From positions 241,559 through 305,558 of the forward strand of contig JAHDXL010000003.1 of assembly GCA_023382935.1 (NCBI GenBank): DNA of 64,000 nt. Direction: 5' to 3'. Shown here one piece after another: positions 1 through 64,000 of this stretch. Numbering within the stretch: position 1 is the stretch's first letter; each line of letters begins with the position of its first letter. The translations under genes and the position numbers were made by a program. Source of the stretch: Phycisphaerales bacterium (lineage in GTDB: Bacteria > Planctomycetota > Phycisphaerae > Phycisphaerales > UBA1924). Below the pieces are notes generated by a model that was not told where the DNA came from, did no database searches, and was given only the letters and a program-made list of their open reading frames with translations.

Positions 1-1
1 G

Positions 2-1096
2 GGGGGGTGTACTGGCGCACACCCCCCGGGGCGGGTGGGGTTGAATGTGCGGGTGGGGGGGGGGGCGGGGCGCCCCCCCCCCGCCCCCCGGCTGCTCAGG
101 CAGTTCCACGCGAGGTACGTTGACTGCGCCTGTAGTTGAGCCGCGGTTGATGAAGTGAACCAGTTTGGCGACCACGTCCTCGGCGATGTTGGCCTGCGCC
201 TCGGCCGTCGAGCCGCCGATATGCGGTGTCAGAATCACATTCTCCAACCCGCACAACTCACTGGCAAAACGCTCGTCCTTCGAGGCCGGCTCGTGCGGGA
301 AGACGTCGACCGCAGCCCCGGCCAGATGTCCGGATCGCACCGCCTCGGCCAGCGCCGGCACGTCCACCACCGACCCGCGCGCGTTGTTGATGAGAAACGA
401 GCCGTGCTTCATCGCCGCCAGTTGCTCGCGCCCGATCAGGTTCTTCGTCAGCGGCGTGGCGGGCACATGCAGCGTGACAACGTCGGCGGCGGCCAGCAGT
501 TCGGCCAGCGACCCGAGCCGCTGCGCGTTGCCCAGAGCCAGTTTGGGCTCGATGTCCACGTACACCACGCGCATGCCCATCGCCTCGGCGAGCACCGACA
601 CCTGCGAGCCGATGTGCCCGTAGCCCACGATGCCCAGCACGCGCCCGCGGACCTCGTGCGAGCCGGAGGCCGACTTGTCCCACCGACCCTCATGCAGGGC
701 GCTGCTGCGGGCAAACAGCCGCCGGTGCAGGGCAACGATTTCGGCGATGGTCAGTTCCGCGACCGAGCGCGTGTTGCTGAATGGCGCGTTGAAGACTGGG
801 ATGCCGCGCCGCCCCGCCGCGTCGAGCGCCACCTGGTTGGTGCCGATGCAGAAGCACCCGATCGCCAGCAGGCGCGAGGCCGCCTCGACCTGCGCCGCTT
901 CGACCTGTGTCTTGGAGCGGATGCCCAGCACGTGGGCGGTATCCAGCAGAGCGTTCAGTTCGTCAGGCCCCGGCGCGTGCCGGAGCATCTCGACGCGGAA
1001 GCCCTCGCGCTCGAAGATGTCGCGGGCGCGTTCGTGCACGCCCTCGACCAGCACGATGCGCATGCGATCGCGCGGGAATGATGTGACGCGGCTCAT
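2..1096 (-). CDS. serA: D-3-phosphoglycerate dehydrogenase, C-terminus lost at window edge
   Basis: Oxidises 3-phosphoglycerate to 3-phosphohydroxypyruvate, the first step of serine synthesis, in the cytosol. The translation follows the E. coli SerA type closely: the IGCFCIGTNQV stretch near residues 79-89, the Rossmann motif GYGHIGS at about 158-164, and the catalytic Arg of NARGS, Glu of HEP and His of PHIGGST at about 240, 269 and 292. The start ATG (1094-1096) overlaps the uppP stop by 4 bp, so the two are translationally coupled. After residue 335 the frame enters G/C homopolymers and stays open to base 2, where an ACT domain would be expected. The coding match ends near base 92; what follows looks like damaged or error-rich sequence. 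Identity is very secure, the C-terminus is not. Confidence 0.93.
   Translation of the reverse strand, partial: MSRVTSFPRDRMRIVLVEGVHERARDIFEREGFRVEMLRHAPGPDELNALLDTAHVLGIRSKTQVEAAQVEAASRLLAIGCFCIGTNQVALDAAGRRGIPVFNAPFSNTRSVAELTIAEIVALHRRLFARSSALHEGRWDKSASGSHEVRGRVLGIVGYGHIGSQVSVLAEAMGMRVVYVDIEPKLALGNAQRLGSLAELLAAADVVTLHVPATPLTKNLIGREQLAAMKHGSFLINNARGSVVDVPALAEAVRSGHLAGAAVDVFPHEPASKDERFASELCGLENVILTPHIGGSTAEAQANIAEDVVAKLVHFINRGSTTGAVNVPRVELPEQPGGGGGAPRPPPHPHIQPHPPRGVCASTPP
51..90. other. G-run/C-run block at the window edge
   Basis: A run of about 15 G with one C is followed by about 16 C with one G, forming a near-perfect inverted repeat that could fold into a hairpin or G-quadruplex. It lies exactly where the SerA reading frame should enter the ACT domain. 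It may be a genuine structure or a base-calling or assembly artefact at a contig end; the artefact is more likely. Confidence 0.5.
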
Positions 1097-2046
1097 GGCT
1101 GCGCCTCCGCGGCTGGCGGCCGGGGCGTTGCATCAGGTGAGATGTTTACGGCGCCCGTCCACCACAAGGCGCCGAGAACGGCGCACAGCAGGATGCGGTA
1201 GATCCCGAACACAGTGAGGCCGTGGCGTGTGAGAAACCCCACCAGCAACTTGACCGCCACGGCGGCCGAAAGCGTGGCCACGACAATGCCGACGATCATC
1301 GGCAAGGGCCCGATGACTTCGAACATGTGGGGTCCGTCGCCGGTGACGTCTTTGGCCAGTTTGTAGACGCACGCGCCGCCCAGCGTGGGCAGGCCCAGCA
1401 GGAAACTGAACTCGGCGGCCTGCCTTGGCTTCAACCCGACCAGCACCCCGCCGGAAATGGTCATCATGCTGCGGCTGGTGCCGGGCCACATGGCCACGCA
1501 CTGGAGCAGCCCGATGACCAGCGCGTCGATCCAGGTCATCTCGGCAATGTCGCGCCCTGTGACCAGTTCCGAGTTCTCACGTTGCGGACGGATCTTCCAA
1601 CGGTCGATGCCGATCATGAAGACTCCGCCGAGCAGGAGGGCGCCCAAGACCGGACCGGCGTAGAAGAGGTGGGCGTCGATCCAGTCGTCCAGGAGCACGC
1701 CGAGCACCGCCGCAGGAAGGAACGCGACGATGATGTTGATGGCCAGTTTCAGTCCGGCGCGATCGCGGCCGAGCACGCCGAGGATCATCTGCAGGACGCG
1801 CTGGCGGAACAGCCCGAGGACGGCCAGGATGGCGCCGCCCTGGATCACGATGTTGAACGCGTCGACGGCGGCCTTTTGCTCCTGCGGCGAGTCCAGCCCC
1901 ATCAACGCCGACGCGATGATGAGATGCCCGGTGGAACTGATCGGGAGATACTCGGTGATCCCCTCGACCAGTCCGAGAACCGCCGCGTCCAGGGGCGTCA
2001 CGAACGAGGCAGCCGGATCTACACTGGCCAGATTCAAGAGCATCAT
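1093..2046 (-). CDS. uppP: Undecaprenyl-diphosphatase
   Basis: Integral membrane enzyme (BacA/UppP family, 317 aa) that dephosphorylates undecaprenyl diphosphate to recycle the lipid carrier for cell-wall polymers. The family signature EGITEYLPISSTGH sits near residues 28-41 and the second active-site motif PGTSRSM is near residue 190. Around eight hydrophobic segments are visible. Two ATG codons stand at 2046 and 2043; a GGAGAGA lies just upstream, so the second may be used. It heads a two-gene unit with serA (4-bp overlap) and diverges from the methyltransferase at 2109 across a 62-bp gap that must hold both promoters. Confidence 0.95.
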   Translation of the reverse strand: MMLLNLASVDPAASFVTPLDAAVLGLVEGITEYLPISSTGHLIIASALMGLDSPQEQKAAVDAFNIVIQGGAILAVLGLFRQRVLQMILGVLGRDRAGLKLAINIIVAFLPAAVLGVLLDDWIDAHLFYAGPVLGALLLGGVFMIGIDRWKIRPQRENSELVTGRDIAEMTWIDALVIGLLQCVAMWPGTSRSMMTISGGVLVGLKPRQAAEFSFLLGLPTLGGACVYKLAKDVTGDGPHMFEVIGPLPMIVGIVVATLSAAVAVKLLVGFLTRHGLTVFGIYRILLCAVLGALWWTGAVNISPDATPRPPAAEAQP

Positions 2047-2108
2047 TCTCTCCGCGCGGCAGGGAGCACATCGGCCCGGGAAGGGGCCGGACTCTAGGTG
2101 ACGCCCAC

Positions 2109-2960
2109 ATGGCCCACCTGATCGAAGTTGATGAACTGTCTGGCCCCGAACTGGCGCCCTACCGCGACCAGAAGGACGTGTGGCTGCGATCGAGGCACCA
2201 TCCTCGGGCCGAGCCGCAGGCGAGCGGGACCGGCTTGTCGGGCGGGCTGTTTCTGGCTGAAGGAGAACTCGTGCTGGGTGAACTCCTCCGCTCGCGACAC
2301 GAGGTGGTCAGCGTGCTGGTGGCATCGAACAAGGTCGAGCGTCTACGCCCGATGCTCGAGCGTCTCGACGCGGCGACCCCGGTGTTCGTGGGTTCGCCGG
2401 GCGTGGTTGAGCGAGTGGTAGGCTACGACCTGCACCGCGGAGTGCTCGCCTGTGGCCGGGCCGCTCCGCTCCCCTCTCTGGAGGATGTGCTGCGCGGGGC
2501 GAGGACGCTGGTGGTGCTGGAGAATCTGTCCAACCACGACAACGTGGGCGGGATCTTCCGGTGTGTGCGGGCGTTGGCAGGTGACGCGGGGGCGGTGCTG
2601 CTGACGCCCGGGTGCTGCGATCCGCTCTACCGACGGGCCCTCCGCGTCTCGATCGGGCACGCGCTGCATGTCCCCTGGACGTGGTTGGAAGATGGTGCGG
2701 CGGACATCAGCCGGGTCGCGGCTGCCGGCTTTGAGGTGCTGGCGCTGACGCCCGAGCCGAGGGCGGTGGAGATCGGGCAGGTGGGACGGATGGAACGGTT
2801 CTGCCTGCTGGCCGGGGCCGAGGGTCCGGGGCTGAGCCAAGCAGCCTTGGAGCGGGCGAGTCGGCGGGTCAGGATCGGGATGGATCCGGCGGTGGATTCG
2901 TTGAACGTGGTAGTCTCGGTGGGGGTGGCGCTGCACGCGCTGCGTCCGCGCGTGGAATGA
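2109..2960 (+). CDS. TrmH/SpoU-family RNA 2'-O-methyltransferase
   Basis: A 283-aa SPOUT-fold methyltransferase that uses SAM to methylate ribose 2'-OH in rRNA or tRNA. All three SpoU motifs are present: NLSNHDNVGGIFRCVRA (motif 1) near residue 138, LLAGAEGPGLS (motif 2) near 237 and the MDPAVDSLNVVVSVGVAL segment (motif 3) near 257-274. An N-terminal substrate-binding region (LFLAEGELVLGELL) resembles the L30e-like domain of RlmB-type enzymes. The precise target nucleotide cannot be read from sequence. The downstream gene starts about 100 bp later with its own ribosome binding site. Confidence 0.88.
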   Translation: MAHLIEVDELSGPELAPYRDQKDVWLRSRHHPRAEPQASGTGLSGGLFLAEGELVLGELLRSRHEVVSVLVASNKVERLRPMLERLDAATPVFVGSPGVVERVVGYDLHRGVLACGRAAPLPSLEDVLRGARTLVVLENLSNHDNVGGIFRCVRALAGDAGAVLLTPGCCDPLYRRALRVSIGHALHVPWTWLEDGAADISRVAAAGFEVLALTPEPRAVEIGQVGRMERFCLLAGAEGPGLSQAALERASRRVRIGMDPAVDSLNVVVSVGVALHALRPRVE

Positions 2961-3056
2961 ATGTCGATCCCATCGGGTTTGGGCGTCGTAGGGACTTCGG
3001 ATAGACTTGCGGGGCCGGGGGCGGTTCTCTCCGGCTCGTTTCAGGGAGGTGCACGA

Positions 3057-4397
3057 ATGTCGAGGATGCGATGGGCCGGCGCCGCGCTGGTGAGCGCCGT
3101 TTCGATCACGTTCGCCCAGCCGGTGATTCAGGCCCCGGGTCATGATCTGGCACGCGAAGGAACGGGCGAGCGCCGTGCGCAACTCAATGCGATGGAACTC
3201 AAGCCCTTTGACCCGTCGCTGTGGTCGCAACTGAGCGACTGGACGAACGGTTCGGCCCTGAGCGAGGAATCAACCCACGGCAAGGTGGTGGTCATCTACA
3301 CATGGACCAGTTACCTGCCCAATACAACGCGTCCGATCGCGACGTTGAACCGGGCGATCAAGGATTACGGCGAGAAGGGTCTGGTCGTGGTCGGGGTGCA
3401 TCCTGCCACGGGCTGGGAGGGCGCCGGCAAGGCGCTGGAGGAGCGCAAGGCCTCCTTCGTGGCTGCGCAGGACCAGACCGGCGCGTTCCGCAACTGGCTG
3501 AAGGTGGATCAGGATCCGGATTTCTACCTGATCGACCGTGCGGGGCAGTTGCGCTTCGCCGACCTGGACACCGCGGCGCTGGGGGCGGCCATTGACTTGC
3601 TGATCAAGGAGACCACCGAGGAGTCAGCCGACGTGGTGGCGCGGTTGAAGCGGGCGCAGGCCGAGGCCGATCGCGACTTCTCACGGACCTACGACATCCG
3701 ACAGGATTTTCACCTCTCTGACATTCCCGAACTGCCCTTCGCTCAGCCAACGGAAGAGCAGTACGCGGCCGTGAAGTGGCCCAAGGAAAAGGTCGACGAG
3801 GAGGCCCAGCGTTCGCGTTACGGGCAGGAAACCGGTCCGGCCCGGATGCCCCAGTACGACTCCATGGCTTTCTACCCGTCCAAGCCCGAGTTCCGGGGCC
3901 GGCTGGTGATCGCGTACTTCTTCAACCCAACGGTGCCGCAGAGTTACCAGCAGTTCATCGCCGAGGCCAACCGGCTCCAGAAGGCGCACGGGCGCGACGT
4001 GGTGGTGCTGGGAGTGATGTCACCTAAGGAGGATCCCAACGCCCGCAACCGCGGCGGGCAGGAGGGAGAGAAGATCGACCCGGTCAAGTGGGCGCAGGAG
4101 TTTGCCGAGTTTGCGCGCCAGCGCGACCCCAAGCACTGGCTCGTGACTGATCCGTCCGGGCAGTTCGTGACGGCCCTCAATGTCAATCAGCGATCGGGCA
4201 ACCAGGACGCCGGGGTGTTCGCCGCGGCCAACATGACCTACGTGGCGCTGGTGAGTTCTGACGGGACGATTCGCTGGCACGGACCCCGGCAATCCTCGTG
4301 GTTCCAGTTCATGCTCGACGAACTGCTGCGGGTCGATCCGGCGGTGCGCGAGCGCCGCAAGGTTGAAGAGGACTATCGCCGCTCGCGCGGCGGCTGA
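3057..4397 (+). CDS. Exported tandem thioredoxin-fold protein without CxxC
   Basis: A 446-aa protein with a Sec-type signal (MSRMRWAGAALVSAVSI). The ATG at 3057 is chosen because GGAGGT lies 7 nt upstream; an in-frame ATG at 2961 lacks this. After the signal come KPFDPSLWSQLSDWTNGSA and two TlpA/thioredoxin-like domains, around residues 60-170 and 270-430. The active-site positions read YTWTSYLPNT and YFFNPTVPQS, so the redox CxxC is absent from both. It shares the KPFDxSL...WxNGSA block with the next gene, so the two are paralogues in one operon. It probably acts as a non-catalytic periplasmic or cell-surface partner; the exact role is unknown. Confidence 0.75.
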   Translation: MSRMRWAGAALVSAVSITFAQPVIQAPGHDLAREGTGERRAQLNAMELKPFDPSLWSQLSDWTNGSALSEESTHGKVVVIYTWTSYLPNTTRPIATLNRAIKDYGEKGLVVVGVHPATGWEGAGKALEERKASFVAAQDQTGAFRNWLKVDQDPDFYLIDRAGQLRFADLDTAALGAAIDLLIKETTEESADVVARLKRAQAEADRDFSRTYDIRQDFHLSDIPELPFAQPTEEQYAAVKWPKEKVDEEAQRSRYGQETGPARMPQYDSMAFYPSKPEFRGRLVIAYFFNPTVPQSYQQFIAEANRLQKAHGRDVVVLGVMSPKEDPNARNRGGQEGEKIDPVKWAQEFAEFARQRDPKHWLVTDPSGQFVTALNVNQRSGNQDAGVFAAANMTYVALVSSDGTIRWHGPRQSSWFQFMLDELLRVDPAVRERRKVEEDYRRSRGG

Positions 4398-4427
4398 TCG
4401 CGCGGGCCAAGCCCGCAGGAGTGTTGC

Positions 4428-5627
4428 ATGAGTGTGCTGCTCGCACTGACGGTCGGGGCTGGTCTCCTGCTCGCCGAGCCCGCCGATGACTGGAAATACC
4501 GACGCGAAGGCGAGGGCGAGCGGCGCACGGCCTTGGACGCGGGCGAACTCAAGCCCTTTGACCTGTCGCTGCTCAACGCGCTGACTTCGTGGCAGAACGG
4601 CTCGGCACCCGACGCGCGTCTGGTCGACGGCAAGGTATTGGCGATCGTATTCTGGAACAACGCCGAGCCGACCTCGGTGCGGGCGGTGGTTCCCACCCTC
4701 AAGCGCCTGGAAATGACCTACGGCGACCGGGGCTTTGTCTCTGTCGCGGTCCACGGGCCCGACCACTGGGACGAGGCGCAGGAGCGGATTGCTTCCGGGC
4801 TGATGACCACGCGCATCGCGCTCGACGCGGACGGGGCGCTGGGCAAGGCGCTCGGGGCCGACGAAGCGCCGGACTGCTTCGTGATCGACCGGGCGGGGCA
4901 GATGCGATTTGCCGACCTGGACGATCGTGACCTGCCCAATGTCGTGCGTGCGCTGGTGGGCGAGACGCGCGAGGAAGCCCAGCAGGCGGGGGCCCGCCGG
5001 GCTGAGCGGGCCAGCCTGTTGGAGAAGGAAGCCCAGCAGAAGGCCGACAGGGAGAAGCGTCGGGCCGAGCAGATCGCCAAGGTGCCGCCTAGGCCGGGCC
5101 AGCAGGCGTACATGTCGGCGGCCTGGCCGGAGCAGAACAAGCCGCGTGATCCGGCACGGTTGAACGCGAAGGACGTGCAGGGCAAGCCGTTACCGGTGCC
5201 GTTCGGCAAGGAGACGTGGCTGTCCGAGCCGGTGCCGCTGGAGGGTCGCGTGGTGGTGCTGGATTTCTGGGCGACCTGGTGCGGGCCCTGCATTGCCGCT
5301 TCGCCCAAACTGGACAGTTTGCAGAAGAAGTACGTGGACGATCTGGTGGTCATCGGCGTGGCCGGGCAGGCTCGCGGCTCGCAGTATCCAGAGGACGAAC
5401 GGACTATCCGTCAGTACATGAAGCAGCACAAGGTGTCCTACTCGCACGTGCATGATGTCAGCCAGGGCGTGTACCGCTCGCTGGGCATTGCCGCCATTCC
5501 GCACGTGGTGGTGCTGAGCAGCGACGGCGTGGTGCGCTGGCAGGGTAATCCGCATGATGCGGCGTTCGAGAAGGCGGTCGAGGAGACCATCGCGGTTGAC
5601 CCTTGGGTGACCGCTCGACACGAGTAG
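4428..5627 (+). CDS. TlpA-like thiol-disulfide oxidoreductase with a degenerate N-terminal domain
   Basis: A 399-aa exported protein. The short N-terminal hydrophobic segment (LLALTVGAGLLLAEP) is followed by the KPFDLSLLNAL...WQNGSA block shared with the preceding gene, a thioredoxin-like domain lacking cysteines (FWNNAEPTS), a charged Ala/Glu/Lys linker and a C-terminal TlpA domain with an intact active site, FWATWCGPC, near residue 285. It therefore has one catalytic and one dead redox domain. It is 30 bp downstream of its catalytically dead paralogue and 3 bp upstream of trmL, in one transcription unit. It probably reduces or isomerises disulfides in exported proteins; the substrate is unknown. 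Confidence 0.8.
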   Translation: MSVLLALTVGAGLLLAEPADDWKYRREGEGERRTALDAGELKPFDLSLLNALTSWQNGSAPDARLVDGKVLAIVFWNNAEPTSVRAVVPTLKRLEMTYGDRGFVSVAVHGPDHWDEAQERIASGLMTTRIALDADGALGKALGADEAPDCFVIDRAGQMRFADLDDRDLPNVVRALVGETREEAQQAGARRAERASLLEKEAQQKADREKRRAEQIAKVPPRPGQQAYMSAAWPEQNKPRDPARLNAKDVQGKPLPVPFGKETWLSEPVPLEGRVVVLDFWATWCGPCIAASPKLDSLQKKYVDDLVVIGVAGQARGSQYPEDERTIRQYMKQHKVSYSHVHDVSQGVYRSLGIAAIPHVVVLSSDGVVRWQGNPHDAAFEKAVEETIAVDPWVTARHE

Positions 5628-5630
5628 GGC

Positions 5631-6155
5631 ATGAAGGTGGGCGCAACGCCGGCAAAGGGCGATGGGCTGCTGTTTCAGGTTGTGCTACACGAGCCCGAGA
5701 TCCCGAACAACACGGGGAACATCGGGCGGACCTGCGTGGCCACGCGGTGCGGCCTGCACCTGATTCACCCCCTGGGCTTTGAGATCTCGGAGAAGGCGTG
5801 CCGGCGCGCCGGGCTGGACTACTGGCCCCGGCTGCACCTGCATGAGCACACCAACTGGGAGCAATACCTGGCCAGCGTGCGGGTGCCGCGCGAGCGCCTG
5901 TGGCTGTTCACCACCCGCGCGGACCGGTGCGTCTTTGACGCGACCTTTGATCCGGGAGATCACCTGGTGTTTGGCAAGGAGACTGTCGGCATGCCGGGCT
6001 GGCTTCTCGAGGCATACTCCGACCGGTGCGTGTGTTTTCCCATGGCCGAGGGTGAACGCTCCATGAACCTGTCCGCGGTGGTGTCTGCGGCCGTGTACGA
6101 GGGGATCCGGCAATTGCGTGTACGGAATCTGATTGGTCATGGCCGAGAACTTTAG
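5631..6155 (+). CDS. trmL: tRNA (cytidine(34)-2'-O)-methyltransferase
   Basis: A 174-aa minimal SpoU enzyme that methylates the wobble-base ribose of tRNA-Leu isoacceptors. It shows the typical TrmL N-terminus (VVLHEPEIPNNTGNIGRTC), the segment FEISEKACRRAGLDYW, motif 2 FGKETVGMPGW and motif 3 MAEGERSMNLSAVVSAAVYE. Length and motif spacing match the family. It begins 3 bp after the stop of the thioredoxin-like gene. A tRNA-Leu(UAG) is encoded at 33.2 kb, but the known TrmL substrates are the CmAA/cmnm5UmAA isoacceptors. Confidence 0.92.
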   Translation: MKVGATPAKGDGLLFQVVLHEPEIPNNTGNIGRTCVATRCGLHLIHPLGFEISEKACRRAGLDYWPRLHLHEHTNWEQYLASVRVPRERLWLFTTRADRCVFDATFDPGDHLVFGKETVGMPGWLLEAYSDRCVCFPMAEGERSMNLSAVVSAAVYEGIRQLRVRNLIGHGREL

Positions 6156-6294
6156 TGCAGAAAGTCCAGAAATCGTGGCACGATCAGACCGCCGGAGGTA
6201 CATATCTCGTGAGCGCGTTTCGAACATGGCTCAGGTGTGAGACGTATCTCTTGTAGCGAAGTAGTGATTCAAGTCTCCTCTCCTCTCTCCATCA

Positions 6295-6330
6295 GTGTGC
6301 CGCCCCCCACCAGGGCGGTACACTGTTTTT
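6295..6330 (+). terminator. Intrinsic terminator after trmL
   Basis: The stem CCGCCC/GGGCGG is extended by GTG/CAC and followed by five T residues. It lies 140 bp after trmL and directly abuts the GTG start at 6331. A TACACT hexamer at 6319-6324 overlaps its 3' arm and could be the -10 of a leaderless transcript starting at the GTG. Confidence 0.55.
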
Positions 6331-6552
6331 GTGACCAGAGTTTTTCTTCAGCGGGCGAGTCGGGTGGTGATGGCGGGCGTCGCGGTGCTGGCGATCGGCG
6401 GGTGCCGCAAGCCCCTGCTGGCAACCGGCGAGGAGCGATCGCAGTTTGATCGCTACGACCGGGTCCGGGAACAGGATCCCTCGCCGTACTACATGGACGA
6501 GTTTGGGCGCCGGCGTCCCAACCTGCGTGGACGGCTTCTTCCGCGCGAATGA
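6331..6552 (+). CDS. Small lipoprotein, unknown function
   Basis: A 73-aa predicted lipoprotein: TRVFLQRASRVVMAGVAVLAIGGC gives a basic n-region, a hydrophobic core and a lipobox (AIGGC). The mature part is polar and rich in Arg and Asp, containing the stretch YDRVREQDPSPYYMDEFGRR. I do not recognise the family. The start is taken as GTG 6331; an in-frame ATG at 6295 lies inside the terminator hairpin and would spoil the signal peptide. There is no Shine-Dalgarno, so it may be translated leaderless. Confidence 0.6.
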   Translation: MTRVFLQRASRVVMAGVAVLAIGGCRKPLLATGEERSQFDRYDRVREQDPSPYYMDEFGRRRPNLRGRLLPRE

Positions 6553-6779
6553 AAAATTTTCTCGGACGCGCCGAGGCGGTTCTGGGTCCAACATATTGTG
6601 TTGGCCTGACGCGCCCTCGACATGTTCTTGGGCGGTGTGTGCCGACAACCGAGGCAAGCGCGTGGCGTCGGGCTTGAGAGAGCGTGAGTTTTCTACCGCG
6701 AACTGGTGTGAGAATCCGAAAGGAAACGTGGAGAAGGCGCAAATCCTGAGCCTTTCCCGGACGAACCTAGAGTCAAGCC

Positions 6780-7430
6780 ATGTCACGACGCGCACGCAAG
6801 CGAGTTTCACCCCACCGGACCAAGTTGGTGTGGGCATCGCTGGTTTTGTCGATGTCGCTCGTGGGCGGCGGACTGGCGATGCTGGTCGATGGCACGTCGG
6901 CTCCGTCGGGGCTGACGCTTTCACCCATGGTGTCGGTGGTCGGCGGCGGGATGGAGTCGATTCTCCGGACCAATGCTCCGATCACCCCCGGACGGTGGGA
7001 CTCGATCGTCATCTATCACAGCGCTTCGCCCTATGGCACGCCGGCATCGCTCGAGTCGCGCCAGAGGGAACTGACCCGTCAGGGCATGGGCTTCCACTTC
7101 CTGATCGGCAACGGAGCCGGCATGGGCGACGGGGACATTCACGTCGGTTACCGCTGGATGGACCAAGATTCCGGGCTGCACAGCGTCGGGCAGTCGACGC
7201 AGGTCGACCCGCGCCACGCGGTGGGCATCTGCTTGATCGGCGACGGCAACCGGAGGCCTTTCACGCGGATGCAGGTGCAGCGTCTGGCTGAACTTGTCGG
7301 AACTCTGGCTCGCGAACTGGGGGTGGACCTCGGCCGGGTGTATCTGCAGAGTGATCTGGCCGAGACGGGCAGCCCGGGCCGGTACTTCCCGGTGGCCCAG
7401 TTCCGCGAACTGCTGGCCGGGCAACGCTGA
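6780..7430 (+). CDS. Amidase_2/PGRP-fold protein with degenerate zinc site
   Basis: A 216-aa protein with an N-terminal membrane anchor or signal (residues 15-37) followed by an N-acetylmuramoyl-L-alanine amidase (T7-lysozyme/PGRP) fold: VIYHSASPYG near 78-86, RQGMGFHFLIGNG near 100-112 and HAVGICLIGDGN near 146-157. Of the zinc ligands, only the first His (H80) is clear. The second His and the Cys of the usual H-x-D...CPG block appear as QSD (190-192) and SPG (198-200). It may therefore bind rather than cleave peptidoglycan. It is preceded by a 227-bp gap holding no other gene. Confidence 0.75.
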   Translation: MSRRARKRVSPHRTKLVWASLVLSMSLVGGGLAMLVDGTSAPSGLTLSPMVSVVGGGMESILRTNAPITPGRWDSIVIYHSASPYGTPASLESRQRELTRQGMGFHFLIGNGAGMGDGDIHVGYRWMDQDSGLHSVGQSTQVDPRHAVGICLIGDGNRRPFTRMQVQRLAELVGTLARELGVDLGRVYLQSDLAETGSPGRYFPVAQFRELLAGQR

Positions 7431-7583
7431 GGCTTCGGCTCCGAATAACAAGAAGTGAGCGTGGACAGGATCCTGCCGCTCCCATGCGCAGGCGAAGGCG
7501 GCTACGATGCCCCTCAAGTTGATGGGTCGGGGCTTTTTGGTCGCCGATCGGGCGTGCTGTGAGTTGGGAGTCAGCCGAGTCAC

Positions 7584-8486
7584 ATGGCAGAAGGACCCGT
7601 ACCCAAGCAGAAGGGCGATCTGGTCGAGGGATACCGCATCATGGCGGAGATCGGTCGGGGCGCGGCCTCGATCATCTACGTCGTGCAGGATGTGAAGACC
7701 AAGCAGGTCTGGGCCCTCAAGCACGTGCAGAAGTCGGGGGCCAAGGACCAGCGTTTCCTGGATCAGGCCGAGGCCGAGTACCGCATCTCGCAGGAACTGA
7801 GCCACCCGAACATCCGGGCGATTCCGAAGATCATCAAGAAGGGTTCGCTGCTGTCGGTGCGGGAACTCTACCTGGTGATGGAGTTGGTGGACGGGCAGAG
7901 TCTCGAGGTGCACCCGCCCCGGACGTTTGAGGAGGCGGTCAACATTTTCAAGCAGACGGCTCGGGCGCTGGCGCACATGCACCAGCGCGGCTACGTGCAC
8001 GCGGACATGAAGCCGCACAACATCGTCATCTCGAGCGAGGGCGAGGTGAAGTTGATCGACCTGGGTCAGTCGTGCAAGATCGGAACGATCAAGGAGCGCA
8101 TCCAGGGCACTCCGGACTACATCGCCCCCGAGCAGGTGCACCGGCGCGAGATCACCCCGCGGACGGACATCTACAACCTGGGTGCGACGATGTACTGGAC
8201 GCTGACGCGCCAGCACATCCCCACGGCCCTGGCCAAGGGCGACTCGCTGGTCGGCTCGCTGGACGACAACCTGATCGAAAAGCCCAAGCCGGCGTCGGAA
8301 CTGAACCGCCGGATCCATCCGAAACTCAACGAGTTGATCATGCACTGTGTCGAGGTGGATCCCAGGAAGCGTCCGGAGACGATGGCCTGGGTGGCCGATC
8401 GGCTGGAACTGATCCTCGGCATTCTCCTGGCCGCCGCCGATCGCGACGCTTCGGGTACCGACATGCCCCCGCCCACGGAGGGCTGA
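7584..8486 (+). CDS. Hanks-type Ser/Thr protein kinase
   Basis: A 300-aa soluble kinase. The glycine loop IGRGAAS is at about 23-29, the ATP-anchoring Lys in WALKHV at 46, the catalytic loop YVHADMKPHNIV at 137-148 (HAD in place of HRD), DLGQS at 159-163 in place of DFG, and the APE segment at 181-183. All catalytic residues are retained. No transmembrane or sensor domain follows, so it is a stand-alone cytosolic kinase. The phosphatase gene starts 3 nt after its stop, its Shine-Dalgarno lying inside the end of the kinase gene. The substrate is unknown. Confidence 0.9.
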   Translation: MAEGPVPKQKGDLVEGYRIMAEIGRGAASIIYVVQDVKTKQVWALKHVQKSGAKDQRFLDQAEAEYRISQELSHPNIRAIPKIIKKGSLLSVRELYLVMELVDGQSLEVHPPRTFEEAVNIFKQTARALAHMHQRGYVHADMKPHNIVISSEGEVKLIDLGQSCKIGTIKERIQGTPDYIAPEQVHRREITPRTDIYNLGATMYWTLTRQHIPTALAKGDSLVGSLDDNLIEKPKPASELNRRIHPKLNELIMHCVEVDPRKRPETMAWVADRLELILGILLAAADRDASGTDMPPPTEG

Positions 8487-8489
8487 GCC

Positions 8490-9389
8490 ATTTCCGCCTT
8501 CTCCTCGATTGATCTGCGGGATCCGCGCCAGGTCATCGGCGCGCTGAGGGAAGGTGCGGCCGCCAATCGCTCCGCCGGGTGTCGCTACCGCTCGATCGAC
8601 GTGATCTCGCCTCCGGGACGGCTGATCGCGACCGGCGACCTGCACGACAACCCGCTGCACTTCACGCGCCTGATCGAACTGGCCGGGTTGGCCGAAGGCG
8701 CCGAGCCGGCACACGTCACCCTGCACGAGATCATCCATCCGGACCAGTTGCTGGGGGATGTGGACTTTTCATACCGGGCCCTGACGCGGGTGGCGCGGCT
8801 CAAGGCCGACCACCCCGAGCATGTGCACGTGCTGCTGGCCAACCACGAGTTGGCGCAGATCATCGGATCGGGCATCGTCAAGAATGGGGTGCGCGTCGTC
8901 GAGGCCTTCAACGGGGGCATCGAGCACACCTTCAGCGATGAGGCGCCGGGCGTGATCGCGGCAATCGAGGAGTTCGTGCGCTCGATGCCTCTGGCGCTGC
9001 GGGTGCATACGCCGCGGGGAGACATCCTGTGTGCGCACAGTCTGCCCGGAACGGCCGCGATGCAGCGATTTGATACGTCGATCCTCGAACGCGATCTGAC
9101 CGACGAGGACTATGCGCCACGGCGCGGTTCGGCCCACCTGATGGTATGGGGGCGGGACTACGACGCCGAGCAGTTGGAAGACCTGGTCGAGCGTTGGGGC
9201 GTGGTGATGTTTATCCTCGGACACCAGCACGTGCCAACGGGGATCGAACTGGTGCCCCCCAACGCGGTGGTGCTCAATAGCGATCACCAGCGCGGGATGT
9301 ATCTGGAAATCGACCTGTCGGACCCGCCGACGCCCGAGCGGGCGCTGTGGGACGCGCGGCCCCTGGCTCCGTCGGGATTCATGGGCTGA
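8490..9389 (+). CDS. PPP-like metallophosphoesterase, probable ATT start
   Basis: A 299-aa calcineurin-fold phosphoesterase. Metal-binding motifs are GDLHDN, the NHE in LLANHELAQI, the His in LCAHSLPG and GHQH in FILGHQHVP, in family order. No ATG lies upstream of the GDLHDN motif. GTG 8601 would begin 8 residues before it, yet the frame is open and protein-like for 37 more codons (IDLRDPRQVIGALREG). An ATT codon at 8490 has GGAGGG at 8477-8482, well placed. It follows a protein kinase directly, which suggests a kinase/phosphatase pair; alternatively it could be a diadenosine-tetraphosphatase. Confidence 0.75.
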   Translation: MSAFSSIDLRDPRQVIGALREGAAANRSAGCRYRSIDVISPPGRLIATGDLHDNPLHFTRLIELAGLAEGAEPAHVTLHEIIHPDQLLGDVDFSYRALTRVARLKADHPEHVHVLLANHELAQIIGSGIVKNGVRVVEAFNGGIEHTFSDEAPGVIAAIEEFVRSMPLALRVHTPRGDILCAHSLPGTAAMQRFDTSILERDLTDEDYAPRRGSAHLMVWGRDYDAEQLEDLVERWGVVMFILGHQHVPTGIELVPPNAVVLNSDHQRGMYLEIDLSDPPTPERALWDARPLAPSGFMG

Positions 9390-9456
9390 GACTGTCCCGG
9401 GCCAGGCAACCTGCGAGAGAGGGCGACGGTAGAAACAACATGATCGGGAGGTCGGT

Positions 9457-10494
9457 GTGCGGCCTGAGCACCATCCATCCCGGGTTGTTGAGGCGCCCGC
9501 GTGCCCACGCTGCGGGTATGACCAGCAGGGTGCCATCGCCGCGTGGACCGACGCCTGCCCGATCGCGGGTATCTGCAGCGAGTGCGGACACACGTTCGAG
9601 TGGTCGGATGTGGTGCGTCCGGAGCGGCAGCGCCTGCACGGGTTCTTCGAGCATGAGCGCGGGGTGGTGCGATCGTGGACCAGTGCGATGCGCACGCTGC
9701 GGTGGGCGTTGCTGCCGTGGGTGTTCTGGTCGAAGGTGAGGCTGCACCATGAGGTGAAGGTGCGACGGGCTGTGTTGTGGCTGGCGGTGTGGCTGGGAAG
9801 CATGTGGATGCTGATCGCGGGTGTGCGCATCGCGGCGTACCTGGTGACGCCGTGGACGTGGCGCAGTTGGACCCTCCAACAGGACTGCCTTTTGTCGTCG
9901 AATGCGGTGCTGTACCCGTTCGCGTGCGTGGGATTGGTGCGAACGAACCCGGGGCCGAACACACCTTGGCAGACGTACTTCTGGTGGTTGGTGCCGGAGT
10001 GGAGCCCGATCTTCTTCGGGCTGCTCGCGTTCAGTGCGCTGCCTGCGCTGGCCCTGCCGATGCTGGCGGCCACATGTGCCGGTGCGAAAGTGCGCGCGGC
10101 GCACGTCTTGCGTGCGGGGATCTATGGACAGGCGTGGCTGGCGCTTCACCTCGCGCTGCTGCTGGCGATGGCTGTGCATGGGTTTGTCGCTCGGGATTTC
10201 AACGTGGCCCTGGGTGCGAGCGGGTGGTTGCTGGACACGTGGGCGGCGAACATGGCGGTGTATGCGCTGGTACTGATTGTCTGGGTTGCCACGTGGTGGT
10301 GGTGGGCGATGGCGCGGGGCGTTGCCATCAAGCGTCCGACGCTGCACTGGGCGTTGGTGATGATGCCGGCGTTGTTGGTGCTGGGAATCTTCGGGGCCAT
10401 GGACCCGGCCGCTGGCGCGTGGCTGCTGCGAGCGGAACAGAGCAGAGCGGGTTGGCGTTTATGGGACGTTTGGGTCGGGCTCTTTATGGGCTGA
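9457..10494 (+). CDS. Zinc-ribbon plus multi-pass membrane protein, unknown function
   Basis: A 345-aa protein with an N-terminal rubredoxin-like zinc ribbon, CPRCGYDQQG...ICSECGHTF (residues 16-46), followed by five or six hydrophobic segments rich in Trp. This layout recurs in planctomycete proteins of unknown role (family recollection, not checked). GTG 9457 is used, with GGGAGGT about 5 nt upstream. It stands alone, downstream of the phosphatase and upstream of a secreted PEP-CTERM protein. Confidence 0.7.
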   Translation: MRPEHHPSRVVEAPACPRCGYDQQGAIAAWTDACPIAGICSECGHTFEWSDVVRPERQRLHGFFEHERGVVRSWTSAMRTLRWALLPWVFWSKVRLHHEVKVRRAVLWLAVWLGSMWMLIAGVRIAAYLVTPWTWRSWTLQQDCLLSSNAVLYPFACVGLVRTNPGPNTPWQTYFWWLVPEWSPIFFGLLAFSALPALALPMLAATCAGAKVRAAHVLRAGIYGQAWLALHLALLLAMAVHGFVARDFNVALGASGWLLDTWAANMAVYALVLIVWVATWWWWAMARGVAIKRPTLHWALVMMPALLVLGIFGAMDPAAGAWLLRAEQSRAGWRLWDVWVGLFMG

Positions 10495-10631
10495 AGGGCC
10501 GAAATTCCGCTCAATTCCACACCCCAGGGGCTTGAGTTGCGGGGTCACTTCTGCAAGACTGTAACAGTTCCAACAGGGCCCACATCGGTGTGTCGGCCCA
10601 CCGGTCTTCCTGAAAGAAGGAGAGAGGTCAC

Positions 10632-11321
10632 ATGCAACGCATCTGCACTCTGCTGTGCGCCGGCGTGCTTGCCGGCTCGGCTCAGGCCGCCAACGTCGGA
10701 GTCGACAACTCCAGTGCGCCTTGGCTGGGGTACATGAACGTGTTTGCGCTGCCGGAGCACGGCGGCGGGTACATCTTCGGGAGTCCGTGGGGCATCGCCG
10801 ACCTGGTTGCCGTCTTCGACGACGGGTACCCCTCGGTCACCATGTATCCCAACTCGATCGGCGATCCCAACGAGTTCTGGTACCAGGATCCGACCGGCGG
10901 GGGCAACCCGAACCCCGGCGGGCCTGGCGCTCCGGGCAACAAGATCATGGAGGCCAACCTGTACCAAGAGGTCTCCGACGGCTCGCTGTCAGGCACGACG
11001 GTGACCTTCTCGGGCTACGTGCTCTCGAACACCTTCACTGATGCGCACGAGGCGCGGATTTTCATCCGCGACTTCGCGCCGGACTACTCGTCGTCGGTTG
11101 ACGTGTTCCTTGACGCGACGGTCGGGTACTTCAGCCTCAGTCTGAACACGATCGCCGACTCGGCCCGGCACGTGCAGTGGGGCTTCCAGGTCAGGGGCGT
11201 GAACGTGTGGATCACGGACATCGCGCCGTTCGGGAGCGTGACGTACAGTTCGATTCCCGCGCCGGCGTCGATGGCGCTGCTCGGGCTGGGCGCCTTGGCG
11301 CTGCGTCGCCGCCGCGCCTGA
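10632..11321 (+). CDS. PEP-CTERM-type secreted protein
   Basis: A 229-aa exported protein with signal peptide CTLLCAGVLAGSAQA and a C-terminal sorting tail, IPAPASMALLGLGALALRRR, in which a P-A/P motif, one membrane helix and an Arg cluster stand in for the classical PEP motif. The middle is a beta-rich Gly/Asn region without recognised domains. GGAGAGAGG precedes the ATG. It is probably cleaved and anchored or exported by an exosortase-like system, none of which is encoded here. A terminator follows at 11347. Confidence 0.8.
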   Translation: MQRICTLLCAGVLAGSAQAANVGVDNSSAPWLGYMNVFALPEHGGGYIFGSPWGIADLVAVFDDGYPSVTMYPNSIGDPNEFWYQDPTGGGNPNPGGPGAPGNKIMEANLYQEVSDGSLSGTTVTFSGYVLSNTFTDAHEARIFIRDFAPDYSSSVDVFLDATVGYFSLSLNTIADSARHVQWGFQVRGVNVWITDIAPFGSVTYSSIPAPASMALLGLGALALRRRRA

Positions 11322-11346
11322 TCGCGATCGGAGTTCGGATGACAAG

Positions 11347-11376
11347 CAAGGCCGTCGGCGTGTGCCGGCGGCCTTG
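11347..11376 (+). terminator. Intrinsic terminator after PEP-CTERM gene
   Basis: A 13-bp stem beginning CAAGGCCG and ending CGGCCTTG, with one G-T wobble and a GTGT loop, followed by TGCTTTT. It lies 26 bp after the stop of the PEP-CTERM gene. Confidence 0.8.
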
Positions 11377-11512
11377 TGCTTTTCTGAGCCTTCGTCGCTT
11401 CAACCCCTCATTTCCACTCGGGGCTTGGTTCCGACCCCGTGACCGCATGGTTCGCCCATTTGGCCATCTCGCTACTTGGCGATCCGATCCTCTCTTCGGT
11501 ACCCTGTGGTCC

Positions 11513-12220
11513 ATGCAGAGCAAAGCCACCACGGTTGATCAGTATCTGGCCGAACTTCCCGAAGACCGTCGCGCGACCATGATCGCGCTCCGGCAGGTGT
11601 TTCTCGAGAAACTGCCGGAGGGGTACGTCGAGGGTATGGCGTACGGCATGATCGGATACCACGTGCCGCACTCGACGTATCCGGCCGGGTATCACTGCGA
11701 CCCGCGCCAGCCGCTGCCGTTTGCGGGTCTGGCGGCCCAGAAGAACCACTACTCGCTGTACCTCTTCTGTATCTATGGGAGCCAGGAGTTCACGGCCCGT
11801 TTCCGCGAACGGTGGGAAGCGACGGGCAGGAAGTTGGACATGGGCAAGGGGTGCGTGCGCTTCAAGCGGCTGGAGGACGTGCCGCTCGAGGTGGTGGGTG
11901 AGGCGATCGGCAGCGTGCCGGTGGACACATTCATCGCGCTCTACGAGCAGAACCTGCGCGGGGCAGCGCGGACCAAGGCGGCTTCGGCAAGGGCGTCGAG
12001 CGACAAGCCTCGGGCGGCCTCGAAAAAGGCAGTGAGCAACGCATTCAGGAAGACGTCGAAGAAGATGGCCAAGAAGAGCGCCCTCAAGAAGGCCGCGAAG
12101 AAGACAGGCGGCAAGACCTCGGGACGCAATACGTTGACGGCCCGGGCGGGCAAGGCTGCAAAGTCAGCGCGATCCGCCTCGCGCAAAAAGGTCACCAAGC
12201 GCGCGTCGAAGGGGCGGTGA
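11513..12220 (+). CDS. DUF1801 protein with histone-H1-like lysine/alanine tail
   Basis: A 235-aa protein. Residues 1-145 form a DUF1801-type (YdhG-like) domain: TVDQYLAELPEDRRATMIAL, PEGYVEGMAYGMIGYHVPHS, QKNHYSLYLF and MGKGCVRFKRLEDVPLEVV. From about residue 146 the chain becomes almost only Lys, Ala, Arg, Ser and Thr (KKAAKK, KSALKKAAKKT and similar), like the C-terminal tail of histone H1 or bacterial HU/Hc1 proteins. The tail would bind DNA without sequence preference. ATG 11513 is the first start that gives the conserved domain an N-terminus. The function of the domain is unknown. Confidence 0.8.
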   Translation: MQSKATTVDQYLAELPEDRRATMIALRQVFLEKLPEGYVEGMAYGMIGYHVPHSTYPAGYHCDPRQPLPFAGLAAQKNHYSLYLFCIYGSQEFTARFRERWEATGRKLDMGKGCVRFKRLEDVPLEVVGEAIGSVPVDTFIALYEQNLRGAARTKAASARASSDKPRAASKKAVSNAFRKTSKKMAKKSALKKAAKKTGGKTSGRNTLTARAGKAAKSARSASRKKVTKRASKGR

Positions 12221-12252
12221 ACGATCGGCCGGCGCGGCGCCTCAGGGCGGCG

Positions 12253-12876
12253 TCAGTCCGGCTGGACCGGCGGGGAGTCCGCGGGCGCCGATGCGAGCGC
12301 CAAGCGCTCGCGGATGCGTTGGGCGAGTGCTTCGGCCAGTTGGTCGTCGCGGGCAACGGGCTGCGAGTAGGAGTTGGGCTGTCCGCGCTGCGGGCCGAGC
12401 ATGTCGCGCGAGTGTGTGCTGCGGCTGATGGTTTCGGTCTCGACGCGCCAGCCCGAGCGGCGGACGCGATAGACGATGACTTCAACGGTGGCCTGCAACT
12501 CGCCCGCGGCGGCGGCGAGGTCGTCGGTCGGCCCCTCGATAGGTTCGACGATCAGCCGCGCGACGCGCTCGTGCTGGTTGAGCAGGTCGGACCACTCCTG
12601 CCGGAGCGTGGCCTGCTCTGTGTCCCAGGGCGTTGCCAGCCCGGCCGAGTGCTTGGGCTGGGTTTCGATGATGCCGGCGCGGGCGTCGACGCGGTCGATG
12701 ATGAATCGCGCGTCGAGGAACGCCTCGCGGGCCGCGTCGATGGTCGCGCCGTATTGGTCGGACGGCACCGTGAACGAGACTCCACCGCGGGGAGAGGCGC
12801 AGCCGGTCAGAGTCGCGGCCACCAGGGCTTCGGCGAGCGGACGGAGTTTTGTTCGGCAGGAAGGCATGGGGAGCAT
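12253..12876 (-). CDS. Lipoprotein, unknown function
   Basis: A 207-aa predicted lipoprotein with signal PLAEALVAATLTGC and the lipobox ending at about residue 26. The mature protein is a soluble alpha/beta domain that repeats charged motifs (DAAREAFLDARFIIDRVDAR, RQEWSDLLNQHERVARLIVEP) and ends in a Pro-rich stretch. I do not recognise the family. It is 12 bp downstream of nuoB on the same strand and convergent with the DUF1801 gene. Confidence 0.7.
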   Translation of the reverse strand: MLPMPSCRTKLRPLAEALVAATLTGCASPRGGVSFTVPSDQYGATIDAAREAFLDARFIIDRVDARAGIIETQPKHSAGLATPWDTEQATLRQEWSDLLNQHERVARLIVEPIEGPTDDLAAAAGELQATVEVIVYRVRRSGWRVETETISRSTHSRDMLGPQRGQPNSYSQPVARDDQLAEALAQRIRERLALASAPADSPPVQPD

Positions 12877-12888
12877 CCGTCGCGGAGT

Positions 12889-13458
12889 TTACCGCGAGAC
12901 GCTCAGGCCCACCGGCTGCGGGCGCGTGCTGTAGTTGGGTTGCAGCGCGATGCCCAGCGGGATGCGGCGACCATCCGGGCCCTTGGGCGGAATGTTGTCC
13001 TCGTCGATGATCCTCTGGATGGTCATGACGGCCTCGATGAGCATTTCCGGGCGCGGCGGGCAGCCGGGGACGTAGACGTCGACGGGGATGAACTGGTCGC
13101 AGCCCTGGACAGTGGCGTAGGTGTCGAAGACGCCGCCGGTGGAGGCGCAGGCGCCCATCGAGATCACCCACTTGGGCTCGGTCATCTGCTCGTAGATGCG
13201 CTGGAGGACGGGGAGCGTCTTGATGGCGATGCGCCCCGCCACGATGAGCAGGTCGCTCTGGCGCGGGCTGAAGCGCATGACCTCGGCCCCGAAGCGGGCC
13301 AGGTCGTAGCGGCTCGACGCGGTGGCCATCAGTTCGATCCCGCAGCAGGCGGTGGCAAAAGGCAGGGGCCAGATGGACGAGCGACGGGCCCAGTTGATCA
13401 CCCGCTGGAGGCTGGTCGTCAGGACGGTGTCAGAAGAGAGCGCGGCTTCGATACCCAT
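12889..13458 (-). CDS. nuoB: NADH-quinone oxidoreductase subunit B
   Basis: A 189-aa complex I subunit carrying the terminal 4Fe-4S cluster N2, which passes electrons to quinone. All four ligand cysteines are visible: the CC pair in [12 protein letters not shown], the Cys in MGACASTGG and the Cys in VPGCPPRPE. Length and motifs are standard. ATG 13458 has GGGAGG about 10 nt upstream and is preferred to an in-frame ATG at 13488. None of the other nuo genes is adjacent, so this is a detached copy. It lies between an ACT-domain gene and a lipoprotein gene. Confidence 0.93.
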
Positions 13459-13522
13459 AGCAGTCGGCCTCCCGGGCTTTGCGAGCAATCGTATGCGGCG
13501 AGGGGGGTGTTCGAGCGGCGTC

Positions 13523-13960
13523 TCACTTCACCGCGTGGTCAGGCCATTGGAGAGAATTGATTGCTTCAATACCCCTGTTCAGGTCATCAACGCGCATCAC
13601 GGCCCGGGTGCTGCGCCCGGGCGAAGGCGAGGTGAAGTAGACGTACTGGATGTTGATGCGGGCGTCGGCCAGCCCCATGGCCACGTCACGCAGGGCTCCG
13701 GGGCGATTCTCGATGTCGAAGGCAATGACCTGGCTTTCCACCACCGGCCCGACGCCGGACTCGACCATGGACTCGCACACGTGCCGCATGGCCTCTTCCG
13801 GCTCGGCGATCAGACGGACCAGCCCCTTGTCCTTGTACTCGGTGACGCACAGCCCGTGGATGGTGACGCCCGCGGCCGCACTGGCTTCGAGCAGTCCGGC
13901 CAGTTCGCCGGGTCGCTGGGCCACGTAGATCGAGAACTCGGTGAGGCGTTCACTCTGCAT
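13523..13960 (-). CDS. Tandem ACT-domain protein
   Basis: A 145-aa protein made of two ACT-like regulatory domains, residues 7-65 ([18 protein letters not shown]) and 77-140 ([20 protein letters not shown]). The RPGELA and RPGALR turns are the usual ligand-binding positions. It resembles stand-alone amino-acid-binding proteins of the planctomycete/clostridial type. The ligand is unknown. It lies 64 bp upstream of nuoB on the same strand. Confidence 0.82.
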
Positions 13961-14067
13961 GGTGGGTAACCGCGATGGTAGGCGGCAAACGGTGGGGAGG
14001 CGTGCGGGAAGAGATCATCGGTTCCAACCTGGTCGGAGCAGACGAAAGCAGTCCACGTTCTGGGGAA

Positions 14068-15486
14068 TCAGGCGCTTGTGCCCTTGGCCACATCCGCCAG
14101 CGTCGATTCGCCCAGCGTGGCGGCGGCGGCCTGGCGCATCTGCTTGACCTGCACCGGGGCCTCATAGCCCGAGAGCGACTCGGCCGCGTGCAGCATTGCC
14201 ACCGCGGGGATCCCTTCGGGCGGCTTGGCCAGGCAATAGGCGTTGGCCTGGTCGGTCACCTCGTGCAGCAGCCCATCTCGGCGCAGCACTTCGACCATGC
14301 GGGCGCAGATGCCGTTGGGCAGCCCGGTGTCCTGGGCCAAGTCTTCGATGCAGGCGGGCTTGCCGTCGCAGAAGCGTCGAACCAGGGAAGTGCCGATTGC
14401 CAGCACCATCGCCGGCTCGATGACGCGCGGGCCGTCGTCGGGCGTGCGGGCCTTGGAGGCCTCATCGTGCCCGATGTGCTGGAGGATGTAGGACACCTGG
14501 AGCCCGAAGAGCACGATCATCCAGGTGATGTAGACCCACAGAAGGAAGAGGGGGATGAGAGCGAGCGAGCCGTAGAAGCGGGCGTACCCGGTGAAATGGG
14601 AGAGGTACTGGGTGAAGCCCCACTTGCCGGCTTCCCAGAGGATGGCGGCCACGAGGGCGCCGACCAGGGCTGGGCGGAACTGCACGCGCGTGTTCGGAAT
14701 GCGTGAATAGGCAATGGTGAGCAGAAGGGTGCTGATGAGCACGGTGGCCAGGTAGCCCAGGATATTGACGCGAATCCAGGAGAGGACGCCTGCGTCCTCA
14801 ACACTGACGACCCAGTGCCGGAACTGCTGTCCGACCAGGAAGGTGGCGCCGAGCAGGATGGTCCCCAGCGTGAGGATGGTCCAGTAGAGGGTGATGCGGC
14901 TCCACCAGTTGCGTCCGATCACGCAGCGGTAGATGAGGTTGAACGCGCGTTCGATCTCGACGAGCATGGAGATGGCCGCGTAGGTGAGGATGAGCGCGCT
15001 GGCAAAGCCGATGGCGGCCTTGGGAACGTTGCGGATGCGCTGGATCAGGTCGGCGATCCAGTCTTCCAGGCGACGAGTCTGAGACTCGGCGAACTGCGCG
15101 GCCTGCTGGGTCTGCATCCACTCGTCCGGGTTGGACTGCGTCGGATCGGCCGAAGGGTCGCGTGAGTCGGTCGGAACGATATCTGGAGGCGGCTCGATGA
15201 CGATCTCGCTCAGCCCGGTGAACTCGAGCAGGTCGTTGATGCCCTGCTCCATCTTCTGCTCGGGCACGATCGCGCCGACGACCACCAGCGCGATGACCAG
15301 CACGGGGACGATGCCGAAGATGGTGCGGTAGGCCAGCGCGGCAGCCATGCGCGGGATCTGCGAGCGGTACAACTGGTTGAGCCCGCTGCGAACGGCTTCG
15401 GCGGCGCGCTGGATGTTCTTGCGCTCCTCGACGACGCGCCGAATCGCCTGGGGAACCGGGGCCGTCTTGGGAGAGGGCGTGTTCAC
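14068..15486 (-). CDS. YihY/BrkB-family membrane protein
   Basis: A 472-aa inner-membrane protein with six hydrophobic segments: RMAAALAYRTIFGIVPVLV near the start, the family motif IERAFNLIYR...RNWWSRI near 180-200, and WEAGKWGFTQYL...FYGSLALIPLFLLWVYITW near 300-345. The GTG start at 15486 overlaps the rluB stop by 4 bp (GTGA). The C-terminal 110 residues form a soluble region with a winged-helix look (RDGLLHEV, QVKQMRQAAAATL). Historically mis-annotated as RNase BN; the actual function is uncertain. Confidence 0.85.
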   Translation of the reverse strand: MNTPSPKTAPVPQAIRRVVEERKNIQRAAEAVRSGLNQLYRSQIPRMAAALAYRTIFGIVPVLVIALVVVGAIVPEQKMEQGINDLLEFTGLSEIVIEPPPDIVPTDSRDPSADPTQSNPDEWMQTQQAAQFAESQTRRLEDWIADLIQRIRNVPKAAIGFASALILTYAAISMLVEIERAFNLIYRCVIGRNWWSRITLYWTILTLGTILLGATFLVGQQFRHWVVSVEDAGVLSWIRVNILGYLATVLISTLLLTIAYSRIPNTRVQFRPALVGALVAAILWEAGKWGFTQYLSHFTGYARFYGSLALIPLFLLWVYITWMIVLFGLQVSYILQHIGHDEASKARTPDDGPRVIEPAMVLAIGTSLVRRFCDGKPACIEDLAQDTGLPNGICARMVEVLRRDGLLHEVTDQANAYCLAKPPEGIPAVAMLHAAESLSGYEAPVQVKQMRQAAAATLGESTLADVAKGTSA

Positions 15487-16505
15487 GGGCGTGATCCTGG
15501 CTGGCGCGCGGAGCGGGCCTGCGGCTGTCCATCGGCCTTCGGACGTGCCGCGCGTGATTTTGCGCCAGATTGTGCAGGCTCGCCTGACTTCTTGCCCGGT
15601 GCGGGGGCCGGGGAACCGGCGGGCCCTCGCGGCCTGGGGGCAGACTTCTGCGGCGTTCCCTTGACGGGCGCGGAGGAGCGGGAGCCCGCCCCCCGCTCGG
15701 GCGGCACGGCGGCCGCTCGCTTGAGAGCGCGGATTTCGTGTCGGTCCAGTTCGCGCCAATGTCCCCGGGCCACGCCCTTGAGCGAGAGCGGACCCATGCC
15801 AACGCGTTCGAGGCTCTTGACGGGGTACCCGACCGCCGCGAGCAGACGTCGCACCTGCCGGTTGCGTCCTTCGCGGAGCGTGAGTTCCAGTGTGGTGCGC
15901 TGGTGCTCGCGCCGCACCACGCGGACTTCAACGTGGGCGGTGCGCGACGCGCCCAGCGTGCGCCCGGCCTTGCGATCGGCCAGAAAGATGCCGCGTTCAA
16001 GTTCAGCGACCGCGTCGTCTTCAATGGTGCCCTTGACCACCGCGCGATAGGTCTTGGGCACGCCATAGCGCGGGTGGGTCAACTGGTTGGCCAGGTCCCC
16101 GTCGTTGGTGAGCAGCAGGAGCCCGGTGGTGTCGTAGTCGAGCCGTCCGACCGGGAAGAGGCGCGACTTCTGCGGGTGGTCGACCAGGTCGATCACGGTG
16201 CGGCGATCGGAGCCGGGCTCGTCGGCGTTAGTGGTCAAGGTGCGCGAGGGCTTGTTGAGGAGGATGTAGAGTTTGCGTTCCGGCTCGCGGCGGATGGGGC
16301 GGCCTTCGACCAGGATGCGGTCGTCCTCCGGGTTGACAAAGACCGGGAGTTGTGTGACGACCTCGCCGTTGACTTCGACGGCTCCGGATTCGATGAGGCG
16401 TTCGCACTCGCGGCGGGACGCGACGCCGGCGTCGGCAAGCACGCGCTGGAGGCGTTCACCCTTGTTTGGGGGTATGAGTTGGGAGCCTCTGGAGGAGCGT
16501 GGCAT
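15483..16505 (-). CDS. rluB: 23S rRNA pseudouridine synthase RluB/RsuA family
   Basis: A 340-aa enzyme that isomerises a uridine in large-subunit rRNA. It has an N-terminal S4 domain (GERLQRVLADAGVASRREC), then the RsuA catalytic core with LFPVGRLDYDTTGLLLLTND, whose Asp in RLDYDTTG is the nucleophile, and the conserved LREGRNRQVRRL. The C-terminal 80 residues are a low-complexity Pro/Ala/Lys/Arg extension absent from E. coli RluB. ATG 16505 was chosen because the upstream extension has no matching family sequence. The stop overlaps the GTG start of the BrkB gene. Confidence 0.88.
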   Translation of the reverse strand: MPRSSRGSQLIPPNKGERLQRVLADAGVASRRECERLIESGAVEVNGEVVTQLPVFVNPEDDRILVEGRPIRREPERKLYILLNKPSRTLTTNADEPGSDRRTVIDLVDHPQKSRLFPVGRLDYDTTGLLLLTNDGDLANQLTHPRYGVPKTYRAVVKGTIEDDAVAELERGIFLADRKAGRTLGASRTAHVEVRVVRREHQRTTLELTLREGRNRQVRRLLAAVGYPVKSLERVGMGPLSLKGVARGHWRELDRHEIRALKRAAAVPPERGAGSRSSAPVKGTPQKSAPRPRGPAGSPAPAPGKKSGEPAQSGAKSRAARPKADGQPQARSARQPGSRP

Positions 16506-16622
16506 CGGGAGAGTGTAAGCGGGGGCTGCGCGTCGTCGCAGCGCGGGCATGGGCTTGAAAGGCAGACGGGAGAAAGGGCCGATCGGACCGTTTGCACGCT
16601 GATGTTGCGCGGAGCCAACGCG

Positions 16623-18161
16623 ATGAGCATGTCCGAGTCGAAGCCGAAGGGGTTGGGGAGCAGGGTGCTGGGGGTCGAGCCCGAGGTGGTGGACGAGGTG
16701 TTCCTGACGCCGCGGGTGCTCGACCAGGGTGCGTTCAGGGAGTATTCCGAGTCGCTGAAGAACCTGATCCGGGAGGCCAACGGGAAGCGGACCGACTTGC
16801 GGAGCGACTCGGAAGACGCGCGGCAGTTGTGCGAGAACCTGACGACCATGGCGGCTCGTCTTCGGGAACGGTTGGAAACGACGGCCAAGTTGCTGCCGAC
16901 GCTGGACGACCGGGTGAAGCGGGCGGAGCGGCTGCTGGATGCGGCGGCGGACAAGACGCGGCTTCCGGAGCGTGTCGAGGACATACTGCGGGCGGGGGTG
17001 GTCGAGATGCAGAAGCGTGTCGACGAAGTGATCGCCCAGGCCGAGGAGCGGCTCAAGCAGATCGAGGCCCGGTATCAACGGGTGAAGGCGTCGTGTGAGG
17101 AAAGCAGCACGGCGCTGGAGGCAGTCAAGACCCGCCTGGATGAGGCGGCCTCGCTGGCGGCGGTGCGATTGGACGAGGTGGATCGCGGGCTGGCCGAGGC
17201 CGAGGCGGAGGCGGCGCGGCGTGCGGCCGAAGTCGCCGGGGCGATGCAGCAGCGTGTCGAGGCAGCGGCGGCGCGTGCGGATGAGGTGGTGCAGGAGATG
17301 CAGGCCAACGCCGAGCAGGTAGGGGTGGTGCTCGAGCAGCGTGTCGAGCAGTTGGCGGCTCGAGCCGAGGAAGCGGGCGAGCAGGCCGAGCGGCGTGTCG
17401 ATCGGGCAGTCGAGCACGCCCGGGAGAAGGTTGAGCAGACATGCAAACAGGTGCGGCAGCAGGCGGAAGTGACGATGCTGGGGCTGGAGGAACGGGCCGG
17501 GCGGGTGAGTGCCGAGGTCGGGCCAGTGATTCAGCAGGCCGAGGAACTGCGGGCAGAACTGTCGCGCCGGGTAGAAGAGGCGGTGGCATCGCTGGATGCG
17601 GCCACGGGCGAGACGGTGAAAAAGATCCACGCAGTGGAGTTGATCACCAAGCGGACGATCCGGCTGCTGGGCTTTGACCCGTCGAACCCGACGGACGAGA
17701 TTGCGCCGGACAGCCTGATGATGCTGGTGCAGCGGGGGGACGCGATTGAGCGTCAGGCCCGCGAGACGGCGCTGGAACTGACCGAGTTGCATCGGATCAG
17801 CGAGCGGGTCCGAGACGATCTGCGGGCCAGCGTGCTGAACGGCGGGCAGACGATTGAGAAGCATCGCAAGTGCGGGCTGGAACTGGTCATGGAGTTGGAG
17901 AAGTCGATCGCCCCGGTGTGCGATCAGAGCGCGGCCCTGCTGGAGCAAATCGTGGCGGCGCGCGACCTCCTGGCCGAGTTGGACGCGCAGCGGGCGGGCG
18001 TGGAGTCGGAAGTGACGTTGTCGCGCGAGAAGGTGTTGGAGGAGTTGAACGTGCTGCGCCAGCGGGCGGCCGAGGAACTCGATGCGATCCAGAAGGCCAT
18101 TCAGTCCCAGCATGCCAGTCTGGAGCGAATGCGGGGACTGAGTGCATCCGGAGAGCCGTAG
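16623..18161 (+). CDS. Long coiled-coil protein, unknown function
   Basis: A 512-aa protein that is almost entirely helical and charged. Residues 60-330 form continuous heptads rich in Glu, Ala, Arg and Val (RVEAAAARADEVVQEMQANA, EQRVEQLAARAEEAGEQAER), and a second coiled coil occupies 420-500. A short non-helical insert around LLGFDPSNPTDEIAPDSL separates them. No membrane segment is present, so it is a cytosolic, probably filament-like or scaffold protein. A GGAG lies 8 nt upstream of ATG 16623. I do not recognise the family. Confidence 0.7.
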   Translation: MSMSESKPKGLGSRVLGVEPEVVDEVFLTPRVLDQGAFREYSESLKNLIREANGKRTDLRSDSEDARQLCENLTTMAARLRERLETTAKLLPTLDDRVKRAERLLDAAADKTRLPERVEDILRAGVVEMQKRVDEVIAQAEERLKQIEARYQRVKASCEESSTALEAVKTRLDEAASLAAVRLDEVDRGLAEAEAEAARRAAEVAGAMQQRVEAAAARADEVVQEMQANAEQVGVVLEQRVEQLAARAEEAGEQAERRVDRAVEHAREKVEQTCKQVRQQAEVTMLGLEERAGRVSAEVGPVIQQAEELRAELSRRVEEAVASLDAATGETVKKIHAVELITKRTIRLLGFDPSNPTDEIAPDSLMMLVQRGDAIERQARETALELTELHRISERVRDDLRASVLNGGQTIEKHRKCGLELVMELEKSIAPVCDQSAALLEQIVAARDLLAELDAQRAGVESEVTLSREKVLEELNVLRQRAAEELDAIQKAIQSQHASLERMRGLSASGEP

Positions 18162-18201
18162 CGAAATCGACTGATCGTTCATTAGCAGGCGTTTTCGGCT
18201 G

Positions 18202-19125
18202 ATGTTTGCACACGCCAACTTTTCTCGGTTGGGGGGCTCCGTGAAAGCGCCCGGGGCGATACCATGCACGGGTTCTGGAGGGCCTCGGTTGAGCGTGTTA
18301 CCGATCAGGACAGAAGTCGGAACGGGACGAGCGGTGCGATCGGAGATCGGGCTGACCGGTGCGTCCGGTCAGACCATACCGGCGCGCGTGGTGACCTGCG
18401 GCGTCGGACTGCCGGTGGTGTTTCTGCACGGGCTGGTGGGGCTGAACGAGCACTGGGAAGGGGTGGTGGAGCGGATTCGGCATCGGTACGCATGCCGGAC
18501 GCTGGAACTCCCTCTGCTGGAACTGACCGGGCCGGACTGCTCGATCCAGGGCGTCACCGAACTGACGGTGCAGTATCTGACCAGGCACGTGCGAGAGCCG
18601 GTGGTGCTGGTGGGCAACTCGTTCGGCGGGCATGTGGCGTTGCGGATCGCGCTGCGGCGAGCGTCGATGGTGCGCGGGCTGGTGCTGGCGGGCTCGAGCG
18701 GGCTGTTTGAGCGGACTTTTGTGAAGGGTGCGCCGGTGCGTCCCAGCCGCGACTGGCTAGAGGTGAAGATCGCCGAGTTGTTCCACGACACGTCGGCCAT
18801 GAGCCAGGCCGACGTGGACCGGGCGCATGTGGCGTTGTCGGAGCGTTCGGGCGCACGGGCGATGGTGAAGTTGAGCCGGTCGGCGCGGCGCAATCACCTG
18901 GGCGACCAGATCGGGGATATTCACACGCCGACGCTCCTGATTTGGGGGCGCAATGACGTGGTGACGCCTCCGTCGGCGGCGCAGGGGTTCCTGGACCTGA
19001 TGCCCAACGCGGAGATTTTCTGGATCGACCGGTGCGGACACGCGCCGATGATCGAAGCGCCGTCGGAGTTTGCGCGGGCGATGCTCGACTTTGCCGACCG
19101 GCTCGAGCGGAACAGCGAGGGGTAA
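18202..19125 (+). CDS. Alpha/beta hydrolase
   Basis: A 307-aa alpha/beta-hydrolase-fold enzyme. The oxyanion region VVFLHGLVG, the nucleophile elbow GNSFGGH (Ser near residue 133), the acid in LLIWGRNDVVTP and the final His in CGHAPMIEAP are all present in order. The reaction and substrate are unknown. The first 40 residues look unlike the family, so the true start may be further in, for example GTG 18334. A GH3-type gene starts 6 bp downstream and is probably co-transcribed. Confidence 0.82.
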   Translation: MFAHANFSRLGGSVKAPGAIPCTGSGGPRLSVLPIRTEVGTGRAVRSEIGLTGASGQTIPARVVTCGVGLPVVFLHGLVGLNEHWEGVVERIRHRYACRTLELPLLELTGPDCSIQGVTELTVQYLTRHVREPVVLVGNSFGGHVALRIALRRASMVRGLVLAGSSGLFERTFVKGAPVRPSRDWLEVKIAELFHDTSAMSQADVDRAHVALSERSGARAMVKLSRSARRNHLGDQIGDIHTPTLLIWGRNDVVTPPSAAQGFLDLMPNAEIFWIDRCGHAPMIEAPSEFARAMLDFADRLERNSEG

Positions 19126-19131
19126 GGGTCC

Positions 19132-20856
19132 ATGTCGGGTGGTGCGGAGATTGGCCACGGGCCGTGGCGATGGACCGCCGCGGTGGGCGCTGTGCTGACA
19201 GCGCGGGTGGCCTCGCGGGCGCACAAACTGGCCGACGAGAAGTGGTGGCGTCAGAACACAGCGCGGATTCAGGCCGAGCAGTTGCGCCACCTGCTGCTAC
19301 GTGCCGAGGCGACCGAGTACGGGAAGCAGCACGATTTTGCGCGCATCGCGGCGATCAGTGATGCAGCGGCGATGATCGCGGCGTATCGAACGGCCGTGCC
19401 GGTCAGCGACTGGTACGCCTTCCGCGAGACCATCGCGCGGATGCGCGAGCAAGGCGAGCCGGACGTGCTGTGGCCCGGCAAGGTGCGCGATTTTGCGCAG
19501 ACCAGCGGCACCACGGCCGGGGACAAGTTCATTCCGGTATCGCAGGCGATGCTGCACTCGAACTACCGCGCCAGTCTGGACATTTTCGCGTACATGGTGC
19601 AGCGAGGGATCAGTCTGCCGCGGATCTGTTCGGGGCGCTGCCTGTTTCTCGGCGGTTCGAGCGACCTGAAGGAGAATGCAGCCGGCGTGCGCACCGGTGA
19701 TCTGTCGGGCATCGTGACGCCGCTGATCCGTTGGCCGGTCAGCGCGGTGTATTCGCCGGGCGGGGCGGTGGCGCTGATGAGCGACTGGCCGGCGAAGATC
19801 GAGGCGATGGCCAAAGTGACCATCGACCAGGACATCCGGTTCATCAGCGGGATGCCGAGTTGGGCGCTGGTGCTGATGACGCGTGTGCTGGAGATGGCAC
19901 GCGGGCTGGGGCGGCGGGCCAACTGCATTCATGACGTGTGGCCGCACCTGGAGATCTTCGTGCACGGCGGTGTCAACTACGCGCCGTTCAAGACCCGCAT
20001 CAGCGAGATCGTGACGGGAGACAAGAACCGCGACCTGCCGCACCGGCACGAGTTGTATCCGGCCAGCGAGGCGTTCGTGGCGATGCAGGATCGCGAGCAC
20101 GAGCCGGGGCTGCGACTGTGCTCGGACATCGGGAACTTCGTGGAGTTCGTCCCGCTGGGTCACATTGACGACCCCAGCCCGCCGGCGTTTACCTGCGACC
20201 AGGTCGAACGCGGGCAACGGTATGTCGTGGTGCTGAGCACATGCGCGGGGCTGTGGCGTTACATCCTCGGCGACGTGGTGGAGTTTGACGACATCCCTGA
20301 TTCGCTCGATGACAAGCCGGGCACGGGCCCGAGCCGCATGCGCATCGTGGGGCGGCACCGGCATTTCATCAATGCATTCGGAGAGAACCTGATCGTCGAG
20401 CACATCGAGCACGCGGTGACGGAGGCGGCGCGGGTGACGGGGATCGAGGTGGGCGAGTTCACAGCCGCGCCGGTGTACCCGGCGCCGGGCCGGCGCGCGG
20501 GGCTGGAATTGGCAATTGAAATGCCGGTCTTCTTCGCAGGGGCTGCCAACTCCAGTCGCGGGGAAGGCGCGGCGGCCGGGGCTGCCGGCGTCGGCGTTCT
20601 CGCTGCTTTCGCCGACGCCTTCGACCGCGCACTCAAATCGCAGAACGTGGACTACACGACCAAGCGCACCGCCGACCTGGGCATGGGCCCGCCGACCATC
20701 ACGCCGCTGCCCGCGGGGGCTTTTCATCGCTGGATGGAAAGCCGCGGGAAACTGGGCGGCCAGCACAAGTGCCCGCGTTGCGCGAACCACAGGGAATTGA
20801 TCGAGGCGGTGGCGGGGCTGACAGATGGGCAGAGAGCGCCGGTCGAGATGCAATAG
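19132..20856 (+). CDS. GH3-family acyl-adenylate/amido synthetase-like protein
   Basis: A 574-aa member of the GH3 (auxin-responsive) superfamily, adenylate-forming enzymes that in plants join amino acids to carboxylic acids. The nucleotide-binding motif TSGTTAGDKFIPVS is near residue 125, with the family blocks ISGMPSWALVLMTR, FVHGGVNYAPFK, YPASEAFVAMQD and YILGDVVEFDD further on and the conserved GxFHRWMESRGKLGGQHKCPR tail. Bacterial GH3 proteins have no assigned substrate. It is coupled to the upstream alpha/beta hydrolase. Confidence 0.88.
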   Translation: MSGGAEIGHGPWRWTAAVGAVLTARVASRAHKLADEKWWRQNTARIQAEQLRHLLLRAEATEYGKQHDFARIAAISDAAAMIAAYRTAVPVSDWYAFRETIARMREQGEPDVLWPGKVRDFAQTSGTTAGDKFIPVSQAMLHSNYRASLDIFAYMVQRGISLPRICSGRCLFLGGSSDLKENAAGVRTGDLSGIVTPLIRWPVSAVYSPGGAVALMSDWPAKIEAMAKVTIDQDIRFISGMPSWALVLMTRVLEMARGLGRRANCIHDVWPHLEIFVHGGVNYAPFKTRISEIVTGDKNRDLPHRHELYPASEAFVAMQDREHEPGLRLCSDIGNFVEFVPLGHIDDPSPPAFTCDQVERGQRYVVVLSTCAGLWRYILGDVVEFDDIPDSLDDKPGTGPSRMRIVGRHRHFINAFGENLIVEHIEHAVTEAARVTGIEVGEFTAAPVYPAPGRRAGLELAIEMPVFFAGAANSSRGEGAAAGAAGVGVLAAFADAFDRALKSQNVDYTTKRTADLGMGPPTITPLPAGAFHRWMESRGKLGGQHKCPRCANHRELIEAVAGLTDGQRAPVEMQ

Positions 20857-20926
20857 GCAATTCTTTTCTCAGAACTACGCTTCTTGCGGTTGTCCCCCCC
20901 TCCCCCCGTTGTGTTATCGTGCTCGC

Positions 20927-21337
20927 ATGTATATGCGAACAGCGATCGCAGGACTTCTTGCCTGCCTGCTGACGCTGGCGGGTGCGGCGGGCCTGGCGTG
21001 GGGCCAGGGCCCGGAACCAGGTCGCATCGAAAGGGCGCGTCTTTGGTTGATGGGCAGGTTGGCGAGCCCGTTTTCTCTCGATGAGTTGCCGGCGCCCACC
21101 TGGTGCTGTGGACAGGTCCGGGCGCAGCGGACGACGCCGCATTGCACGCGCAATATCAACGTCCGCCGCAGCGTGTGGCGGGCAGGTCCGAGCACCCCGA
21201 CCGGGAAGAACTTCTGCGCCTGCCATCCATCATTTCCGGAGAGGCGCAGCCGAGTATATGGGCGTGTGGGCTTCTTGGCATGTCCTGCTTTGACACCGGC
21301 ACGACCGGAAGCGGCACCGGGGTCGGAATGCAGGTGA
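20927..21337 (+). pseudogene. Remnant of a signal-peptide-bearing protein
   Basis: The reading frame begins with a good signal peptide (RTAIAGLLACLLTLAGAAGLAWGQ), but after about residue 60 the composition turns into Arg/Pro/Cys-rich sequence untypical of a secreted domain, and a different frame looks more protein-like between 21103 and 21375. I take it as a frameshifted gene, in line with the two broken genes after it. The family is not recognised. Confidence 0.35.
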
Positions 21338-21402
21338 ACCCGCAGGCGGCATGCACGACCGGCGGGCCGGGGTGAGTGAATCGCAAGAACTGCTCCCCGC
21401 CC

Positions 21403-21785
21403 ATGTCGCCTTCGAGAATCGTCGGCGCGATGTTGGTGAACTGCGTGGCGCTGCTCGTGCTGGCTGCGGGGATTCTCAAGATTCGCGACATTGACGTGTT
21501 TCGGGCAGCCTGAACTCGTGGAACCTGGTGCCTCCCGTTTTGAGGTCGATTGCGGCGGTGGTGGTTCCGATCCTCGATGTCGGCGCCTCAGGCGCGTGTC
21601 TGCTTCGGTTGGGAGGGTGGAAGTCCGCCGCCGGGCTGCTCGGACTGCTCGTCGTTCTTACAAGCGTCTATGGGGCTCACCGAATCGCAGGTCTACAGCC
21701 CGAAGTCACTGTCTCGGTGAAATCGTGCGAATCGAGGCCGTGCAGAACATGGAAGATCATTTGCTGCTTCGCAATGGAGTTCTGA
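21403..21785 (+). pseudogene. DoxX/MauE-like membrane protein, frameshifted
   Basis: The first frame encodes RIVGAMLVNCVALLVLAAG and ILKIRDIDVFRAA and then meets TGA at 21511. One base earlier the reading continues as LNSWNLVPPVLRSIAAVVVP, then LLRLGGWKSAAGLLGLLVVL, up to 21785. Joined, this is a small four-helix DoxX/MauE-like protein whose K-x-R-D and FRAAL...WNLVP pattern is typical. A single-base deletion near 21509, real or a sequencing error, splits it. Confidence 0.6.
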
Positions 21786-22656
21786 TGATGGCTCTTGCAG
21801 TTGGAATCGTGGCACAATGGGCCGCGCCCAAGGGGGGAGCAGCCGCCAGGAAGGAGACCGGCGGCTCTGGGCGTCCATCGTCGACGAGGCGTGGGATGAC
21901 ATTGATCGAGGTACTCGTCGTCATTGCCATCGTGGGGCTGCCGATCGCCATTCTGGCGCCGGGCATCGGCGCCGTGCGAGCGCGGGCCCGCAACGCGATG
22001 GATGCCTCCAATCTCCGGCAGCACGCGGCGGTCATGGCGCAAGACGTCGGAGACTGGCGGGACGAATACCCTCTCTTTCTCGATCCAAGTCGGCCGAGAT
22101 CGACGCTGCGGTGGAAATCGCGAGACCGGTGTTTGAAGACGCGATGTTCGTTTTGTCTCATTTGGCGTGGCCTGTGGCGCTGTCAGACAGTTACTATGAT
22201 GGAACGATGGCCGAGGACGCCCTCTGGTCGCCCAACGAGCCGCTCCCACGTGCCGAATCGAGCGCATGGACCTTGTCCGTCACGAGTTACTACTACCCGC
22301 GCGCATTCCTGGCCAGGCCGCACTACAGGAATCCCTCCACGCGCAGTGCAAATCCGGCCAAGCAGACAGGGGCCACGAGAGGTTCAGAGGTGCGATTCCC
22401 CTCGAGCAAGGCCTTATTCGTGACGGCCGTGCTGACGCTCGACACAACCGGGCCTGGCTAGCCCACAGGGGAACCTGGGAGCATTGGGCTGTGTGATGGC
22501 TCGACGGTGCGTGTGACGCGGGAAGAAGCCGTCGCGGCGACCGTGTTTGCGGACGGACACTGGCCCATGGCCGAGTGGTCGGCTCATGCTGGCGACTGGC
22601 CCCGCCTGATGCACACGCCGGACGGTGTGTACGGGCGCGATTACATCCGGCGCTGA
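21749..22656 (+). pseudogene. Prepilin-like (DUF1559-type) protein with several frameshifts
   Basis: A type IV prepilin/pseudopilin leader, RRGMTLIEVLVVIAIVGLPI, is followed by ARARNAMDASNLRQHAAVMA. Near 22080 the frame must shift to continue with SAEIDAAVEIARPVFEDAMF and SVTSYYYPRAFLARPHYRN. A TAG at 22459 ends that frame, but it continues past the stop as GSTVRVTREEAVAATVFADG and ends at 22656; a short third frame between (GNLGALGC) is also protein-like. Several lesions therefore interrupt one recognisable planctomycete pseudopilin with a C-terminal H-x-G-type tail. Either a decayed gene or an error-rich stretch. Confidence 0.65.
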
Positions 22657-22718
22657 GCATACCAGCGCGGCAGCGCGCGAAAAAGTCGATGGGTCCGCTC
22701 GCCGGGCGGCACTTTCAA

Positions 22719-24017
22719 CTACGGGCAGCCGGCGCTGAACGCGGCCAGGAAGTCCTGCACGTCGAAGAAGTCGAAGAGGGTGTCGCCCGTGAAGTCGGCC
22801 CGCGCGTCGTGATCAGAGAACAGTTGCAGGAACATCATCACGTCGAAGAAGTCCAGCGTGCCGTCGACGTTCATGTCAGCGCGGCATCCGGGCGGCGGCG
22901 CCCAGATCAGCACACTCTCCGGTGTGATGCCGTTGGTCTCGACCGGCAGAGGTGTGACGGGGGTGATTTGTCCGTTGGCGAAGTTGATGGCCAAGCAGTA
23001 GAGCCCGCGGATGCCATCGATGGCGGTGGACTCGTCGGTGACGTAGAGCCAGTCGCGATAGGAGTCGGAACCGCCGAGGGTACCCTGGAGTCCGACGTCG
23101 AACATCCCCCCCAGGCTGGTGGGCACCCCGGTTTGGTCATTGAAGGAGAAAGAGCGGATGGTGGCGTCAGTGCCGTGCTCAACGAAGAGCATGGCGTTGT
23201 CGGGGTGGACGGTGAAGGCCTTGGGAGACTGCCCGGGGCTGGTGAAGGGGCTGCCCGGGACAAGGGTCATGTTGCCCGAGTCATCAAGCGCAAAGACGGA
23301 GAAGGCATGTCCGCCGGAACTGATGCCGCCGGCCGCAAAGAGGTGCCGCCCGATGCGGTCGAGTTCGATGCCCAGGGGATAGTGCGACGTGGGGAGGTTC
23401 TGCTTGAGTGCCAGATGACCACCCCCGTCCACGGTGAAGGACCAGAGGCGGTTCGAGGAGCCTGAGTCGTTGACGTAGAGGATGGGCAGTGTCGGGTGCT
23501 TGAGCACGCGGGTGGCAAAGGTGCCACAGTAGATGCGGCTGACTTCGGTCAGCGTGAGCGAGTCGGGCTCGTAGTGCAGCACGACGAGTTGGTTGGTGCC
23601 GAAGGCGATGGTCTGGGTGACGGCCAGGTAGTCGTTGCTGATCCAGGCGACCGAGTAGGTGGTTTCGGGCATGAGGTACTGCTGCCCGAGACTCATGGTG
23701 CCGTCAGGGGCGACGGAGATGATGGAGACATAGTCGCCGCTGAGGCTGCCGGTCGCGTGACCGGTTGCAAGGTAGCGGCCGTTGGGAGAGATGTCGATGG
23801 CGATGACGTTGCAGCCGGGTTGATCGTCGTTGATGCTGGCGCGAGCGCCGGTGACGAGTTTGTGGATGAACACCGGCGTGCCGTTGGCAGCGATGGAGAA
23901 GGACGAGACGCTGCCTTCGAGGTTGCCGTCGTTGGCGACGAAGATGGTGGGGAAATCGGTCTGTGCGATGGCCGCGGAGGCCAGGGTAGCGACCAGAATG
24001 GTGACGAGTGTGCGCAT
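22719..24017 (-). CDS. Secreted beta-propeller protein with dockerin-like C-terminus
   Basis: A 432-aa exported protein with signal MRTLVTILVATLASAAIAQ. Residues 20-370 form repeated four-stranded blades (VIAIDISPNGRYLATGHATG, AFTVHPDNAMLFVEHG), as in lactonase/YVTN-type propellers. The final 55 residues contain two Ca-binding-like repeats, DMNVDGTLDFFDVMMFLQLF and DFTGDTLFDFFDVQDFLAAF, matching the GC-type dockerin-like tail of planctomycetes. ATG 24017 has AAGGAGGAGAAC directly upstream. Probably an extracellular or surface-bound protein; a lactonase activity should not be assumed. Confidence 0.82.
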   Translation of the reverse strand: MRTLVTILVATLASAAIAQTDFPTIFVANDGNLEGSVSSFSIAANGTPVFIHKLVTGARASINDDQPGCNVIAIDISPNGRYLATGHATGSLSGDYVSIISVAPDGTMSLGQQYLMPETTYSVAWISNDYLAVTQTIAFGTNQLVVLHYEPDSLTLTEVSRIYCGTFATRVLKHPTLPILYVNDSGSSNRLWSFTVDGGGHLALKQNLPTSHYPLGIELDRIGRHLFAAGGISSGGHAFSVFALDDSGNMTLVPGSPFTSPGQSPKAFTVHPDNAMLFVEHGTDATIRSFSFNDQTGVPTSLGGMFDVGLQGTLGGSDSYRDWLYVTDESTAIDGIRGLYCLAINFANGQITPVTPLPVETNGITPESVLIWAPPPGCRADMNVDGTLDFFDVMMFLQLFSDHDARADFTGDTLFDFFDVQDFLAAFSAGCP

Positions 24018-24243
24018 GTTCTCCTCCTTCTGTTTGCGAACCTCCAGATTGACGAGATGAGCGCAGGAAATCAAGCCGGGTTCGACCAGAATGGCGGGAC
24101 CATTCGCGGCGGGAGGCATTGTCCGATAACCACTTTCCGCACAGAAACCGGTCAGTATCGAACGACAGGCTTGATCGAGGGGGCCATATGCCCATCATGG
24201 GTTGCTGGGGGAGAGAGCGACACTCACATTGGAGGATCATGTG

Positions 24244-24843
24244 ATGCGAGGAAGGTTGTTGGTGACAGTCGTGAGTGTGTTGGCAGGCTCGGCGTGTGCT
24301 GACCTGTTGAACGGGGACATCGAGAACAACGCCAGCGGGATTTTCGGTGCGATTTCGTTCTGGGGGCCCAACGGCGGATGGGCCGACCACGCGACGTTTG
24401 CGCGCCCGGGCAACGGTGGCTTGGGGCTGTACTTCGGGTTCTACTCCGGCGGGCTGACGGAAACCGTCGGGCAGATCTCGAGCATGACCTACCAGGCCGG
24501 GCAGACGTACACGTTTGCGAGTTGGGCAACCGGCGGGGGCAACGACACCGGCGTGATCTCATACGAGATCGGGTACGACGGCGGGAGCGGGAGTTTTGTG
24601 CAACTGGCCGTGGCGACCTACGACCTGACCGGGCTGGGCATGTGGGTGCAGACGAACGGTGTGAGTTACACGGTTGGGTCGGGCGGGAACGAGATCGGGC
24701 GCAACATCTGGGTACGCCTGGGTGACGGGACGACCGGCTCGTCGAACGACATCTGGTTTGACAACTTCTCGCTGGTACCCACGCCGGGCGCGATGGCGAC
24801 GTTGGCGCTGGGCGGGCTGACGCTGACACGGCGTCGTCGCTGA
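24244..24843 (+). CDS. PEP-CTERM-type secreted protein
   Basis: A 199-aa exported protein with signal RGRLLVTVVSVLAGSACA, a beta-sandwich-like central domain (GDIENNASGIFGAISFWGPN, then DNFSLVP at the end) resembling carbohydrate-binding modules, and the sorting tail VPTPGAMATLALGGLTLTRRR. GGAGGATC stands 5-11 nt before the ATG; GTG 24241 is an alternative. It is divergent from the propeller gene across a 226-bp intergenic region. Confidence 0.78.
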   Translation: MRGRLLVTVVSVLAGSACADLLNGDIENNASGIFGAISFWGPNGGWADHATFARPGNGGLGLYFGFYSGGLTETVGQISSMTYQAGQTYTFASWATGGGNDTGVISYEIGYDGGSGSFVQLAVATYDLTGLGMWVQTNGVSYTVGSGGNEIGRNIWVRLGDGTTGSSNDIWFDNFSLVPTPGAMATLALGGLTLTRRRR

Positions 24844-24880
24844 ACGATCGAGTCAAGGGAGATCGAAGAGAGGGGCAACG

Positions 24881-24910
24881 GGCCGGCTCAAGCCGGTCCG
24901 CTGTCATTTT
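24881..24910. terminator. Bidirectional terminator-like hairpin
   Basis: An 8-bp stem GGCCGGCT/AGCCGGTC with a 2-nt loop lies between the convergent PEP-CTERM and deacetylase-like genes, followed by CGCTGTCATTTT on the + strand. Confidence 0.5.
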
Positions 24911-26862
24911 GTGGATCGCATCGAGGTGGCGAGGGCTTCAGCCAGAGCGCGGTGAGCGTCGATACTCAGGCCTCCGCCGGGGCGGAGCGGTTCGAGTCCG
25001 TCGGCCGACAGCGCGTCATAGGCGTCGAACGGGTCGATGATCGGGGCCAGGCCGCGACACCAGCGGGCAGCGGCGGCGCGAAAGTGCTCGCGGAACTCGC
25101 GGTCGCCCACGGGCCGGGCGTCATCGGTAAGCGCGAGATGGAGGCGAGCGCTCGCGGCCGCGCAGGTGGACGCGATGCGCGCCAGGCAGGCGGAAAGGAA
25201 CGACTCGGCATCCACGCCTTCGACCTTTGGCAGTCTGGACGCGGCCACCGCGTCGTCCAGCCGAGTCGATGTGCCGGGCCAGTGCTCGAAGAAGCGGCGT
25301 TGCTGCTGCCGCACGCGCCATCCGGGCGAGGGGTCGCGGTGGTGGGCTTGAGCGTCTGCACCAGGAACCAGGCAGGCGCCGGCGGGATGGTGCCAACTGA
25401 GGCCCTCAAGCGCGCTCCAGAGGCTCGGAAGCAGGCGGGCAGGTTCGAGCGACGTAATTCCGAGCACCACGTCGGTGGGTTTGAAGTGTTCGAGCCCGAA
25501 GAGCAACCAGGCGTACAGACGTGAGACGCCCATGCCGGGATGCGTCAGGGCCAGGCAGGCGGTGCGCTCGCCGCGGGCGCTGAGCAGCGTTTCCAGCAGT
25601 CGCGGGGCGGAGGAAGGCATGGCCACGCCGGGGTCGGACATCGCGCCGCCATCGAGCATCAGGACGCGGCGCGGCGCGGCCAGTCTCGCGGGCGAAAGCG
25701 GATCGTGCACATCAAGCATGCCGAGTGCATTGGCGATGTGCATGGTCTGGCGTTCGTGGCGCGGGTCGTCGTGCGGCTCATGCACGGCCACAACCGCGCC
25801 GGGCTCCCACGTGCGCCAACCCAGGTCCGGATGAACCACGACAGGACGACGATCCAATCGGTGCACAGGCGCAGCATCGCGCCGGTGGCGCAGCCCGTAG
25901 TAGCACGGATGAATGGTGAGCACCACGCAGCAGCCGGGACCGAGTCGCTGGATATCCGACAGCAGGCGCTCCTGCGAGCAGAAGGGGAGCGGCTGGCCGC
26001 GGTCGAACCGCTGGTTCCAGCGCCAGCCATCGACCGAGCGGGTGGCGCCGTACTCGACGCGCACGCGCTTCTGCCAGAAAATGTCGTTGCCCTCGTACTC
26101 AAGTTCGAGGGCGCGCTCATCCAGCACATGGAGCATGGCGTGTCGGGCCTGGTGTTCAAGCGGCTCGGGCTGCTGCGCCAGGGCGTCGTCGCGCGGCCTG
26201 CCCTTGCGACGGCCCCTGAAGACCTCAAAGTTTTCGGCTCCGAATACGGCCTTGGACCCGTGCCCGACCGTGCCGTGCACGTCGAGACCAGCGGCGCGCA
26301 TCCATGCGATTTCGTCGGCCACGGCCGCGGCTCCGTCAATGCCGAAGCGCTGGTACATCTCCAGCGCGTTGGTGTGCAGCCCGACCTCGTGCCCGAGGGA
26401 CTGGATGCGCCGGTAGATGTGGGCCATGCAGGCGTGCCGGCGGAAGACCGCTTCGTCGAACGAGCCGTGGTAGAAGGCCGTGTGCAGGAAGTAGTAGGAA
26501 GTAGGGACGCCGAACTCGGCTTCGATCTCGGCGCTGCGTTCGGCTGCGACGACGTCGCCATCGACATCGTGGCGAATCGCCAGGCGCACGCGCGGCCCGC
26601 CATCGGGCCGGCGGCACAGTTCGCGGAGCGTGACCGGCTCGATGTGCGGCATCGCGGCGATGGACGCGATCAACTGCCGGTAGGCGCACAGCGGATAGGC
26701 GAAGGGGCGCGCCGTGTCCGTGAGCAGATGCAGCCCGTAGCCCTCGAACATGTTTGCATTGCAGGCGGCAAAGACCTGGTCGATAGTCCGACCCGAATCA
26801 ACGGCCCGAAAGGCCGCAAAACTCGGGGTGACGGCCGCGCAGGATGAGCCTGTTCCGCTCAC
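24904..26862 (-). CDS. Polysaccharide-deacetylase-like protein with a second hydrolase-like domain
   Basis: A 652-aa protein. Residues 75-320 resemble the NodB/polysaccharide-deacetylase fold (RLAIRHDVDGDVVAAE has the paired Asp, VGLHTNALEMYQRFGID the His motif, VVLTIHPCYYGLRH a late His). From about 390 a separate domain follows (LTHPGMGVSRLYAWLLFGLE, FKPTDVVLGITSLEPARLLP), possibly SGNH-like but without a clear GDS motif. The GTG start at 26862 overlaps the sulfotransferase stop by 4 bp. The pair suggests work on a glycan or on its sulfated derivative; the substrate is unknown. Confidence 0.6.
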   Translation of the reverse strand: MSGTGSSCAAVTPSFAAFRAVDSGRTIDQVFAACNANMFEGYGLHLLTDTARPFAYPLCAYRQLIASIAAMPHIEPVTLRELCRRPDGGPRVRLAIRHDVDGDVVAAERSAEIEAEFGVPTSYYFLHTAFYHGSFDEAVFRRHACMAHIYRRIQSLGHEVGLHTNALEMYQRFGIDGAAAVADEIAWMRAAGLDVHGTVGHGSKAVFGAENFEVFRGRRKGRPRDDALAQQPEPLEHQARHAMLHVLDERALELEYEGNDIFWQKRVRVEYGATRSVDGWRWNQRFDRGQPLPFCSQERLLSDIQRLGPGCCVVLTIHPCYYGLRHRRDAAPVHRLDRRPVVVHPDLGWRTWEPGAVVAVHEPHDDPRHERQTMHIANALGMLDVHDPLSPARLAAPRRVLMLDGGAMSDPGVAMPSSAPRLLETLLSARGERTACLALTHPGMGVSRLYAWLLFGLEHFKPTDVVLGITSLEPARLLPSLWSALEGLSWHHPAGACLVPGADAQAHHRDPSPGWRVRQQQRRFFEHWPGTSTRLDDAVAASRLPKVEGVDAESFLSACLARIASTCAAASARLHLALTDDARPVGDREFREHFRAAAARWCRGLAPIIDPFDAYDALSADGLEPLRPGGGLSIDAHRALAEALATSMRSTK

Positions 26863-27899
26863 GCCACACCTCGCGCCAGCACCCAGGCCATCGCCGCGGT
26901 GATGGCGAGCGAGAGCACCCACAAGCCTGCAGCGACGGCCAGCAGCGCACGCCGCCGACGCCCGAGATTGCGCAGGATCACGATCACCGGCGAATCAGGA
27001 GCGGCCGACAGCACCGGCGTTGGAGCCTTGCCTTCGAGGTCGGCTTCGAAGGCCTCGCGTTCTTGCGTGGTGAAGGCGTCGGGCGCATAACCCCAAGCGG
27101 CGTTGCCGTGGCCACAGAAGCGGTCGAAGTAGTAGAGTTCGCGACGTCCGAGTTCGTCGCGCCACCGGTGATCGTCGAAGGCGGCCTGTCCCTGGCGCAT
27201 CTGATCGAACTGCCCCTCGTAGAAGGCACGGTCTTTGAAGTTGGGCACCGGCAGGCCCTGGAAGAACTTGAGCAGGGCGATGGTGCCGGCGTTGCCCGAG
27301 GTGATGTGATGGTCGAACTTCCAGTATTCCAGCGCGTCGCGAGGATACTCGATGCCGAGATAGCACCCGACGCGGTCAAGCGAGTCACGTTGGGCACCCA
27401 GAAAGTCTTCATAGCGGAAGCAGAGTAGGTCGTCGCGGTCATCCTCCATCGGGAAGCGGTGGAAGAGGTGCTGCACGTGCTCGGTGATCGCATCGTGCAG
27501 GTCAATCTTGAGGTGACGCGCAAAACTGCACGCCAGCGCACGCCCGTCACGCACCACGCGGATGGGCCTGATGCGCAGGTCAGGGTGGCACAGTTCGGCC
27601 TGCTCGTGCGCGGGCGTGGGGTTGTTGATGACGATGATGTCGCGTTGCGCGTGGTCGGCCAGTTGGAGATAAAAGTTGGCCTTGGGGTCGTAGCGCCGGG
27701 CAAATCCGCTCCAGAACGGGCAATCGCGCCCATGCACGCGGCAGGCGTCTTCAAAGTTCTTCTCGCGGAGCGCCCACACGCGATCGGGCGGGCCGAGGGT
27801 GAAGGCGCGGTCGTGCGAGCCGAGCAGGAGGCACAGCCAGGTGGTGCCCGTGTAACTCGGTGAAGAAATCTGGACGACGGTGACGGGGCTGGATCGCAT
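26859..27899 (-). CDS. Sulfotransferase-family protein with C-terminal membrane anchor
   Basis: A 346-aa protein. The PAPS 5'-phosphosulfate loop is SPSYTGTTWLCLLLGS near residues 13-28 and the 3'-phosphate-binding region is IRPIRVVRDGRALACSFARH near 115-135. A late helix, ALLAVAAGLWVLSLAITAAM, forms a single C-terminal transmembrane segment, so the catalytic part should face the cytosol, where PAPS is made. ATG 27899 is chosen, since the N-terminal 14 codons before it lack family similarity. It is coupled by a 4-bp overlap to the deacetylase-like gene downstream. Confidence 0.8.
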   Translation of the reverse strand: MRSSPVTVVQISSPSYTGTTWLCLLLGSHDRAFTLGPPDRVWALREKNFEDACRVHGRDCPFWSGFARRYDPKANFYLQLADHAQRDIIVINNPTPAHEQAELCHPDLRIRPIRVVRDGRALACSFARHLKIDLHDAITEHVQHLFHRFPMEDDRDDLLCFRYEDFLGAQRDSLDRVGCYLGIEYPRDALEYWKFDHHITSGNAGTIALLKFFQGLPVPNFKDRAFYEGQFDQMRQGQAAFDDHRWRDELGRRELYYFDRFCGHGNAAWGYAPDAFTTQEREAFEADLEGKAPTPVLSAAPDSPVIVILRNLGRRRRALLAVAAGLWVLSLAITAAMAWVLARGVA

Positions 27900-27942
27900 G
27901 GCGACGGCGCGATGGTACGCGCCGCTCTGCGGGCAGCGCATG

Positions 27943-27968
27943 AAAAAGGCCGGGAGAAGTTCCCGGCC
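27943..27968 (-). terminator. Intrinsic terminator of the small gene at 27992
   Basis: On the minus strand a 9-bp GGCCGGGAA/TTCCCGGCC-type stem is followed by five T. It lies 25 bp past the stop of the 75-aa gene and before the sulfotransferase start, so the small gene is a separate unit. Confidence 0.85.
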
Positions 27969-27991
27969 TGTGCTTGCGTCTGGAATCGTGC

Positions 27992-28219
27992 TCAGGCGGC
28001 TCGAGGTCCGTCGTCCTCGGCCTCGGAGCGCCGGAAAGGCAGCGGATCGAGCAGTTCGTCGATGCGATCGAGCACCTTCTGCACTCGCTCGACCGCCAGT
28101 TCGGCATCGTGCGGGCGGCGGGCGCGTCGCGCGGGCGGTTGGCGGGCAAAGTCCGCAAACCGGAAGGTCGGCGGGGCGTCCAGATCGGGGTCGTCACGAT
28201 GGAGTCTGGGGTACGGCAT
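27992..28219 (-). CDS. Small hypothetical protein
   Basis: A 75-aa protein with an acidic, Pro-rich start (RLHRDDPDLDAPPTFRFADF), an Arg-rich centre and a C-terminal helix (AVERVQKVLDRIDELLDPL). A perfect GGGAGG lies 6 nt upstream of the ATG and an intrinsic terminator follows, which supports a real, independently transcribed gene. No family recognised. Confidence 0.65.
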   Translation of the reverse strand: MPYPRLHRDDPDLDAPPTFRFADFARQPPARRARRPHDAELAVERVQKVLDRIDELLDPLPFRRSEAEDDGPRAA

Positions 28220-28396
28220 GGCAAACCTCCCGCGATGGATCCGGGGTGGCATCGGCATGCCGTCATCCAGAGATGAACCTGAAGGCCGGTTGAGTCCGTT
28301 CGGGCCTTCAGGTCGTTCGGATTGGGGCGTCCGTGCCTCCCGCCTGGGAACCTGTCCGGGCGGAATATCGGAGGATGGGGGGGCAGGGCTGAAGAG

Positions 28397-29122
28397 TCAC
28401 TCGGCCTGCGCAGGGGCCGGGGATGGAGGAGCGCCGGGGTTGCGCCGTCCGACCTTTGGCTCGGTGCCGCGGAGCAAACGTCCGAGATTGGCGCGGTGTT
28501 TCCAGATGACCAGGCAAGCCAGGGCGACCGAGACGAGCAGGAAGGGGCCGCCGGCTGTAACCCAATCGCTGACAAGTGGTTGCTGATTTGCGTCCGTGAC
28601 GTTCTCCGCCGTCTTGAACTCGAGGTAGACCCAGATGGGGATGGTGGCGGCGGCCACGCAGGAGCCGGCGGAAACATAACGCCACAACGCCAGCACGAGC
28701 AGAAAGACCAGCAATCCGCCCACGGCTGGGAGGGTCATGATGGGATAAATACCAAGCAGGGCCCCCACTCCGGTGGCCACACCCTTGCCCCCCCGAAAGC
28801 CCACAAAGGGGCTGAACATGTGTCCGAGAACCGGGGCGATCATGACGGTCAGCAGCCCGCAGGCGTGGGGCGTGGGCAAGTCGAATCGCCCCAGCGTGCC
28901 AGCCAGGTACCCCACCGTCAGCGTGGGCACAAGCCCCTTGAGCATGTCGAGGAAAAAGCAGAGAAGGAAAAACCGGAAGCCGAGCAGGCGCCCAACGTTG
29001 GTTGCTCCGATGTTGCGTGAGCCGGCGGCCCGGATGTCGACGCCTCGGCACCTGCCGATGATGACGCCGAAGGGGATCGACCCCACCGTCAGCCCAAAGA
29101 GGAAACCAAGAGCCCAGATCAT
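28397..29122 (-). CDS. plsY: Glycerol-3-phosphate acyltransferase PlsY
   Basis: A 241-aa membrane enzyme that transfers acyl groups from acyl-phosphate to glycerol-3-phosphate, the first step of phospholipid synthesis. The three PlsY motifs are present: GSIPFG...RAAGSRNIGATNVGR, GHMFSPFVGFRGGKGVATGVG and the ALWRYVS region. Its start ATG overlaps the tmk stop by 4 bp. Compared with typical PlsY (about 200 aa) it has an extra hydrophilic C-terminal tail of about 30 residues. Confidence 0.95.
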   Translation of the reverse strand: MIWALGFLFGLTVGSIPFGVIIGRCRGVDIRAAGSRNIGATNVGRLLGFRFFLLCFFLDMLKGLVPTLTVGYLAGTLGRFDLPTPHACGLLTVMIAPVLGHMFSPFVGFRGGKGVATGVGALLGIYPIMTLPAVGGLLVFLLVLALWRYVSAGSCVAAATIPIWVYLEFKTAENVTDANQQPLVSDWVTAGGPFLLVSVALACLVIWKHRANLGRLLRGTEPKVGRRNPGAPPSPAPAQAE

Positions 29123-29769
29123 GAGGCTCTCCGCGGGAGGCGCTGGTCGAGCACGCCAAGCAGAGAGACCCAGACCTGCTTCTCGCTGGCGCGGGCATCA
29201 ATGACGGCGTAGGTGGGATCCAGCCGCGCCTGCTTGAGATAGCCTTCACGGACGCGCGCGTGAAACGCCTGCCCCTTGGCTTCCATGCGATCGAGCAGCG
29301 GATTGAGCCTGGTGGCGGCAGTGGCCTGATCGACGTCGAAGATGATGATCAGGTTGGGGCTGACGCCCCCGGTGGCGATGCGGGCGACGGCCAGGATGTC
29401 ATCGGTCGGCAGTCCGCCGGCATGGCCCTGGTAGGCGAGGGTGGAACTGACGAACCGATCGGCCAGCACGGGACGCCGGGCGGCAATGGCGGGGGCAATA
29501 AGGCGTTCGACGAGTTGCGCGCGGCTGGCCATATAGAGCAGCATCTCGCAGCGGATGCTCATCACCTCATCGTGGTGCTCAAGCAGGACCGAGCGGATGT
29601 GCTCGCCGACGATGGTGCCGCCGGGTTCGCGAACCTCGCACGGGTCGACGCCGTGGGCGCGCAGTTCCGAGAGCAGGCGTCGAAACTGCGTAGTCTTGCC
29701 CGAGCCGTCGGGCCCGTCAAAGACGATGAACTGGCCGGCAAAGCGCGGCGCCAGAGATGCAAAATCCAC
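29119..29769 (-). CDS. tmk: Thymidylate kinase
   Basis: A 216-aa kinase converting dTMP to dTDP. P-loop FIVFDGPDGSGKTTQ near residue 13-27, the REPGGT motif that binds dTMP near 49, the DRFVSSTLAYQG segment near 105 and the LID region around DRMEAKGQAFHARVREGY. GTG 29769 follows GAGGAG with 7-nt spacing. Coupled to plsY by a 4-bp overlap. Confidence 0.95.
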   Translation of the reverse strand: MDFASLAPRFAGQFIVFDGPDGSGKTTQFRRLLSELRAHGVDPCEVREPGGTIVGEHIRSVLLEHHDEVMSIRCEMLLYMASRAQLVERLIAPAIAARRPVLADRFVSSTLAYQGHAGGLPTDDILAVARIATGGVSPNLIIIFDVDQATAATRLNPLLDRMEAKGQAFHARVREGYLKQARLDPTYAVIDARASEKQVWVSLLGVLDQRLPRRAS

Positions 29770-29801
29770 GGTTGGGCTCCTCACCGCAGCGAGTGTAGCG
29801 A

Positions 29802-32354
29802 TCAGGAGTCGGGCGGCACGGCCGCGAGGTTTTCCAGACGCCGGCGCCAGGGGTCGCCGCCCAGATCGGGATCGAGAAGCCGCAGCCGGAACAGGTGGGC
29901 CTGCAAGGCATCGGCCTGAGCAGAATCGGAGGCAATGGCCTCGAGCAGTAGTGTCCAAGCCTGCCAGTGTTCAGGACGATCGGGGCGAAGGGCCGAAGCC
30001 TGGTATTCCAAGATGGACAACGCCTCGTCGCGCCGGCCGACGCCGAGCAGGGCCTGGGCGCGGAGGAGGCTTACTTCCGCGTCGCGGGAGGCGAGCGGTT
30101 CGAGGGCACGCAGCGCCGATGCCGGATCACCTGGCAACAGGGCGCGCCCGAGGCGACGGCGCAGCGCGTCCGAGCGTCCGTCGTCCAGTCGTTCGAGCAA
30201 CGCCACGCCCGAGGCGAGCAGGCCGGGGTCCGAGGCTGATTCGAGCAGTTTCCAGACCAGGTCGGCGGCGGGACGGGCCGCAGCAGACGCGGGCGAGATG
30301 TCGACGAGCACACGCAGCGAGGCCCGGGTATCCAGATGGGAAGCCAGTTCGAGGCGCCAGGCGTCGGCGGACGAGTGGTCGGAGGCCGCATCGATCAGGT
30401 GCGCGAGCAGCGCGACGCGACGCTCGGTCTGGCCGTCAGGCGTCAGATCGAGCGCGACGATCAGGGCGTCAATGGCGCGGGCGTCTCTGGGATATGCGGT
30501 CGAGAAGCGCTCCAGCAGCGCGGGGGCACGCGGGTCGGACCGGTCCCGCGCCAGCACCGCCGCCTCCCAGAGTGCATCGCGGACGACGGACGCTTCATCG
30601 GCGCGGGCGGTGCGATCGGCCAGTTGCAGCAACAGTTCGATGGCCTCGCGCGGACGGTCCGGGGCCAGCCCCATGCCGCGTGCGAAAAGCACGGGCGTGG
30701 GAAAGCCGTCGAGTTTGAGCCCGTCGGTCGCGGAGGCAACAAGCCGCCAGACGATCGGGTCGCGGCGTTGATCGGAGGAGGCCCAGGCGAGCAGGGCGTC
30801 GAAAGCCCGCGCAGAGGTCGCCGGTTCGCTGAGCAGGCGTCGGGCCGAGGCCTCGGCGACCAGTTGGGCCCAGTCGTCGGCCGGCGCCAGCGCCGAGCCG
30901 AGATCGAAGCGAACCCTCAACAGGCCGAGTTCTTCGGCAAGCGCTTCGGACAGGCCCAGCACGCCGATATCGGCACCCAACCCGTCGGCGACGGATCGCG
31001 CCTGCTCGACACGCCCGGCCAGTGCCAGCGCGTGCGCCAGCATCAGCCGCCGGGCGGCGTCGGCCTCGGCATCGACCACAAAGATCGCTTCGAGTCTTTC
31101 GGCGGCCTGGGCTGCGGCCGCCGCGTCGTCGCGCAGCGCGGCGTCGAGAAGGGCGGCGCGGGCCGCGAGCGAACCGGCCGCGTGATCATCGACACCCTCG
31201 GCCAGCACCTCGCGCACCCGGTTGACGGCCTGCTGCACGCGGACACGCTGCTCGGGCAGCGCCAAACCGTACAGCACATGCAGATCATCGGCCCCCAGCG
31301 AACGCAACGCCTCGCGGGCGCGGCGGATCTGAGCCTCCTGGCGCGTGGCTCGCGGAATGGCCTGGTCCTGGACGCCCTCGTCGGCCAGATCATCCAGCGA
31401 CAGGACGCGGAAGGATCCGGGCCCGTCGCCGTGCGCATCGGCAATGGCCGACATCAGCCCCGTCGGGTCATCCTCCAAGAACTGAATGGTCTTGATGACC
31501 ACGGGGCGCAGCCCGGTGCGGCGCGAGCGCGGGTTGAGGCGATCGAGCGAGGCCAGCGTCGAGTCGACGCCCTGCCCCCACTCCGTGTTCGGGCCGGATC
31601 GCTGAAACCCGCGCGCCAGGAAGAACACCACGTCCGGGCGCGGCTCAATCGTCAGGGCGCGCTCGAGTCCGGCGATCGGATCGGAGCGGCCGGAGACGAC
31701 CACATCGCGCAGTCGCGCAATGGCGCTTTCGCGCGTACTGGGCAGGGCGCGAAGGAGTGGATCGGAACGATCACCGGTTGGGAGCATCTGCACGTCAGAG
31801 CCGCCTTCGGGCAGTCCGCGCACGAGGATGACCTGGAAATACTGCGTGGGGCTGAGGCGTGCGATCGACTGCGCCAGGCGGGCGCGGACAAAAGCGTAGG
31901 AACTAACCATCGAGCCGGATGCATCGACGACATAGACGACGCGCCGTGCCGCCTGGGCCGAGACGCCGGCGAATGACACGGCCCGCTGCGGCTGGCTTTC
32001 CGAGGCCGCGGACACCACGGCCGAACGCGGTTGAGCGAGGGCCGGCGGCGCCTGGCGCGCCAGGCCGGTGGCACGCCCAGTCAGTTCCGGAGTTGGCGCT
32101 GCCTTCGGCGAGAATGTGGAGCCGCCCGCGAAGGCAGTCTGGGAAGGCGCCTGGGGCTCGATTTGCGGCGACTCGGGCATCGGTGCGGGCGCAATGGCCA
32201 CGTCGGTCAGACGCGGACGCTCGCCGGGGCGCGAGGCGATGGTCACCGTGGCCGCGAGCACAAGGGCCAGCAAGCCGAGATGCACGGCGGCAGACGCGAT
32301 GGAAGGAACGAACAGTCGCGCGAGCAGTCCTTGCTGTCGCGGGCGATCGGTCAA
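29802..32354 (-). CDS. VWA-domain membrane-anchored protein with helical-repeat C-terminus
   Basis: An 850-aa protein: an N-terminal transmembrane segment (SAAVHLGLLALVLAATVTIA), a Pro/Ala-rich linker to residue 135, then a von Willebrand factor A domain (RRVVYVVDASGSMVSSYAFV) with an intact MIDAS DxSxS. From about 370 onward the rest is alanine/arginine-rich helical repeats resembling TPR units (RLMLAHALALAGRVEQARSV). It probably uses a metal-dependent adhesion site to assemble a surface or envelope complex. Its ATG overlaps the DoxX gene stop by 4 bp. Confidence 0.8.
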   Translation of the reverse strand: MTDRPRQQGLLARLFVPSIASAAVHLGLLALVLAATVTIASRPGERPRLTDVAIAPAPMPESPQIEPQAPSQTAFAGGSTFSPKAAPTPELTGRATGLARQAPPALAQPRSAVVSAASESQPQRAVSFAGVSAQAARRVVYVVDASGSMVSSYAFVRARLAQSIARLSPTQYFQVILVRGLPEGGSDVQMLPTGDRSDPLLRALPSTRESAIARLRDVVVSGRSDPIAGLERALTIEPRPDVVFFLARGFQRSGPNTEWGQGVDSTLASLDRLNPRSRRTGLRPVVIKTIQFLEDDPTGLMSAIADAHGDGPGSFRVLSLDDLADEGVQDQAIPRATRQEAQIRRAREALRSLGADDLHVLYGLALPEQRVRVQQAVNRVREVLAEGVDDHAAGSLAARAALLDAALRDDAAAAAQAAERLEAIFVVDAEADAARRLMLAHALALAGRVEQARSVADGLGADIGVLGLSEALAEELGLLRVRFDLGSALAPADDWAQLVAEASARRLLSEPATSARAFDALLAWASSDQRRDPIVWRLVASATDGLKLDGFPTPVLFARGMGLAPDRPREAIELLLQLADRTARADEASVVRDALWEAAVLARDRSDPRAPALLERFSTAYPRDARAIDALIVALDLTPDGQTERRVALLAHLIDAASDHSSADAWRLELASHLDTRASLRVLVDISPASAAARPAADLVWKLLESASDPGLLASGVALLERLDDGRSDALRRRLGRALLPGDPASALRALEPLASRDAEVSLLRAQALLGVGRRDEALSILEYQASALRPDRPEHWQAWTLLLEAIASDSAQADALQAHLFRLRLLDPDLGGDPWRRRLENLAAVPPDS

Positions 32355-33097
32355 TCGTGCTTCTCGCTGGTCTCAACGGCGCGCGGGCGCGGGCCGCCGA
32401 AGATGATGCGATCGAGGCTCAGCCCGCCGGCGCCGAGGAAGAAGACCGCGCCGGCCGCGCCAAGCAACGACAGTTGCCAGAGCAGGGGCATCCACACCGG
32501 CTTGCCGGAGGCGTCGTGATCGAACGCCCCGTGCGCGGGTAGAATTCCGAACAGCGCATGGCCCGATTGCACCGCCGGCCCGATCTCGGTCAGCCAGATG
32601 GCGCCGAGCATTACGCCCACCAGTCCCAGCGCGCTGAGGCGTGTGAACAGCCCCAGCAGCAACGCCATGCCGCCGACCAATTCGGTGACCGCAACGGCGT
32701 ACGCGAGATAGACAGGCCACCTGCCCTTGGCCAGTTCGAGAGGCCAGATCGGCTTGGGCTCCACGCCATCGTCATTGAACGGGGGGCGGGCCGCCTGATC
32801 GAGCAAGATGGCCAGCCTGAGCACAGGCCGGGCCTGTACGCCCTCTGGAAACTGCCCCGGAAGGTACTTGGGCGCGGCGTCGGTGGTGGCACCGAGATCG
32901 CCAGACGGCGCCGGGCTGAGCGGAGCGACGGCAGGGGCTTCAATCGCGCCCATGTTGGCCAGCGCGGCGCCCTGCTCGGGCGTGAACTGGTGCGTGGGCA
33001 ACAACATGCCCGCACCGGCCCAAATGAAGGTGATCGCCAGCACCACCCGGAGGATGAACGGCGACAGGGTCAGTCCGATGGAATCGCGAAGGCGCAT
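32351..33097 (-). CDS. DoxX-family membrane protein
   Basis: A 248-aa membrane protein with four transmembrane helices in DoxX order: PFILRVVLAITFIWAGAGML, then a long loop of about 85 residues, VYLAYAVAVTELVGGMALLL, SALGLVGVMLGAIWLTEIGP and LWQLSLLGAAGAVFFLGAGG. DoxX proteins are associated with thiol or respiratory metabolism, but a precise function is not known. AGGAGGAAGC precedes ATG 33097. It is the first gene of a two-gene unit with the VWA protein. Confidence 0.82.
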   Translation of the reverse strand: MRLRDSIGLTLSPFILRVVLAITFIWAGAGMLLPTHQFTPEQGAALANMGAIEAPAVAPLSPAPSGDLGATTDAAPKYLPGQFPEGVQARPVLRLAILLDQAARPPFNDDGVEPKPIWPLELAKGRWPVYLAYAVAVTELVGGMALLLGLFTRLSALGLVGVMLGAIWLTEIGPAVQSGHALFGILPAHGAFDHDASGKPVWMPLLWQLSLLGAAGAVFFLGAGGLSLDRIIFGGPRPRAVETSEKHD

Positions 33098-33178
33098 GCT
33101 TCCTCCTGACTCATCGTATCGGCCGGTGATGGCGTGGATCGACACCGGCGCCAGAAAGGCCGTAGAGTCGAGGGCCGA

Positions 33179-33262
33179 GCGGGTGTGGCGGAACTGGCAG
33201 ACGCGCGGGATTTAGGTTCCCGTGCCCGAAAGGGCTTGCAGGTTCGATTCCTGTCACCCGCA
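33179..33262 (+). tRNA. tRNA-Leu (anticodon UAG)
   Basis: The acceptor stem GCGGGTG pairs with CACCCGC, the discriminator is A, the anticodon stem CGGGA/TCCCG encloses loop TTTAGGT with anticodon TAG, a class II long variable arm (GCCCGAAAGGGC) is present and the T arm reads GGTTCGATTCC. The mature CCA end is not encoded. It is the last chromosomal gene before the prophage. Confidence 0.95.
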
Positions 33263-33276
33263 TTGGATGCGTGATC

Positions 33277-33427
33277 GGCAGGAAAACAGTGCGCGGCGGG
33301 GGAGCGGGGGGGAGCGGGATGTATCTTATTGACGCGGCTCGACTTATGACAATGTTCGGGTGTGTGTCATAAATCCCGCGCGATGGGGGGCGGCGCGATG
33401 GGCGTGGGCAAGAAATAGTGCGCGGCG
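33277..33427. repeat. Candidate prophage left end with repeated binding-site-like motifs
   Basis: A direct repeat ending AGTGCGCGGCG occurs at 33277-33298 and 33407-33427. Between the copies lie TGTATCTTATTG at 33320 (TG start and TGTAT as at Mu ends), TTATTGACG near 33326, TTATGACA at 33344-33351 and its inverse TGTCATAA at 33365-33372. The AT-rich character contrasts with the G-rich host flank. The pattern fits an array of transposase sites, but the other phage end is not in the window for comparison. Confidence 0.45.
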
Positions 33428-33458
33428 CCCGCGTTGACGTGGCCGTGAAGGGCCTTCA

Positions 33459-33497
33459 TGCGCAAACCGGTCTGCGCATTGCGCATCGGTCTGCGCA
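33459..33497. repeat. Four TGCGCA palindromes before the first prophage gene
   Basis: TGCGCA occurs at 33459, 33473, 33480 and 33492, with GGTCTGCGCAT duplicated. It lies about 60 bp past the 3' end of the early operon. It may be a protein-binding array or part of the left-end region. Confidence 0.4.
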
Positions 33498-33551
33498 TGC
33501 GTTCGGCACCGCTTGTGGGGAGAGAGCGAATAGGGAAGAGTGCCCGGTGCA

Positions 33552-34472
33552 TCAGCCGACCTCCTGAATGGGCGCGAGGTCGGGAGCCGCGAGTCGCGAG
33601 TCGGGGAAAGCCGAGCCAGTCTCGCGCGGACGTGGAGTCGGGGCGGCGGCGGCGAGGCCGGCGGTGAAGACCCGCGTCGGCTCGGAGAACCAGAACCTGG
33701 CGACGGCCAGCGTCTCGCCCTGGAGCCAGAGGACCAAGTCGGTGATGCCGGCGGCCGCGAAGCCTTCCATCATGGCGGCGCCATCGTCGTGTGTCGCCGC
33801 GGCGATCGCGCCGCCTCCGAAGATGAGCGGGCAGACCTCGGGCCAGACCTGGGCATCAGTGTCGGCGAAGAGATTGAGCAGCTGCTCGCTGGCGATCTGC
33901 ACGCGGCGCTTCTGGGCCGCGGCGGTGATGCCGGCGCCGATCGAGCGGCGGGGGCGCATGGAGGGGAAGACGTGCGTCACCCTGGTCAGTTCGACCAGGC
34001 GGCGAAGTTCGGCGAGCTGGTCGGGCGTGTAGCCGCTGGCGCCATGCAGAGCAGGCAGGGCAAAGAAGCCGATGGAGGGGGAAGACACGGGCGGGACGCC
34101 CGTGCCACCGAGATCCGCGGCCTGGGTGGCGGCGGAGATGCCGGCCATGTAGGCGAGGGTGAGCGGGTCGATCGACTGCGCCAGCGTCAGGAAGCGGAAC
34201 TGCTCGGCGCCCTCGCCCGGCTCGTAGTCGGGCATGACCACCGCGGGCGGGTCCAGGTCCGGACGACGCGCGAGCTTGCGGCCGAGCACGGTGCACCAGC
34301 GGTGGTGGCCAGTCTGCGCCATCGCCTGATCAGCGAAGCGATCGGTGCCCTCGGCGACGGGGAGAATCTCGTCGCCGATTCCGAGGCCGCCCGAGATGCG
34401 ATTGATCAGATAGCGGTGGGCCTCGTCAAACTCGGGATGCTCGCCTCCGGTGATGGCGGGGTGGATCAGCAT
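33552..34472 (-). CDS. Last gene of the prophage early operon, unknown function
   Basis: A 306-aa soluble protein with no recognised domain; notable stretches are HHRWCTVLGRKLARRPDLDP and LTLAQSIDPLTLAYMAGISA. A palindromic repeat at 34086-34109 inserts GGTGVPPV in frame near residue 127. A tandem repeat at 33572-33608 makes up the C-terminal tail (SRLAAPDLAPIQEV). Start ATG 34472 overlaps the end of the upstream gene by 7 bp, as elsewhere in the operon. Confidence 0.65.
   Translation of the reverse strand: MLIHPAITGGEHPEFDEAHRYLINRISGGLGIGDEILPVAEGTDRFADQAMAQTGHHRWCTVLGRKLARRPDLDPPAVVMPDYEPGEGAEQFRFLTLAQSIDPLTLAYMAGISAATQAADLGGTGVPPVSSPSIGFFALPALHGASGYTPDQLAELRRLVELTRVTHVFPSMRPRRSIGAGITAAAQKRRVQIASEQLLNLFADTDAQVWPEVCPLIFGGGAIAAATHDDGAAMMEGFAAAGITDLVLWLQGETLAVARFWFSEPTRVFTAGLAAAAPTPRPRETGSAFPDSRLAAPDLAPIQEVG
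33572..33608. repeat. GTCGCGAGT array
   Basis: GAGGTCGGGAGCCGCGAGTC-type heptamers forming the C-terminus of the gene at 33552. Confidence 0.85.
34086..34109. repeat. Palindrome family A, copy 1
   Basis: ACGGGCG-GGA-CGCCCGT core ending GCCACC. In frame in the minus-strand gene at 33552, encoding GGTGVPPV. Confidence 0.9.
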
Positions 34473-34753
34473 GGCGGCACCTCCGGTGCCGGCGCGAGAT
34501 CGCAAGTCGCGAGTCGTGAGTCGGGAAGAGCCATCTTCCGCTTTGATCGGCTCCCGGGTTTTGTTCGCTGCACAATCGGGGCGGGGTCTGCGACCAGGTC
34601 GGCCTTGGCGACGACGGAGGTGGGGCGGATGCGCATGTGGCCGCCGTGACGGTTCGCCTGGTCAAGCGGCGTCATCACGGCGATTAGGCAGGTATCGCCG
34701 TAGTCGGCGATGACTTCGACGCGGAGGAACATCAGGCCTTCGACGCGGCTCAT
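34466..34753 (-). CDS. Prophage early-operon protein, unknown function
   Basis: A 95-aa protein with a beta-rich start (LMFLRVEVIADYGDTCLIAV). Its last 20 residues (SRLATCDLAPAPEV) come from the tandem repeat at 34491-34529 and closely match the tails of the genes at 33552 and 39188. ATGA overlap with the upstream gene. Confidence 0.6.
   Translation of the reverse strand: MSRVEGLMFLRVEVIADYGDTCLIAVMTPLDQANRHGGHMRIRPTSVVAKADLVADPAPIVQRTKPGSRSKRKMALPDSRLATCDLAPAPEVPPC
34491..34529. repeat. GTCGCGAGT array
   Basis: Same family, forming the C-terminus of the gene at 34466. Confidence 0.85.
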
Positions 34754-35049
34754 GGGCGCACCTCCGGGCTGCGGGCGGCCTGGAGCCAGCGGACCTGGTC
34801 CTCCAACTCCATGACCCGCTGCATCAGATACTGACTCAGGTCGAGCGCCTCCTGGAGCGCATCGACGCGACAGTCGCGGCCGTTGTGCGTCTGCAACTGT
34901 GTGCCGTAGCGCGTCCGCCCGAGCGCCGTCCGCTGACGGATCAGAGCGACCAGCTCGGGCTCGACGTCGCGCGAGTCGGCGACGCGCGTGGGCATCGGCT
35001 GATCGGTGACGCGGCCGGCGAGGCCGCAATCGTGCGTGCCGTCGCTCAT
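34750..35049 (-). CDS. Prophage early-operon protein, unknown function
   Basis: A 99-aa protein with two helices: VEPELVALIRQRTALGRTRY and VDALQEALDLSQYLMQRVME. The latter resembles small phage proteins that carry a dATP/dGTP pyrophosphohydrolase-like helix (family not certain). ATGA overlaps on both sides place it in the early operon. Confidence 0.6.
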   Translation of the reverse strand: MSDGTHDCGLAGRVTDQPMPTRVADSRDVEPELVALIRQRTALGRTRYGTQLQTHNGRDCRVDALQEALDLSQYLMQRVMELEDQVRWLQAARSPEVRP

Positions 35050-35228
35050 GAGCGGCCTCCTCGATCGCGCTTCCATCTCACGAACTCCCACCAGAGCACG
35101 GTCAGTTTGCACGCATTGACCCAGCGGTCAATCCCCCATATCCACAAGACTGCGATCGTGCCAACGGACAATGCAATGCCGCCGAGCACGCAGATCACGA
35201 AGCCGATCGCAACAAATGCTGTTGTCAT
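35046..35228 (-). CDS. Small membrane protein of the prophage early operon
   Basis: A 60-aa protein with one long N-terminal hydrophobic stretch (TAFVAIGFVICVLGGIALSV, continuing to residue 30) and a cationic C-terminus (RWKRDRGGRS). ATGA overlaps with both neighbours. No family assigned. Confidence 0.6.
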   Translation of the reverse strand: MTTAFVAIGFVICVLGGIALSVGTIAVLWIWGIDRWVNACKLTVLWWEFVRWKRDRGGRS

Positions 35229-35776
35229 GCGCGGCTCCCTCGCTTGCGCTTCGAGCTCGTTTCCGGGGTGGTGCGGGCGCCGGTGCGCAGGTCGATCGAG
35301 ACGGGAGCGACCGAGCCGGACTCGATCATCTCATCGAAGAGGTGGGCCAGGTCCTCGGCCGTGGTCTCCATGCCGGCCTCGAAGACCTCATAACACGTCT
35401 TCGAGACCGTCTCGGGCTGCTGGTTGAGCATGGCATCGAAGGCGTCGTGGGTGGCGCCGTGGAACGGCATCAGCCAGACGTGCGCCAGTTCGTGCAATAC
35501 CACCTGGCGACGCTTGCGCGGAGAGAGCTTCAGCCATGCTTCGTTGAGGAACATCTCGGCACGGCGGTAGCGGCTCTGGAGTTTGGTCTCCGCCCACTCA
35601 CTGTGCTGACGATCGGCGAAGTAGACCTCGAACTCGCGCACCCAGCGCGGCACGAAGGCCAGGCACTCGGTCAGCGCGACGCGCACGGGCTCGGCCGCGG
35701 CATCGGGCATCGGGCCGATGGTCAGCGTGAGGGCGCGGTTGCCCAGGGCGGCGGGGTCGATGGTGAGGGTGGTCAA
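35225..35776 (-). CDS. HExxH zinc metallopeptidase-like phage protein
   Basis: A 183-aa protein with the zinc-protease motif VVLHELAHVWLMPFHG near residues 100-115 (HELAH as HExxH). The upstream helix MFLNEAWLKLSPRKRRQVV fits minimal SprT-like/putative metallopeptidase folds, as found in phages. Its start is TTG 35776, overlapping the preceding stop as TTGA, with GGAGGT 6 nt upstream. The last ten residues (SSKRKRGSRA) derive from a repeat at 35237-35260. The function in the phage is unknown. Confidence 0.72.
   Translation of the reverse strand: MTTLTIDPAALGNRALTLTIGPMPDAAAEPVRVALTECLAFVPRWVREFEVYFADRQHSEWAETKLQSRYRRAEMFLNEAWLKLSPRKRRQVVLHELAHVWLMPFHGATHDAFDAMLNQQPETVSKTCYEVFEAGMETTAEDLAHLFDEMIESGSVAPVSIDLRTGARTTPETSSKRKRGSRA
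35237..35260. repeat. Repeat family F, copy 1
   Basis: CCCTCGCTTGCGCTTCGAGC-type unit; copies at 47167 and 55112. Encodes SSKRKRGSRA at the end of the metallopeptidase. Confidence 0.8.
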
Positions 35777-36129
35777 GAGCGGACCTCCGGTGCGATGATG
35801 CGACGGGCGCGGCGGCGGAAGCGGGCGCGGTCGGACGGCGGGATCACGCGATAGACGTAGGCGACGTTGCCGTGCGGACGCGGCCGATGCGCGACGATCT
35901 CCACGCGGCCCTCGCGCACCAGACGCGCCAGCACCAGACGCATGGTGCCCCACCGCACGCCGGTGCGACCGCAGGCCTGCTCGATGGTGAAGTCGCCGTT
36001 GAGCGTGAGCACCAGAGGACGCATGCGACGCGTGTCACGCGCACGCCGACGCGGTGATCCGAACACGCCTTGCCTCGAAGACTCGGACAAGGCGTGGCAC
36101 CCGGCTGATCTGCCCAATGCCTGCTTCAT
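35773..36129 (-). CDS. Winged-helix/HTH-like phage protein carrying a repeat-encoded peptide
   Basis: A 118-aa protein. Residues 36-100 look like a small winged helix (DFTIEQACGRTGVRWGTMRL, LVREGRVEIVAHRP). Residues 10-22, GCHALSESSRQGV, come from the palindromic repeat at 36064-36102 and are identical to a peptide in the transposase at 42.7 kb. The repeat sits at the N-terminus, before the folded part. ATGA overlap upstream, TTGA overlap downstream. Confidence 0.68.
   Translation of the reverse strand: MKQALGRSAGCHALSESSRQGVFGSPRRRARDTRRMRPLVLTLNGDFTIEQACGRTGVRWGTMRLVLARLVREGRVEIVAHRPRPHGNVAYVYRVIPPSDRARFRRRARRIIAPEVRS
36064..36102. repeat. Palindrome family D, copy 1
   Basis: CACGCCTTG/CAAGGCGTG arms around a TCGAAGACTCGGA loop, ending GGCACCC. 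Encodes GCHALSESSRQGV in the gene at 35773. Confidence 0.9.
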
Positions 36130-36506
36130 GCGTTCTCCCAGTTCAGCCGCTCCAGGGCGGCGAGGTTGGTGAGCTGGTACTCGGGGCGGCGGGCCGAGTT
36201 GTGATTGGTGTACGGGTTGCCGCCGTCAGGACTGTGGCAGACGTAGCGGATGACGCCGGCGTCGGTGAGGACCTTCCAGAGCGCACCGGTGCAGCGGAGA
36301 TCGATGCCCGCGTGCGTCGCGTCGACCAGGCCGTTGCGCCAGAGCCGCTTGGTGAAGTCGACGGCGTGAAAGGTCGCTACGGGCTCGAGGCTCCGCAGAA
36401 ACGCACACAGCTCGCTCTTGATCGCGGCGGAGCCCGGGCGATCGGCGAGCGAGCGGACGGTGAAGAGGTTGGCCTCGTGGGCGCTATGTTTGGCCAGCGT
36501 CGCCAT
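36126..36506 (-). CDS. Prophage early-operon protein, unknown function
   Basis: A 126-aa protein with a helical N-terminus (FTVRSLADRPGSAAIKSELC) and a compact C-terminal part (FTKRLWRNGLVDATHAGIDL, WKVLTDAGVIRYVCHSPDGG) suggestive of a winged-helix DNA-binding domain. It overlaps the upstream gene by 23 bp. No family recognised. Confidence 0.6.
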   Translation of the reverse strand: MATLAKHSAHEANLFTVRSLADRPGSAAIKSELCAFLRSLEPVATFHAVDFTKRLWRNGLVDATHAGIDLRCTGALWKVLTDAGVIRYVCHSPDGGNPYTNHNSARRPEYQLTNLAALERLNWENA

Positions 36507-36693
36507 CCGTGGCCTCCTCGCCCCGGCGGGGCGAACTACCCGGTGCGTCTTGCGCCGGTGGTGAAGCTGGTTCAACGGCCGCTCGAAGCATCTTCGACAG
36601 GCCATCGGTGAACGCCGCGACTGCTTCGGCGATGGTGGAGGGAGACCCTTCGACCTCGACCGTGAGCATGCGCACTTTGCAATCGACTTTCAC
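36484..36693 (-). CDS. Small prophage protein with repeat-derived tail
   Basis: A 69-aa protein. MKVDCKVRMLTVEVEGSP forms a beta strand pair, then a short helix. From residue 51 the chain (GSSPRRGEEATDG) is encoded by the palindromic repeat at 36517-36543, whose peptide recurs at the end of the transposase. ATGA overlap with the upstream gene. Confidence 0.58.
   Translation of the reverse strand: MKVDCKVRMLTVEVEGSPSTIAEAVAAFTDGLSKMLRAAVEPASPPAQDAPGSSPRRGEEATDGDAGQT
36517..36543. repeat. Palindrome family C, copy 1
   Basis: TCGCCCC-GGC-GGGGCGA followed by ACTACCCG. Forms the end of the 69-aa gene at 36484. Confidence 0.85.
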
Positions 36694-36917
36694 GGCTTGG
36701 CCTCCTGGGCGTCGCCGTCCTGGCGACGCGGGGGTGAAGCGGGCATCGTTCGACGCAGCGCGTCAATCGCGTTGATCCCCGAGACGCGATCCGAGTTGGG
36801 CACGTTGGTCGATCGGAGGATTATCTCCATTTGATCCCACACAGATGGGTCCTCCGAGCCAACCAGACCGACCAGCGCCGCACGCAGAATCCGATTCTGT
36901 TCCAGCAGATCAATCAC
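36690..36917 (-). CDS. Small prophage protein, unknown function
   Basis: A 75-aa protein starting at GTG 36917 (GTGA overlap). Helical N-terminus, IDLLEQNRILRAALVGLVGS, and an Arg/Pro-rich end. No family recognised. Its last residues AQEAKP are encoded by the Shine-Dalgarno of the next gene. Confidence 0.58.
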   Translation of the reverse strand: MIDLLEQNRILRAALVGLVGSEDPSVWDQMEIILRSTNVPNSDRVSGINAIDALRRTMPASPPRRQDGDAQEAKP

Positions 36918-37189
36918 GGCTGGGCCTCCTGGGCGCAGCTCGGCGGCTGCCAGTCCTTCGCGTAGTCGGGGCTGATGATCGAGCGGTAGGGCGTGTCGTC
37001 GCGCGGGATGCTCGTGCCGCGGCGGGTGTAGACGCGGCCGGTCGAGGTGACGCAGTGATCGGCGCCGTGCTCGATGATGCGGACCAGGTCGTGCGTGCGC
37101 ATGCACATCGGACCAATGGCCTCGATGACCTGGTCGCCAGTCCTGAAGGGAATGAGAGAGCGGCGTGGTGGCGAAGCGGTGCTGGTCAT
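36914..37189 (-). CDS. Small prophage protein, unknown function
   Basis: A 91-aa protein with RTGDQVIEAIGPMCMRTHDL and RVYTRRGTSIPRDDTPYRSI; the layout suggests a small beta-barrel or SH3-like domain. It ends AQEAQP, encoded by the next gene's ribosome binding site. ATGA overlap upstream. Confidence 0.58.
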   Translation of the reverse strand: MTSTASPPRRSLIPFRTGDQVIEAIGPMCMRTHDLVRIIEHGADHCVTSTGRVYTRRGTSIPRDDTPYRSIISPDYAKDWQPPSCAQEAQP

Positions 37190-37581
37190 GGCGCCACCTT
37201 CCGGCTCTGCACGCGGGGGTCGCGGTTGGAGGTTGCGAGGTACGTGCGGCCGGTGTGCTTGGCCCAGGTCTCATCGATCGCGTCGATGACGGACATGCAC
37301 ACGTCGGAGGAATCGATCACCGTGCCGTTGTGCCCGGTGCAGCTCGCATAGTTCGCGAGCACCGCCAGCACGCTGTCGCGGACCTGGTCGTGGATCAGCA
37401 TCGCCAGCATGAGGCCGCGCTCGCCGTCGTCGGAGTCGAGCCACTTGAGGAACTCCTGATGGCGGTAGTCCTCACGCTTGCGCAGTGTCTCCTGGAAACG
37501 GGCGAAGGAGAGATCGACGGGCGGGACGCCCGTGCCACCATCAGGAGTGGGACCGATGGGACTCATGGGACCGATGGTCAT
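37186..37581 (-). CDS. Prophage early-operon protein with N-terminal repeat insertion
   Basis: A 131-aa protein, helical from about residue 25 (FARFQETLRKREDYRHQEFL, GERGLMLAMLIHDQVRDSVL). The palindromic repeat at 37516-37539 inserts GGTGVPPV near residue 15, after the N-terminal MTIGPMSPIGPTPD. No family recognised. ATGA overlap upstream. Confidence 0.6.
   Translation of the reverse strand: MTIGPMSPIGPTPDGGTGVPPVDLSFARFQETLRKREDYRHQEFLKWLDSDDGERGLMLAMLIHDQVRDSVLAVLANYASCTGHNGTVIDSSDVCMSVIDAIDETWAKHTGRTYLATSNRDPRVQSRKVAP
37516..37539. repeat. Palindrome family A, copy 2
   Basis: Same 22-bp core as copy 1. Encodes GGTGVPPV in the minus-strand gene at 37186. Confidence 0.9.
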
Positions 37582-37889
37582 GACTCTTGCTCCTGGCGGA
37601 GGAGGGTGCGCAGGTGCTCGACATCCGCGGGCGAGGCGGCGCCGGCGACTTCGTAGCGCAGGCCGTCGATGCAGGTCTCCTTCGTGAGCGTGCCCTTACG
37701 GGTGCGGAACTGCGCCTCCCATCGCGCCATCGGACGGCCGGTCTTGCCGGTGCGCGTCACGAAGGCCGGGAAGGTGTAGTTGTTCTCGCGGTTGCGCACG
37801 AGGATGCAGTCGCCCGACTGCCATGCGACCGTGTGCGCGTTGGAAACCACTGCGTCGTCCATGGACCAACAGCGAGCAGAGAGATTCAT
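37578..37889 (-). CDS. Prophage early-operon protein, unknown function
   Basis: A 103-aa beta-rich protein (CILVRNRENNYTFPAFVTRT, MARWEAQFRTRKGTLTKE), probably a small OB- or SH3-type fold. Overlaps the gene upstream by 4 bp and ends inside the start of the next. Confidence 0.58.
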   Translation of the reverse strand: MNLSARCWSMDDAVVSNAHTVAWQSGDCILVRNRENNYTFPAFVTRTGKTGRPMARWEAQFRTRKGTLTKETCIDGLRYEVAGAASPADVEHLRTLLRQEQES

Positions 37890-38200
37890 GAGCGAGCCTC
37901 CGCCGCGATGCGCAGGGAGATGGCTCCGAGCCACACCGCGATCATGATGTACATCGGAATCGCCGAACCGAACGAGACCAGGTGCGCGACCGTGAGGCCG
38001 AGCGCAAAGGCGCACAGCCAGGTGAGAGGCTCAAAGGGCGCGAGTTCGGAAAGCCGAGCGAACCGAGTTCCCCCGGTCCGCTCATACCTCAGAGGCCGCT
38101 GGGATTCTCCATGCGGCATGCGGTGGCGCCGACCACCCGCTGTGACTGCTGGTTCAGAGGAGTCCGGGTTGCCGACGCCGATGTCATGGTACGTCCTCAT
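37886..38200 (-). CDS. Membrane protein of the prophage early operon
   Basis: A 104-aa protein with two adjacent transmembrane segments in the second half (LTWLCAFALGLTVAHLVSFG, IPMYIMIAVWLGAISL). The first 55 residues are polar, Arg-rich and without a fold signal. Such small two-helix phage proteins may act at the membrane, for example as superinfection-exclusion factors or holin-like proteins; no function can be stated. ATGA overlaps on both sides. Confidence 0.6.
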   Translation of the reverse strand: MRTYHDIGVGNPDSSEPAVTAGGRRHRMPHGESQRPLRYERTGGTRFARLSELAPFEPLTWLCAFALGLTVAHLVSFGSAIPMYIMIAVWLGAISLRIAAEARS

Positions 38201-38592
38201 GACGCGAGCCTCCTGCGGGTGGGCGCTGCCTGTCCAGGTTCGCGGCGAGGATCATCGCCAAAGAGGCGACACAGCCTGGAACGCTGATGGGCGACGTGGG
38301 CTGCTTGACGCAACCAGATGGCACGCGTGCGTTCGATGCGAGCCCGTCTCGCGTTGCGCAGATAGCCCTGGGCGAGCCAGTACAACGCGTCGATGCAAGA
38401 GCGTTCATCCCTCTCGGTGACTGCACGGGCGTCTGTGAACGCGACGGTCTGACACGTGCTCTTGCCAACCAGCCAGCACAACACCTGGCGGCGTCGATTG
38501 TTGAGCGTTGCCGACAGCGGCTTGATGACCACATAGCGCCGCCCACCGCCGCCTTCGACAACGTCTCCAACACGCAAGCGTGTACGACTCAT
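38197..38592 (-). CDS. Prophage early-operon protein, unknown function
   Basis: A 131-aa basic protein. N-terminal half beta-rich (TRLRVGDVVEGGGGRRYVVI, VLCWLVGKSTCQTVAFTDAR), C-terminal half helical and Arg-rich. It ends RRRLAS, the same peptide as its neighbour upstream, because both stops carry the same CGCAGGAGGCTCGCG ribosome-binding stretch. ATGA overlap. Confidence 0.58.
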   Translation of the reverse strand: MSRTRLRVGDVVEGGGGRRYVVIKPLSATLNNRRRQVLCWLVGKSTCQTVAFTDARAVTERDERSCIDALYWLAQGYLRNARRARIERTRAIWLRQAAHVAHQRSRLCRLFGDDPRREPGQAAPTRRRLAS

Positions 38593-39191
38593 GACGCGAG
38601 CCTCCTGCGGACGCTGGCGGGGATCTCGAAGGACTCGGGGGTGTAGCCGCGCTTCAACAACTCACGGCCGACCCAGGCCTTGAGCATCTCGATGACGCGG
38701 TAGAGCTGGCCGGTGTCGCACTGATCGAGGCTCTCCGGCTTGATCGGACAGAGGTCGATCGAGTCGCCCTTGGTGACGTGACGCACGGCGAAGCGCAGGA
38801 GCGAGTCGCGTGCGGGCTCGTCGGCGAGCCGCTCACCATCGGGAAACTCAGCGAATACATCGGGCAGGCGCTTCACCGCTTCGGCGGCGATCTGGCGGGC
38901 CAGGTCGCGGCGACGATCGAGACTGCGACGCGCGGCGTGCGACCAGGAGGGATAGTTGCGCGGCGGACTGACCTTGCTGCCTTCGCTCGACCCGGCGGCC
39001 ATCGCCTCAGCCAGTTCCATCACGCGCTCGAAGGCGTCGTTGCCGTTGTTTGGGTGCGTCGCGCTCGGGCGGCTCTTGGCGCCCTTCGGACAGCCGGCGT
39101 GCAGCATCGCCACGTAGCGCTGCTCAGCGTTCCAGCCTGCGGCCTTGGCAGCCTGGTGGACCAGGATCTGTTGCGCTTTGGTCCAGGTCAT
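38589..39191 (-). CDS. GemA/Gp16-like phage regulatory protein (tentative)
   Basis: A 200-aa helical protein. The N-terminal region (TKAQQILVHQAAKAAGWNAE, QRYVAMLHAGCP) is followed by a second helical part (AKSRPSATHPNNGNDAFERV). In length and placement just downstream of MuB it recalls the GemA/Gp16 regulator of Mu-like phages, but the motif match is weak. The C-terminal 60 residues (GQLYRVIEMLKAWVGRELLK) may be a separate DNA-binding part. Confidence 0.45.
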   Translation of the reverse strand: MTWTKAQQILVHQAAKAAGWNAEQRYVAMLHAGCPKGAKSRPSATHPNNGNDAFERVMELAEAMAAGSSEGSKVSPPRNYPSWSHAARRSLDRRRDLARQIAAEAVKRLPDVFAEFPDGERLADEPARDSLLRFAVRHVTKGDSIDLCPIKPESLDQCDTGQLYRVIEMLKAWVGRELLKRGYTPESFEIPASVRRRLAS

Positions 39192-39670
39192 GGCCGCACC
39201 TCCGGTGCGGGCGCGAGGTCGCGAGTCGCGAGTGGCGAGTCGGGAAGATGCGGAGATGGAACAAAGGCAGCGAGCGCTGCCACGCGTCCGTCTTTTCGCT
39301 TGCTGTCGATCAGGTAGTCGTCGTCCAAATAAACCGTCCGTGTCGGCTGGTCTCCGGCTTCGGGTGCCTGGTCGCTGGTGGCTGGTGCCTGCTCGAGCGC
39401 TGGGCGGAAGAGCATGCGGAAGTCGCGGTCGGACATGAGGACGGGAGTGGACTCGGAGGTGAGGATCAGCCAGTCGCCGTGGCCGGCGGAGACCTCGGTC
39501 TCGCCCAGGCCGATCGCGACGCGACGCAGCGCCCGCTTGATCTTCACGGTGTTCGGCAGCTGCGGCGCGCCGTCGGCGAACCACAGCGCGGAGATCTGCA
39601 CCGCCTGGATCGCCTCGCCGCGGAGGACGTAGGGAGCGAAGTCGGGAGTAGGTCTCGATGTCTTTCCCAT
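39188..39670 (-). CDS. Prophage early-operon protein, unknown function
   Basis: A 160-aa protein. Residues 1-95 look globular (ALWFADGAPQLPNTVKIKRA, WLILTSESTPVLMSDRDFRM). Residues 96-115, APATSDQAPEAGDQP, and the C-terminal tail SPLATRDLAPAPEV (repeat at 39208-39248) are low-complexity repeats shared with other prophage genes. Its start ATG 39670 shares one base with the MuB stop (TGATG). Confidence 0.6.
   Translation of the reverse strand: MGKTSRPTPDFAPYVLRGEAIQAVQISALWFADGAPQLPNTVKIKRALRRVAIGLGETEVSAGHGDWLILTSESTPVLMSDRDFRMLFRPALEQAPATSDQAPEAGDQPTRTVYLDDDYLIDSKRKDGRVAALAAFVPSPHLPDSPLATRDLAPAPEVRP
39208..39248. repeat. GTCGCGAGT array
   Basis: Same family, forming the C-terminus of the gene at 39188. 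Confidence 0.85.
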
Positions 39671-40779
39671 CACGCCACCTTCGCCTTTCTGCTCAGCTTC
39701 AGCGTGGTCTGCTGGAAGCCGGTGGCGCCGGCCATCTCGCGCAGGGCACGCTGCACGTGCTTGAGTTCGATCGTCTCGGTGCGCTGAGACTGCGCGATGA
39801 GCTTGGCGGTCAGCAGCACCATCGACGCCTTGCCCAGTGCTCCCCAGCCGGGGATGTTGCACAGTTCGGTGATGAACTCGGCCGCGTCGCCGGCGAGCCT
39901 CAGTTGCATCGTCTTGGCGAACTTCACCACCTCGTCCACCGTGTAGAGCGGATCGCCCGTCTCGTTGCACTCCTCGGTCACGTTGTAGGTGAAGGAGAAG
40001 AGGCGGCTGATCTGGCCGTGGAACTCGGTGAAGTCGTTGATGACGTCGAAGAAGTCGCGCGTGCCGACGAACACCATCGGCAGCCCCGCCTGCTTGTGCA
40101 GGTCGCGCAGGATCAGCAGCGCCTGCTTGCTGAGCATGTGCGCCTCGTCGATCAGGTGCAGCCGGTTCGAGCCCTTCAATGCCTCGATCAGCGACGTCAC
40201 CACCACGTCCTGGCTCTTGGAGCGGCCTCGTACCTTGTGGGCCTCGGCCAGGTGGCGGATGATGGCGCCCGCGGTGCGCTGCGCACTGGTCAGTTCGATG
40301 TAGACGGCGCCGGGGAACATCGCCTCGGCCGCCTTGCAGACGATCGACTTGCTGATGCCGGACGGTCCGAGGATGGCTCCCATGGTGCCGGTGCGATAGA
40401 CGCCGTGAATCAGGTTGAGCATGTGATCGGCGACGCGCGTACGGACGAAGCCGGTGGGCATGCCCGCGCGGTGGCCCTCTTCACGCACACGCATCCAGCG
40501 GAACAGATCGCGAGCAAGCCGCTCGTTGTCGCCGGCGTAGTTGGCGTTGAAGAACTGGCTGAGCGAACTCTCGCCGCGCCCGGTTTCCTTGTTGACCTGC
40601 TTGAGCGTCAGTTCCTTTGACTGCATGAAGGACCTGACTGAGCGACGTACGTAGTCGATCTGCTCGTCGTTGAGCGGACCCGTTTCGGGCAGCATCCTTG
40701 CCTCCGTCGCTCGCCTCTCCCTGGCAAGCGATTCGGCCACTTCGTGGCCAAAAGGACGGTTGTCAGCGTCGTGGGTCAC
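39670..40779 (-). CDS. MuB-like ATPase, target-DNA activator
   Basis: A 369-aa AAA ATPase that selects target DNA and activates the transposase in Mu-like transposition. An N-terminal HTH (LKQVNKETGRGESSLSQFFN, about residues 59-78) precedes the Walker A GPSGISKS at 138-145 and Walker B LHLIDEAH at 207-214, followed by sensor-like FVGTRDFFDVIND. A second possible start, ATG 40692, has a better Shine-Dalgarno (GGAGG 5 nt upstream). The annotated ATG overlaps the transposase stop by 4 bp. The first 29 residues include a TTGGCCAC/GTGGCCAA palindrome. Confidence 0.9.
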   Translation of the reverse strand: MTHDADNRPFGHEVAESLARERRATEARMLPETGPLNDEQIDYVRRSVRSFMQSKELTLKQVNKETGRGESSLSQFFNANYAGDNERLARDLFRWMRVREEGHRAGMPTGFVRTRVADHMLNLIHGVYRTGTMGAILGPSGISKSIVCKAAEAMFPGAVYIELTSAQRTAGAIIRHLAEAHKVRGRSKSQDVVVTSLIEALKGSNRLHLIDEAHMLSKQALLILRDLHKQAGLPMVFVGTRDFFDVINDFTEFHGQISRLFSFTYNVTEECNETGDPLYTVDEVVKFAKTMQLRLAGDAAEFITELCNIPGWGALGKASMVLLTAKLIAQSQRTETIELKHVQRALREMAGATGFQQTTLKLSRKAKVA

Positions 40780-43112
40780 ACAGACCTCCCATCGCCCCGG
40801 AGGGGCGAACTACCCGAAGACGCCAGAAGAGAAATCACGCGATCGCCTCCGACCTCCCCGTCATCGGCGAGCGCGTCACAGTGCAGATATGAGTCGAGAA
40901 CGCTGGGGCCGTCGTCCAGGGCTCGGCGAGCCGTGACCATGCCACCACTCACTTCATGGGCGAGCAGGTCGATGACGGATGGGCCGGAACACACGGCTCG
41001 GCGAGCCGTGCCACCAACGCACTCGGCGCCGGCGGCTTGCTTCAAGACCTGCTCGGCGTCGACCTGGTCGACGGGCGTGCTGACCAGGCGAAGCGGGGCG
41101 AGCTCGCCGGGGTTGGCCTGCTTGCGCTGCTCGGCGATGCGGGCCTTGGTCTGCTCGACCTCACGCTTCCGCGCCATGTCGGATGTGAGCTCGGCGTCGG
41201 AGAGCGACATGCTCACCGTGTCGATCTGGCGCTTGAGGTCGCGCTTGATCTGCCGCCGCGTGTTCATGGCAGCCTGGAGATCCTCGCGACGGATCGGATC
41301 GTCGGACAGCCCGCCGTGCCGCCCGTTTTCGCGGGCGATGCAGATGAGACGCCAGTCCTCGTCGAAGACGCGGACGCTGCGCAGATCGGACTCGTCGTAG
41401 GAGACGCGGACCTGGCGGCCCGAGCCCATGAGCTCACGCAGCTCGACGGCGTGCTCGCCGTAGCGGACCACCTTGCCGGCGATCTTGAGAGAGACGCCCC
41501 ACTTGTGCACGGTGAGCGGCCGCGTGAAGACCTGCTCGAGCAGGATCAGCGAGTCGGCACGCACCACGCGCATCGCCGGCAGGAAGCGATCGTAGAACTC
41601 GATCGGGCTGAGGCGCTCGGACGTGTCGGCGTCGACCAGGTCATCGATCGCGTGGTCGGCCCGGTGGTTGTACGACTCGAACCAGGTCGCAAACTTCTCA
41701 CGGACCTGCTCGATGGTCGGCAGGTCCATGACGTTGTCCAGACGCTCGGCCCGCTCCATCTTGTCGAGTTCAGCGGCGTCATAACCGGCGTATGAAGGCC
41801 ATTCACGATCGAAGTCGCCGTGCACGGTGCCGAACCAGCGTTCAATCCTGGCCTTGCCGTTGTGGTTGTACGCGACGGCGAAGTGCCCGCCGATGCCCAG
41901 GTGCGTCAGCAGGCCGCACGCCTCACGCTGGATCTGGTCACGCTCGGCCGGAGAGAGGTTGCGGCGCTCGTGCTTGGTGGCGCCGGTGAGCGCGGCGGCG
42001 GCGAAGTCCTTGCCGTTGTCGAGCCAGACGCTGCTCGGCACGCTCACGCCATCGGTGCGGAGCGCATTGAGCAGGGCCTGGCGAATCGTGGCCGAGTTGC
42101 CGGACATCGAGATGACCCAGCCCATCGCGCGGCGCGAGCGGCGGTCGAACCAGGCGGTCAGCCACGGCCGTGCGTGCGTCCAGCGGCCTTCCCTGAACAC
42201 GCGGATGAAGAAGTCGAGCCGGGCGTGGTCGGCCTCCCAGCATTCGCCGGCGGCCCAGGCGTCTGGGTCCTGGCCGATCGGCGCCTGATACTTCTTGCGC
42301 CATGCGTCCTCGCCCTCGCGCTTCAGGCAGATCATCTCGGGCGTGAGCCGTTCTTCCACCAGGTTGAGCACGGTGCGGCGGCTCGGCCAGGCCCAGCCGC
42401 TCGCTTGGGCTTCGGCTTCCACGGTGCGGTGTGCCTTGGCCAGACTCCACTGGTTCGGCGTCAGCCACAGCGCACAGAATCGTGACCAGGCGGCGTCGGA
42501 GCACACCACGTCGCGCGCGGCGGGTCGGCCGCGGTTGTCGAGGCAGCGCACCACGATGCCGGCGAAGTCGTCGCTGGCCGGGCAGGCCTGGTCCAGTTGC
42601 TGCACGCGGCGCAGCGAGAGACGCAGGCCGTACTGCTGCTCCATGCGCGCCGCGAAGGCGGGGTAGTCGCGGGCGATGACCGGAGGCTGCACGCCTTGCC
42701 TCGAAGACTCGGACAAGGCGTGGCACCCAAGGCCCATGCGCCAGCGGCGGAAGGCGATGACGATGTGAGCGCGGGCCTCGGCGTCGGAGCGCTTGGCCAG
42801 CCCGGCCTCGGCGAGCAGTTCGGTGACGGTGGACTTGCCGTTGGGCCGCGTCTCGATGTGGGCACGACGCAGGCGCGGATGGGCGCCCGCGGCGACGAAC
42901 CAACTCTTCGGCCCGTGCGGACTCGGCCGCTGCTCGGCCAGGCCGCGCGGCGCCCACTCGTGCTGACACAGCCGGTTGACCTGGCTGCGCGACTTGCTCA
43001 GCAGGTCGCAGACCTCGGAGGCGGTGTACCAGACCTGGCGGGACGTGAGCGACACGGGAACGCCCGGGCCACCGGCGTGCTTGAGGTCGGGTTGGAGGCG
43101 AAGGGCGGTCAT
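40776..43112 (-). CDS. MuA-type DDE transposase with five repeat-derived insertions
   Basis: A 778-aa transposase catalysing strand transfer of the phage ends. An N-terminal HTH (WYTASEVCDLLSKSRSQVN) binds DNA, followed by the I-beta/I-gamma-type region and the RNase H core with D295 (WEADHARLDFF), D365 (WLDNGKDF) and E424 (ARIERWF). D-D (70) and D-E (59) spacings are close to MuA. A C-terminal coiled region should contact MuB. In-frame repeat peptides lie at 14-20 (GGPGVPV), 129-141 (GCHALSESSRQGV), about 700-710, 723-732 and 766-777. None touches the catalytic residues. A tandem AGCAAAGC array lies just upstream of the start. Confidence 0.93.
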   Translation of the reverse strand: MTALRLQPDLKHAGGPGVPVSLTSRQVWYTASEVCDLLSKSRSQVNRLCQHEWAPRGLAEQRPSPHGPKSWFVAAGAHPRLRRAHIETRPNGKSTVTELLAEAGLAKRSDAEARAHIVIAFRRWRMGLGCHALSESSRQGVQPPVIARDYPAFAARMEQQYGLRLSLRRVQQLDQACPASDDFAGIVVRCLDNRGRPAARDVVCSDAAWSRFCALWLTPNQWSLAKAHRTVEAEAQASGWAWPSRRTVLNLVEERLTPEMICLKREGEDAWRKKYQAPIGQDPDAWAAGECWEADHARLDFFIRVFREGRWTHARPWLTAWFDRRSRRAMGWVISMSGNSATIRQALLNALRTDGVSVPSSVWLDNGKDFAAAALTGATKHERRNLSPAERDQIQREACGLLTHLGIGGHFAVAYNHNGKARIERWFGTVHGDFDREWPSYAGYDAAELDKMERAERLDNVMDLPTIEQVREKFATWFESYNHRADHAIDDLVDADTSERLSPIEFYDRFLPAMRVVRADSLILLEQVFTRPLTVHKWGVSLKIAGKVVRYGEHAVELRELMGSGRQVRVSYDESDLRSVRVFDEDWRLICIARENGRHGGLSDDPIRREDLQAAMNTRRQIKRDLKRQIDTVSMSLSDAELTSDMARKREVEQTKARIAEQRKQANPGELAPLRLVSTPVDQVDAEQVLKQAAGAECVGGTARRAVCSGPSVIDLLAHEVSGGMVTARRALDDGPSVLDSYLHCDALADDGEVGGDRVISLLASSGSSPLRGDGRSV
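40791..40816. repeat. Palindrome family C, copy 2
   Basis: TCGCCCC-GGA-GGGGCGA followed by ACTACCCG. Encodes GSSPLRGD at the end of the transposase. Confidence 0.85.
40919..40938. repeat. Palindrome family B, partial copy
   Basis: GGGCTCGGCGAGCCGTGACC, a diverged copy. Encodes part of the transposase tail (VTARRALD). Confidence 0.7.
40992..41015. repeat. Palindrome family B, copy 1
   Basis: CACGGCTCGGCGAGCCGTG followed by CCACC. In the transposase it encodes GGTARRAV. Confidence 0.9.
42690..42728. repeat. Palindrome family D, copy 2
   Basis: Identical in its arms and loop to copy 1. Encodes the same GCHALSESSRQGV in the transposase N-terminal region. Confidence 0.92.
43053..43073. repeat. 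Palindrome family A, diverged copy
   Basis: CACGGGAACGCCCGGGCCACC; encodes GGPGVPV in the transposase N-terminus. Confidence 0.75.
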
Positions 43113-43120
43113 GGGGAGAG

Positions 43121-43161
43121 CAGCAAAGCAGCAGAACAGCAAAACAGCAGAACAACAAATC
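43121..43161. repeat. AGCAAAGC octamer array
   Basis: Imperfect tandem CAGCAAAG/CAGCAGAA units. Lies between the transposase start and the gene at 43160. Confidence 0.9.
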
Positions 43162-43618
43162 AGGCGGCGGGGAGGTTGACCAGGTCGGCGGCGCGACGCA
43201 CCAGGTCGAGCTGGTGACCGAGAGGGGCGACGAGGACGAACAGCGAGCCGGGCACGCCGACGACGGACATGAGCAGGAGGCCGCGATCGGCCAGCATGCT
43301 GTAGCCGTCGATCACCTGGCGAGCGGTGGGCGACTGCCACGCCGGCTCGCGATGATGATGCACCAGGTTCTCACGCACGACCGCGAGCGTCTCAGCGACG
43401 GACTCGGGCACGAGCGTGGCGACGCCGGAGATCGCGTGCACGTCGGCCTGGCTGATGAGGCGCATGTCGAAGTCGCTGAGCGCGAAATAGGCAGCCTCGT
43501 CGCGATCGATGATCGTCTTGGCGATCGGCGTCGAGTTGATGTCGTGGCGCGGCGAGGCCGAGGCGGTGCCGCACGAGAGACAGGGCCTGATCACTGATGG
43601 ATCGGTAACGGTGGTCAT
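43160..43618 (-). CDS. Prophage early-operon protein, unknown function
   Basis: A 152-aa protein with a CLSCG motif near residue 13 that may bind zinc together with a following Cys/His, then a helical domain (DEAAYFALSDFDMRLISQAD) and a beta-rich end (YSMLADRGLLLMSVVGVPGS). It lies one gene upstream of the transposase. ATGA overlap upstream; a 47-bp gap to the transposase start holds the tandem array. Confidence 0.6.
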   Translation of the reverse strand: MTTVTDPSVIRPCLSCGTASASPRHDINSTPIAKTIIDRDEAAYFALSDFDMRLISQADVHAISGVATLVPESVAETLAVVRENLVHHHREPAWQSPTARQVIDGYSMLADRGLLLMSVVGVPGSLFVLVAPLGHQLDLVRRAADLVNLPAA

Positions 43619-44055
43619 GCTGCCTCCTGCTTCGGAGTCTGCGGAGCATCCGGTGCCACGGGGAATTGCTTCGAGGCGAGGTTGAACCGATCGTCGCCAT
43701 ACGCGCTGACGAGGTTCTCCCAACCGCACACCACAGCGCTGAGGGCAAATGCGCGTGCCATGCCTACCTGTGCGTCCGAGTAGCCGCAGCCTGCCAGCCG
43801 ATCACGCATGACGCGATCAGTAACGTTCACCGCTCCGGTCCATGTCGTGGGCTTGTGCTCGACCAGTGCCCTTGTGAACTCCACGACGGCGATGACGATG
43901 GCCTGTTCGTAGCCGGGGCCAATGCCGCCCAACTCGACGCAGCAGATGATGTCGCCTCTGTCCCAGGCGCTGACCACGTCACGCGCCTCGGCGACGTGCG
44001 TGTCGTCGTAGACGTAAGGCTCTTGAACTCGCTGCTCGACTTCGTGCTGGTTCAT
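43615..44055 (-). CDS. Prophage early-operon protein, unknown function
   Basis: A 146-aa protein (ARDVVSAWDRGDIICCVELG, YEQAIVIAVVEFTRALVEHK, then NVTDRVMRDRLAGCGYSDAQ). Mixed alpha/beta, no recognised family. ATGA overlaps on both sides. Confidence 0.6.
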   Translation of the reverse strand: MNQHEVEQRVQEPYVYDDTHVAEARDVVSAWDRGDIICCVELGGIGPGYEQAIVIAVVEFTRALVEHKPTTWTGAVNVTDRVMRDRLAGCGYSDAQVGMARAFALSAVVCGWENLVSAYGDDRFNLASKQFPVAPDAPQTPKQEAA

Positions 44056-44462
44056 GCCGACATGTCCAATCTCGGCGCGGTGCCGGTGGAGGGGAGCGCG
44101 GACTGGGCCGCGCGGAGCGCGTTCTGGACGCTGGCGAGCTTGTCGCGGACGTTGTCCAGGTGACGATCGAGTTGCGAGGCGGGCACCAGCTCGCGGGCGC
44201 CGACACCGAGGGCGATGGTGATGAGCCGTTCGTCCCGCGTCATGCGCCACAGCGACCGGAGCATCTGCGCGGGCACGGCGAACTGGCCGTCAAGCACTCG
44301 CGTGACGTAGGACTCGGAGCAGCCCATCGCCGAGGCGAGTGAGACCTGGCTGAGCCCGGCCTCGACCAGTACCTCGCGGACGATCGCATTGTCAGTGACG
44401 TTGGCAGGCATGGGACAAGGTGCGGGATCGATCAGGCCGGCGGAGGGTTTGCCGATGAGCAT
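44052..44462 (-). CDS. HTH protein heading the early operon (Ner/CII-like position)
   Basis: A 136-aa protein with a clear XRE-type helix-turn-helix, GLSQVSLASAMGCSESYVTR, near residues 35-54, then a second helical domain (VPAQMLRSLWRMTRDERLIT) and a C-terminal coiled tail (LDNVRDKLASVQNALRAAQS). It is the first gene of the leftward operon, where Mu carries ner, so it probably regulates the early promoter. Start ATG 44462 has an AAGGA further upstream; ATG 44411 is an alternative. A palindromic repeat (44482-44505) lies just upstream. Confidence 0.75.
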   Translation of the reverse strand: MLIGKPSAGLIDPAPCPMPANVTDNAIVREVLVEAGLSQVSLASAMGCSESYVTRVLDGQFAVPAQMLRSLWRMTRDERLITIALGVGARELVPASQLDRHLDNVRDKLASVQNALRAAQSALPSTGTAPRLDMSA

Positions 44463-44481
44463 GGGCGCGAGTCCTTTCGCG

Positions 44482-44505
44482 CACGGGCGGGACGCCCGTG
44501 CCACC
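44482..44505. repeat. Palindrome family A, copy 3
   Basis: Same core as copy 1, in the spacer before the early operon. Confidence 0.9.
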
Positions 44506-44590
44506 ATGAGCGGCAACACACACGCTCGATGAGTTGCTTCCCGCGCCCTCAATGGCGTGGGAGAATGCGGGGGAAGAGACGAAGCGGGGA

Positions 44591-44614
44591 CACGGCTCGG
44601 CGAGCCGTGCCACC
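44591..44614. repeat. Palindrome family B, copy 2
   Basis: CACGGCTCGGCGAGCCGTG plus CCACC, in the structured spacer. Confidence 0.9.
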
Positions 44615-44806
44615 GAAAAGGACCGCGCGGTGTGGTGGGCCGCGCGGTCCAGGCGTATGCGGGCACAAGCCCGCCTGGTGATCAATGGCAGCGCCGTCGT
44701 GCAGGGTGACGACGCTGCCGCGTTGGAGAAATGGTCAGGGGATGGGGAGGCCATGCCCTGACCTGGATGATGCGACCGGCTACACACCGGCGCGGAACTG
44801 GTGAAG

Positions 44807-44872
44807 AGGCGAGATGGCGAGATGGCGAGTGGCGAGGTGGGGAAGGCACACGGCTCAGCGAGCCGTGCCACC
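44807..44872. repeat. GCGAGATG octamer array next to palindrome family B, copy 3
   Basis: GCGAGATG/GCGAGTGG-type units (44807-44846), then CACGGCTCAGCGAGCCGTG (44849-44867) with CCACC. In the spacer. Confidence 0.85.
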
Positions 44873-45304
44873 GGGGGGAAAGCGCCGGCGGGAAGGAGTC
44901 CACCCGCCGGAGCCGGTAGGTCGGCCACAAGCCGGCCATGTACAAGGAAGAGGGAGCGGACCTCGGAGAGTCCTGCCCACCCAGAAAGGTCTCGGCGGTA
45001 GCGACGCCCCGACGAGACCTGCGTGTTGTGCGCCGGCCACGAGCCGGCGGAGAGAAGAGATCCAATAGCGACGCGCCCGGGTTCGAGCGCGCCGCCGGAG
45101 GAGAGAGGCTGGGTGGGGAAGAGAGCCAGATGGCAGATGGCCAGAGAGCCGGATGAAGAGAGAGAGAGGAGGTCGTGTCTGCGGTTTCCGGATTGGATTC
45201 GCCTGGACATCGGAGCCTCCCTCGAAAGCCGTTCTCCGGGCCTTTCGACCGGGAGAAGGATGCATAAGAGACCCGGCCGGGAACGCCCCGGACCGGATGT
45301 GAGA

Positions 45305-45550
45305 TCAGGCGGCGTTGGACAACTGGCTGGTTTGGTTCGGGAACAGTGTTCGAACATCAATCTGGAACGCAGCGTTGAGGCGATCCAGCAGTTCTCCGGC
45401 AGGCAACACATGGCCCGCTTCGATGGCCACGATGACCTGAGCCGGTACGCGCAGTTGTTTGGCAAACTCACGAATGGAGATCTTGATCCTGGCACGCTCC
45501 GCCCGGAAGTTGTCCGCGAAAGTCGGTTCTTTACGCCGAGGTGCTGGCAT
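45305..45550 (-). CDS. XRE-family phage repressor
   Basis: An 81-aa HTH protein: SIREFAKQLRVPAQVIVAIEAGHVLPAGE forms the DNA-binding helices near residues 25-55 (given here only as description of positions). The short size and position fit a Cro/C-type repressor. It uses ATG 45550 with AAAGGA upstream. Palindromic operators lie at 45568-45594, overlapping its promoter region, which suggests autoregulation. It is transcribed in the same direction as the early operon, from which it is separated by the structured spacer. Confidence 0.8.
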   Translation of the reverse strand: MPAPRRKEPTFADNFRAERARIKISIREFAKQLRVPAQVIVAIEAGHVLPAGELLDRLNAAFQIDVRTLFPNQTSQLSNAA

Positions 45551-45567
45551 TGTCGGTCCTTTCCCGA

Positions 45568-45583
45568 TCCACTGGTCAGTGGA
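45568..45583. promoter_or_regulatory. 16-bp palindromic operator
   Basis: TCCACTG-GT-CAGTGGA is a perfect palindrome 18 bp upstream of the repressor start codon. It overlaps the next palindrome by 3 bp. Probably a repressor operator. Confidence 0.6.
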
Positions 45584-45594
45584 ACGTATGTTCC
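45581..45594. promoter_or_regulatory. GAAC-N4-GTTC palindrome (LexA-like or repressor operator)
   Basis: GGAACGTATGTTCC is a perfect palindrome matching the GAAC-N4-GTTC core of the Gram-positive-type LexA box. A weaker relative (GAACATACCTTC) follows at 45606-45617, and GTGTTCT...AGAACAC at 45654-45681. Either SOS control or a cooperative operator set for the XRE repressor. Confidence 0.55.
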
Positions 45595-45653
45595 ATGTAT
45601 CGGGTGAACATACCTTCAAGCATGAGGCAAAGCAAGCGTGGGGTGATCAGAAA

Positions 45654-45681
45654 GTGTTCTGTGGATAACTCTGGAGAACAC
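45654..45681. promoter_or_regulatory. GTGTTCT/AGAACAC inverted repeat
   Basis: A 7-bp inverted repeat with 14 bp between arms, containing the same GTTC/GAAC half-sites as the operators above. It lies 67 bp upstream of the rightward gene at 45748. Confidence 0.45.
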
Positions 45682-45747
45682 CGGATGTCCTGCGCACTGT
45701 CACAAGAAGGTGCTTTGAACTCGTGCGTCCTCAGGACGAGGAAAGTG

Positions 45748-46302
45748 ATGCCGAACACACCAAGGGGAGGACAGTCGGAAGGGTTGCCGGAAGGCTGGTC
45801 GCGACAGGCACTTACGGTGCCACACGACCTGGCCACTCGGTTCAAGGATCTTGCGAGAGAGACCGGGCCTGGAGCGGTCAAGAACCTCGGCACGACTGCC
45901 ATCGCGCTTTTCCTTGGGTTACCCAAGGTGGTCAGGGATGCGATCGCCAGCGAAGTCCACTATCACACATGGAAAAGTCCTCCGGTCGGAGTCGATCCCG
46001 ATGTTGTCTGGCGAGTGCTGCTTGATCAACTACGCAAGAGCATTCCAGAGAAGGACTTGCGTGAGTTCGACCGGATCACCATGGGATTCTGGAGGGATCT
46101 CAGCCAGTGCGACTGGGGCAATGAAAAGCTCGCCGAGTCGAAGAAGAAGGCGGACGAAGCGGCCCAGCAGGAGAAGGAAGCCAAGTGGGCGATCACCCGC
46201 ATCCTCGATCCTGAGCTGACCCCGCCGCCAGGCGAAAAGGCCAGCGACAAGGCCAAGCGGGTCGCAAACGCGGCGAAAGACAAGGGGCGCAAATCCGGGT
46301 AA
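45748..46302 (+). CDS. Rightward protein next to the repressor, unknown function
   Basis: A 184-aa protein. Residues 14-60 (WSRQALTVPHDLATRFKDLA, then KNLGTTAIALFLGLPKVVRD) share a VP-D-A...GxxxxxxTAxxAFLxxPxxxR pattern with the 78-aa protein at 54427. A long charged helix follows (KLAESKKKADEAAQQEKEAK) and a basic tail. ATG 45748 has AGGAAAGTG upstream; ATG 45685 is also possible. It is divergent from the repressor across the operators, so it may be a lysogeny-expressed gene. Function unknown. Confidence 0.65.
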   Translation: MPNTPRGGQSEGLPEGWSRQALTVPHDLATRFKDLARETGPGAVKNLGTTAIALFLGLPKVVRDAIASEVHYHTWKSPPVGVDPDVVWRVLLDQLRKSIPEKDLREFDRITMGFWRDLSQCDWGNEKLAESKKKADEAAQQEKEAKWAITRILDPELTPPPGEKASDKAKRVANAAKDKGRKSG

Positions 46303-46311
46303 GGTAGAGGC

Positions 46312-46797
46312 ATGCCGAAGTACCGGATCATGGGGGCGTGGGAGGACTCGGGCGATCAGGTCAGCGTCGAGATCGACGTGGCCGACGAGGCCAAAGCCGC
46401 GATGTTCGCGGAGCGACGCCGCATCATGGTCCGGCGCATCGTCCCGATGGACGTGCAGCCTGAGGAGCGCGGCATCGTCCTCGAAGCCGACACGGACGGG
46501 CGCACCACCACGGTGATGACCCGGGGCCCGGTGGTGATCGAGCAGGAACGAGCCATGAAGGTGGCGCCGGGGGAGATCCTCCGCAAGCGGCGAGGGCAGT
46601 GGACCTCGGTCCCGCCTGAAGAGGTCGAGCTCGGGGACCTGGTGCACGGCAGGCACGGCTACGCCTACCTGCGCGTCGATCAGCGCGGGCTGTTCTGGAC
46701 GATCGTCTGGGCGTTCGTCGTGGGCAACTTCATGCTGTGGTTCGTGCTCGCCCTGATCGGGCTGACGCTCTACACCAACGGGTATTCGCCCGACTGA
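46312..46797 (+). CDS. Membrane-anchored protein, unknown function
   Basis: A 161-aa protein. N-terminal KYRIMGAWEDSGDQVSVEID plus KAAMFAERRRIMVRRIVPMD resembles a small domain common in planctomycete proteins (recollection). A central basic region is followed by two hydrophobic segments (WTIVWAFVVGNFMLWFVLAL, then IGLTLYTNG). It lies 9 bp after the previous gene. It may be a lysogenic-conversion gene acquired from a host. Confidence 0.6.
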   Translation: MPKYRIMGAWEDSGDQVSVEIDVADEAKAAMFAERRRIMVRRIVPMDVQPEERGIVLEADTDGRTTTVMTRGPVVIEQERAMKVAPGEILRKRRGQWTSVPPEEVELGDLVHGRHGYAYLRVDQRGLFWTIVWAFVVGNFMLWFVLALIGLTLYTNGYSPD

Positions 46798-46813
46798 GGT
46801 TGGTCCCCCACCC

Positions 46814-46837
46814 CCCGGCTCGGCGAGCCGGGCCACC
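46814..46837. repeat. Palindrome family B, copy 4
   Basis: CCCGGCTCGGCGAGCCGGG plus CCACC; located 60 bp upstream of the promoter at 46878. Confidence 0.9.
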
Positions 46838-46877
46838 ACCCCACCGCCCCCGCCCCTGTGGACAACCTGTCCGGTAG

Positions 46878-46905
46878 TTGACAGGGGCCCGGTTGTTGGT
46901 ACACT
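46878..46905 (+). promoter_or_regulatory. Sigma-70-type promoter for the rightward late region
   Basis: TTGACA (46878-46883) and TACACT (46900-46905) are separated by 16 bp. Overlapping upstream are GGACA/TGTCC (46860-46872) and CTGTC/GACAG (46867-46884) inverted repeats that could be an operator. The next gene starts about 310 bp downstream. Confidence 0.65.
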
Positions 46906-47124
46906 CCCCCATGAGCCGATAAGATGATCGCGGGCGAGCACCCAGGAGGCTTCCCATGAAACTGACCAAATGACTGTTCGGGCGACGTGCGGGGAACCAC
47001 GCGTCGAGCCCATTGGATGCATAAGTGAGTGGTGTCTCGGGAAACCGGGGCACCGACAAGCAGACGCCGTTCTCCTGAACTTTCGGCCGGAACTGATGAG
47101 GTTTCGGCTGTGGCCGTTTTTGAG

Positions 47125-47157
47125 AACAGCAAAGCAGCAAAGCAGCAAAGCAACAGA
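47125..47157. repeat. AGCAAAGC octamer array
   Basis: Four CAGCAAAG-type units ending CAACAGAG. Confidence 0.9.
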
Positions 47158-47166
47158 GGGGAGATC

Positions 47167-47220
47167 CCCTCGCTGGCGCTTCGGGCTCGTGCCGACCTCA
47201 CGACCTCACGATCTCACCTC
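47167..47220. repeat. Repeat family F copy 2 and CTCACGAC array
   Basis: CCCTCGCTGGCGCTTCGGGC unit followed by CTCACGAC/CTCACGAT units, immediately before the lipoprotein start at 47221. Confidence 0.85.
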
Positions 47221-48327
47221 ATGATCGACACGGTGCGGAGTGGGCGGCGGCGGTGGCTCTCCATCGCCGCCGTCATTGCCGGCGCCGGACTCGCCACTGG
47301 GTGCCAGTCGGCCACGCGGGTGATCGCGCCCAAGGCGACGTTCCAGCAGGGGGGGGAGACGCGCGAAGTCGAGATCCGGATTGAGCCGCGCGGCGCTGAA
47401 AACAACAAAGCAGCAGAGCAGCAAAGCAACAAAGAAGATGAGAATCGGATCGAAGAGGCCGCGTTCTCATATTCGGAGGCCGCGTTTGTTGCAAGCGACA
47501 ACGCGAGCCAACACCGGGAAAACAAGGCGGAAACCGCGCAAAGCAACAAAGCAGCAAAGCAGCAAAGCAACAAATCAGGAAGCGGCGATCTTACGTCCGA
47601 CGACCTCGGCGACGTGATCGGCGAGGCGGTGCGGGCGGGATCGTCGGTCCACGTCAAGATCACCGAGACGCGGCCGGCCAGCTCGTACGCCGAGCAGGGC
47701 GCCGGGCTCTCGGCCAAGAGCGACCAGGCGGCGATGGAGTTCACCACCGGACTCCGCGGCGTCGACCTGCCGTGGGGGAGAGCCGAGAGCGGAACGGCCG
47801 GATTTGCCGGGAAAATCATGGGGCGGAGCGTCAACGTGCTGCACATCCTCGGCGGTTTGACGCTGATTTGTGCGGTGATTCCCGTGGTGATGACGCCGCG
47901 CCGCGTCGGACTGGCCGCCGCGATCGCCCTCGCCGGAGTGGCGCTGATCGCCGCGGGCACCGTGGCCGAGCAGGCTCCGTGGGTGCTGGTGCTGGCGTTC
48001 GTCGCGTTCCTGGCGGCGCTGGGCTGGCTGGGGTTCTCGGCGTGGAAGGCCGGGCGACTCGGACTCGTGCTCGATCGCGTGCAGCTCGGCGTCGAAGCGG
48101 CGCCGGCGACGGCCGGGCAGCTCGTCAAGGCGAGCATCGCCGATGCGGCCGGTCCTGCAAAACACGTGGTCAAACGCGAGATTGCCGCGAGCAAGCGGCG
48201 GACCGGAAGCGACGCGGTGATGAAGCCGCGCAACGGAAACAGCGGAAAAACACGCCTTGCCGTCTCCGAGGACGGAGCCGGACAAGGCGTGGCACCCAGT
48301 GGGACGGAGGCAGCGGGCGGGCCGTAG
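47221..48327 (+). CDS. Prophage lipoprotein with repeat-rich linker
   Basis: A 368-aa predicted lipoprotein: SGRRRWLSIAAVIAGAGLATGC gives the signal and lipobox (ATGC). The linker from about residue 58 is made largely of repeat-encoded NKAAEQQSNKE and NKAAKQQSNKSG (AGCAAAGC arrays at 47401-47435 and 47538-47579). Then come transmembrane helices (VLHILGGLTLICAVIPVVM, LAAAIALAGVALIAAGTVAE) and a C-terminal helix ending with the repeat peptide TRLAVSEDGAGQGVAP (repeat at 48251-48297). Position at the head of the late genes suggests a membrane or lysis role; none can be named. Confidence 0.65.
   Translation: MIDTVRSGRRRWLSIAAVIAGAGLATGCQSATRVIAPKATFQQGGETREVEIRIEPRGAENNKAAEQQSNKEDENRIEEAAFSYSEAAFVASDNASQHRENKAETAQSNKAAKQQSNKSGSGDLTSDDLGDVIGEAVRAGSSVHVKITETRPASSYAEQGAGLSAKSDQAAMEFTTGLRGVDLPWGRAESGTAGFAGKIMGRSVNVLHILGGLTLICAVIPVVMTPRRVGLAAAIALAGVALIAAGTVAEQAPWVLVLAFVAFLAALGWLGFSAWKAGRLGLVLDRVQLGVEAAPATAGQLVKASIADAAGPAKHVVKREIAASKRRTGSDAVMKPRNGNSGKTRLAVSEDGAGQGVAPSGTEAAGGP
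47401..47435. repeat. AGCAAAGC array inside the lipoprotein gene
   Basis: In frame; encodes NKAAEQQSNKE. Confidence 0.9.
47538..47579. repeat. AGCAAAGC array inside the lipoprotein gene
   Basis: In frame; encodes SNKAAKQQSNKS. Confidence 0.9.
48251..48297. repeat. Palindrome family D, diverged copy 3
   Basis: CACGCCTTGC...GACAAGGCGTG with an enlarged loop; encodes TRLAVSEDGAGQGV at the lipoprotein C-terminus. Confidence 0.8.
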
Positions 48328-48386
48328 GACGCGGCCCGGTGTGTGGGATCGCGGGGCACGGACGCCCCGCTGACGCTTTTGGAAAA

Positions 48387-48513
48387 ACAGCAGAGCAGCA
48401 AAGCAGCAGAGCAGCAAAGACACGGGAAAACGCGGGGCAGGACGCACCGCAGAAGGGACCACGGATGGCGACGAAGAGCAGGCAGGCAGGCACGAAGGCA
48501 CGCAGGCACGAAG
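48387..48513. repeat. AGCAAAGC array and GGCACGAA array
   Basis: AGCAGAGC/AGCAAAGC units at 48387-48420 and GGCAGGCA/GGCACGAAG units at 48479-48513; the latter encodes RQAGTKARRHEE. Confidence 0.85.
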
Positions 48514-48998
48514 AGCCCGACACGGGAATCCTCGTGGTTTCGGCGGCTTTGAAGCGGGCTCAGGCCGCGATCGAGAAGCAGGCCGGCAAGGGCAAACTGC
48601 CCGAAGGTTCGTACCCCTGCGAGCTGCAAATCCGCATCGCCGGCGACATCACCGTTGCGGCCGAAGTGCCCGCGGGTGAGCCGAAAACCGTGCACGACTT
48701 CACCACCGACGAGCTGCTCGGCGCGATGTACGCGGTGGCCGGCAAGGAAGGCGCGGTGCTGCTCGACAAGGCCATGCGCAAGATCAAGCTCGTGCGCGGC
48801 GGCAGCGAGAACGTCAAGAACGAACTCGACGCGGCCCGCAACGCCCTGTGCGACGAAGCCGTCAAACTCGCGTTCGCACGCGGCGTGGTCAAGGAAACTG
48901 CCAGCAGCCCGCGAGCCGGCGCGATCAGCGGCAAGCCCGCGGTGACGGTCAGCGGAATGGTCGGAACGAACGTGGTGGAAGTGAGCCTCGCGGAGTGA
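48465..48998 (+). CDS. Prophage structural-region protein, unknown function
   Basis: A 177-aa soluble protein; SAALKRAQAAIEKQAGKGKL, then CELQIRIAGDITVAAEVPAG and DEAVKLAFARGVVKETAS. It starts with a repeat-derived basic peptide, RQAGTKARRHEE (array at 48479-48513). Alpha/beta, no family recognised. AGAAGGGACC precedes the ATG. Confidence 0.62.
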   Translation: MATKSRQAGTKARRHEEPDTGILVVSAALKRAQAAIEKQAGKGKLPEGSYPCELQIRIAGDITVAAEVPAGEPKTVHDFTTDELLGAMYAVAGKEGAVLLDKAMRKIKLVRGGSENVKNELDAARNALCDEAVKLAFARGVVKETASSPRAGAISGKPAVTVSGMVGTNVVEVSLAE

Positions 48999-49007
48999 GA
49001 GGGCCAG

Positions 49008-49313
49008 ATGGCAAAGACGGCGGCCGGAAACCGCCAGGAAGGACAGGCACACGTGAACACGCAGACCGGCGAAATCAAGGAGTTTGCTTCGGACCTGGAG
49101 GCTCTCAAGGCTGGCTTCGATCGCAAGCTGTCGCTCGATGACGCCATGCGATTGAAGAGGCTCTCGATCGAGGAGCGACTTGCTGAGCTCGACAAGCAGA
49201 CGGTCGTTCGGCACGACAAGGGCCACATCAACTTCCCGCAACCCAAAGCGCCAATCAACTTCCCGCCACCGCCGAGTCGGCAGTGGAAGCAGCGTGTGCG
49301 GCAGTCCCGTTGA
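49008..49313 (+). CDS. Prophage protein, unknown function
   Basis: A 101-aa protein with helix EIKEFASDLEALKAGFDRKL and SLDDAMRLKRLSIEERLAEL, then a Pro-rich end (INFPQPKAPINFPPPP). Followed by a CTCTGTGT-type repeat. No family recognised. Confidence 0.6.
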   Translation: MAKTAAGNRQEGQAHVNTQTGEIKEFASDLEALKAGFDRKLSLDDAMRLKRLSIEERLAELDKQTVVRHDKGHINFPQPKAPINFPPPPSRQWKQRVRQSR

Positions 49314-49343
49314 TTTCTCTGTGTTCTCTGTGACTCTGTGGTG
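49312..49343. repeat. CTCTGTGT array
   Basis: CTCTGTGTTCTCTGTGACTC-type quasi-tandem units before the gene at 49351; reverse complement of the 56252 family. Confidence 0.85.
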
Positions 49344-49350
49344 AAAATCG

Positions 49351-49698
49351 ATGACGAAGGCGAGCATGACAGGCTGGTTCGGCAAGCACCTCGTGGAGGT
49401 GGCTGTCGGTCTGCTCTGTCTGTGCACGCTGGGCGCGTGGGGGTTCTTCGCGGCGCGCATCGATGACATCGAGAAGACCGCGGCGACGAAGCAGTACGTC
49501 GATGACAAGGTCGCGGCCGTCAATGAGGGCGTGGCCCGCGAACTCAAAGCCATCAGCGACAAGATCGGCGACATGCAATCCAGCATGAGCACGTCGAACA
49601 CGATCGTGGCGGCGCGACTGCTGGACATCGGTGATCGGCTGGCGCGGATCGAAGGGGAAATGAAGGGTGTTTCCGGGGGCGGGGGGGTGCGGCCATGA
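49351..49698 (+). CDS. Membrane protein with coiled coil, Mu gp25/DUF2730-like position
   Basis: A 115-aa protein with one transmembrane segment (VEVAVGLLCLCTLGAWGFFA) and a long C-terminal coiled coil (NEGVARELKAISDKIGDMQS, RLLDIGDRLARIEGEMK). It sits immediately before the small terminase as Mu gp25 does. It overlaps the next gene by 4 bp. Confidence 0.65.
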   Translation: MTKASMTGWFGKHLVEVAVGLLCLCTLGAWGFFAARIDDIEKTAATKQYVDDKVAAVNEGVARELKAISDKIGDMQSSMSTSNTIVAARLLDIGDRLARIEGEMKGVSGGGGVRP

Positions 49699-50363
49699 GT
49701 GCTCCCTCCATGGACGCGATCGCCCGCGTGCGTGACGCCGGCGTCACGGTGTGCCTGCTCCGCGCACTCAACGACGCCCTGCCCAGCAAGGCCAACGGAC
49801 GCCGGCTCAAGGCCTGGCAGCAACTCAGCCGCACGGCGCAGCTCGTCGCGGCCGAGATGTACCTGGTCAAGAAGAACACGCTGGCAGACGTGGTGCAGCG
49901 GCTCAAGGAGATCGGCGAGCCGATCGACCAGAGCAGCCTGCACCGCTGGCTCAAGCGCGTCGATGAATCCTTCCGCGCCGAACTGAACAAGAGCGCCAGC
50001 CAGGACCCGGCGACGGCCGACATCGACGTGCACGCCGGTGACCTGGTGGCGCAGCTCGGCGTGATCTGGAGCAAGGCCAACGCCATGCTCGCCCTCTACA
50101 TGAGCGACGCGGACTGGTCGCTCATGGACAAGGACTCACGCAACAACGTCATGCGCTTCCTCGAAGGCGCCACCGACGCGGCCAAGGTGCAGGCGCAGGC
50201 ACGCCAACACGAGGCCAACACCGAACGGATTCTCCTCCAGGTCAAGGCCGCCGCGGCCGCGGGAGCGAGCAAGACCAAGGGCGCCACGCAAGTCACCTTC
50301 CAGCAGATCTGCGCCGCCATCGATCGGGCGATGGGGCTGCGGCCGGCGGGAGGTGAGGCATGA
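49695..50363 (+). CDS. Small terminase subunit (Mu gp27/DUF3486-like)
   Basis: A 222-aa protein. The HTH-like region with TLADVVQRLKEIGEPIDQSS and LHRWLKRVDESFRAELNK recognises packaging DNA in gp27-type proteins. A middle helical bundle (ALYMSDADWSLMDKDSRNNV) follows and the C-terminus is helical. Position before the large terminase and length fit the family. ATGA overlap upstream; overlap with terminase start downstream. Confidence 0.75.
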   Translation: MSAPSMDAIARVRDAGVTVCLLRALNDALPSKANGRRLKAWQQLSRTAQLVAAEMYLVKKNTLADVVQRLKEIGEPIDQSSLHRWLKRVDESFRAELNKSASQDPATADIDVHAGDLVAQLGVIWSKANAMLALYMSDADWSLMDKDSRNNVMRFLEGATDAAKVQAQARQHEANTERILLQVKAAAAAGASKTKGATQVTFQQICAAIDRAMGLRPAGGEA

Positions 50364-51868
50364 GGATGGGAGTGGTGAGTCGCGGTGGGGATCTGGCGAG
50401 TCGGAAAGACCACGGGCGGGACGCCCGTGCCACCGGACTGGACGCCCTCAATCGGGACGCGGCGCTGTTGCCGTACCAGGTGCGTTGGGTCGAAGACCAG
50501 AGCCGCATCGCCGTGTGGGAGAAGAGCCGCCGCATCGGCGCCGACTTCTGCGACGCCTTCCGCGCCGTGCGCGAACGCATCACCGGCACGCGCACCACGG
50601 ATTACTGGTACTCGTCGGCCGACGAATCGGCGGCTTTCGAGTACATGCAGTACGTCAAGACCTGGGCGCTGGACGTCTACGGCCTGGTGCTCGAACTGGT
50701 CGACGGCGTCGAGCGCTTCGGCAAGGAAGACGTGCGCGTGATGAGCGTCACGTTCCCGCAGATCAACGGCCGCCGGCCGCGCATCATCGCGATGGCCAGC
50801 AACCCCAAGAGCTTCCGCTCCAAGGGCGGCGACGTGTGCCTCTCGGAGTTCGCCTTCCACGACAACGCGTTTGAACTGTGGAAGGCGGCCCGGCCGGTCA
50901 TCACCTGGGGCGGCCGCGTGCGGATCCTCAGCTCGCACAACGGCGTTGAGAGCATGTTCAACCAGATGGTCGAGATGGGACGCCGGCACGCCGAAGGCAG
51001 CCCGCGCCCCAACGACATCGCGGTGAGCCTGCACCGGACCACCATCGATGACGCGATCGCCGACGGCCTGGTCGAACGCATCAACCTGGTCAGCGGGGAG
51101 AGCCAGAGCCGCGAAGAGTTCCGCGAGGCCTGCCGCCGCGACTGCGGTGATGAACGCATCTTCGCCGAGGAATACCTGTGCCGGCCGAGCGAGGAATCGG
51201 GCTCGTACTTCCCGTACGAACTGCTGCGACCGAGCGTGGCGGCCGACGCTCCGCCGGCACGCACGAGCATCAGCGAGTTTGTTGCGGACCTGCACAAGTA
51301 CGGGGCCGGCGCCGAGACGATTCGCTCGGGCATCGACGTGGGCCGCAAGCGTGATCGCTTCGTCATCTGGGCGATCGCCCGCTTCGGCAGCATGCGGCGG
51401 ACCGTGGGCATCCTGGAACTGGAAGACGAGCCGTTCGGCGTGATGGAACTGGCGATCTCGATGATGATGGGCGCGAGACTCTCCGCCCAGGAGGGGCGGG
51501 CCACCCAGGTCAGCCGGTGCTGCATCGACGCCACGGGCATCGGCATGCAACTGGCCGAGCGGGCCCTCGAGAGTTACCGCACCCGCGTCGAGGCCGTGAC
51601 CTTCACCAACGCGGTCAAGGAAGACCTGTTCACCCGCATGCGCCGCGACATCGAGGAACGCACCGTCACCATCCCCGATGACTCGACCGTGTTGGCCGAC
51701 ATCAACTCGATCCGCAAGACCGTCACCAGCGCTGGCAATGTCCGCTTCGACGCCCAGGCGACCGACCTCGGCCACGCCGACCGGGCGACCGCCCTGGCCC
51801 TGGCCCTGCACGCCGACGACCGCAAGGGCGGCGAGGCGCGATACGTCAAGGTGGAGGACCGGCGATGA
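50360..51868 (+). CDS. Large terminase subunit (Mu gp28-like)
   Basis: A 502-aa ATPase-nuclease that packages phage DNA. The Walker A-like segment EKSRRIGADFCDAFRAVRER is near residue 54 and the Walker B-like region DVCLSEFAFHDNAFELWKAA near 155. The nuclease part has the acidic residues IDVGRKRDRFVIW and CCIDATGIGMQLAERA and DLGHADRATALALALHAD. The first 30 residues are repeat-derived: VVSRGGDLASRK and GRDARATG (repeats at 50371-50409 and 50411-50434). A further palindrome at 51482-51506 adds SAQEGRAT inside the nuclease domain. Confidence 0.88.
   Translation: MRMGVVSRGGDLASRKDHGRDARATGLDALNRDAALLPYQVRWVEDQSRIAVWEKSRRIGADFCDAFRAVRERITGTRTTDYWYSSADESAAFEYMQYVKTWALDVYGLVLELVDGVERFGKEDVRVMSVTFPQINGRRPRIIAMASNPKSFRSKGGDVCLSEFAFHDNAFELWKAARPVITWGGRVRILSSHNGVESMFNQMVEMGRRHAEGSPRPNDIAVSLHRTTIDDAIADGLVERINLVSGESQSREEFREACRRDCGDERIFAEEYLCRPSEESGSYFPYELLRPSVAADAPPARTSISEFVADLHKYGAGAETIRSGIDVGRKRDRFVIWAIARFGSMRRTVGILELEDEPFGVMELAISMMMGARLSAQEGRATQVSRCCIDATGIGMQLAERALESYRTRVEAVTFTNAVKEDLFTRMRRDIEERTVTIPDDSTVLADINSIRKTVTSAGNVRFDAQATDLGHADRATALALALHADDRKGGEARYVKVEDRR
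50371..50434. repeat. GGTGAGTCG array and palindrome A copy 4
   Basis: Both lie in the first 30 codons of the large terminase; the palindrome (50411-50434) encodes GRDARAT. Confidence 0.85.
51482..51506. repeat. Palindrome family K
   Basis: CCGCCC-AGGA-GGGGCGGG type, ending GCCACC like families A and B. In frame in the large terminase (SAQEGRAT). Confidence 0.65.
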
Positions 51869-53622
51869 GCGCGATGCCGAACAACGGGCTCAGGCTGGCC
51901 GGAAGCACGGCGGCGCCCAAGACGGCCGGGTACGTCGCGCCGGCGGGCACCATGGATGAGCTGCGCCGCCGCCGCCGCGTGCGCCACATCTTCCGCGATC
52001 TGCACAGCGGCCGCTGGAGCCGCGTGCTGCTCGACCTCCAGATGAGTCAGCACCGCTACCGCGACCTGGCCCGGCACAGCGGCAAGATCGAACCCCTGCT
52101 GGCCAAGGTCAACTTCTTCCGCCTGGCCAACTCGTTCCACGCGACCGTGACCGCGGGCAACCCGGTCAACACCATCGTCGCCGATGGATTCGACGAACAG
52201 TCCGACGCCATCGACGCCATCCGCACCACCTGCCTCTTCGACACGCTGCTCATGGAGGCGGTGCGGGCCGTCAACATCGACTGCGAAGCGCCCCTCCGCG
52301 TCAGCGTCACCGACGCCGGCACCGTCATCACCCAGGACGATCCTGACCAGACCCTCCCGGTCGGACCGGCAGGCCCGGACGGCCAGCCCACCGTGTGGGA
52401 ACGCCGCTGGATCGTCGAGCGCAAGGACGCCGCCGGACGGGCGATGCGATTCCTGCGCGTCGAGCGGCACCGCGTGTTGAACGGCCGGGGCGTGATCGAG
52501 CAGGAGGCGTACAAGGCCTCGGGCGATCGGGCGTGGGCGCTCTCCGACGTGCTGGTGGACCTGGACAGCCTGGTGCGCGTGGAGGTGGCGGATGCGATCA
52601 CGGGCGGGACGCCCGTGCCACCGGACATGGTGGAGACCGGCGCCAGCTACCCGGCCATCGTGCAGCTGGTCGCTGACCGCGAACGCGGCGAGCCGATGGG
52701 CAAGATCGCCGAGCATGACCTGGACATCATCGATGAATCGGCCGCGGCCTTCAGCCGCATGAGCCGCGCGCATGACCTGCACTCGACGCCGCTGCTGCGC
52801 GTCAGCGAGCAGATGGTCGACAAGAAGACGGGCAAGGTGCAACTCGGCGATGACGGCGTGCTCGACCCCGAGAAGATCGTCGAGTACATCGCGCAGGGAT
52901 TCGACCTGGGCCGGATGCTCGAAGCACTCGACCGCATCCTCGGCCTGCAACTGGTCATGCTGCGGATGAGCCAGGCCCTGCTCGGCTTCAAGATGGGCGG
53001 CGGCTCGGCCCCCGACTCGTACGAGAAGCTGCGGCTGGAAGGCACCAACACGCTGGCATGGGCCAGGCAGACCACGGCCTACTGCGCCCCGGCCCTCGGC
53101 CGCCTGTTCACCGTGGCCACGCAGATCGACGCACGCCTGCCCCTCCGCGGCTACGCCGTGGCCCCGGTCACCGTCGAGATGCGCCCGGAACTGCCCAAAG
53201 ACCGCGTTGAACTGGTGCGCGAGGTAGCCGAGGAAAGGCGGGCGGGACTGCTGAGCCTTGAAAGCGCGCTGACCAAGGTGAACGGCGCGAACGGCGCGCG
53301 GGGAGAGCTGGAAAAGCTGCTGCGGGAGGAAGAGGAAGAACGGCGGCGCAAGGCCGAACAGGCTGGGGCGCTGGCAGCGGCGCAGGCAAAGGGAAAGCCG
53401 TTTGCGTACCTGAGCGGCGAGCAGTTGAAGGTGGCGCTGGAGATCGTGCAGGGCGTGGACAGTGGAAAGATGGCGGCCGACGCGGCGCTGGGGCTGCTGG
53501 TGCAGTTGTACGGCTTCGACGAAGACTTGGCTCGCCGGATGGTGGCGTCGCAGGCGGACCTGACACGGCGGCAGGAAATGAACCTGCTCGGGGACCTGCT
53601 GAGCAACGGGAGCGCGACATGA
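51865..53622 (+). CDS. Phage portal protein
   Basis: A 585-aa protein placed directly after the terminase, as portal proteins are. Helical hairpin and wing regions are visible: LDIIDESAAAFSRMSRAHDL, KIVEYIAQGFDLGRMLEALD and DSYEKLRLEGTNTLAWARQT, and a long helical C-terminus (GELEKLLREEEEERRRKAEQ). It fits the SPP1-gp6/Mu-gp29 class in size. The palindromic repeat at 52599-52622 inserts TGGTPVPP near residue 248, in a loop. 4-bp overlap with the terminase. Confidence 0.8.
   Translation: MSAMPNNGLRLAGSTAAPKTAGYVAPAGTMDELRRRRRVRHIFRDLHSGRWSRVLLDLQMSQHRYRDLARHSGKIEPLLAKVNFFRLANSFHATVTAGNPVNTIVADGFDEQSDAIDAIRTTCLFDTLLMEAVRAVNIDCEAPLRVSVTDAGTVITQDDPDQTLPVGPAGPDGQPTVWERRWIVERKDAAGRAMRFLRVERHRVLNGRGVIEQEAYKASGDRAWALSDVLVDLDSLVRVEVADAITGGTPVPPDMVETGASYPAIVQLVADRERGEPMGKIAEHDLDIIDESAAAFSRMSRAHDLHSTPLLRVSEQMVDKKTGKVQLGDDGVLDPEKIVEYIAQGFDLGRMLEALDRILGLQLVMLRMSQALLGFKMGGGSAPDSYEKLRLEGTNTLAWARQTTAYCAPALGRLFTVATQIDARLPLRGYAVAPVTVEMRPELPKDRVELVREVAEERRAGLLSLESALTKVNGANGARGELEKLLREEEEERRRKAEQAGALAAAQAKGKPFAYLSGEQLKVALEIVQGVDSGKMAADAALGLLVQLYGFDEDLARRMVASQADLTRRQEMNLLGDLLSNGSAT
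52599..52622. repeat. Palindrome family A, copy 5
   Basis: In frame in the portal gene, encoding TGGTPVPP. Confidence 0.9.
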
Positions 53623-54113
53623 TCGGAGCAGGCACGGTGCTGGGGAGTTTCGGAGCAAAGCTGGGGCTGGACAGCCGGGGCTGGAACGAAGGGCTCGACA
53701 GCGCGGACAAGGCGACTGGCGAGTTTGCCGGAAGCACCCGCGCGAGGCTGGCTGGCGTGACAGAGGGAGTCGGCGAGCTGGTGGACACGCTGCGGGGGGT
53801 GTCGGAGGCGGCTGGCGGCGTGACGGCGCTGGCGGCGGCCCCGCAGGCGCTCAAGGAAGCGGCGGACCACGCCGAGCGGTTGGTGCGAGCGCTGGAGAGA
53901 GCGCAGGAGCAGGTGGGTGAACTGGCCGCGCTGGGGGACCTGACCAAGCGGATGGCGGACGACGCAGAGCGCTACGCGGAAGCGATGCGGAGTGGAATGG
54001 CTTACGCCGGTGGCGCGGCGTCGGCGTTGCAGCGGCGGGAGGCGGCGGCGCGATTGGTGGCGGAGAGGGAGTCGGCGGGATCAGCGCGGCCGGGGCCGCT
54101 GCTGCTGGACTGA
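53619..54113 (+). CDS. Short tape-measure-like protein, possibly truncated
   Basis: A 164-aa protein whose start (GAGTVLGSFGAKLGLDSRGW, NEGLDSADKATGEF) is the usual N-terminus of phage tape-measure proteins, followed by two helical heptad stretches (HAERLVRALERAQEQVGELA, DAERYAEAMRSGMAYAGGAA). A real tape measure is far longer and lies in the tail module, so this may be a detached fragment or chaperone-like relative. ATGA overlap with the portal. Confidence 0.55.
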   Translation: MIGAGTVLGSFGAKLGLDSRGWNEGLDSADKATGEFAGSTRARLAGVTEGVGELVDTLRGVSEAAGGVTALAAAPQALKEAADHAERLVRALERAQEQVGELAALGDLTKRMADDAERYAEAMRSGMAYAGGAASALQRREAAARLVAERESAGSARPGPLLLD

Positions 54114-54298
54114 GGAACGGTGTACCCCTGCAAGGAACGAGCGATGAATCGGCTGCTGACATCAAGACAACGGGCGAAGTCTGCGAAGGAGGCGCGGGGT
54201 GCCTCGACGCGCAGAACGACCTCGTCGTCCATGTCGAGGTCGTGGCGCCATGCGTGGGCAGTGGCCGAGAGGCTGAAGGAAACGACGGGGTCTGGCAT
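54002..54298 (-). CDS. Minus-strand small protein overlapping the late operon
   Basis: A 98-aa candidate: PVVSFSLSATAHAWRHDLDM and DEVVLRVEAPRASFADFARC look protein-like, and GGAG precedes ATG 54298 by 8 nt. The last 35 residues overlap the previous gene on the opposite strand and may be a read-through end. It is divergent from the gene at 54427. It could be a moron pair with that gene, but a chance frame cannot be excluded. Confidence 0.4.
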   Translation of the reverse strand: MPDPVVSFSLSATAHAWRHDLDMDDEVVLRVEAPRASFADFARCLDVSSRFIARSLQGYTVPQSSSSGPGRADPADSLSATNRAAASRRCNADAAPPA

Positions 54299-54426
54299 GG
54301 GTCGGCTCCGGTGCTGGGAAGACAGTAAGAAGATCCAGTCTAGACGGGATCTTTTCAACTGGGAAGAGAAAACTTGTGTTCAGCCCGAGGGAACGGTAGT
54401 TTGGGGGCTGTTCGGAAGGAACCCCG

Positions 54427-54663
54427 ATGTTGAGCGGCAAGGAGTACTGGAAGAAGCTGGGCATTCAGGTGCCGCAAGATGTGGCGCAGGAGTGGAACCG
54501 GCAACTGGAGAAGCTGCCGCGCGGAATGGCACGGGTGTACGCGACGGCGGCACTGGTGGCGTTTCTGGAGTCGCCCGAACCGCATCGGGAAAGCCTGATC
54601 AAGAGCCTCGCGGTCGAAACACTGATGGAACGAGAAGTGATGGGACCGCGCAAGAAGAAGTAG
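54427..54663 (+). CDS. Small protein, possible moron
   Basis: A 78-aa protein (EYWKKLGIQVPQDVAQEWNR, RVYATAALVAFLESPEPHRE) sharing a VP-D-A...TAA-AFL--P---R pattern with residues 22-60 of the gene at 45748, so both may belong to one small-protein family. It ends with basic GPRKKK. The AT-richer, promoter-like DNA just upstream supports an independent transcription unit. Confidence 0.6.
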   Translation: MLSGKEYWKKLGIQVPQDVAQEWNRQLEKLPRGMARVYATAALVAFLESPEPHRESLIKSLAVETLMEREVMGPRKKK

Positions 54664-54672
54664 GGGGCGGCA

Positions 54673-54843
54673 ATGGGCCGGATTTGGCGGGCGGTGCTGA
54701 CGGTGGCCGAAGTGGTGTGGGCCGTGGTGAACACGCCCACGCCGTGGGGCCGCGCCATGCACGGAGGCCGACCGGCGCGCGGGGGGCTGAGACGGCCGAA
54801 GCACAGCGCACACACGCGAAGGCCACGACCACCCGCGGGCTGA
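54673..54843 (+). CDS. 56-aa basic protein, unknown function
   Basis: Amphipathic, Trp-rich N-terminus (IWRAVLTVAEVVWAVVNTPT) and an Arg/Pro tail. GGGGGCGGC precedes the ATG. Its position between the portal and the MuF-type gene, with a competing frame (ending at 55037, overlapping the next GTG start) leaves the coding status of 54673-55037 uncertain. Confidence 0.4.
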   Translation: MGRIWRAVLTVAEVVWAVVNTPTPWGRAMHGGRPARGGLRRPKHSAHTRRPRPPAG

Positions 54844-55033
54844 CCTACCAAGCGCGGCCGCTGTGCGGCAAGCGCTCTACCCCTGCTACCGCCCGGCGGA
54901 ACTGCTTCCAAAGCACCACCCGGACCATACCCGCTCGCAAGGCGGGTGCCGTGCTTTGGGAGCAGTGCAGCCGGACTTCGGCGGAGAAGGCGAAGCAGAG
55001 CGCGGCGAGCTTGATGCTCGGGGGAGGTGGACT

Positions 55034-56239
55034 GTGAGAACCGCTCTTCGATTCGCCTTTGTGCTGGTGTTGATTGCCCTTCACGGGTGCAGTGAAACGG
55101 CGCTGGCGGCTCCCTCGCTGGCGCTTCGGGCTCGTACCGATCTCACGACCGCACGACTCCCCGGCTCGGCGAGCCGGGCCACCGCGGAGACCACCATGGC
55201 ACCGCCCCTCGGAGTTCCTGATTCGGTCACCGCGCAGATGGTGGCGATGTATGAGGCGGCGGCCGAGGACATCAACAAGATGGCCGGCCGCGCGTTCGCG
55301 CAGCTGGCCGAGACGCCGGACCTGGCCAGCGCCCGGTTCCGCCTGGCCCGCGCGGCCGAACTGGAACGACAGATCGTCGAGCGGCTCCGCCGGCTCAACG
55401 TGGCGATCCCCGGCGTCATCAGCGAAGCAACCCGGCAGTCGATCGAGTCGGCGATCGCCTTCGGTGAGCGCGAGCTGGCGGACCTCGGCCTGGACCCGAA
55501 AAACGCACAGCCCGGCGTGGCCGGCTCGATCGGCTTTGCACTCGTGGACGAGGACGCCGTGCGCGTCATCGCCGAAGACACCGCGGCCCGCGCCGTCGAG
55601 TCGATGCAGACCAGCCTGGTGCGCGGCGCAGCCGACCACGGCCGCCGGGCAGGATCGGTGTTCCGGAGCCTCTCGGAGAGCGCGGCCAATGTCGGCGGCT
55701 CGGCCGAGCGTGAAGTGAACCGGGCGATTGCCCGCGGCCTGATCACCGGTGACCCGATCATCGCCGATCGCGCGGTGCGTGACCTGTTCCGCGATCCGAA
55801 CGCGGTCGAGGGCGTGCGGAAACTGGGCAACAAGATCATTGAAGTCGGCAACGCCAGCATGACCGTGCGGGCCTACGCCAGCACGGTGGTGCGGACGCGC
55901 ACGCGCGAGGCCACCGAGACGGCCCGGCACGGACGACTCGGACTCTCGGGCATCAGCCTGGTGCAGATCACCGGCCGCGTGTCGAAAAACTTCTGCACGG
56001 CGTTCATCGGGCTGGTGTGCAGTCTGAGCGGAGAGCAGACCGTGGACGGGGTGACCTACCCGGCTCTCTCGAGCCTGCCCAACGGCGGAGCGCCGTTCCA
56101 CCCCAACTGCTCGAAGAGCACCGCGGCGTACGTGCCGGAACTGGTCAGCGCCGGCCGCGTGGCCATGCACGAGAAGGCGAGCATCGAGTATCGCGCGCGG
56201 GTGCGCACCGGGCGGCTGCTGGCCGACGTTCGGAACTGA
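55034..56239 (+). CDS. MuF-like head morphogenesis protein fused to a lipoprotein-like N-terminus
   Basis: A 401-aa protein. From ATG 55196 (residue 55) the sequence (TAQMVAMYEAAAEDINKMAG, EREVNRAIARGLITGDPIIA, CTAFIGLVCSLSGEQTVDG, then PFHPNCSKSTAAYVPEL) is a MuF/SPP1-gp7-type head protein, with the PxHPNC motif typical of the family. A GTG at 55034 with GGAGG 6 nt upstream adds a signal-like RTALRFAFVLVLIALHGC and repeat-derived LALRARTD and GSASRAT (55112-55183). Either a fused lipoprotein head or a second start at 55196 (GGAG, spacing 8) is used. Confidence 0.75.
   Translation: MRTALRFAFVLVLIALHGCSETALAAPSLALRARTDLTTARLPGSASRATAETTMAPPLGVPDSVTAQMVAMYEAAAEDINKMAGRAFAQLAETPDLASARFRLARAAELERQIVERLRRLNVAIPGVISEATRQSIESAIAFGERELADLGLDPKNAQPGVAGSIGFALVDEDAVRVIAEDTAARAVESMQTSLVRGAADHGRRAGSVFRSLSESAANVGGSAEREVNRAIARGLITGDPIIADRAVRDLFRDPNAVEGVRKLGNKIIEVGNASMTVRAYASTVVRTRTREATETARHGRLGLSGISLVQITGRVSKNFCTAFIGLVCSLSGEQTVDGVTYPALSSLPNGGAPFHPNCSKSTAAYVPELVSAGRVAMHEKASIEYRARVRTGRLLADVRN
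55112..55183. repeat. Family F copy 3, CTCACGAC array and palindrome B copy 5
   Basis: Three repeat types in a row inside the N-terminal part of the MuF-like gene; encode LALRARTD and GSASRAT. Confidence 0.85.
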
Positions 56240-56251
56240 ACCACCGGATTT

Positions 56252-56285
56252 GAACCACAGAGAACACAGAGACACACAGAGAAAG
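56252..56285. repeat. CACAGAGAA array
   Basis: ACCACAGAGAACACAGAGAC-type array before the gene at 56294. Confidence 0.9.
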
Positions 56286-56293
56286 GCATTGGG

Positions 56294-56605
56294 ATGAACG
56301 AAGAGAAACGGAGAAACGCGGTGTACCCCGCCGACACGAACGAGAACGCCGGAACCATGCGGCACGAAGCCCTCGAGCGCATGCCGCGCGTCGGAGAGAT
56401 CGTGCACTACTTCGCGGACAGCAACGTCGATCGACCGATGGCGGCGATCGTGACCGCGGTGTGGGGCCCGCGGTGCGTGAACCTGGTTGTCTTCCCGGAC
56501 GGCTCTGGATCTGGGACCGTGCGTCAGAAGGTCGGCGGCATGCTGCAAACCAGCGTGAGTCGCACGTGCTGCAAGACCGACGTGCAGGTGTGGGACTTCG
56601 CCTGA
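56294..56605 (+). CDS. Small phage protein, unknown function
   Basis: A 103-aa protein with VGEIVHYFADSNVDRPMAAI, then VWGPRCVNLVVFPDGSG, a compact beta domain common in tailed phages near head genes (recollection). Preceded by the CACAGAGA repeat at 56252-56285. Confidence 0.6.
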   Translation: MNEEKRRNAVYPADTNENAGTMRHEALERMPRVGEIVHYFADSNVDRPMAAIVTAVWGPRCVNLVVFPDGSGSGTVRQKVGGMLQTSVSRTCCKTDVQVWDFA

Positions 56606-56611
56606 TCCACT

Positions 56612-56635
56612 CCCGCGGCGTGAGAGCGCCGCGGG
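56612..56635 (+). terminator. Stem-loop before the scaffold-capsid cassette
   Basis: A 9-bp perfect stem CCCGCGGCG/CGCCGCGGG with a 6-nt loop, just after the stop at 56605. No strong T run follows, so it may be a processing or attenuation hairpin. Confidence 0.5.
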
Positions 56636-56644
56636 TGTATTGAC

Positions 56645-56677
56645 CCTGATGCCCAGTGCCTGATGCCCAGTGCCTGG
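56645..56677. repeat. TGATGCCCAGTGCC tandem array
   Basis: Two 14-bp CCTGATGCCCAGTG units plus a partial third, directly before the scaffold-like gene. Confidence 0.9.
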
Positions 56678-56698
56678 AGTGACTGAAAGGAACGACTC

Positions 56699-57349
56699 AT
56701 GGGATTTGAGATCAAGAACCTGAAGACCGCGGACGGCAAGCCGGTGAGCCTCGAGGGCATCGACGCCAAGATCGTCGGCCTGCTCGAAGTCGTCGGCGCG
56801 GCATTGACCACGCAGGTCGAGACGGCCGTCGCCGGCGTCGGCGAGACGGTCAAGACCACGCTGACCGAGTCGCTCAAGCCGATCACCACGCAGATCGAAG
56901 AGATCAAGAAGACGGCGCCCGCCCCCGGAGCGCCGACGCCCAAGCCGGGAGAGAAGCCGGCCCCCGGCGATGACATGCCGGCGTGGGCGAAGGGGCTGGT
57001 GGACAGCGTCACGGCGCTGGCCAACGAACGGGCGGCCGAGAAGGAACAGGTCACCGTGGCCGGTTCGGTCAAGGCGTACCTGGACAAGCACCTGCCCAAC
57101 CTGGGCGACGCGCGGGCCGTCATCGAGCGACGCCTGGTGGCGCTCAAGCCCAAGGACGAGGCGGCGATCAAGCAGGCCGTGACCGACCTGCGCGAGGAGT
57201 ACCGGGTGGCGGGCGTCGACGTCAAGAAGTTCGACGCCGACCCGAAGGGCGAAGGCGCGAAGGACCAGCCCAAGGACGACAGCCCGGAGGCTGTCGAGGC
57301 CAAGAAGATCAAGGCATTGCGCGAGGGGCCGCGCTCTCTCGTTTCCTGA
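56699..57349 (+). CDS. Scaffold-like protein preceding the capsid
   Basis: A 216-aa acidic, helical protein (LEVVGAALTTQVETAVAGVG, TLTESLKPITTQIEEIKKTA), a Pro-rich linker (APGAPTPKPGEKPAPGDD) and a second helical part. It precedes the major capsid gene as scaffold proteins do; no protease motif is visible. Confidence 0.6.
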   Translation: MGFEIKNLKTADGKPVSLEGIDAKIVGLLEVVGAALTTQVETAVAGVGETVKTTLTESLKPITTQIEEIKKTAPAPGAPTPKPGEKPAPGDDMPAWAKGLVDSVTALANERAAEKEQVTVAGSVKAYLDKHLPNLGDARAVIERRLVALKPKDEAAIKQAVTDLREEYRVAGVDVKKFDADPKGEGAKDQPKDDSPEAVEAKKIKALREGPRSLVS

Positions 57350-57399
57350 ACACACACAGTGCGGCGTGAAGCGCCCGCACACATCGCACGGAGGCGATC

Positions 57400-58548
57400 A
57401 TGACTCAGCAGATCATCAGCACGTATACGGGCGCGATCAGTCGAAACGTCGCGCGGGAACTCCTCCTCCAGGCCGAGGCGATGGAGGCGCCCATTCTCGC
57501 CCTGCTCGAACGCGAAGGCCGCGTCGAGCCGACCGGCGTCGAAAAGTTCGAGTGGTACACCGATGGCTTCGGCTCGGACCGCACCGCCATCAACAACGGC
57601 GGCTCGGCCTACGACGACACCACCACGTCGATCGTGGTGGACGACGGCTCGGTGTTCTACCCCAACTCCATCCTCTATGCCGAAGCGACCGGCGAACGCA
57701 TGCTGGTTACGGCGGTCTCGACCAACACGCTGACGGTCGTGCGCGGCGTCGGCTCGGTGGCCGCCGCGTCCGGATCGGTGGCCAACAACGCCGACGTCCG
57801 CAACATCGGCTCGGCCTCGGGCGAAGGCAGCGACGCCCCGTCCGCACGCGCGACGAGCAAGGTCGCCTGTTACAACTACGTCCAGACGTTCAAGCAGACC
57901 GTGGACCTCTCGGGCCGACTGGCGGAGAGCGCGACGCTGACCGAGGATGAACGCGGCTTCCAGCGTCGCAAGAAGTACCAGGAGATGCTGCGGAACATCG
58001 AGACCTCGTTCATTTTCGGGTCGCGATCGAAGACCGCCAGCGGCGCCGACTCGAAGATCGTCACGACCACCGGCGGCCTGCTCGAAGCCATCACCACCAA
58101 CGTGACCAACCAGGGCGGCACGCTGACCAAGACGCAGTTCGAGACCTTCTGCATCAGCAAGGCCTTCGCCTACGGCTCGGGCGTCAAGCTCGGGTTCGTC
58201 GGATCGACCATGCTGACCACCCTGCGCACGCTGTACGGCAACACCATCACCGTCGTGCCGCGTGACACCGAGGTTGGCATCAACATCGAGTCGATCCTGG
58301 TGCCCGGCGGCAAGCTGATGCTGGTGCACAACCGCCGCTTCGGAACGGTGCTCGACGGCGGACTGATCGTCGTGGACCCGCAGAGCGCCAAGAAGCGCTT
58401 CATGAACAACCGCGACATCCGCCTCCGCGAGAACATCCAGACCAACAGCGTCGATGCGGTCATGGACGAGTGGACCGGCGACGTCGGCCTGGACTACGGC
58501 GACGAAGTCAACCACGCTGTGCTCAAGGGCGTGACCGGACCGGCCTGA
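57400..58548 (+). CDS. Major capsid protein, SU10/DUF5309-like
   Basis: A 382-aa protein with features of the SU10-type HK97-fold capsid family: ILALLEREGRVEPTGVEKFE, YVQTFKQTVDLSGRLAESAT, then KKYQEMLRNIETSFIFGSRS, GVKLGFVGSTMLTTLRTLYG and RDTEVGINIESILVPGGKLM with the C-terminal RFMNNRDIRLRENIQTN. Preceded by the scaffold-like gene and followed by a strong stem-loop. Confidence 0.85.
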   Translation: MTQQIISTYTGAISRNVARELLLQAEAMEAPILALLEREGRVEPTGVEKFEWYTDGFGSDRTAINNGGSAYDDTTTSIVVDDGSVFYPNSILYAEATGERMLVTAVSTNTLTVVRGVGSVAAASGSVANNADVRNIGSASGEGSDAPSARATSKVACYNYVQTFKQTVDLSGRLAESATLTEDERGFQRRKKYQEMLRNIETSFIFGSRSKTASGADSKIVTTTGGLLEAITTNVTNQGGTLTKTQFETFCISKAFAYGSGVKLGFVGSTMLTTLRTLYGNTITVVPRDTEVGINIESILVPGGKLMLVHNRRFGTVLDGGLIVVDPQSAKKRFMNNRDIRLRENIQTNSVDAVMDEWTGDVGLDYGDEVNHAVLKGVTGPA

Positions 58549-58558
58549 TAAACCACAC

Positions 58559-58582
58559 GGCGCGGGGCGAGAGCCCCGCGCC
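58559..58582 (+). terminator. Strong stem-loop after the major capsid gene
   Basis: A 10-bp perfect stem GGCGCGGGGC/GCCCCGCGCC with a GAGA loop, 11 bp past the capsid stop, followed by GACGTTT. Probably a partial terminator or mRNA 3' end stabiliser. Confidence 0.7.
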
Positions 58583-58619
58583 GACGTTTCGATTCGCACC
58601 CTCAGCAGAAAGGACAGTC

Positions 58620-58967
58620 ATGGCCAAGGCAGACACGAAGACGAAGGCCGACGCGGACGCGAAGGTCAAGAGCAACGCGGACACGAAGACGAAGGCCGAC
58701 GCCGACGCGAAGGGCGAGGATGCCGCACAGACCGAAGGCAAGACCATCGCGCCGCCGGAGCGGCTGCCCGGAGACGTGCCGCCGCACGGAGAGAACGAGG
58801 TGGTGCTGCGCAGCCGCTACCGACTCTACGAGTGGGGCGGCGTGAGCCCGAGTGTGAAGTTCGACAACTACACCGCCGTCGTCAGCCGCGACGTGGCGGA
58901 ACGTGCCAGCCGCGACCCCCTCTTCGGCCCGGGGCGCGACTTCTGGCGGGACACGGCCGCGGCTTGA
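58620..58967 (+). CDS. Small phage protein with repeated KADADAK segment
   Basis: A 115-aa protein. Residues 2-33 repeat (ADTKTKADADAKVKSNADTK, then ADTKTKADADAKGED), a disordered start caused by a 51-54-bp DNA repeat. Residues 50-110 (PHGENEVVLRSRYRLYEWGG) are compact. AAAGGACAGTC precedes the ATG. The position after the capsid suggests a head-decoration or connector role. Confidence 0.6.
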   Translation: MAKADTKTKADADAKVKSNADTKTKADADAKGEDAAQTEGKTIAPPERLPGDVPPHGENEVVLRSRYRLYEWGGVSPSVKFDNYTAVVSRDVAERASRDPLFGPGRDFWRDTAAA

Positions 58968-59047
58968 GCGACCAAGGCCGGCGGATGAGACCACGCCGCC
59001 GGAGGTGAGAAAGGCCCGCTTGCGCGGAAGCGCAGGCGGGAGATTGG

Positions 59048-59147
59048 GGCCTGCGAAGCAGGCCGGCGAAGTGGCGAAGTGGCGAAGTGGCGAGGTCGGG
59101 AAAGGCGAAGACAAACCAGTGCCTAGTGCCCAGTGCCTAGTGCCTGA
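59048..59147. repeat. GGCCTGC palindrome, GCGAAGTG array and CTAGTGCC array
   Basis: GGCCTGC/GCAGGCC palindrome at 59048-59064, four GCGAAGTG-type units (59066-59103) and CCAGTGCCTAGTGCC units (59116-59147), in the gap before the gene at 59163. Confidence 0.85.
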
Positions 59148-59162
59148 ATCAAGAGGTGACGC

Positions 59163-59468
59163 ATGGGACATCTGCCGACAAGTGAAGCGATCAGTGGAGG
59201 CACCTGGACACTGGTCGCCGCGTTTACGAGCGACCCGCCCAAGCAGGTCACGGTGCGCAACGCCTCGACCTCGGCCAACGCGGCCGAGTTTCTCGTCGTG
59301 CCCATGCACATCGCCGAAGCGCCCACCGACGAGGACGGCTGGAGCCTCGCCGCCGGCGAAGAGAAGAGCTTCTTCGACGCGGTGGCGCGCGGAGGCGATG
59401 GACGCATCACCGCCGTCTACGCCAAGAGCAGCGGTGCCACCGTCGAAGTGGTCGTGGATGTGAGGTGA
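59163..59468 (+). CDS. Small beta-rich phage protein
   Basis: A 101-aa all-beta protein (SGGTWTLVAAFTSDPPKQVT, SANAAEFLVVPMHIAEAPTD, RITAVYAKSSGATVEVVVDV), possibly a capsid decoration or head fibre protein. AGAGGTGACGC precedes the start. Confidence 0.6.
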   Translation: MGHLPTSEAISGGTWTLVAAFTSDPPKQVTVRNASTSANAAEFLVVPMHIAEAPTDEDGWSLAAGEEKSFFDAVARGGDGRITAVYAKSSGATVEVVVDVR

Positions 59469-59469
59469 G

Positions 59470-59550
59470 GCGAGCGAAGTGGCGAGATGGCGAGGTGGCG
59501 AGTCGGAAAGGCGGAAGACGGGAGTCGTGAGGTCGGGAAGAGCGTGAGGT
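59470..59550. repeat. GCGAGNTG/GTCGTGAG array
   Basis: About eight units of a GCGAGATG/GTCGTGAGGTC type between the decoration-like gene and the hydrolase gene. Confidence 0.85.
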
Positions 59551-59553
59551 TCG

Positions 59554-61176
59554 ATGGCGTATAACCCAGCGACAATCTGCTACGGTGCCAAGAGCGCGAT
59601 CGCGGCCTATCTCGAGCCGACCGGCGTGGCCATGGCCATCGGCGACTCGCTGACCAGCTATCAGAACAGCATCGAAGGCCGCACATTCTTCGCCATGGCG
59701 ATGTGCTGCCCGACGTGGAACGGACGCATCGGCCTGCTCGATTGCGGATCGAAGATCACAGGCGCCAACGGGACATACAACCTCAACACGTCAAACCGTT
59801 CCAACTCCTATGGCCTGTGCCAGGCCCAGTTCAGCATGAGCGGTGGATCGGGCTCCTCCGGTTCGCGCGACCTGCCCGGGCTGTGGGTGATCAATGAAGA
59901 CCAGACCACAGTCAACGAGGGCTACCGCATCCCGCCGGCCGCGGCCGACGTGGCCCATTACACCTGCGGGCGCAACCATCCCTTCGGCGTTCACGGCGGC
60001 GGCACGCCGAGCGGCGCCAACAACGAGTACTACCGCCAGGTCTTCAAGATCGAAACCGGCTGGGACTCCAAGTCGATCAACAAGCTGGTCGGCGCTTCGG
60101 GCAAGGTCGCGCTGCGATACTTGTGCGTGACGCCATCGGGCGGAACGGCCGCCGACAACGTGTCGCGTCGCCTGATTGACGGGAGCGGCATCGCCTCGGG
60201 CACCACGGCCACGCTCACGGCATGGCCGACCATCCGATTTTCGGGCGGTACCTTCTGGAAGCCCGGGCCGGGCAACGCGCTCGACGCGGCGGCGACCACG
60301 CTGACGTATGGAGGCGTGCTCAACGCTTTCCGCGGTGACAGCGCCGACGCCTCGGGCTTGATCAACGCCATGGGTGACATGGTGCTCTCGGCCGATGGAT
60401 CGGGCGATTTCCAGGCGGCGGTGCGGGGATCGAGCGTGGTCGGCGCCGGACGCTGGCTGCCCGCCTTCGGCGGATCGTGCTACGCGATCGACGGCAGCAA
60501 CAACTTCGAGGGCGGCAAGTGCATCGTCGCCATGGGCACCAACAGCGCGCAGTACGCCGACGTCGGCGGGGCGGGCACGGGGAAGAACGTCAGCGAAGCA
60601 CGCTTGGCCCGACTGATCTACATGACCAGCGTGGATCTGTCCAAGCCGCTCGTGTTCGTCTACCAGTGGGGCGACGAGGGGGCGGGCACACAGGCTGCCG
60701 TCGAGGCCATGGTGGCGGTGTGCCAGAGCGCGGCGGAAACCGCCGGCTACGCAGCTTCGAAGATCCATCACATCATCCTCACGAACCACTGGCGTGACTG
60801 CGGACAGCCGAGCGAAGCGCTCAACAGCGCCTACGTTGAGGCCAGCCGGACCGCGCACCGAAACGCGGTGGACGCGCTGCGCGCGATCGGCCTCTCGGTG
60901 GCCAACGTGTCTCTCTATGACGCGACGGACGGTGTGCCCCTCAACGGCGGCGCGGCCGCGATCGCGTACATGGCGGCGTACTCCGCCTTCGAGTGGGGCG
61001 ACGGGCAGGTGGTCGACCTGACCGGAGGCGATCTGCTCGACGCGGGGGAAGGACACCCCAGCGACGCGGGCAGCCCGTTCTTCGCGGTCAAGGCGCTGGC
61101 GGCGATGCGAGCGTATGCCTCGGGAAGCAGACGCCGACCGAGCAGCGGGCAACGACTCACACTGGGGGTGCTGTGA
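59554..61176 (+). CDS. SGNH/GDSL-type hydrolase of the virion region
   Basis: A 540-aa protein. The block I motif GVAMAIGDSLTSYQNSIEGR gives a nucleophile Ser near residue 32, and GEGHPSDAGSPFF near 498-510 is block V with the catalytic His; the usual Asp three residues before the His is replaced (G498/E499). KPLVFVYQWGDEGAG and HHIILTNHWRDCGQP could supply the oxyanion positions. The middle (YGGVLNAFRGDSADASGLIN) is beta-rich. Its location among head genes suggests a fibre- or capsid-attached esterase that acts on surface glycans. Confidence 0.75.
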   Translation: MAYNPATICYGAKSAIAAYLEPTGVAMAIGDSLTSYQNSIEGRTFFAMAMCCPTWNGRIGLLDCGSKITGANGTYNLNTSNRSNSYGLCQAQFSMSGGSGSSGSRDLPGLWVINEDQTTVNEGYRIPPAAADVAHYTCGRNHPFGVHGGGTPSGANNEYYRQVFKIETGWDSKSINKLVGASGKVALRYLCVTPSGGTAADNVSRRLIDGSGIASGTTATLTAWPTIRFSGGTFWKPGPGNALDAAATTLTYGGVLNAFRGDSADASGLINAMGDMVLSADGSGDFQAAVRGSSVVGAGRWLPAFGGSCYAIDGSNNFEGGKCIVAMGTNSAQYADVGGAGTGKNVSEARLARLIYMTSVDLSKPLVFVYQWGDEGAGTQAAVEAMVAVCQSAAETAGYAASKIHHIILTNHWRDCGQPSEALNSAYVEASRTAHRNAVDALRAIGLSVANVSLYDATDGVPLNGGAAAIAYMAAYSAFEWGDGQVVDLTGGDLLDAGEGHPSDAGSPFFAVKALAAMRAYASGSRRRPSSGQRLTLGVL

Positions 61177-61487
61177 TGCGGGGACGTGAGATCGGGAGTC
61201 GTGAGGTCGCGAGTCGGGAAGACACTGCTGCGCGGAGGACCGCGAGCAGTGGCACCCGGAGCGATTTGGCCACGTGCGAATGCGTGACGTGCTGTGATGG
61301 CGAGCACGCCGGGAAATGCCGGGAGTGCGCGGGCTGGGGCGATCGCATGGACGACGACGGCACGCACATTTGTGAATGGTGTCAGGGCACAGGCACGTGC
61401 CCCGTGTGCGAGGGCGCTGCCGAACGACTGATGCCTGATGCCCAATGCCTGATGCCTGTGAGGCCGGAGGCCGAACCATGTATCTGA
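61176..61487 (+). CDS. Zinc-finger protein of the prophage with repeat-derived ends
   Basis: A 103-aa protein rich in paired cysteines: CECVTCC, CRECAGWG, CEWCQGTGTCPVCEG, like a DnaJ-type zinc-finger region. The N-terminal REIGSREVASREDT comes from the repeat at 61184-61223 and the C-terminal DAQCLMPVRPEA from the repeat at 61428-61459. Start shares a base with the preceding stop. Confidence 0.65.
   Translation: MRGREIGSREVASREDTAARRTASSGTRSDLATCECVTCCDGEHAGKCRECAGWGDRMDDDGTHICEWCQGTGTCPVCEGAAERLMPDAQCLMPVRPEAEPCI
61184..61223. repeat. GTGAGATCG array inside the zinc-finger gene
   Basis: Encodes REIGSREVASRE at the N-terminus of the 103-aa protein. Confidence 0.85.
61428..61459. repeat. 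CTGATGCC array
   Basis: CTGATGCCTGATGCCCAATG-type units; in frame at the end of the zinc-finger gene. Confidence 0.85.
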
Positions 61488-62059
61488 CCGTCGCGGAGAC
61501 CACCGCCATCATCGAGATGCAACTGCCATCCACCGATGAACGCCGCACGGCGTGGGAAGCGCTCGTACCGGGCGACCAGGCCGTGTGCGCACGCCAGGCC
61601 AGCGCCGACATCGACGCGTGTCTCTGGAAGGGACGCGTCGAAGACCCGGACGGGCAGAGCGCGATGTGGCCGCGAGTGTGGGACGAAGCCGGCCACAGCG
61701 CGAGCACCACGGGCGAGACGCCCGTGCCACCGGACGGAGTCACCATCCTGCCGGGCGGTGAGATGGACCTGCCCCAGGCTCTGATCGATGACAGCCAGAC
61801 CGAGTGGAGCGTCGCGAGCATCCCCGCGGGCATCCGCGTCGCCACGGCCATCCAGGCGGCCGTACGGGCGATGCGGGCGCTGGGGTATGACAAGACGCGC
61901 CAACACCTCGACGCGGCACACGGAGGCGTCACGGCCAAGAGCGGGGCGTTCGGATCGGTGTCGTTCGGAGCGCGGGCGACCAGCTGCTGGGCCAACCTGG
62001 ATCGAGACGCCCTGGCGGCGGCGATGGAGTTTGCACGCGCGAGCGCGGGGCTCGCGTGA
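61478..62059 (+). CDS. Head-tail connector-like protein (gp36-like)
   Basis: A 193-aa protein (YLTVAETTAIIEMQLPSTDE, GDQAVCARQASADIDACLWK), then a helical end (GIRVATAIQAAVRAMRALGY). Size and position suggest an adaptor that joins the head to the tail. The palindromic repeat at 61708-61731 inserts TTGETPVPP near residue 79. Starts after GGAGG. Confidence 0.68.
   Translation: MYLTVAETTAIIEMQLPSTDERRTAWEALVPGDQAVCARQASADIDACLWKGRVEDPDGQSAMWPRVWDEAGHSASTTGETPVPPDGVTILPGGEMDLPQALIDDSQTEWSVASIPAGIRVATAIQAAVRAMRALGYDKTRQHLDAAHGGVTAKSGAFGSVSFGARATSCWANLDRDALAAAMEFARASAGLA
61708..61731. repeat. Palindrome family A, copy 6
   Basis: ACGGGCG-AGA-CGCCCGT core ending GCCACC. In frame in the connector gene (TTGETPVPP). 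Confidence 0.9.
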
Positions 62060-62069
62060 CCCCCGGAAT

Positions 62070-62161
62070 TGAACCACAGAGGACACAGAGATGCACAGAG
62101 AACTGATTCTGAAAAAAGACCAAATGCATTGCTCTGTGACCTCTGTGCTCTCTGTGGTGAA
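62070..62161. repeat. Long inverted pair of CACAGAG arrays
   Basis: GAACCACAGAGGACACAGAG-type array (62070-62102) faces its inverse (62130-62161) over a 28-bp AT-richer spacer; could form a long hairpin before the gene at 62180. Confidence 0.85.
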
Positions 62162-62179
62162 TGCCTTTGGAGACGTGCG

Positions 62180-62536
62180 GTGACGAACGCGAAGATCACA
62201 GGCTGGAAGAAGCACGAGGGAGAGCAGGGCGATGGCTCGGCCATCCTCGGCGATGACCTGCTGAGCGCGCAGCCTGGCATCCCGGCCGAACTGGTCAGCC
62301 CGTCGACCTACGCCCGCGCGACCGCCCGGGCCGAGGGCATCGAACTGGTCTGGACCGTGCGCGTCGCGCTCGAGCCGGTGCGGCGGCTGGACTCGGCGCT
62401 GATTGCGGTGAGCGATCGCGTGCGGATCGCGCCCACCCGCCGCGGAGCCCCGGCCGAGTGGTTCGGGGTGGTCAGCGTGCGGGAAATGGACGAGGTGCTG
62501 GAGGTGGGGCTGGGGAAGAAGGTGGATGGGCAGTGA
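62180..62536 (+). CDS. Head-closure/tail-completion-like protein
   Basis: A 118-aa beta-rich protein (ITGWKKHEGEQGDGSAILGD, ELVWTVRVALEPVRRLDSAL, then RIAPTRRGAPAEWFGVVSVR) starting at GTG 62180. It is preceded by a long CACAGAG inverted repeat (62070-62161). Its place between the connector and the next tail gene suggests a stopper/head-closure protein. Confidence 0.6.
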   Translation: MTNAKITGWKKHEGEQGDGSAILGDDLLSAQPGIPAELVSPSTYARATARAEGIELVWTVRVALEPVRRLDSALIAVSDRVRIAPTRRGAPAEWFGVVSVREMDEVLEVGLGKKVDGQ

Positions 62537-62540
62537 GAGA

Positions 62541-62625
62541 GGGCACAGAGAGCACAGAGCGGAAACAGCAGAGCAGCAAAGCAGCAGAGCAGCAAAGAAG
62601 ATCACGACCTCACGACTCACGAGCG
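62541..62625. repeat. CACAGAGA, AGCAAAGC and CTCACGAC arrays
   Basis: Three array types follow one another: 62541-62560, 62563-62600 and 62601-62625, between the genes at 62180 and 62631. Confidence 0.85.
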
Positions 62626-62630
62626 AAGCG

Positions 62631-62999
62631 ATGACCAAGACCACCACCTATGCCGAACTTCCCCTGGGCGAGATGCAGGAGATGCTGCGCCGCCTCAAGG
62701 ATCAGGCTGAGCCGATCCGAGAGGGGACGCTGCGCCTGGCGGCCGAGGCTCTGGTCAGCGAAGCGCAGATGGCGGCCCCCGTCGACACCGGACTGCTCAA
62801 GAGTGCGCACCTGGTCATCCAGGTCACCGATCAGGAAGCCCTCATCGGCACCAACACCAAGTACGCGCTGGCCGTCCACGAGACCCACCCGACCAACAAG
62901 CGGTGGTTCGTCAACGCCATCGTGACGAACTTTCAACGCGTCTTCGAGGGAGCCTTGAAGATCACGCTGGCCCGCGCCGGACGGGAGGCTGCACAATGA
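62631..62999 (+). CDS. HK97 gp10-like tail-completion protein
   Basis: A 122-aa protein with EMLRRLKDQAEPIREGTLRL and the family signature PVDTGLLKSAHLVIQV...LIGTNTKYALAVHE, typical of HK97 gp10/Phi-Mu gp37-like tail-completion proteins. It overlaps the next gene by 4 bp. Confidence 0.75.
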   Translation: MTKTTTYAELPLGEMQEMLRRLKDQAEPIREGTLRLAAEALVSEAQMAAPVDTGLLKSAHLVIQVTDQEALIGTNTKYALAVHETHPTNKRWFVNAIVTNFQRVFEGALKITLARAGREAAQ

Positions 63000-63835
63000 C
63001 CGCCCCGGCCACCGCCTTCACCCTCTGCGAGCAAGTCGGACGCCTGTGGGCGGCGAACAGCACGCTTGGGCTGACGTTCGCCGAGCCGCGCTCGGCGGCG
63101 CAGGCCAACATCTACGCGACCCCCATGCCGCCCGCGGACCGTCGCCTGTCGCCCTGCGTCTCCATCACGCCGGAAGTGGCGGCGCCCTCCGAAGCACAGA
63201 GCCCGACCCGCGCCATCGGCATTGCCTTGGAAGTGCACGCGGCCACACGCCGCGAAGCACTCGCCGCGCTCGAAGAGATCCACCTGATCCTCTTCCCCGA
63301 CGACCGGCCGTACGCCCCGGTGGTTGGGACCATCCACGGCCAGAGCGTGGTGGGCACGTTCGGCGCCCCGCCGGCGAGCCTCGAAGGTGAGGCCGAACTC
63401 TGGCGCATCATCGAGTTGCAGCCCGTGCAGATCCCCACGGTGATCGTGGGCGGCAACGTCGGACGCAATGAAGAGGGCGAAGAGATCGCGACGGCCACGC
63501 TGCGGGCCCTGGCGGTGCGCCAGACGCTCGACACGCCGACCATCGCCTTCCGCGTGTGGGTCACCGCCCCCGGAGACTTCAGCGCGGCGACGATCGAAGT
63601 GGACGGCACCAGCGTCAAGGTGGTGCGCAACAACGGGTCGGTGGTGCAGACCATCTTCCTGTTCAGCGCCTACGCGACCATCGCCCTGCTGCGGGCCGCG
63701 ATCGACGCGCTCGAAGGCGTGCAGACGGAAAGCAACGCGGAGGCGGACGCACTGGCGTCGGCCGACCTCGAACTGATGAGCGCAACGAACATCCTCGGAC
63801 GAACCAACGCGACCGACCTGGTCGTGGGAGTGTGA
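62996..63835 (+). CDS. Tail-terminator-like protein with C-terminal extension
   Basis: A 279-aa protein. Residues 1-155 (RLSPCVSITPEVAAPSEAQS, IALEVHAATRREALAALEEI, then AELWRIIELQPVQIPTVIV) resemble phage tail-terminator/minor-capsid folds. The C-terminal 110 residues (AFRVWVTAPGDFSAATIEVD) form an extra domain. It is followed 3 bp later by the final partial gene. Confidence 0.6.
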   Translation: MTAPATAFTLCEQVGRLWAANSTLGLTFAEPRSAAQANIYATPMPPADRRLSPCVSITPEVAAPSEAQSPTRAIGIALEVHAATRREALAALEEIHLILFPDDRPYAPVVGTIHGQSVVGTFGAPPASLEGEAELWRIIELQPVQIPTVIVGGNVGRNEEGEEIATATLRALAVRQTLDTPTIAFRVWVTAPGDFSAATIEVDGTSVKVVRNNGSVVQTIFLFSAYATIALLRAAIDALEGVQTESNAEADALASADLELMSATNILGRTNATDLVVGV

Positions 63836-63838
63836 GAC

Positions 63839-64000
63839 ATGGCTGAACCGACGACTGCAACTGCACAGGCCGACGTCTTTGAGATCACCATCGACGGCGC
63901 CGCGTCGCCGTACCACGTCACAGTGGCATGGGCCGACTTGATCGACGCCGTGCCCATCACCAGCGGACGCACGGGCTCGACGCCGCTGGACTACATGGTC
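63839..64000 (+). CDS. Partial phage tail gene at the window edge
   Basis: The first 54 codons read VFEITIDGAASPYHVTVAWA and LIDAVPITSGRTGSTPLDY, a short beta-rich start. The gene continues beyond 64000; the family cannot be assigned. Confidence 0.55.
   Translation, partial: MAEPTTATAQADVFEITIDGAASPYHVTVAWADLIDAVPITSGRTGSTPLDYMV

Follow-up and report, generated by a model that had tools for sequence, protein, structure and literature searches.

Which feature of a prophage would place a dense series of hairpins between its repressor gene and its early genes? The question arises from a gene-free stretch of 842 bp (44463–45304) in the window analysed here, a piece of 64,000 nucleotides (G000:C3:241559-305558) from a Phycisphaerales bacterium whose genome comprises 3.72 Mb in 35 contigs. 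A first-pass annotation had proposed an attenuator-type lysogeny switch or a centre-site analogue for this gap. The analysis described below leads to another answer: the hairpins are a real and largely explained feature, namely a cluster of REP-type elements in a transposable prophage, together with one likely terminator.

In the numbering of the window, the prophage extends from ~33.3 to ~71 kb. The end of a tRNA-Leu is located at 33262, and L211, the stretch next to the window, has tail genes up to about position 7124, followed by a gene that we take, from reading its sequence, to be uracil phosphoribosyltransferase-like. Left of the gap, the minus strand encodes a MuB-like ATPase (39670–40779; phrog_296, E 4e-34) and, adjoining it, a MuA-like transposase (40776–43193; phrog_310, E 8e-69, with Pfam HTH_Tnp_Mu_2 and DDE_2 over the cut-off), the gene pair that identifies a Mu-like transposable prophage. 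Terminase, portal, minor head and major head genes are located right of the gap on the plus strand; relatives of the portal protein were absent from the viral contigs searched. The gap itself is bordered by an HTH gene, the first of the early operon (44052–44462, minus strand, with a start at 44462 or 44411), and by a small HTH repressor gene (45305–45553, minus strand). The repressor and the early genes, which run leftward from 44462, thus share the minus strand, as had been stated before. On its other side the repressor gene is followed by a control region of 194 bp between divergent genes (45554–45747).

A count of perfect inverted repeats in the gap (arm length 6 bp or more, loop no longer than 12) gave nine, the longest of which is GGACCGCGCGG/CCGCGCGGTCC (44620–44650, 11 bp, loop 9). 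The mean of 300 dinucleotide shuffles was ~3.3–3.4, and nine repeats were reached in 8 of them. For arms of at least 7 bp six repeats were present versus a mean of 0.98, and for arms of at least 8 bp five versus 0.25; none of the 300 shuffles attained either number, and a repeat run with 1000 shuffles again gave none that matched the count for arms of at least 7 bp. The density claimed earlier (at least seven perfect repeats with arms of 6–11 bp) is confirmed by these counts, which are well above those of the shuffles. The gap is also the longest in the early arm, where the other gaps listed measure 47–194 bp (gene coordinates entered by hand), and in agreement with the earlier description no convincing gene was found in it. 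A search of positions 43000–47000 against Rfam resulted in four sub-threshold matches (best E 0.023, far under the gathering score) that we attribute to chance.

Three of the strongest hairpins of the gap, at 44482, 44591 and 44849, share one plan that consists of a stem, a loop and the motif CCACC. The core unit has a length of 24 nt and is formed by a perfect stem of 8–9 bp with a loop of 1–3 nt, followed by CCAC; viewed on the opposite strand, GTGG is located directly 5' of the stem. Two types can be distinguished. Type 1 (CACGGGCG-gga-CGCCCGTG-CCACC) is represented in the gap at 44482–44505, a piece matched by many family genomes, and type 2 by CACGGCTC-ggc-GAGCCGTG-CCACC at 44591–44614 and by the variant CACGGCTC-agc-GAGCCGTG-CCACC at 44849–44872, both of which were likewise matched in family genomes. 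Eight more copies outside the gap, several of them inside genes, complete the 11 copies of the prophage. Type 1 is found within minus-strand genes at 34086–34109 and, with the outer pair broken, at 37516–37539, at the 5' end of the terminase gene (50411–50434), in frame within the portal gene (52599–52622, read as GGTPVPP) and within a plus-strand gene at 61708–61731. Type 2 is found in the region encoding the C-terminal tail of the MuA-like transposase (40992–41015) and, with CCCGGCTC arms, in an intergenic position at 46814–46837 and before the minor head gene (55160–55183). The C-terminal tail of the transposase (40900–41060) is unlike that of its relatives and carries a partial second REP (40920–40935) in addition to the complete one; it looks extended or duplicated. 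A literature search for the peptide read-out GTGVPPV gave no match.

According to the definition in PMC6006769, a REP has a GTAG or GTGG tag 0–2 nt 5' of a fully paired stem of 7–20 nt with a loop of 2–5. In each of the 11 prophage copies the stem is followed by CCAC on its 3' side, without a gap except for one base at 37516; type 1 has 8 pairs and a loop of 3 (7 pairs at 37516), and type 2 can be read as 8 pairs with a loop of 3 or as 9 pairs with a loop of 1. CCAC adjoins 10 of the 19 perfect stems (at least 8 pairs, loop 1–5) present between 33.3 and 64 kb of the window but none of the 17 in 112 kb of host DNA used as control. We then considered 263 perfect stems with other arms at type-1 loci, a set from which the arms used for fetching the loci had been left out. 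These stems were selected as paired, so that their pairing is given by construction, but the tag was not selected; the commonest neighbouring tetramer was CCAC (47), followed by CTAC (22). Matched changes of both arms were present, for example CATGGGC.GCCCATG, CACAGGC.GCCTGTG and CAGGGGCG.CGCCCCTG. That CCAC is the most frequent tag at stems with other arms indicates that the arms vary while pairing, loop and tag persist. At viral type-3 loci CTAC (69) exceeded CCAC (19), which indicates that other kinds of REP are present there. The flanks of 124 aligned REP copies were without conservation past the outer base of the stem.

When the three REP copies were removed from the gap, three repeats with arms of at least 7 bp were left versus 0.72 expected (reached in 13 of 500 shuffles) and five with arms of at least 6 bp versus 2.7 (67 of 500). 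This modest excess means that not every hairpin of the gap is explained by REPs. The gene-free region 44463–45304 is a mosaic of interspersed repeats, some of them hairpins and others purine-rich: a DNA search with 44400–45620 gave short and piecewise matches in 66 of 163 family genomes (own genome included; the count is low since only two candidates were scored per genome), and the gap as a whole was found in none of the other family genomes of this set. The pieces matched were both REP types, the purine-rich GGCGAGATGGCGAG array (44808–44829, plus strand) with the third REP, a purine-rich interspersed piece at 45103–45172 (plus strand; matched in three or more family genomes, among them G614, G549 and G528) and parts of 44624–44721. 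The hairpin GCGCGA/TCGCGC (44465–44482) exposes on the minus strand the loop AAGGAC, the likely ribosome-binding site of the gene at 44462. A hairpin of a second kind has the loop ACAA (44659–44674, plus strand). Imperfect hairpins are present at 44687–44719 and 44987–45020 (12-long arms) and at 44733–44763 (13-long arms), and a hairpin with a perfect 8-bp core and a loop of 10 at 44882–44913. At 44916–44937 (plus strand) GTAG directly precedes a hairpin with the loop CACAA, which gives it the look of a GTAG-type REP; no family-genome match was listed over it. Two other hairpins of the gap share the loop type of this GTAG-preceded hairpin at 44920, and a hairpin at 45031–45049 (plus strand) has 7-bp arms and the loop CACGA.

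Repeats of other kinds occur elsewhere in the window. The repeat CGGACAAGGCGTGGCACCC is present at 36084, 42710 and 48279, each time on the plus strand, and was absent from the 39 other genomes searched; for the second prophage repeat, GTGCCACGCCTTGTCCG, a search of 40 genomes gave its three prophage copies only. Purine-rich CAGCAAAG arrays at 43117, 47127, 47406, 47538, 48388 and 62566 are all on the plus strand and are confined to the prophage part of the window. Positions 1–90 of the window contain long G/C runs with potential for strong hairpins.

Of the 15 REP copies located in the whole genome (3.7 Mb), the prophage harbours 11: six of the eight exact copies of type 1 (none for the reversed control) and five of the seven copies of type 2. 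Type 1 was present in 13 of 61 relatives and in 10 of 199 genomes of the phylum (own genome included in both), with up to 85 exact copies in one genome, the dispersal characteristic of a REP. Among the matches listed for a named collection, mostly metagenome bins, type 1 appeared in Planctomycetota, Verrucomicrobiota, Sumerlaeota, Acidobacteria, Armatimonadetes and others. The chromosomal copies that we read, in the own genome and in one of the same genus, adjoin ordinary bacterial genes, as far as these can be identified by reading their sequences. A search of 72,556 plasmids with one prophage copy yielded chance-level partial matches only. A contig of Lentisphaerae (L103) carries 14 mostly alternating copies within about 2 kb, an array that resembles the BIMEs of E. 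coli.

All 11 prophage copies are located on the plus strand, six of them among minus-strand genes and five among plus-strand genes. A second phage genome, the 37-kb contig IMGVR_UViG_3300048839_001685 (L249, L250, L251), has all of its 31 strict GTGG-REPs on the plus strand (32 of 32 on one strand with a looser pattern), set in purine-rich tracts. It encodes a terminase of phrog_15 and a portal protein of phrog_21, families from which we take it to be a lambda-type phage, and has no protein match to the Mu-like prophage. Neighbouring copies at least 200 bp apart were on the same strand in 8 of 8 cases in the prophage (strict counts omit the 7-pair copy at 37516), in 17 of 17 in the lambda-type contig, in 16 of 19 in other viral contigs and in 8 of 24 at bacterial loci; the comparison of the prophage and the other viral contigs with the bacterial loci gave p = 5e-5 (Fisher). 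At the bacterial loci 38 of 54 close pairs were outward-tagged inverted pairs. The lambda-type contig was counted apart in the viral neighbour and G-strand counts, the near-duplicates L274 and L287 (spacing as in L255 and L270) were left out of the neighbour and first-set G-strand counts, and L288 is absent from these two counts and from the tag counts.

Gene direction does not set the orientation of the REPs, since two viral stretches differ in this respect: in L316 (IMGVR_UViG_3300020005_000015) nine of nine REPs are on the minus strand with all predicted genes on the plus strand, and in L275 four of four REPs share the plus strand with the genes. Another stretch of the former contig, L314, has one REP on the plus strand, so that the ratio over both stretches is 9 to 1. 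Viral contigs with REPs on both strands also exist. In a fresh viral set, for which two predictions had been fixed beforehand, same-strand neighbours prevailed by 12 to 5, mostly from one contig, and inverted pairs occurred there as well. Support for the one-strand pattern is best in phages with many copies, and this grouping was made in part after the data had been seen. Two possible correlates of orientation were rejected. REPs were on the G-richer strand in 38 of 48 cases of the first viral set, but this link, the other of the two predictions, failed in the fresh set (20 of 35, p = 0.5) and is accordingly not claimed; orientation by purine content holds for the lambda-type contig and for the prophage but fails at the bacterial loci. 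None of the titles and abstract beginnings returned by a literature search describes strand-polarised REPs in phages.

How did the elements reach the prophage? We consider it probable that a Mu-like prophage gathered REP-type elements along with further short interspersed repeats, that the gap is a cluster of them, and that the REPs arrived as single-stranded insertions. REP copies would enter the phage in trans as single-stranded DNA, presumably through a TnpA-REP/RAYT-like Y1 (HUH) enzyme of the present or an earlier host, and would land on a strand that is regularly exposed by phage replication. Landing on such a strand would produce one orientation per phage, and copies would pile up in the gap because it tolerates insertions. 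The known chemistry is compatible with this route: Y1 transposases act on single-stranded DNA, insertion into the lagging-strand template is described for IS200/IS605 relatives and GTGG is accepted as a REP tag (PMC6006769), and GTGG substrates are cleaved by a Y1 REP enzyme with the cut site shifted to CC (PMC8266576). A search of the own genome (95.4% complete) gave no match to a Y1 transposase. In 30 of ~98 Y1 loci listed for relatives, tags of the GTAG kind (GCTA 13, CTAC 11) were more frequent than CCAC (6). Y1 genes of related genomes (L014, L017, L018, L028, L031) are flanked by GTAG-tagged or similar hairpins with other arm types. No Y1 transposase flanked by the GTGG-REP was found in the loci examined, so that the arrangement of a RAYT-mobilised REP (REPtron), a Y1 gene flanked by the same REP, was not encountered. 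An empty site was not found either; the closest portal homologue aligns across the REP without a gap.

The alternative closest to the original annotation assumes that the chain of hairpins controls whether transcripts started at the repressor promoter continue into the early operon and thereby takes part in the lysogeny decision. Compared with 20 shuffles per strand, both strands of the gap indeed fold far more strongly as RNA, the minus strand (z = -7.85) more so than the plus strand (z = -5.57); on the leftward transcript the predicted fold is a series of stems separate from one another, and the likely ribosome-binding site ahead of 44462 lies within a hairpin loop. In addition, the 11-bp stem at 44620–44650 is followed, in the correct direction, by TTTT. 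It is a candidate intrinsic terminator (44616–44650, minus strand), at which the repressor transcript, running leftward, would end about 150 bases before 44462. Three stems of at least 8 bp with four T in the next five bases are present in the window versus 0–1 per shuffled window (n = 10), and 2 of the 500 shuffled gap sequences contained a terminator-type site. The built-in terminator scan, with its loop limit of 8, missed this stem because its loop is 9; a dedicated scan found it. Judged by its sequence, this non-REP hairpin probably ends the repressor transcript; for the remaining hairpins of the gap no regulatory role is evident from the analysis. The earlier suggestion that the longest hairpin might terminate or attenuate transcripts is thus plausible with respect to termination, but attenuation finds no support: there is one terminator candidate, one fold per strand revealed no alternative fold, and neither mutually exclusive structures nor a leader peptide were identified. 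Three of the hairpins are moreover copies of an element that is found in unrelated genomes as well, with piecewise matches in the 66 family genomes mentioned above, and that is also located within structural genes or next to them (34086, 50411, 52599, 55160, 61708), late ones among them. The only palindrome that clearly resembles an operator, GGAACGTATGTTCC (45581–45594), sits across the repressor gene in the control region on its other side; for these reasons the attenuator-type switch is unsupported. A scan for sigma-70-like promoters between 43500 and 46500 gave no site, and a REP-free relative prophage in G039 is laid out differently and is without such a gap. We therefore regard control of read-through by the hairpin chain as unlikely. 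The proposed centre-site analogue does not agree with the map, since in a prophage of ~33.3 to ~71 kb the gap lies ~30% from one end and not at the centre. Gyrase binding is described for some REP arrays of E. coli (PMC5977238).

The CCAC hairpins could also be selected marks that give the DNA a polarity, serving for instance in packaging, in protection of the DNA or as sites for a topoisomerase; selection of this kind would explain the shared strand. The use of one strand per copy-rich phage, independent of gene direction, and the spread of the copies along the prophage from 34 to 62 kb are what such a signal would predict. A mark of this kind is difficult to reconcile with the stretches of relative prophages (L199, L203, L204, L212, L213, L214), which lack any strict copy, with the 50,697 deposited phage records, in which two prophage copies found chance-level partial matches only, with the inverted pairs formed by the same elements in bacterial chromosomes, and with the copies that interrupt genes, and we consider it improbable. 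Equally improbable is that the gap is neutral filler whose palindromes and purine-rich repeats were created locally, through slippage and template switching. The purine-rich simple repeats of the plus strand and the non-REP hairpins, which are mostly unmatched elsewhere, would fit, but exact 24-nt units common to many unrelated genomes are not expected from local events.

Accumulation of REPs as single-stranded insertions, the reading that we prefer, can be compared with systems already described. The GTAG-tagged REPs of PMC3733652 likewise have a short perfect stem, a tiny loop and a tetranucleotide tag adjoining the stem, as well as compensated arm variation, inverted pairs or groups and intragenic copies. 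In the family GTAG-20 of O. terrae most elements carry GTGG (Di Nocera et al. 2013, PMC3733652), a likeness that is based on the tag statement in the text; location in phages and a single-strand bias are not described in the available text of that article, from which the word 'phage' is absent. With REPINs and their RAYTs (Bertels and Rainey 2011, PMC3116915; PMC8266576) the bacterial copies share the close, outward-tagged inverted pairs. The prophage copies differ in being single and on one strand, with no inverted pair that could act as a REPIN unit, and in a genome in which no RAYT was found. Rickettsia palindromic elements are likewise palindromes located within reading frames, but are CGTC-tagged according to PMC3733652, whereas the prophage elements are GTGG-tagged. 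In Pseudomonas aeruginosa, transposable phages of the Mu type have been tied to REP sequences (PMC5977238), but these phages insert close to REPs of the host, whereas here the REPs are inside the phage.

Note that REPs are usually viewed as chromosomal elements tied to a resident transposase. A prophage with 11 of 15 copies, in a genome in which that transposase was not found, suggests a route of transfer, and what had been supposed to be a regulatory switch becomes an ordinary, countable feature. The new parts are the loading of a phage with REPs and the strand bias; one strand per phage is a simple and testable prediction of single-stranded insertion during phage replication. As a tentative extension, which we put forward as a possibility rather than as the expected case, phages may receive REPs and carry them across species as single units on one replication-defined strand, and may thereby record the REP-moving enzymes of past hosts and seed hosts that have no such enzyme.
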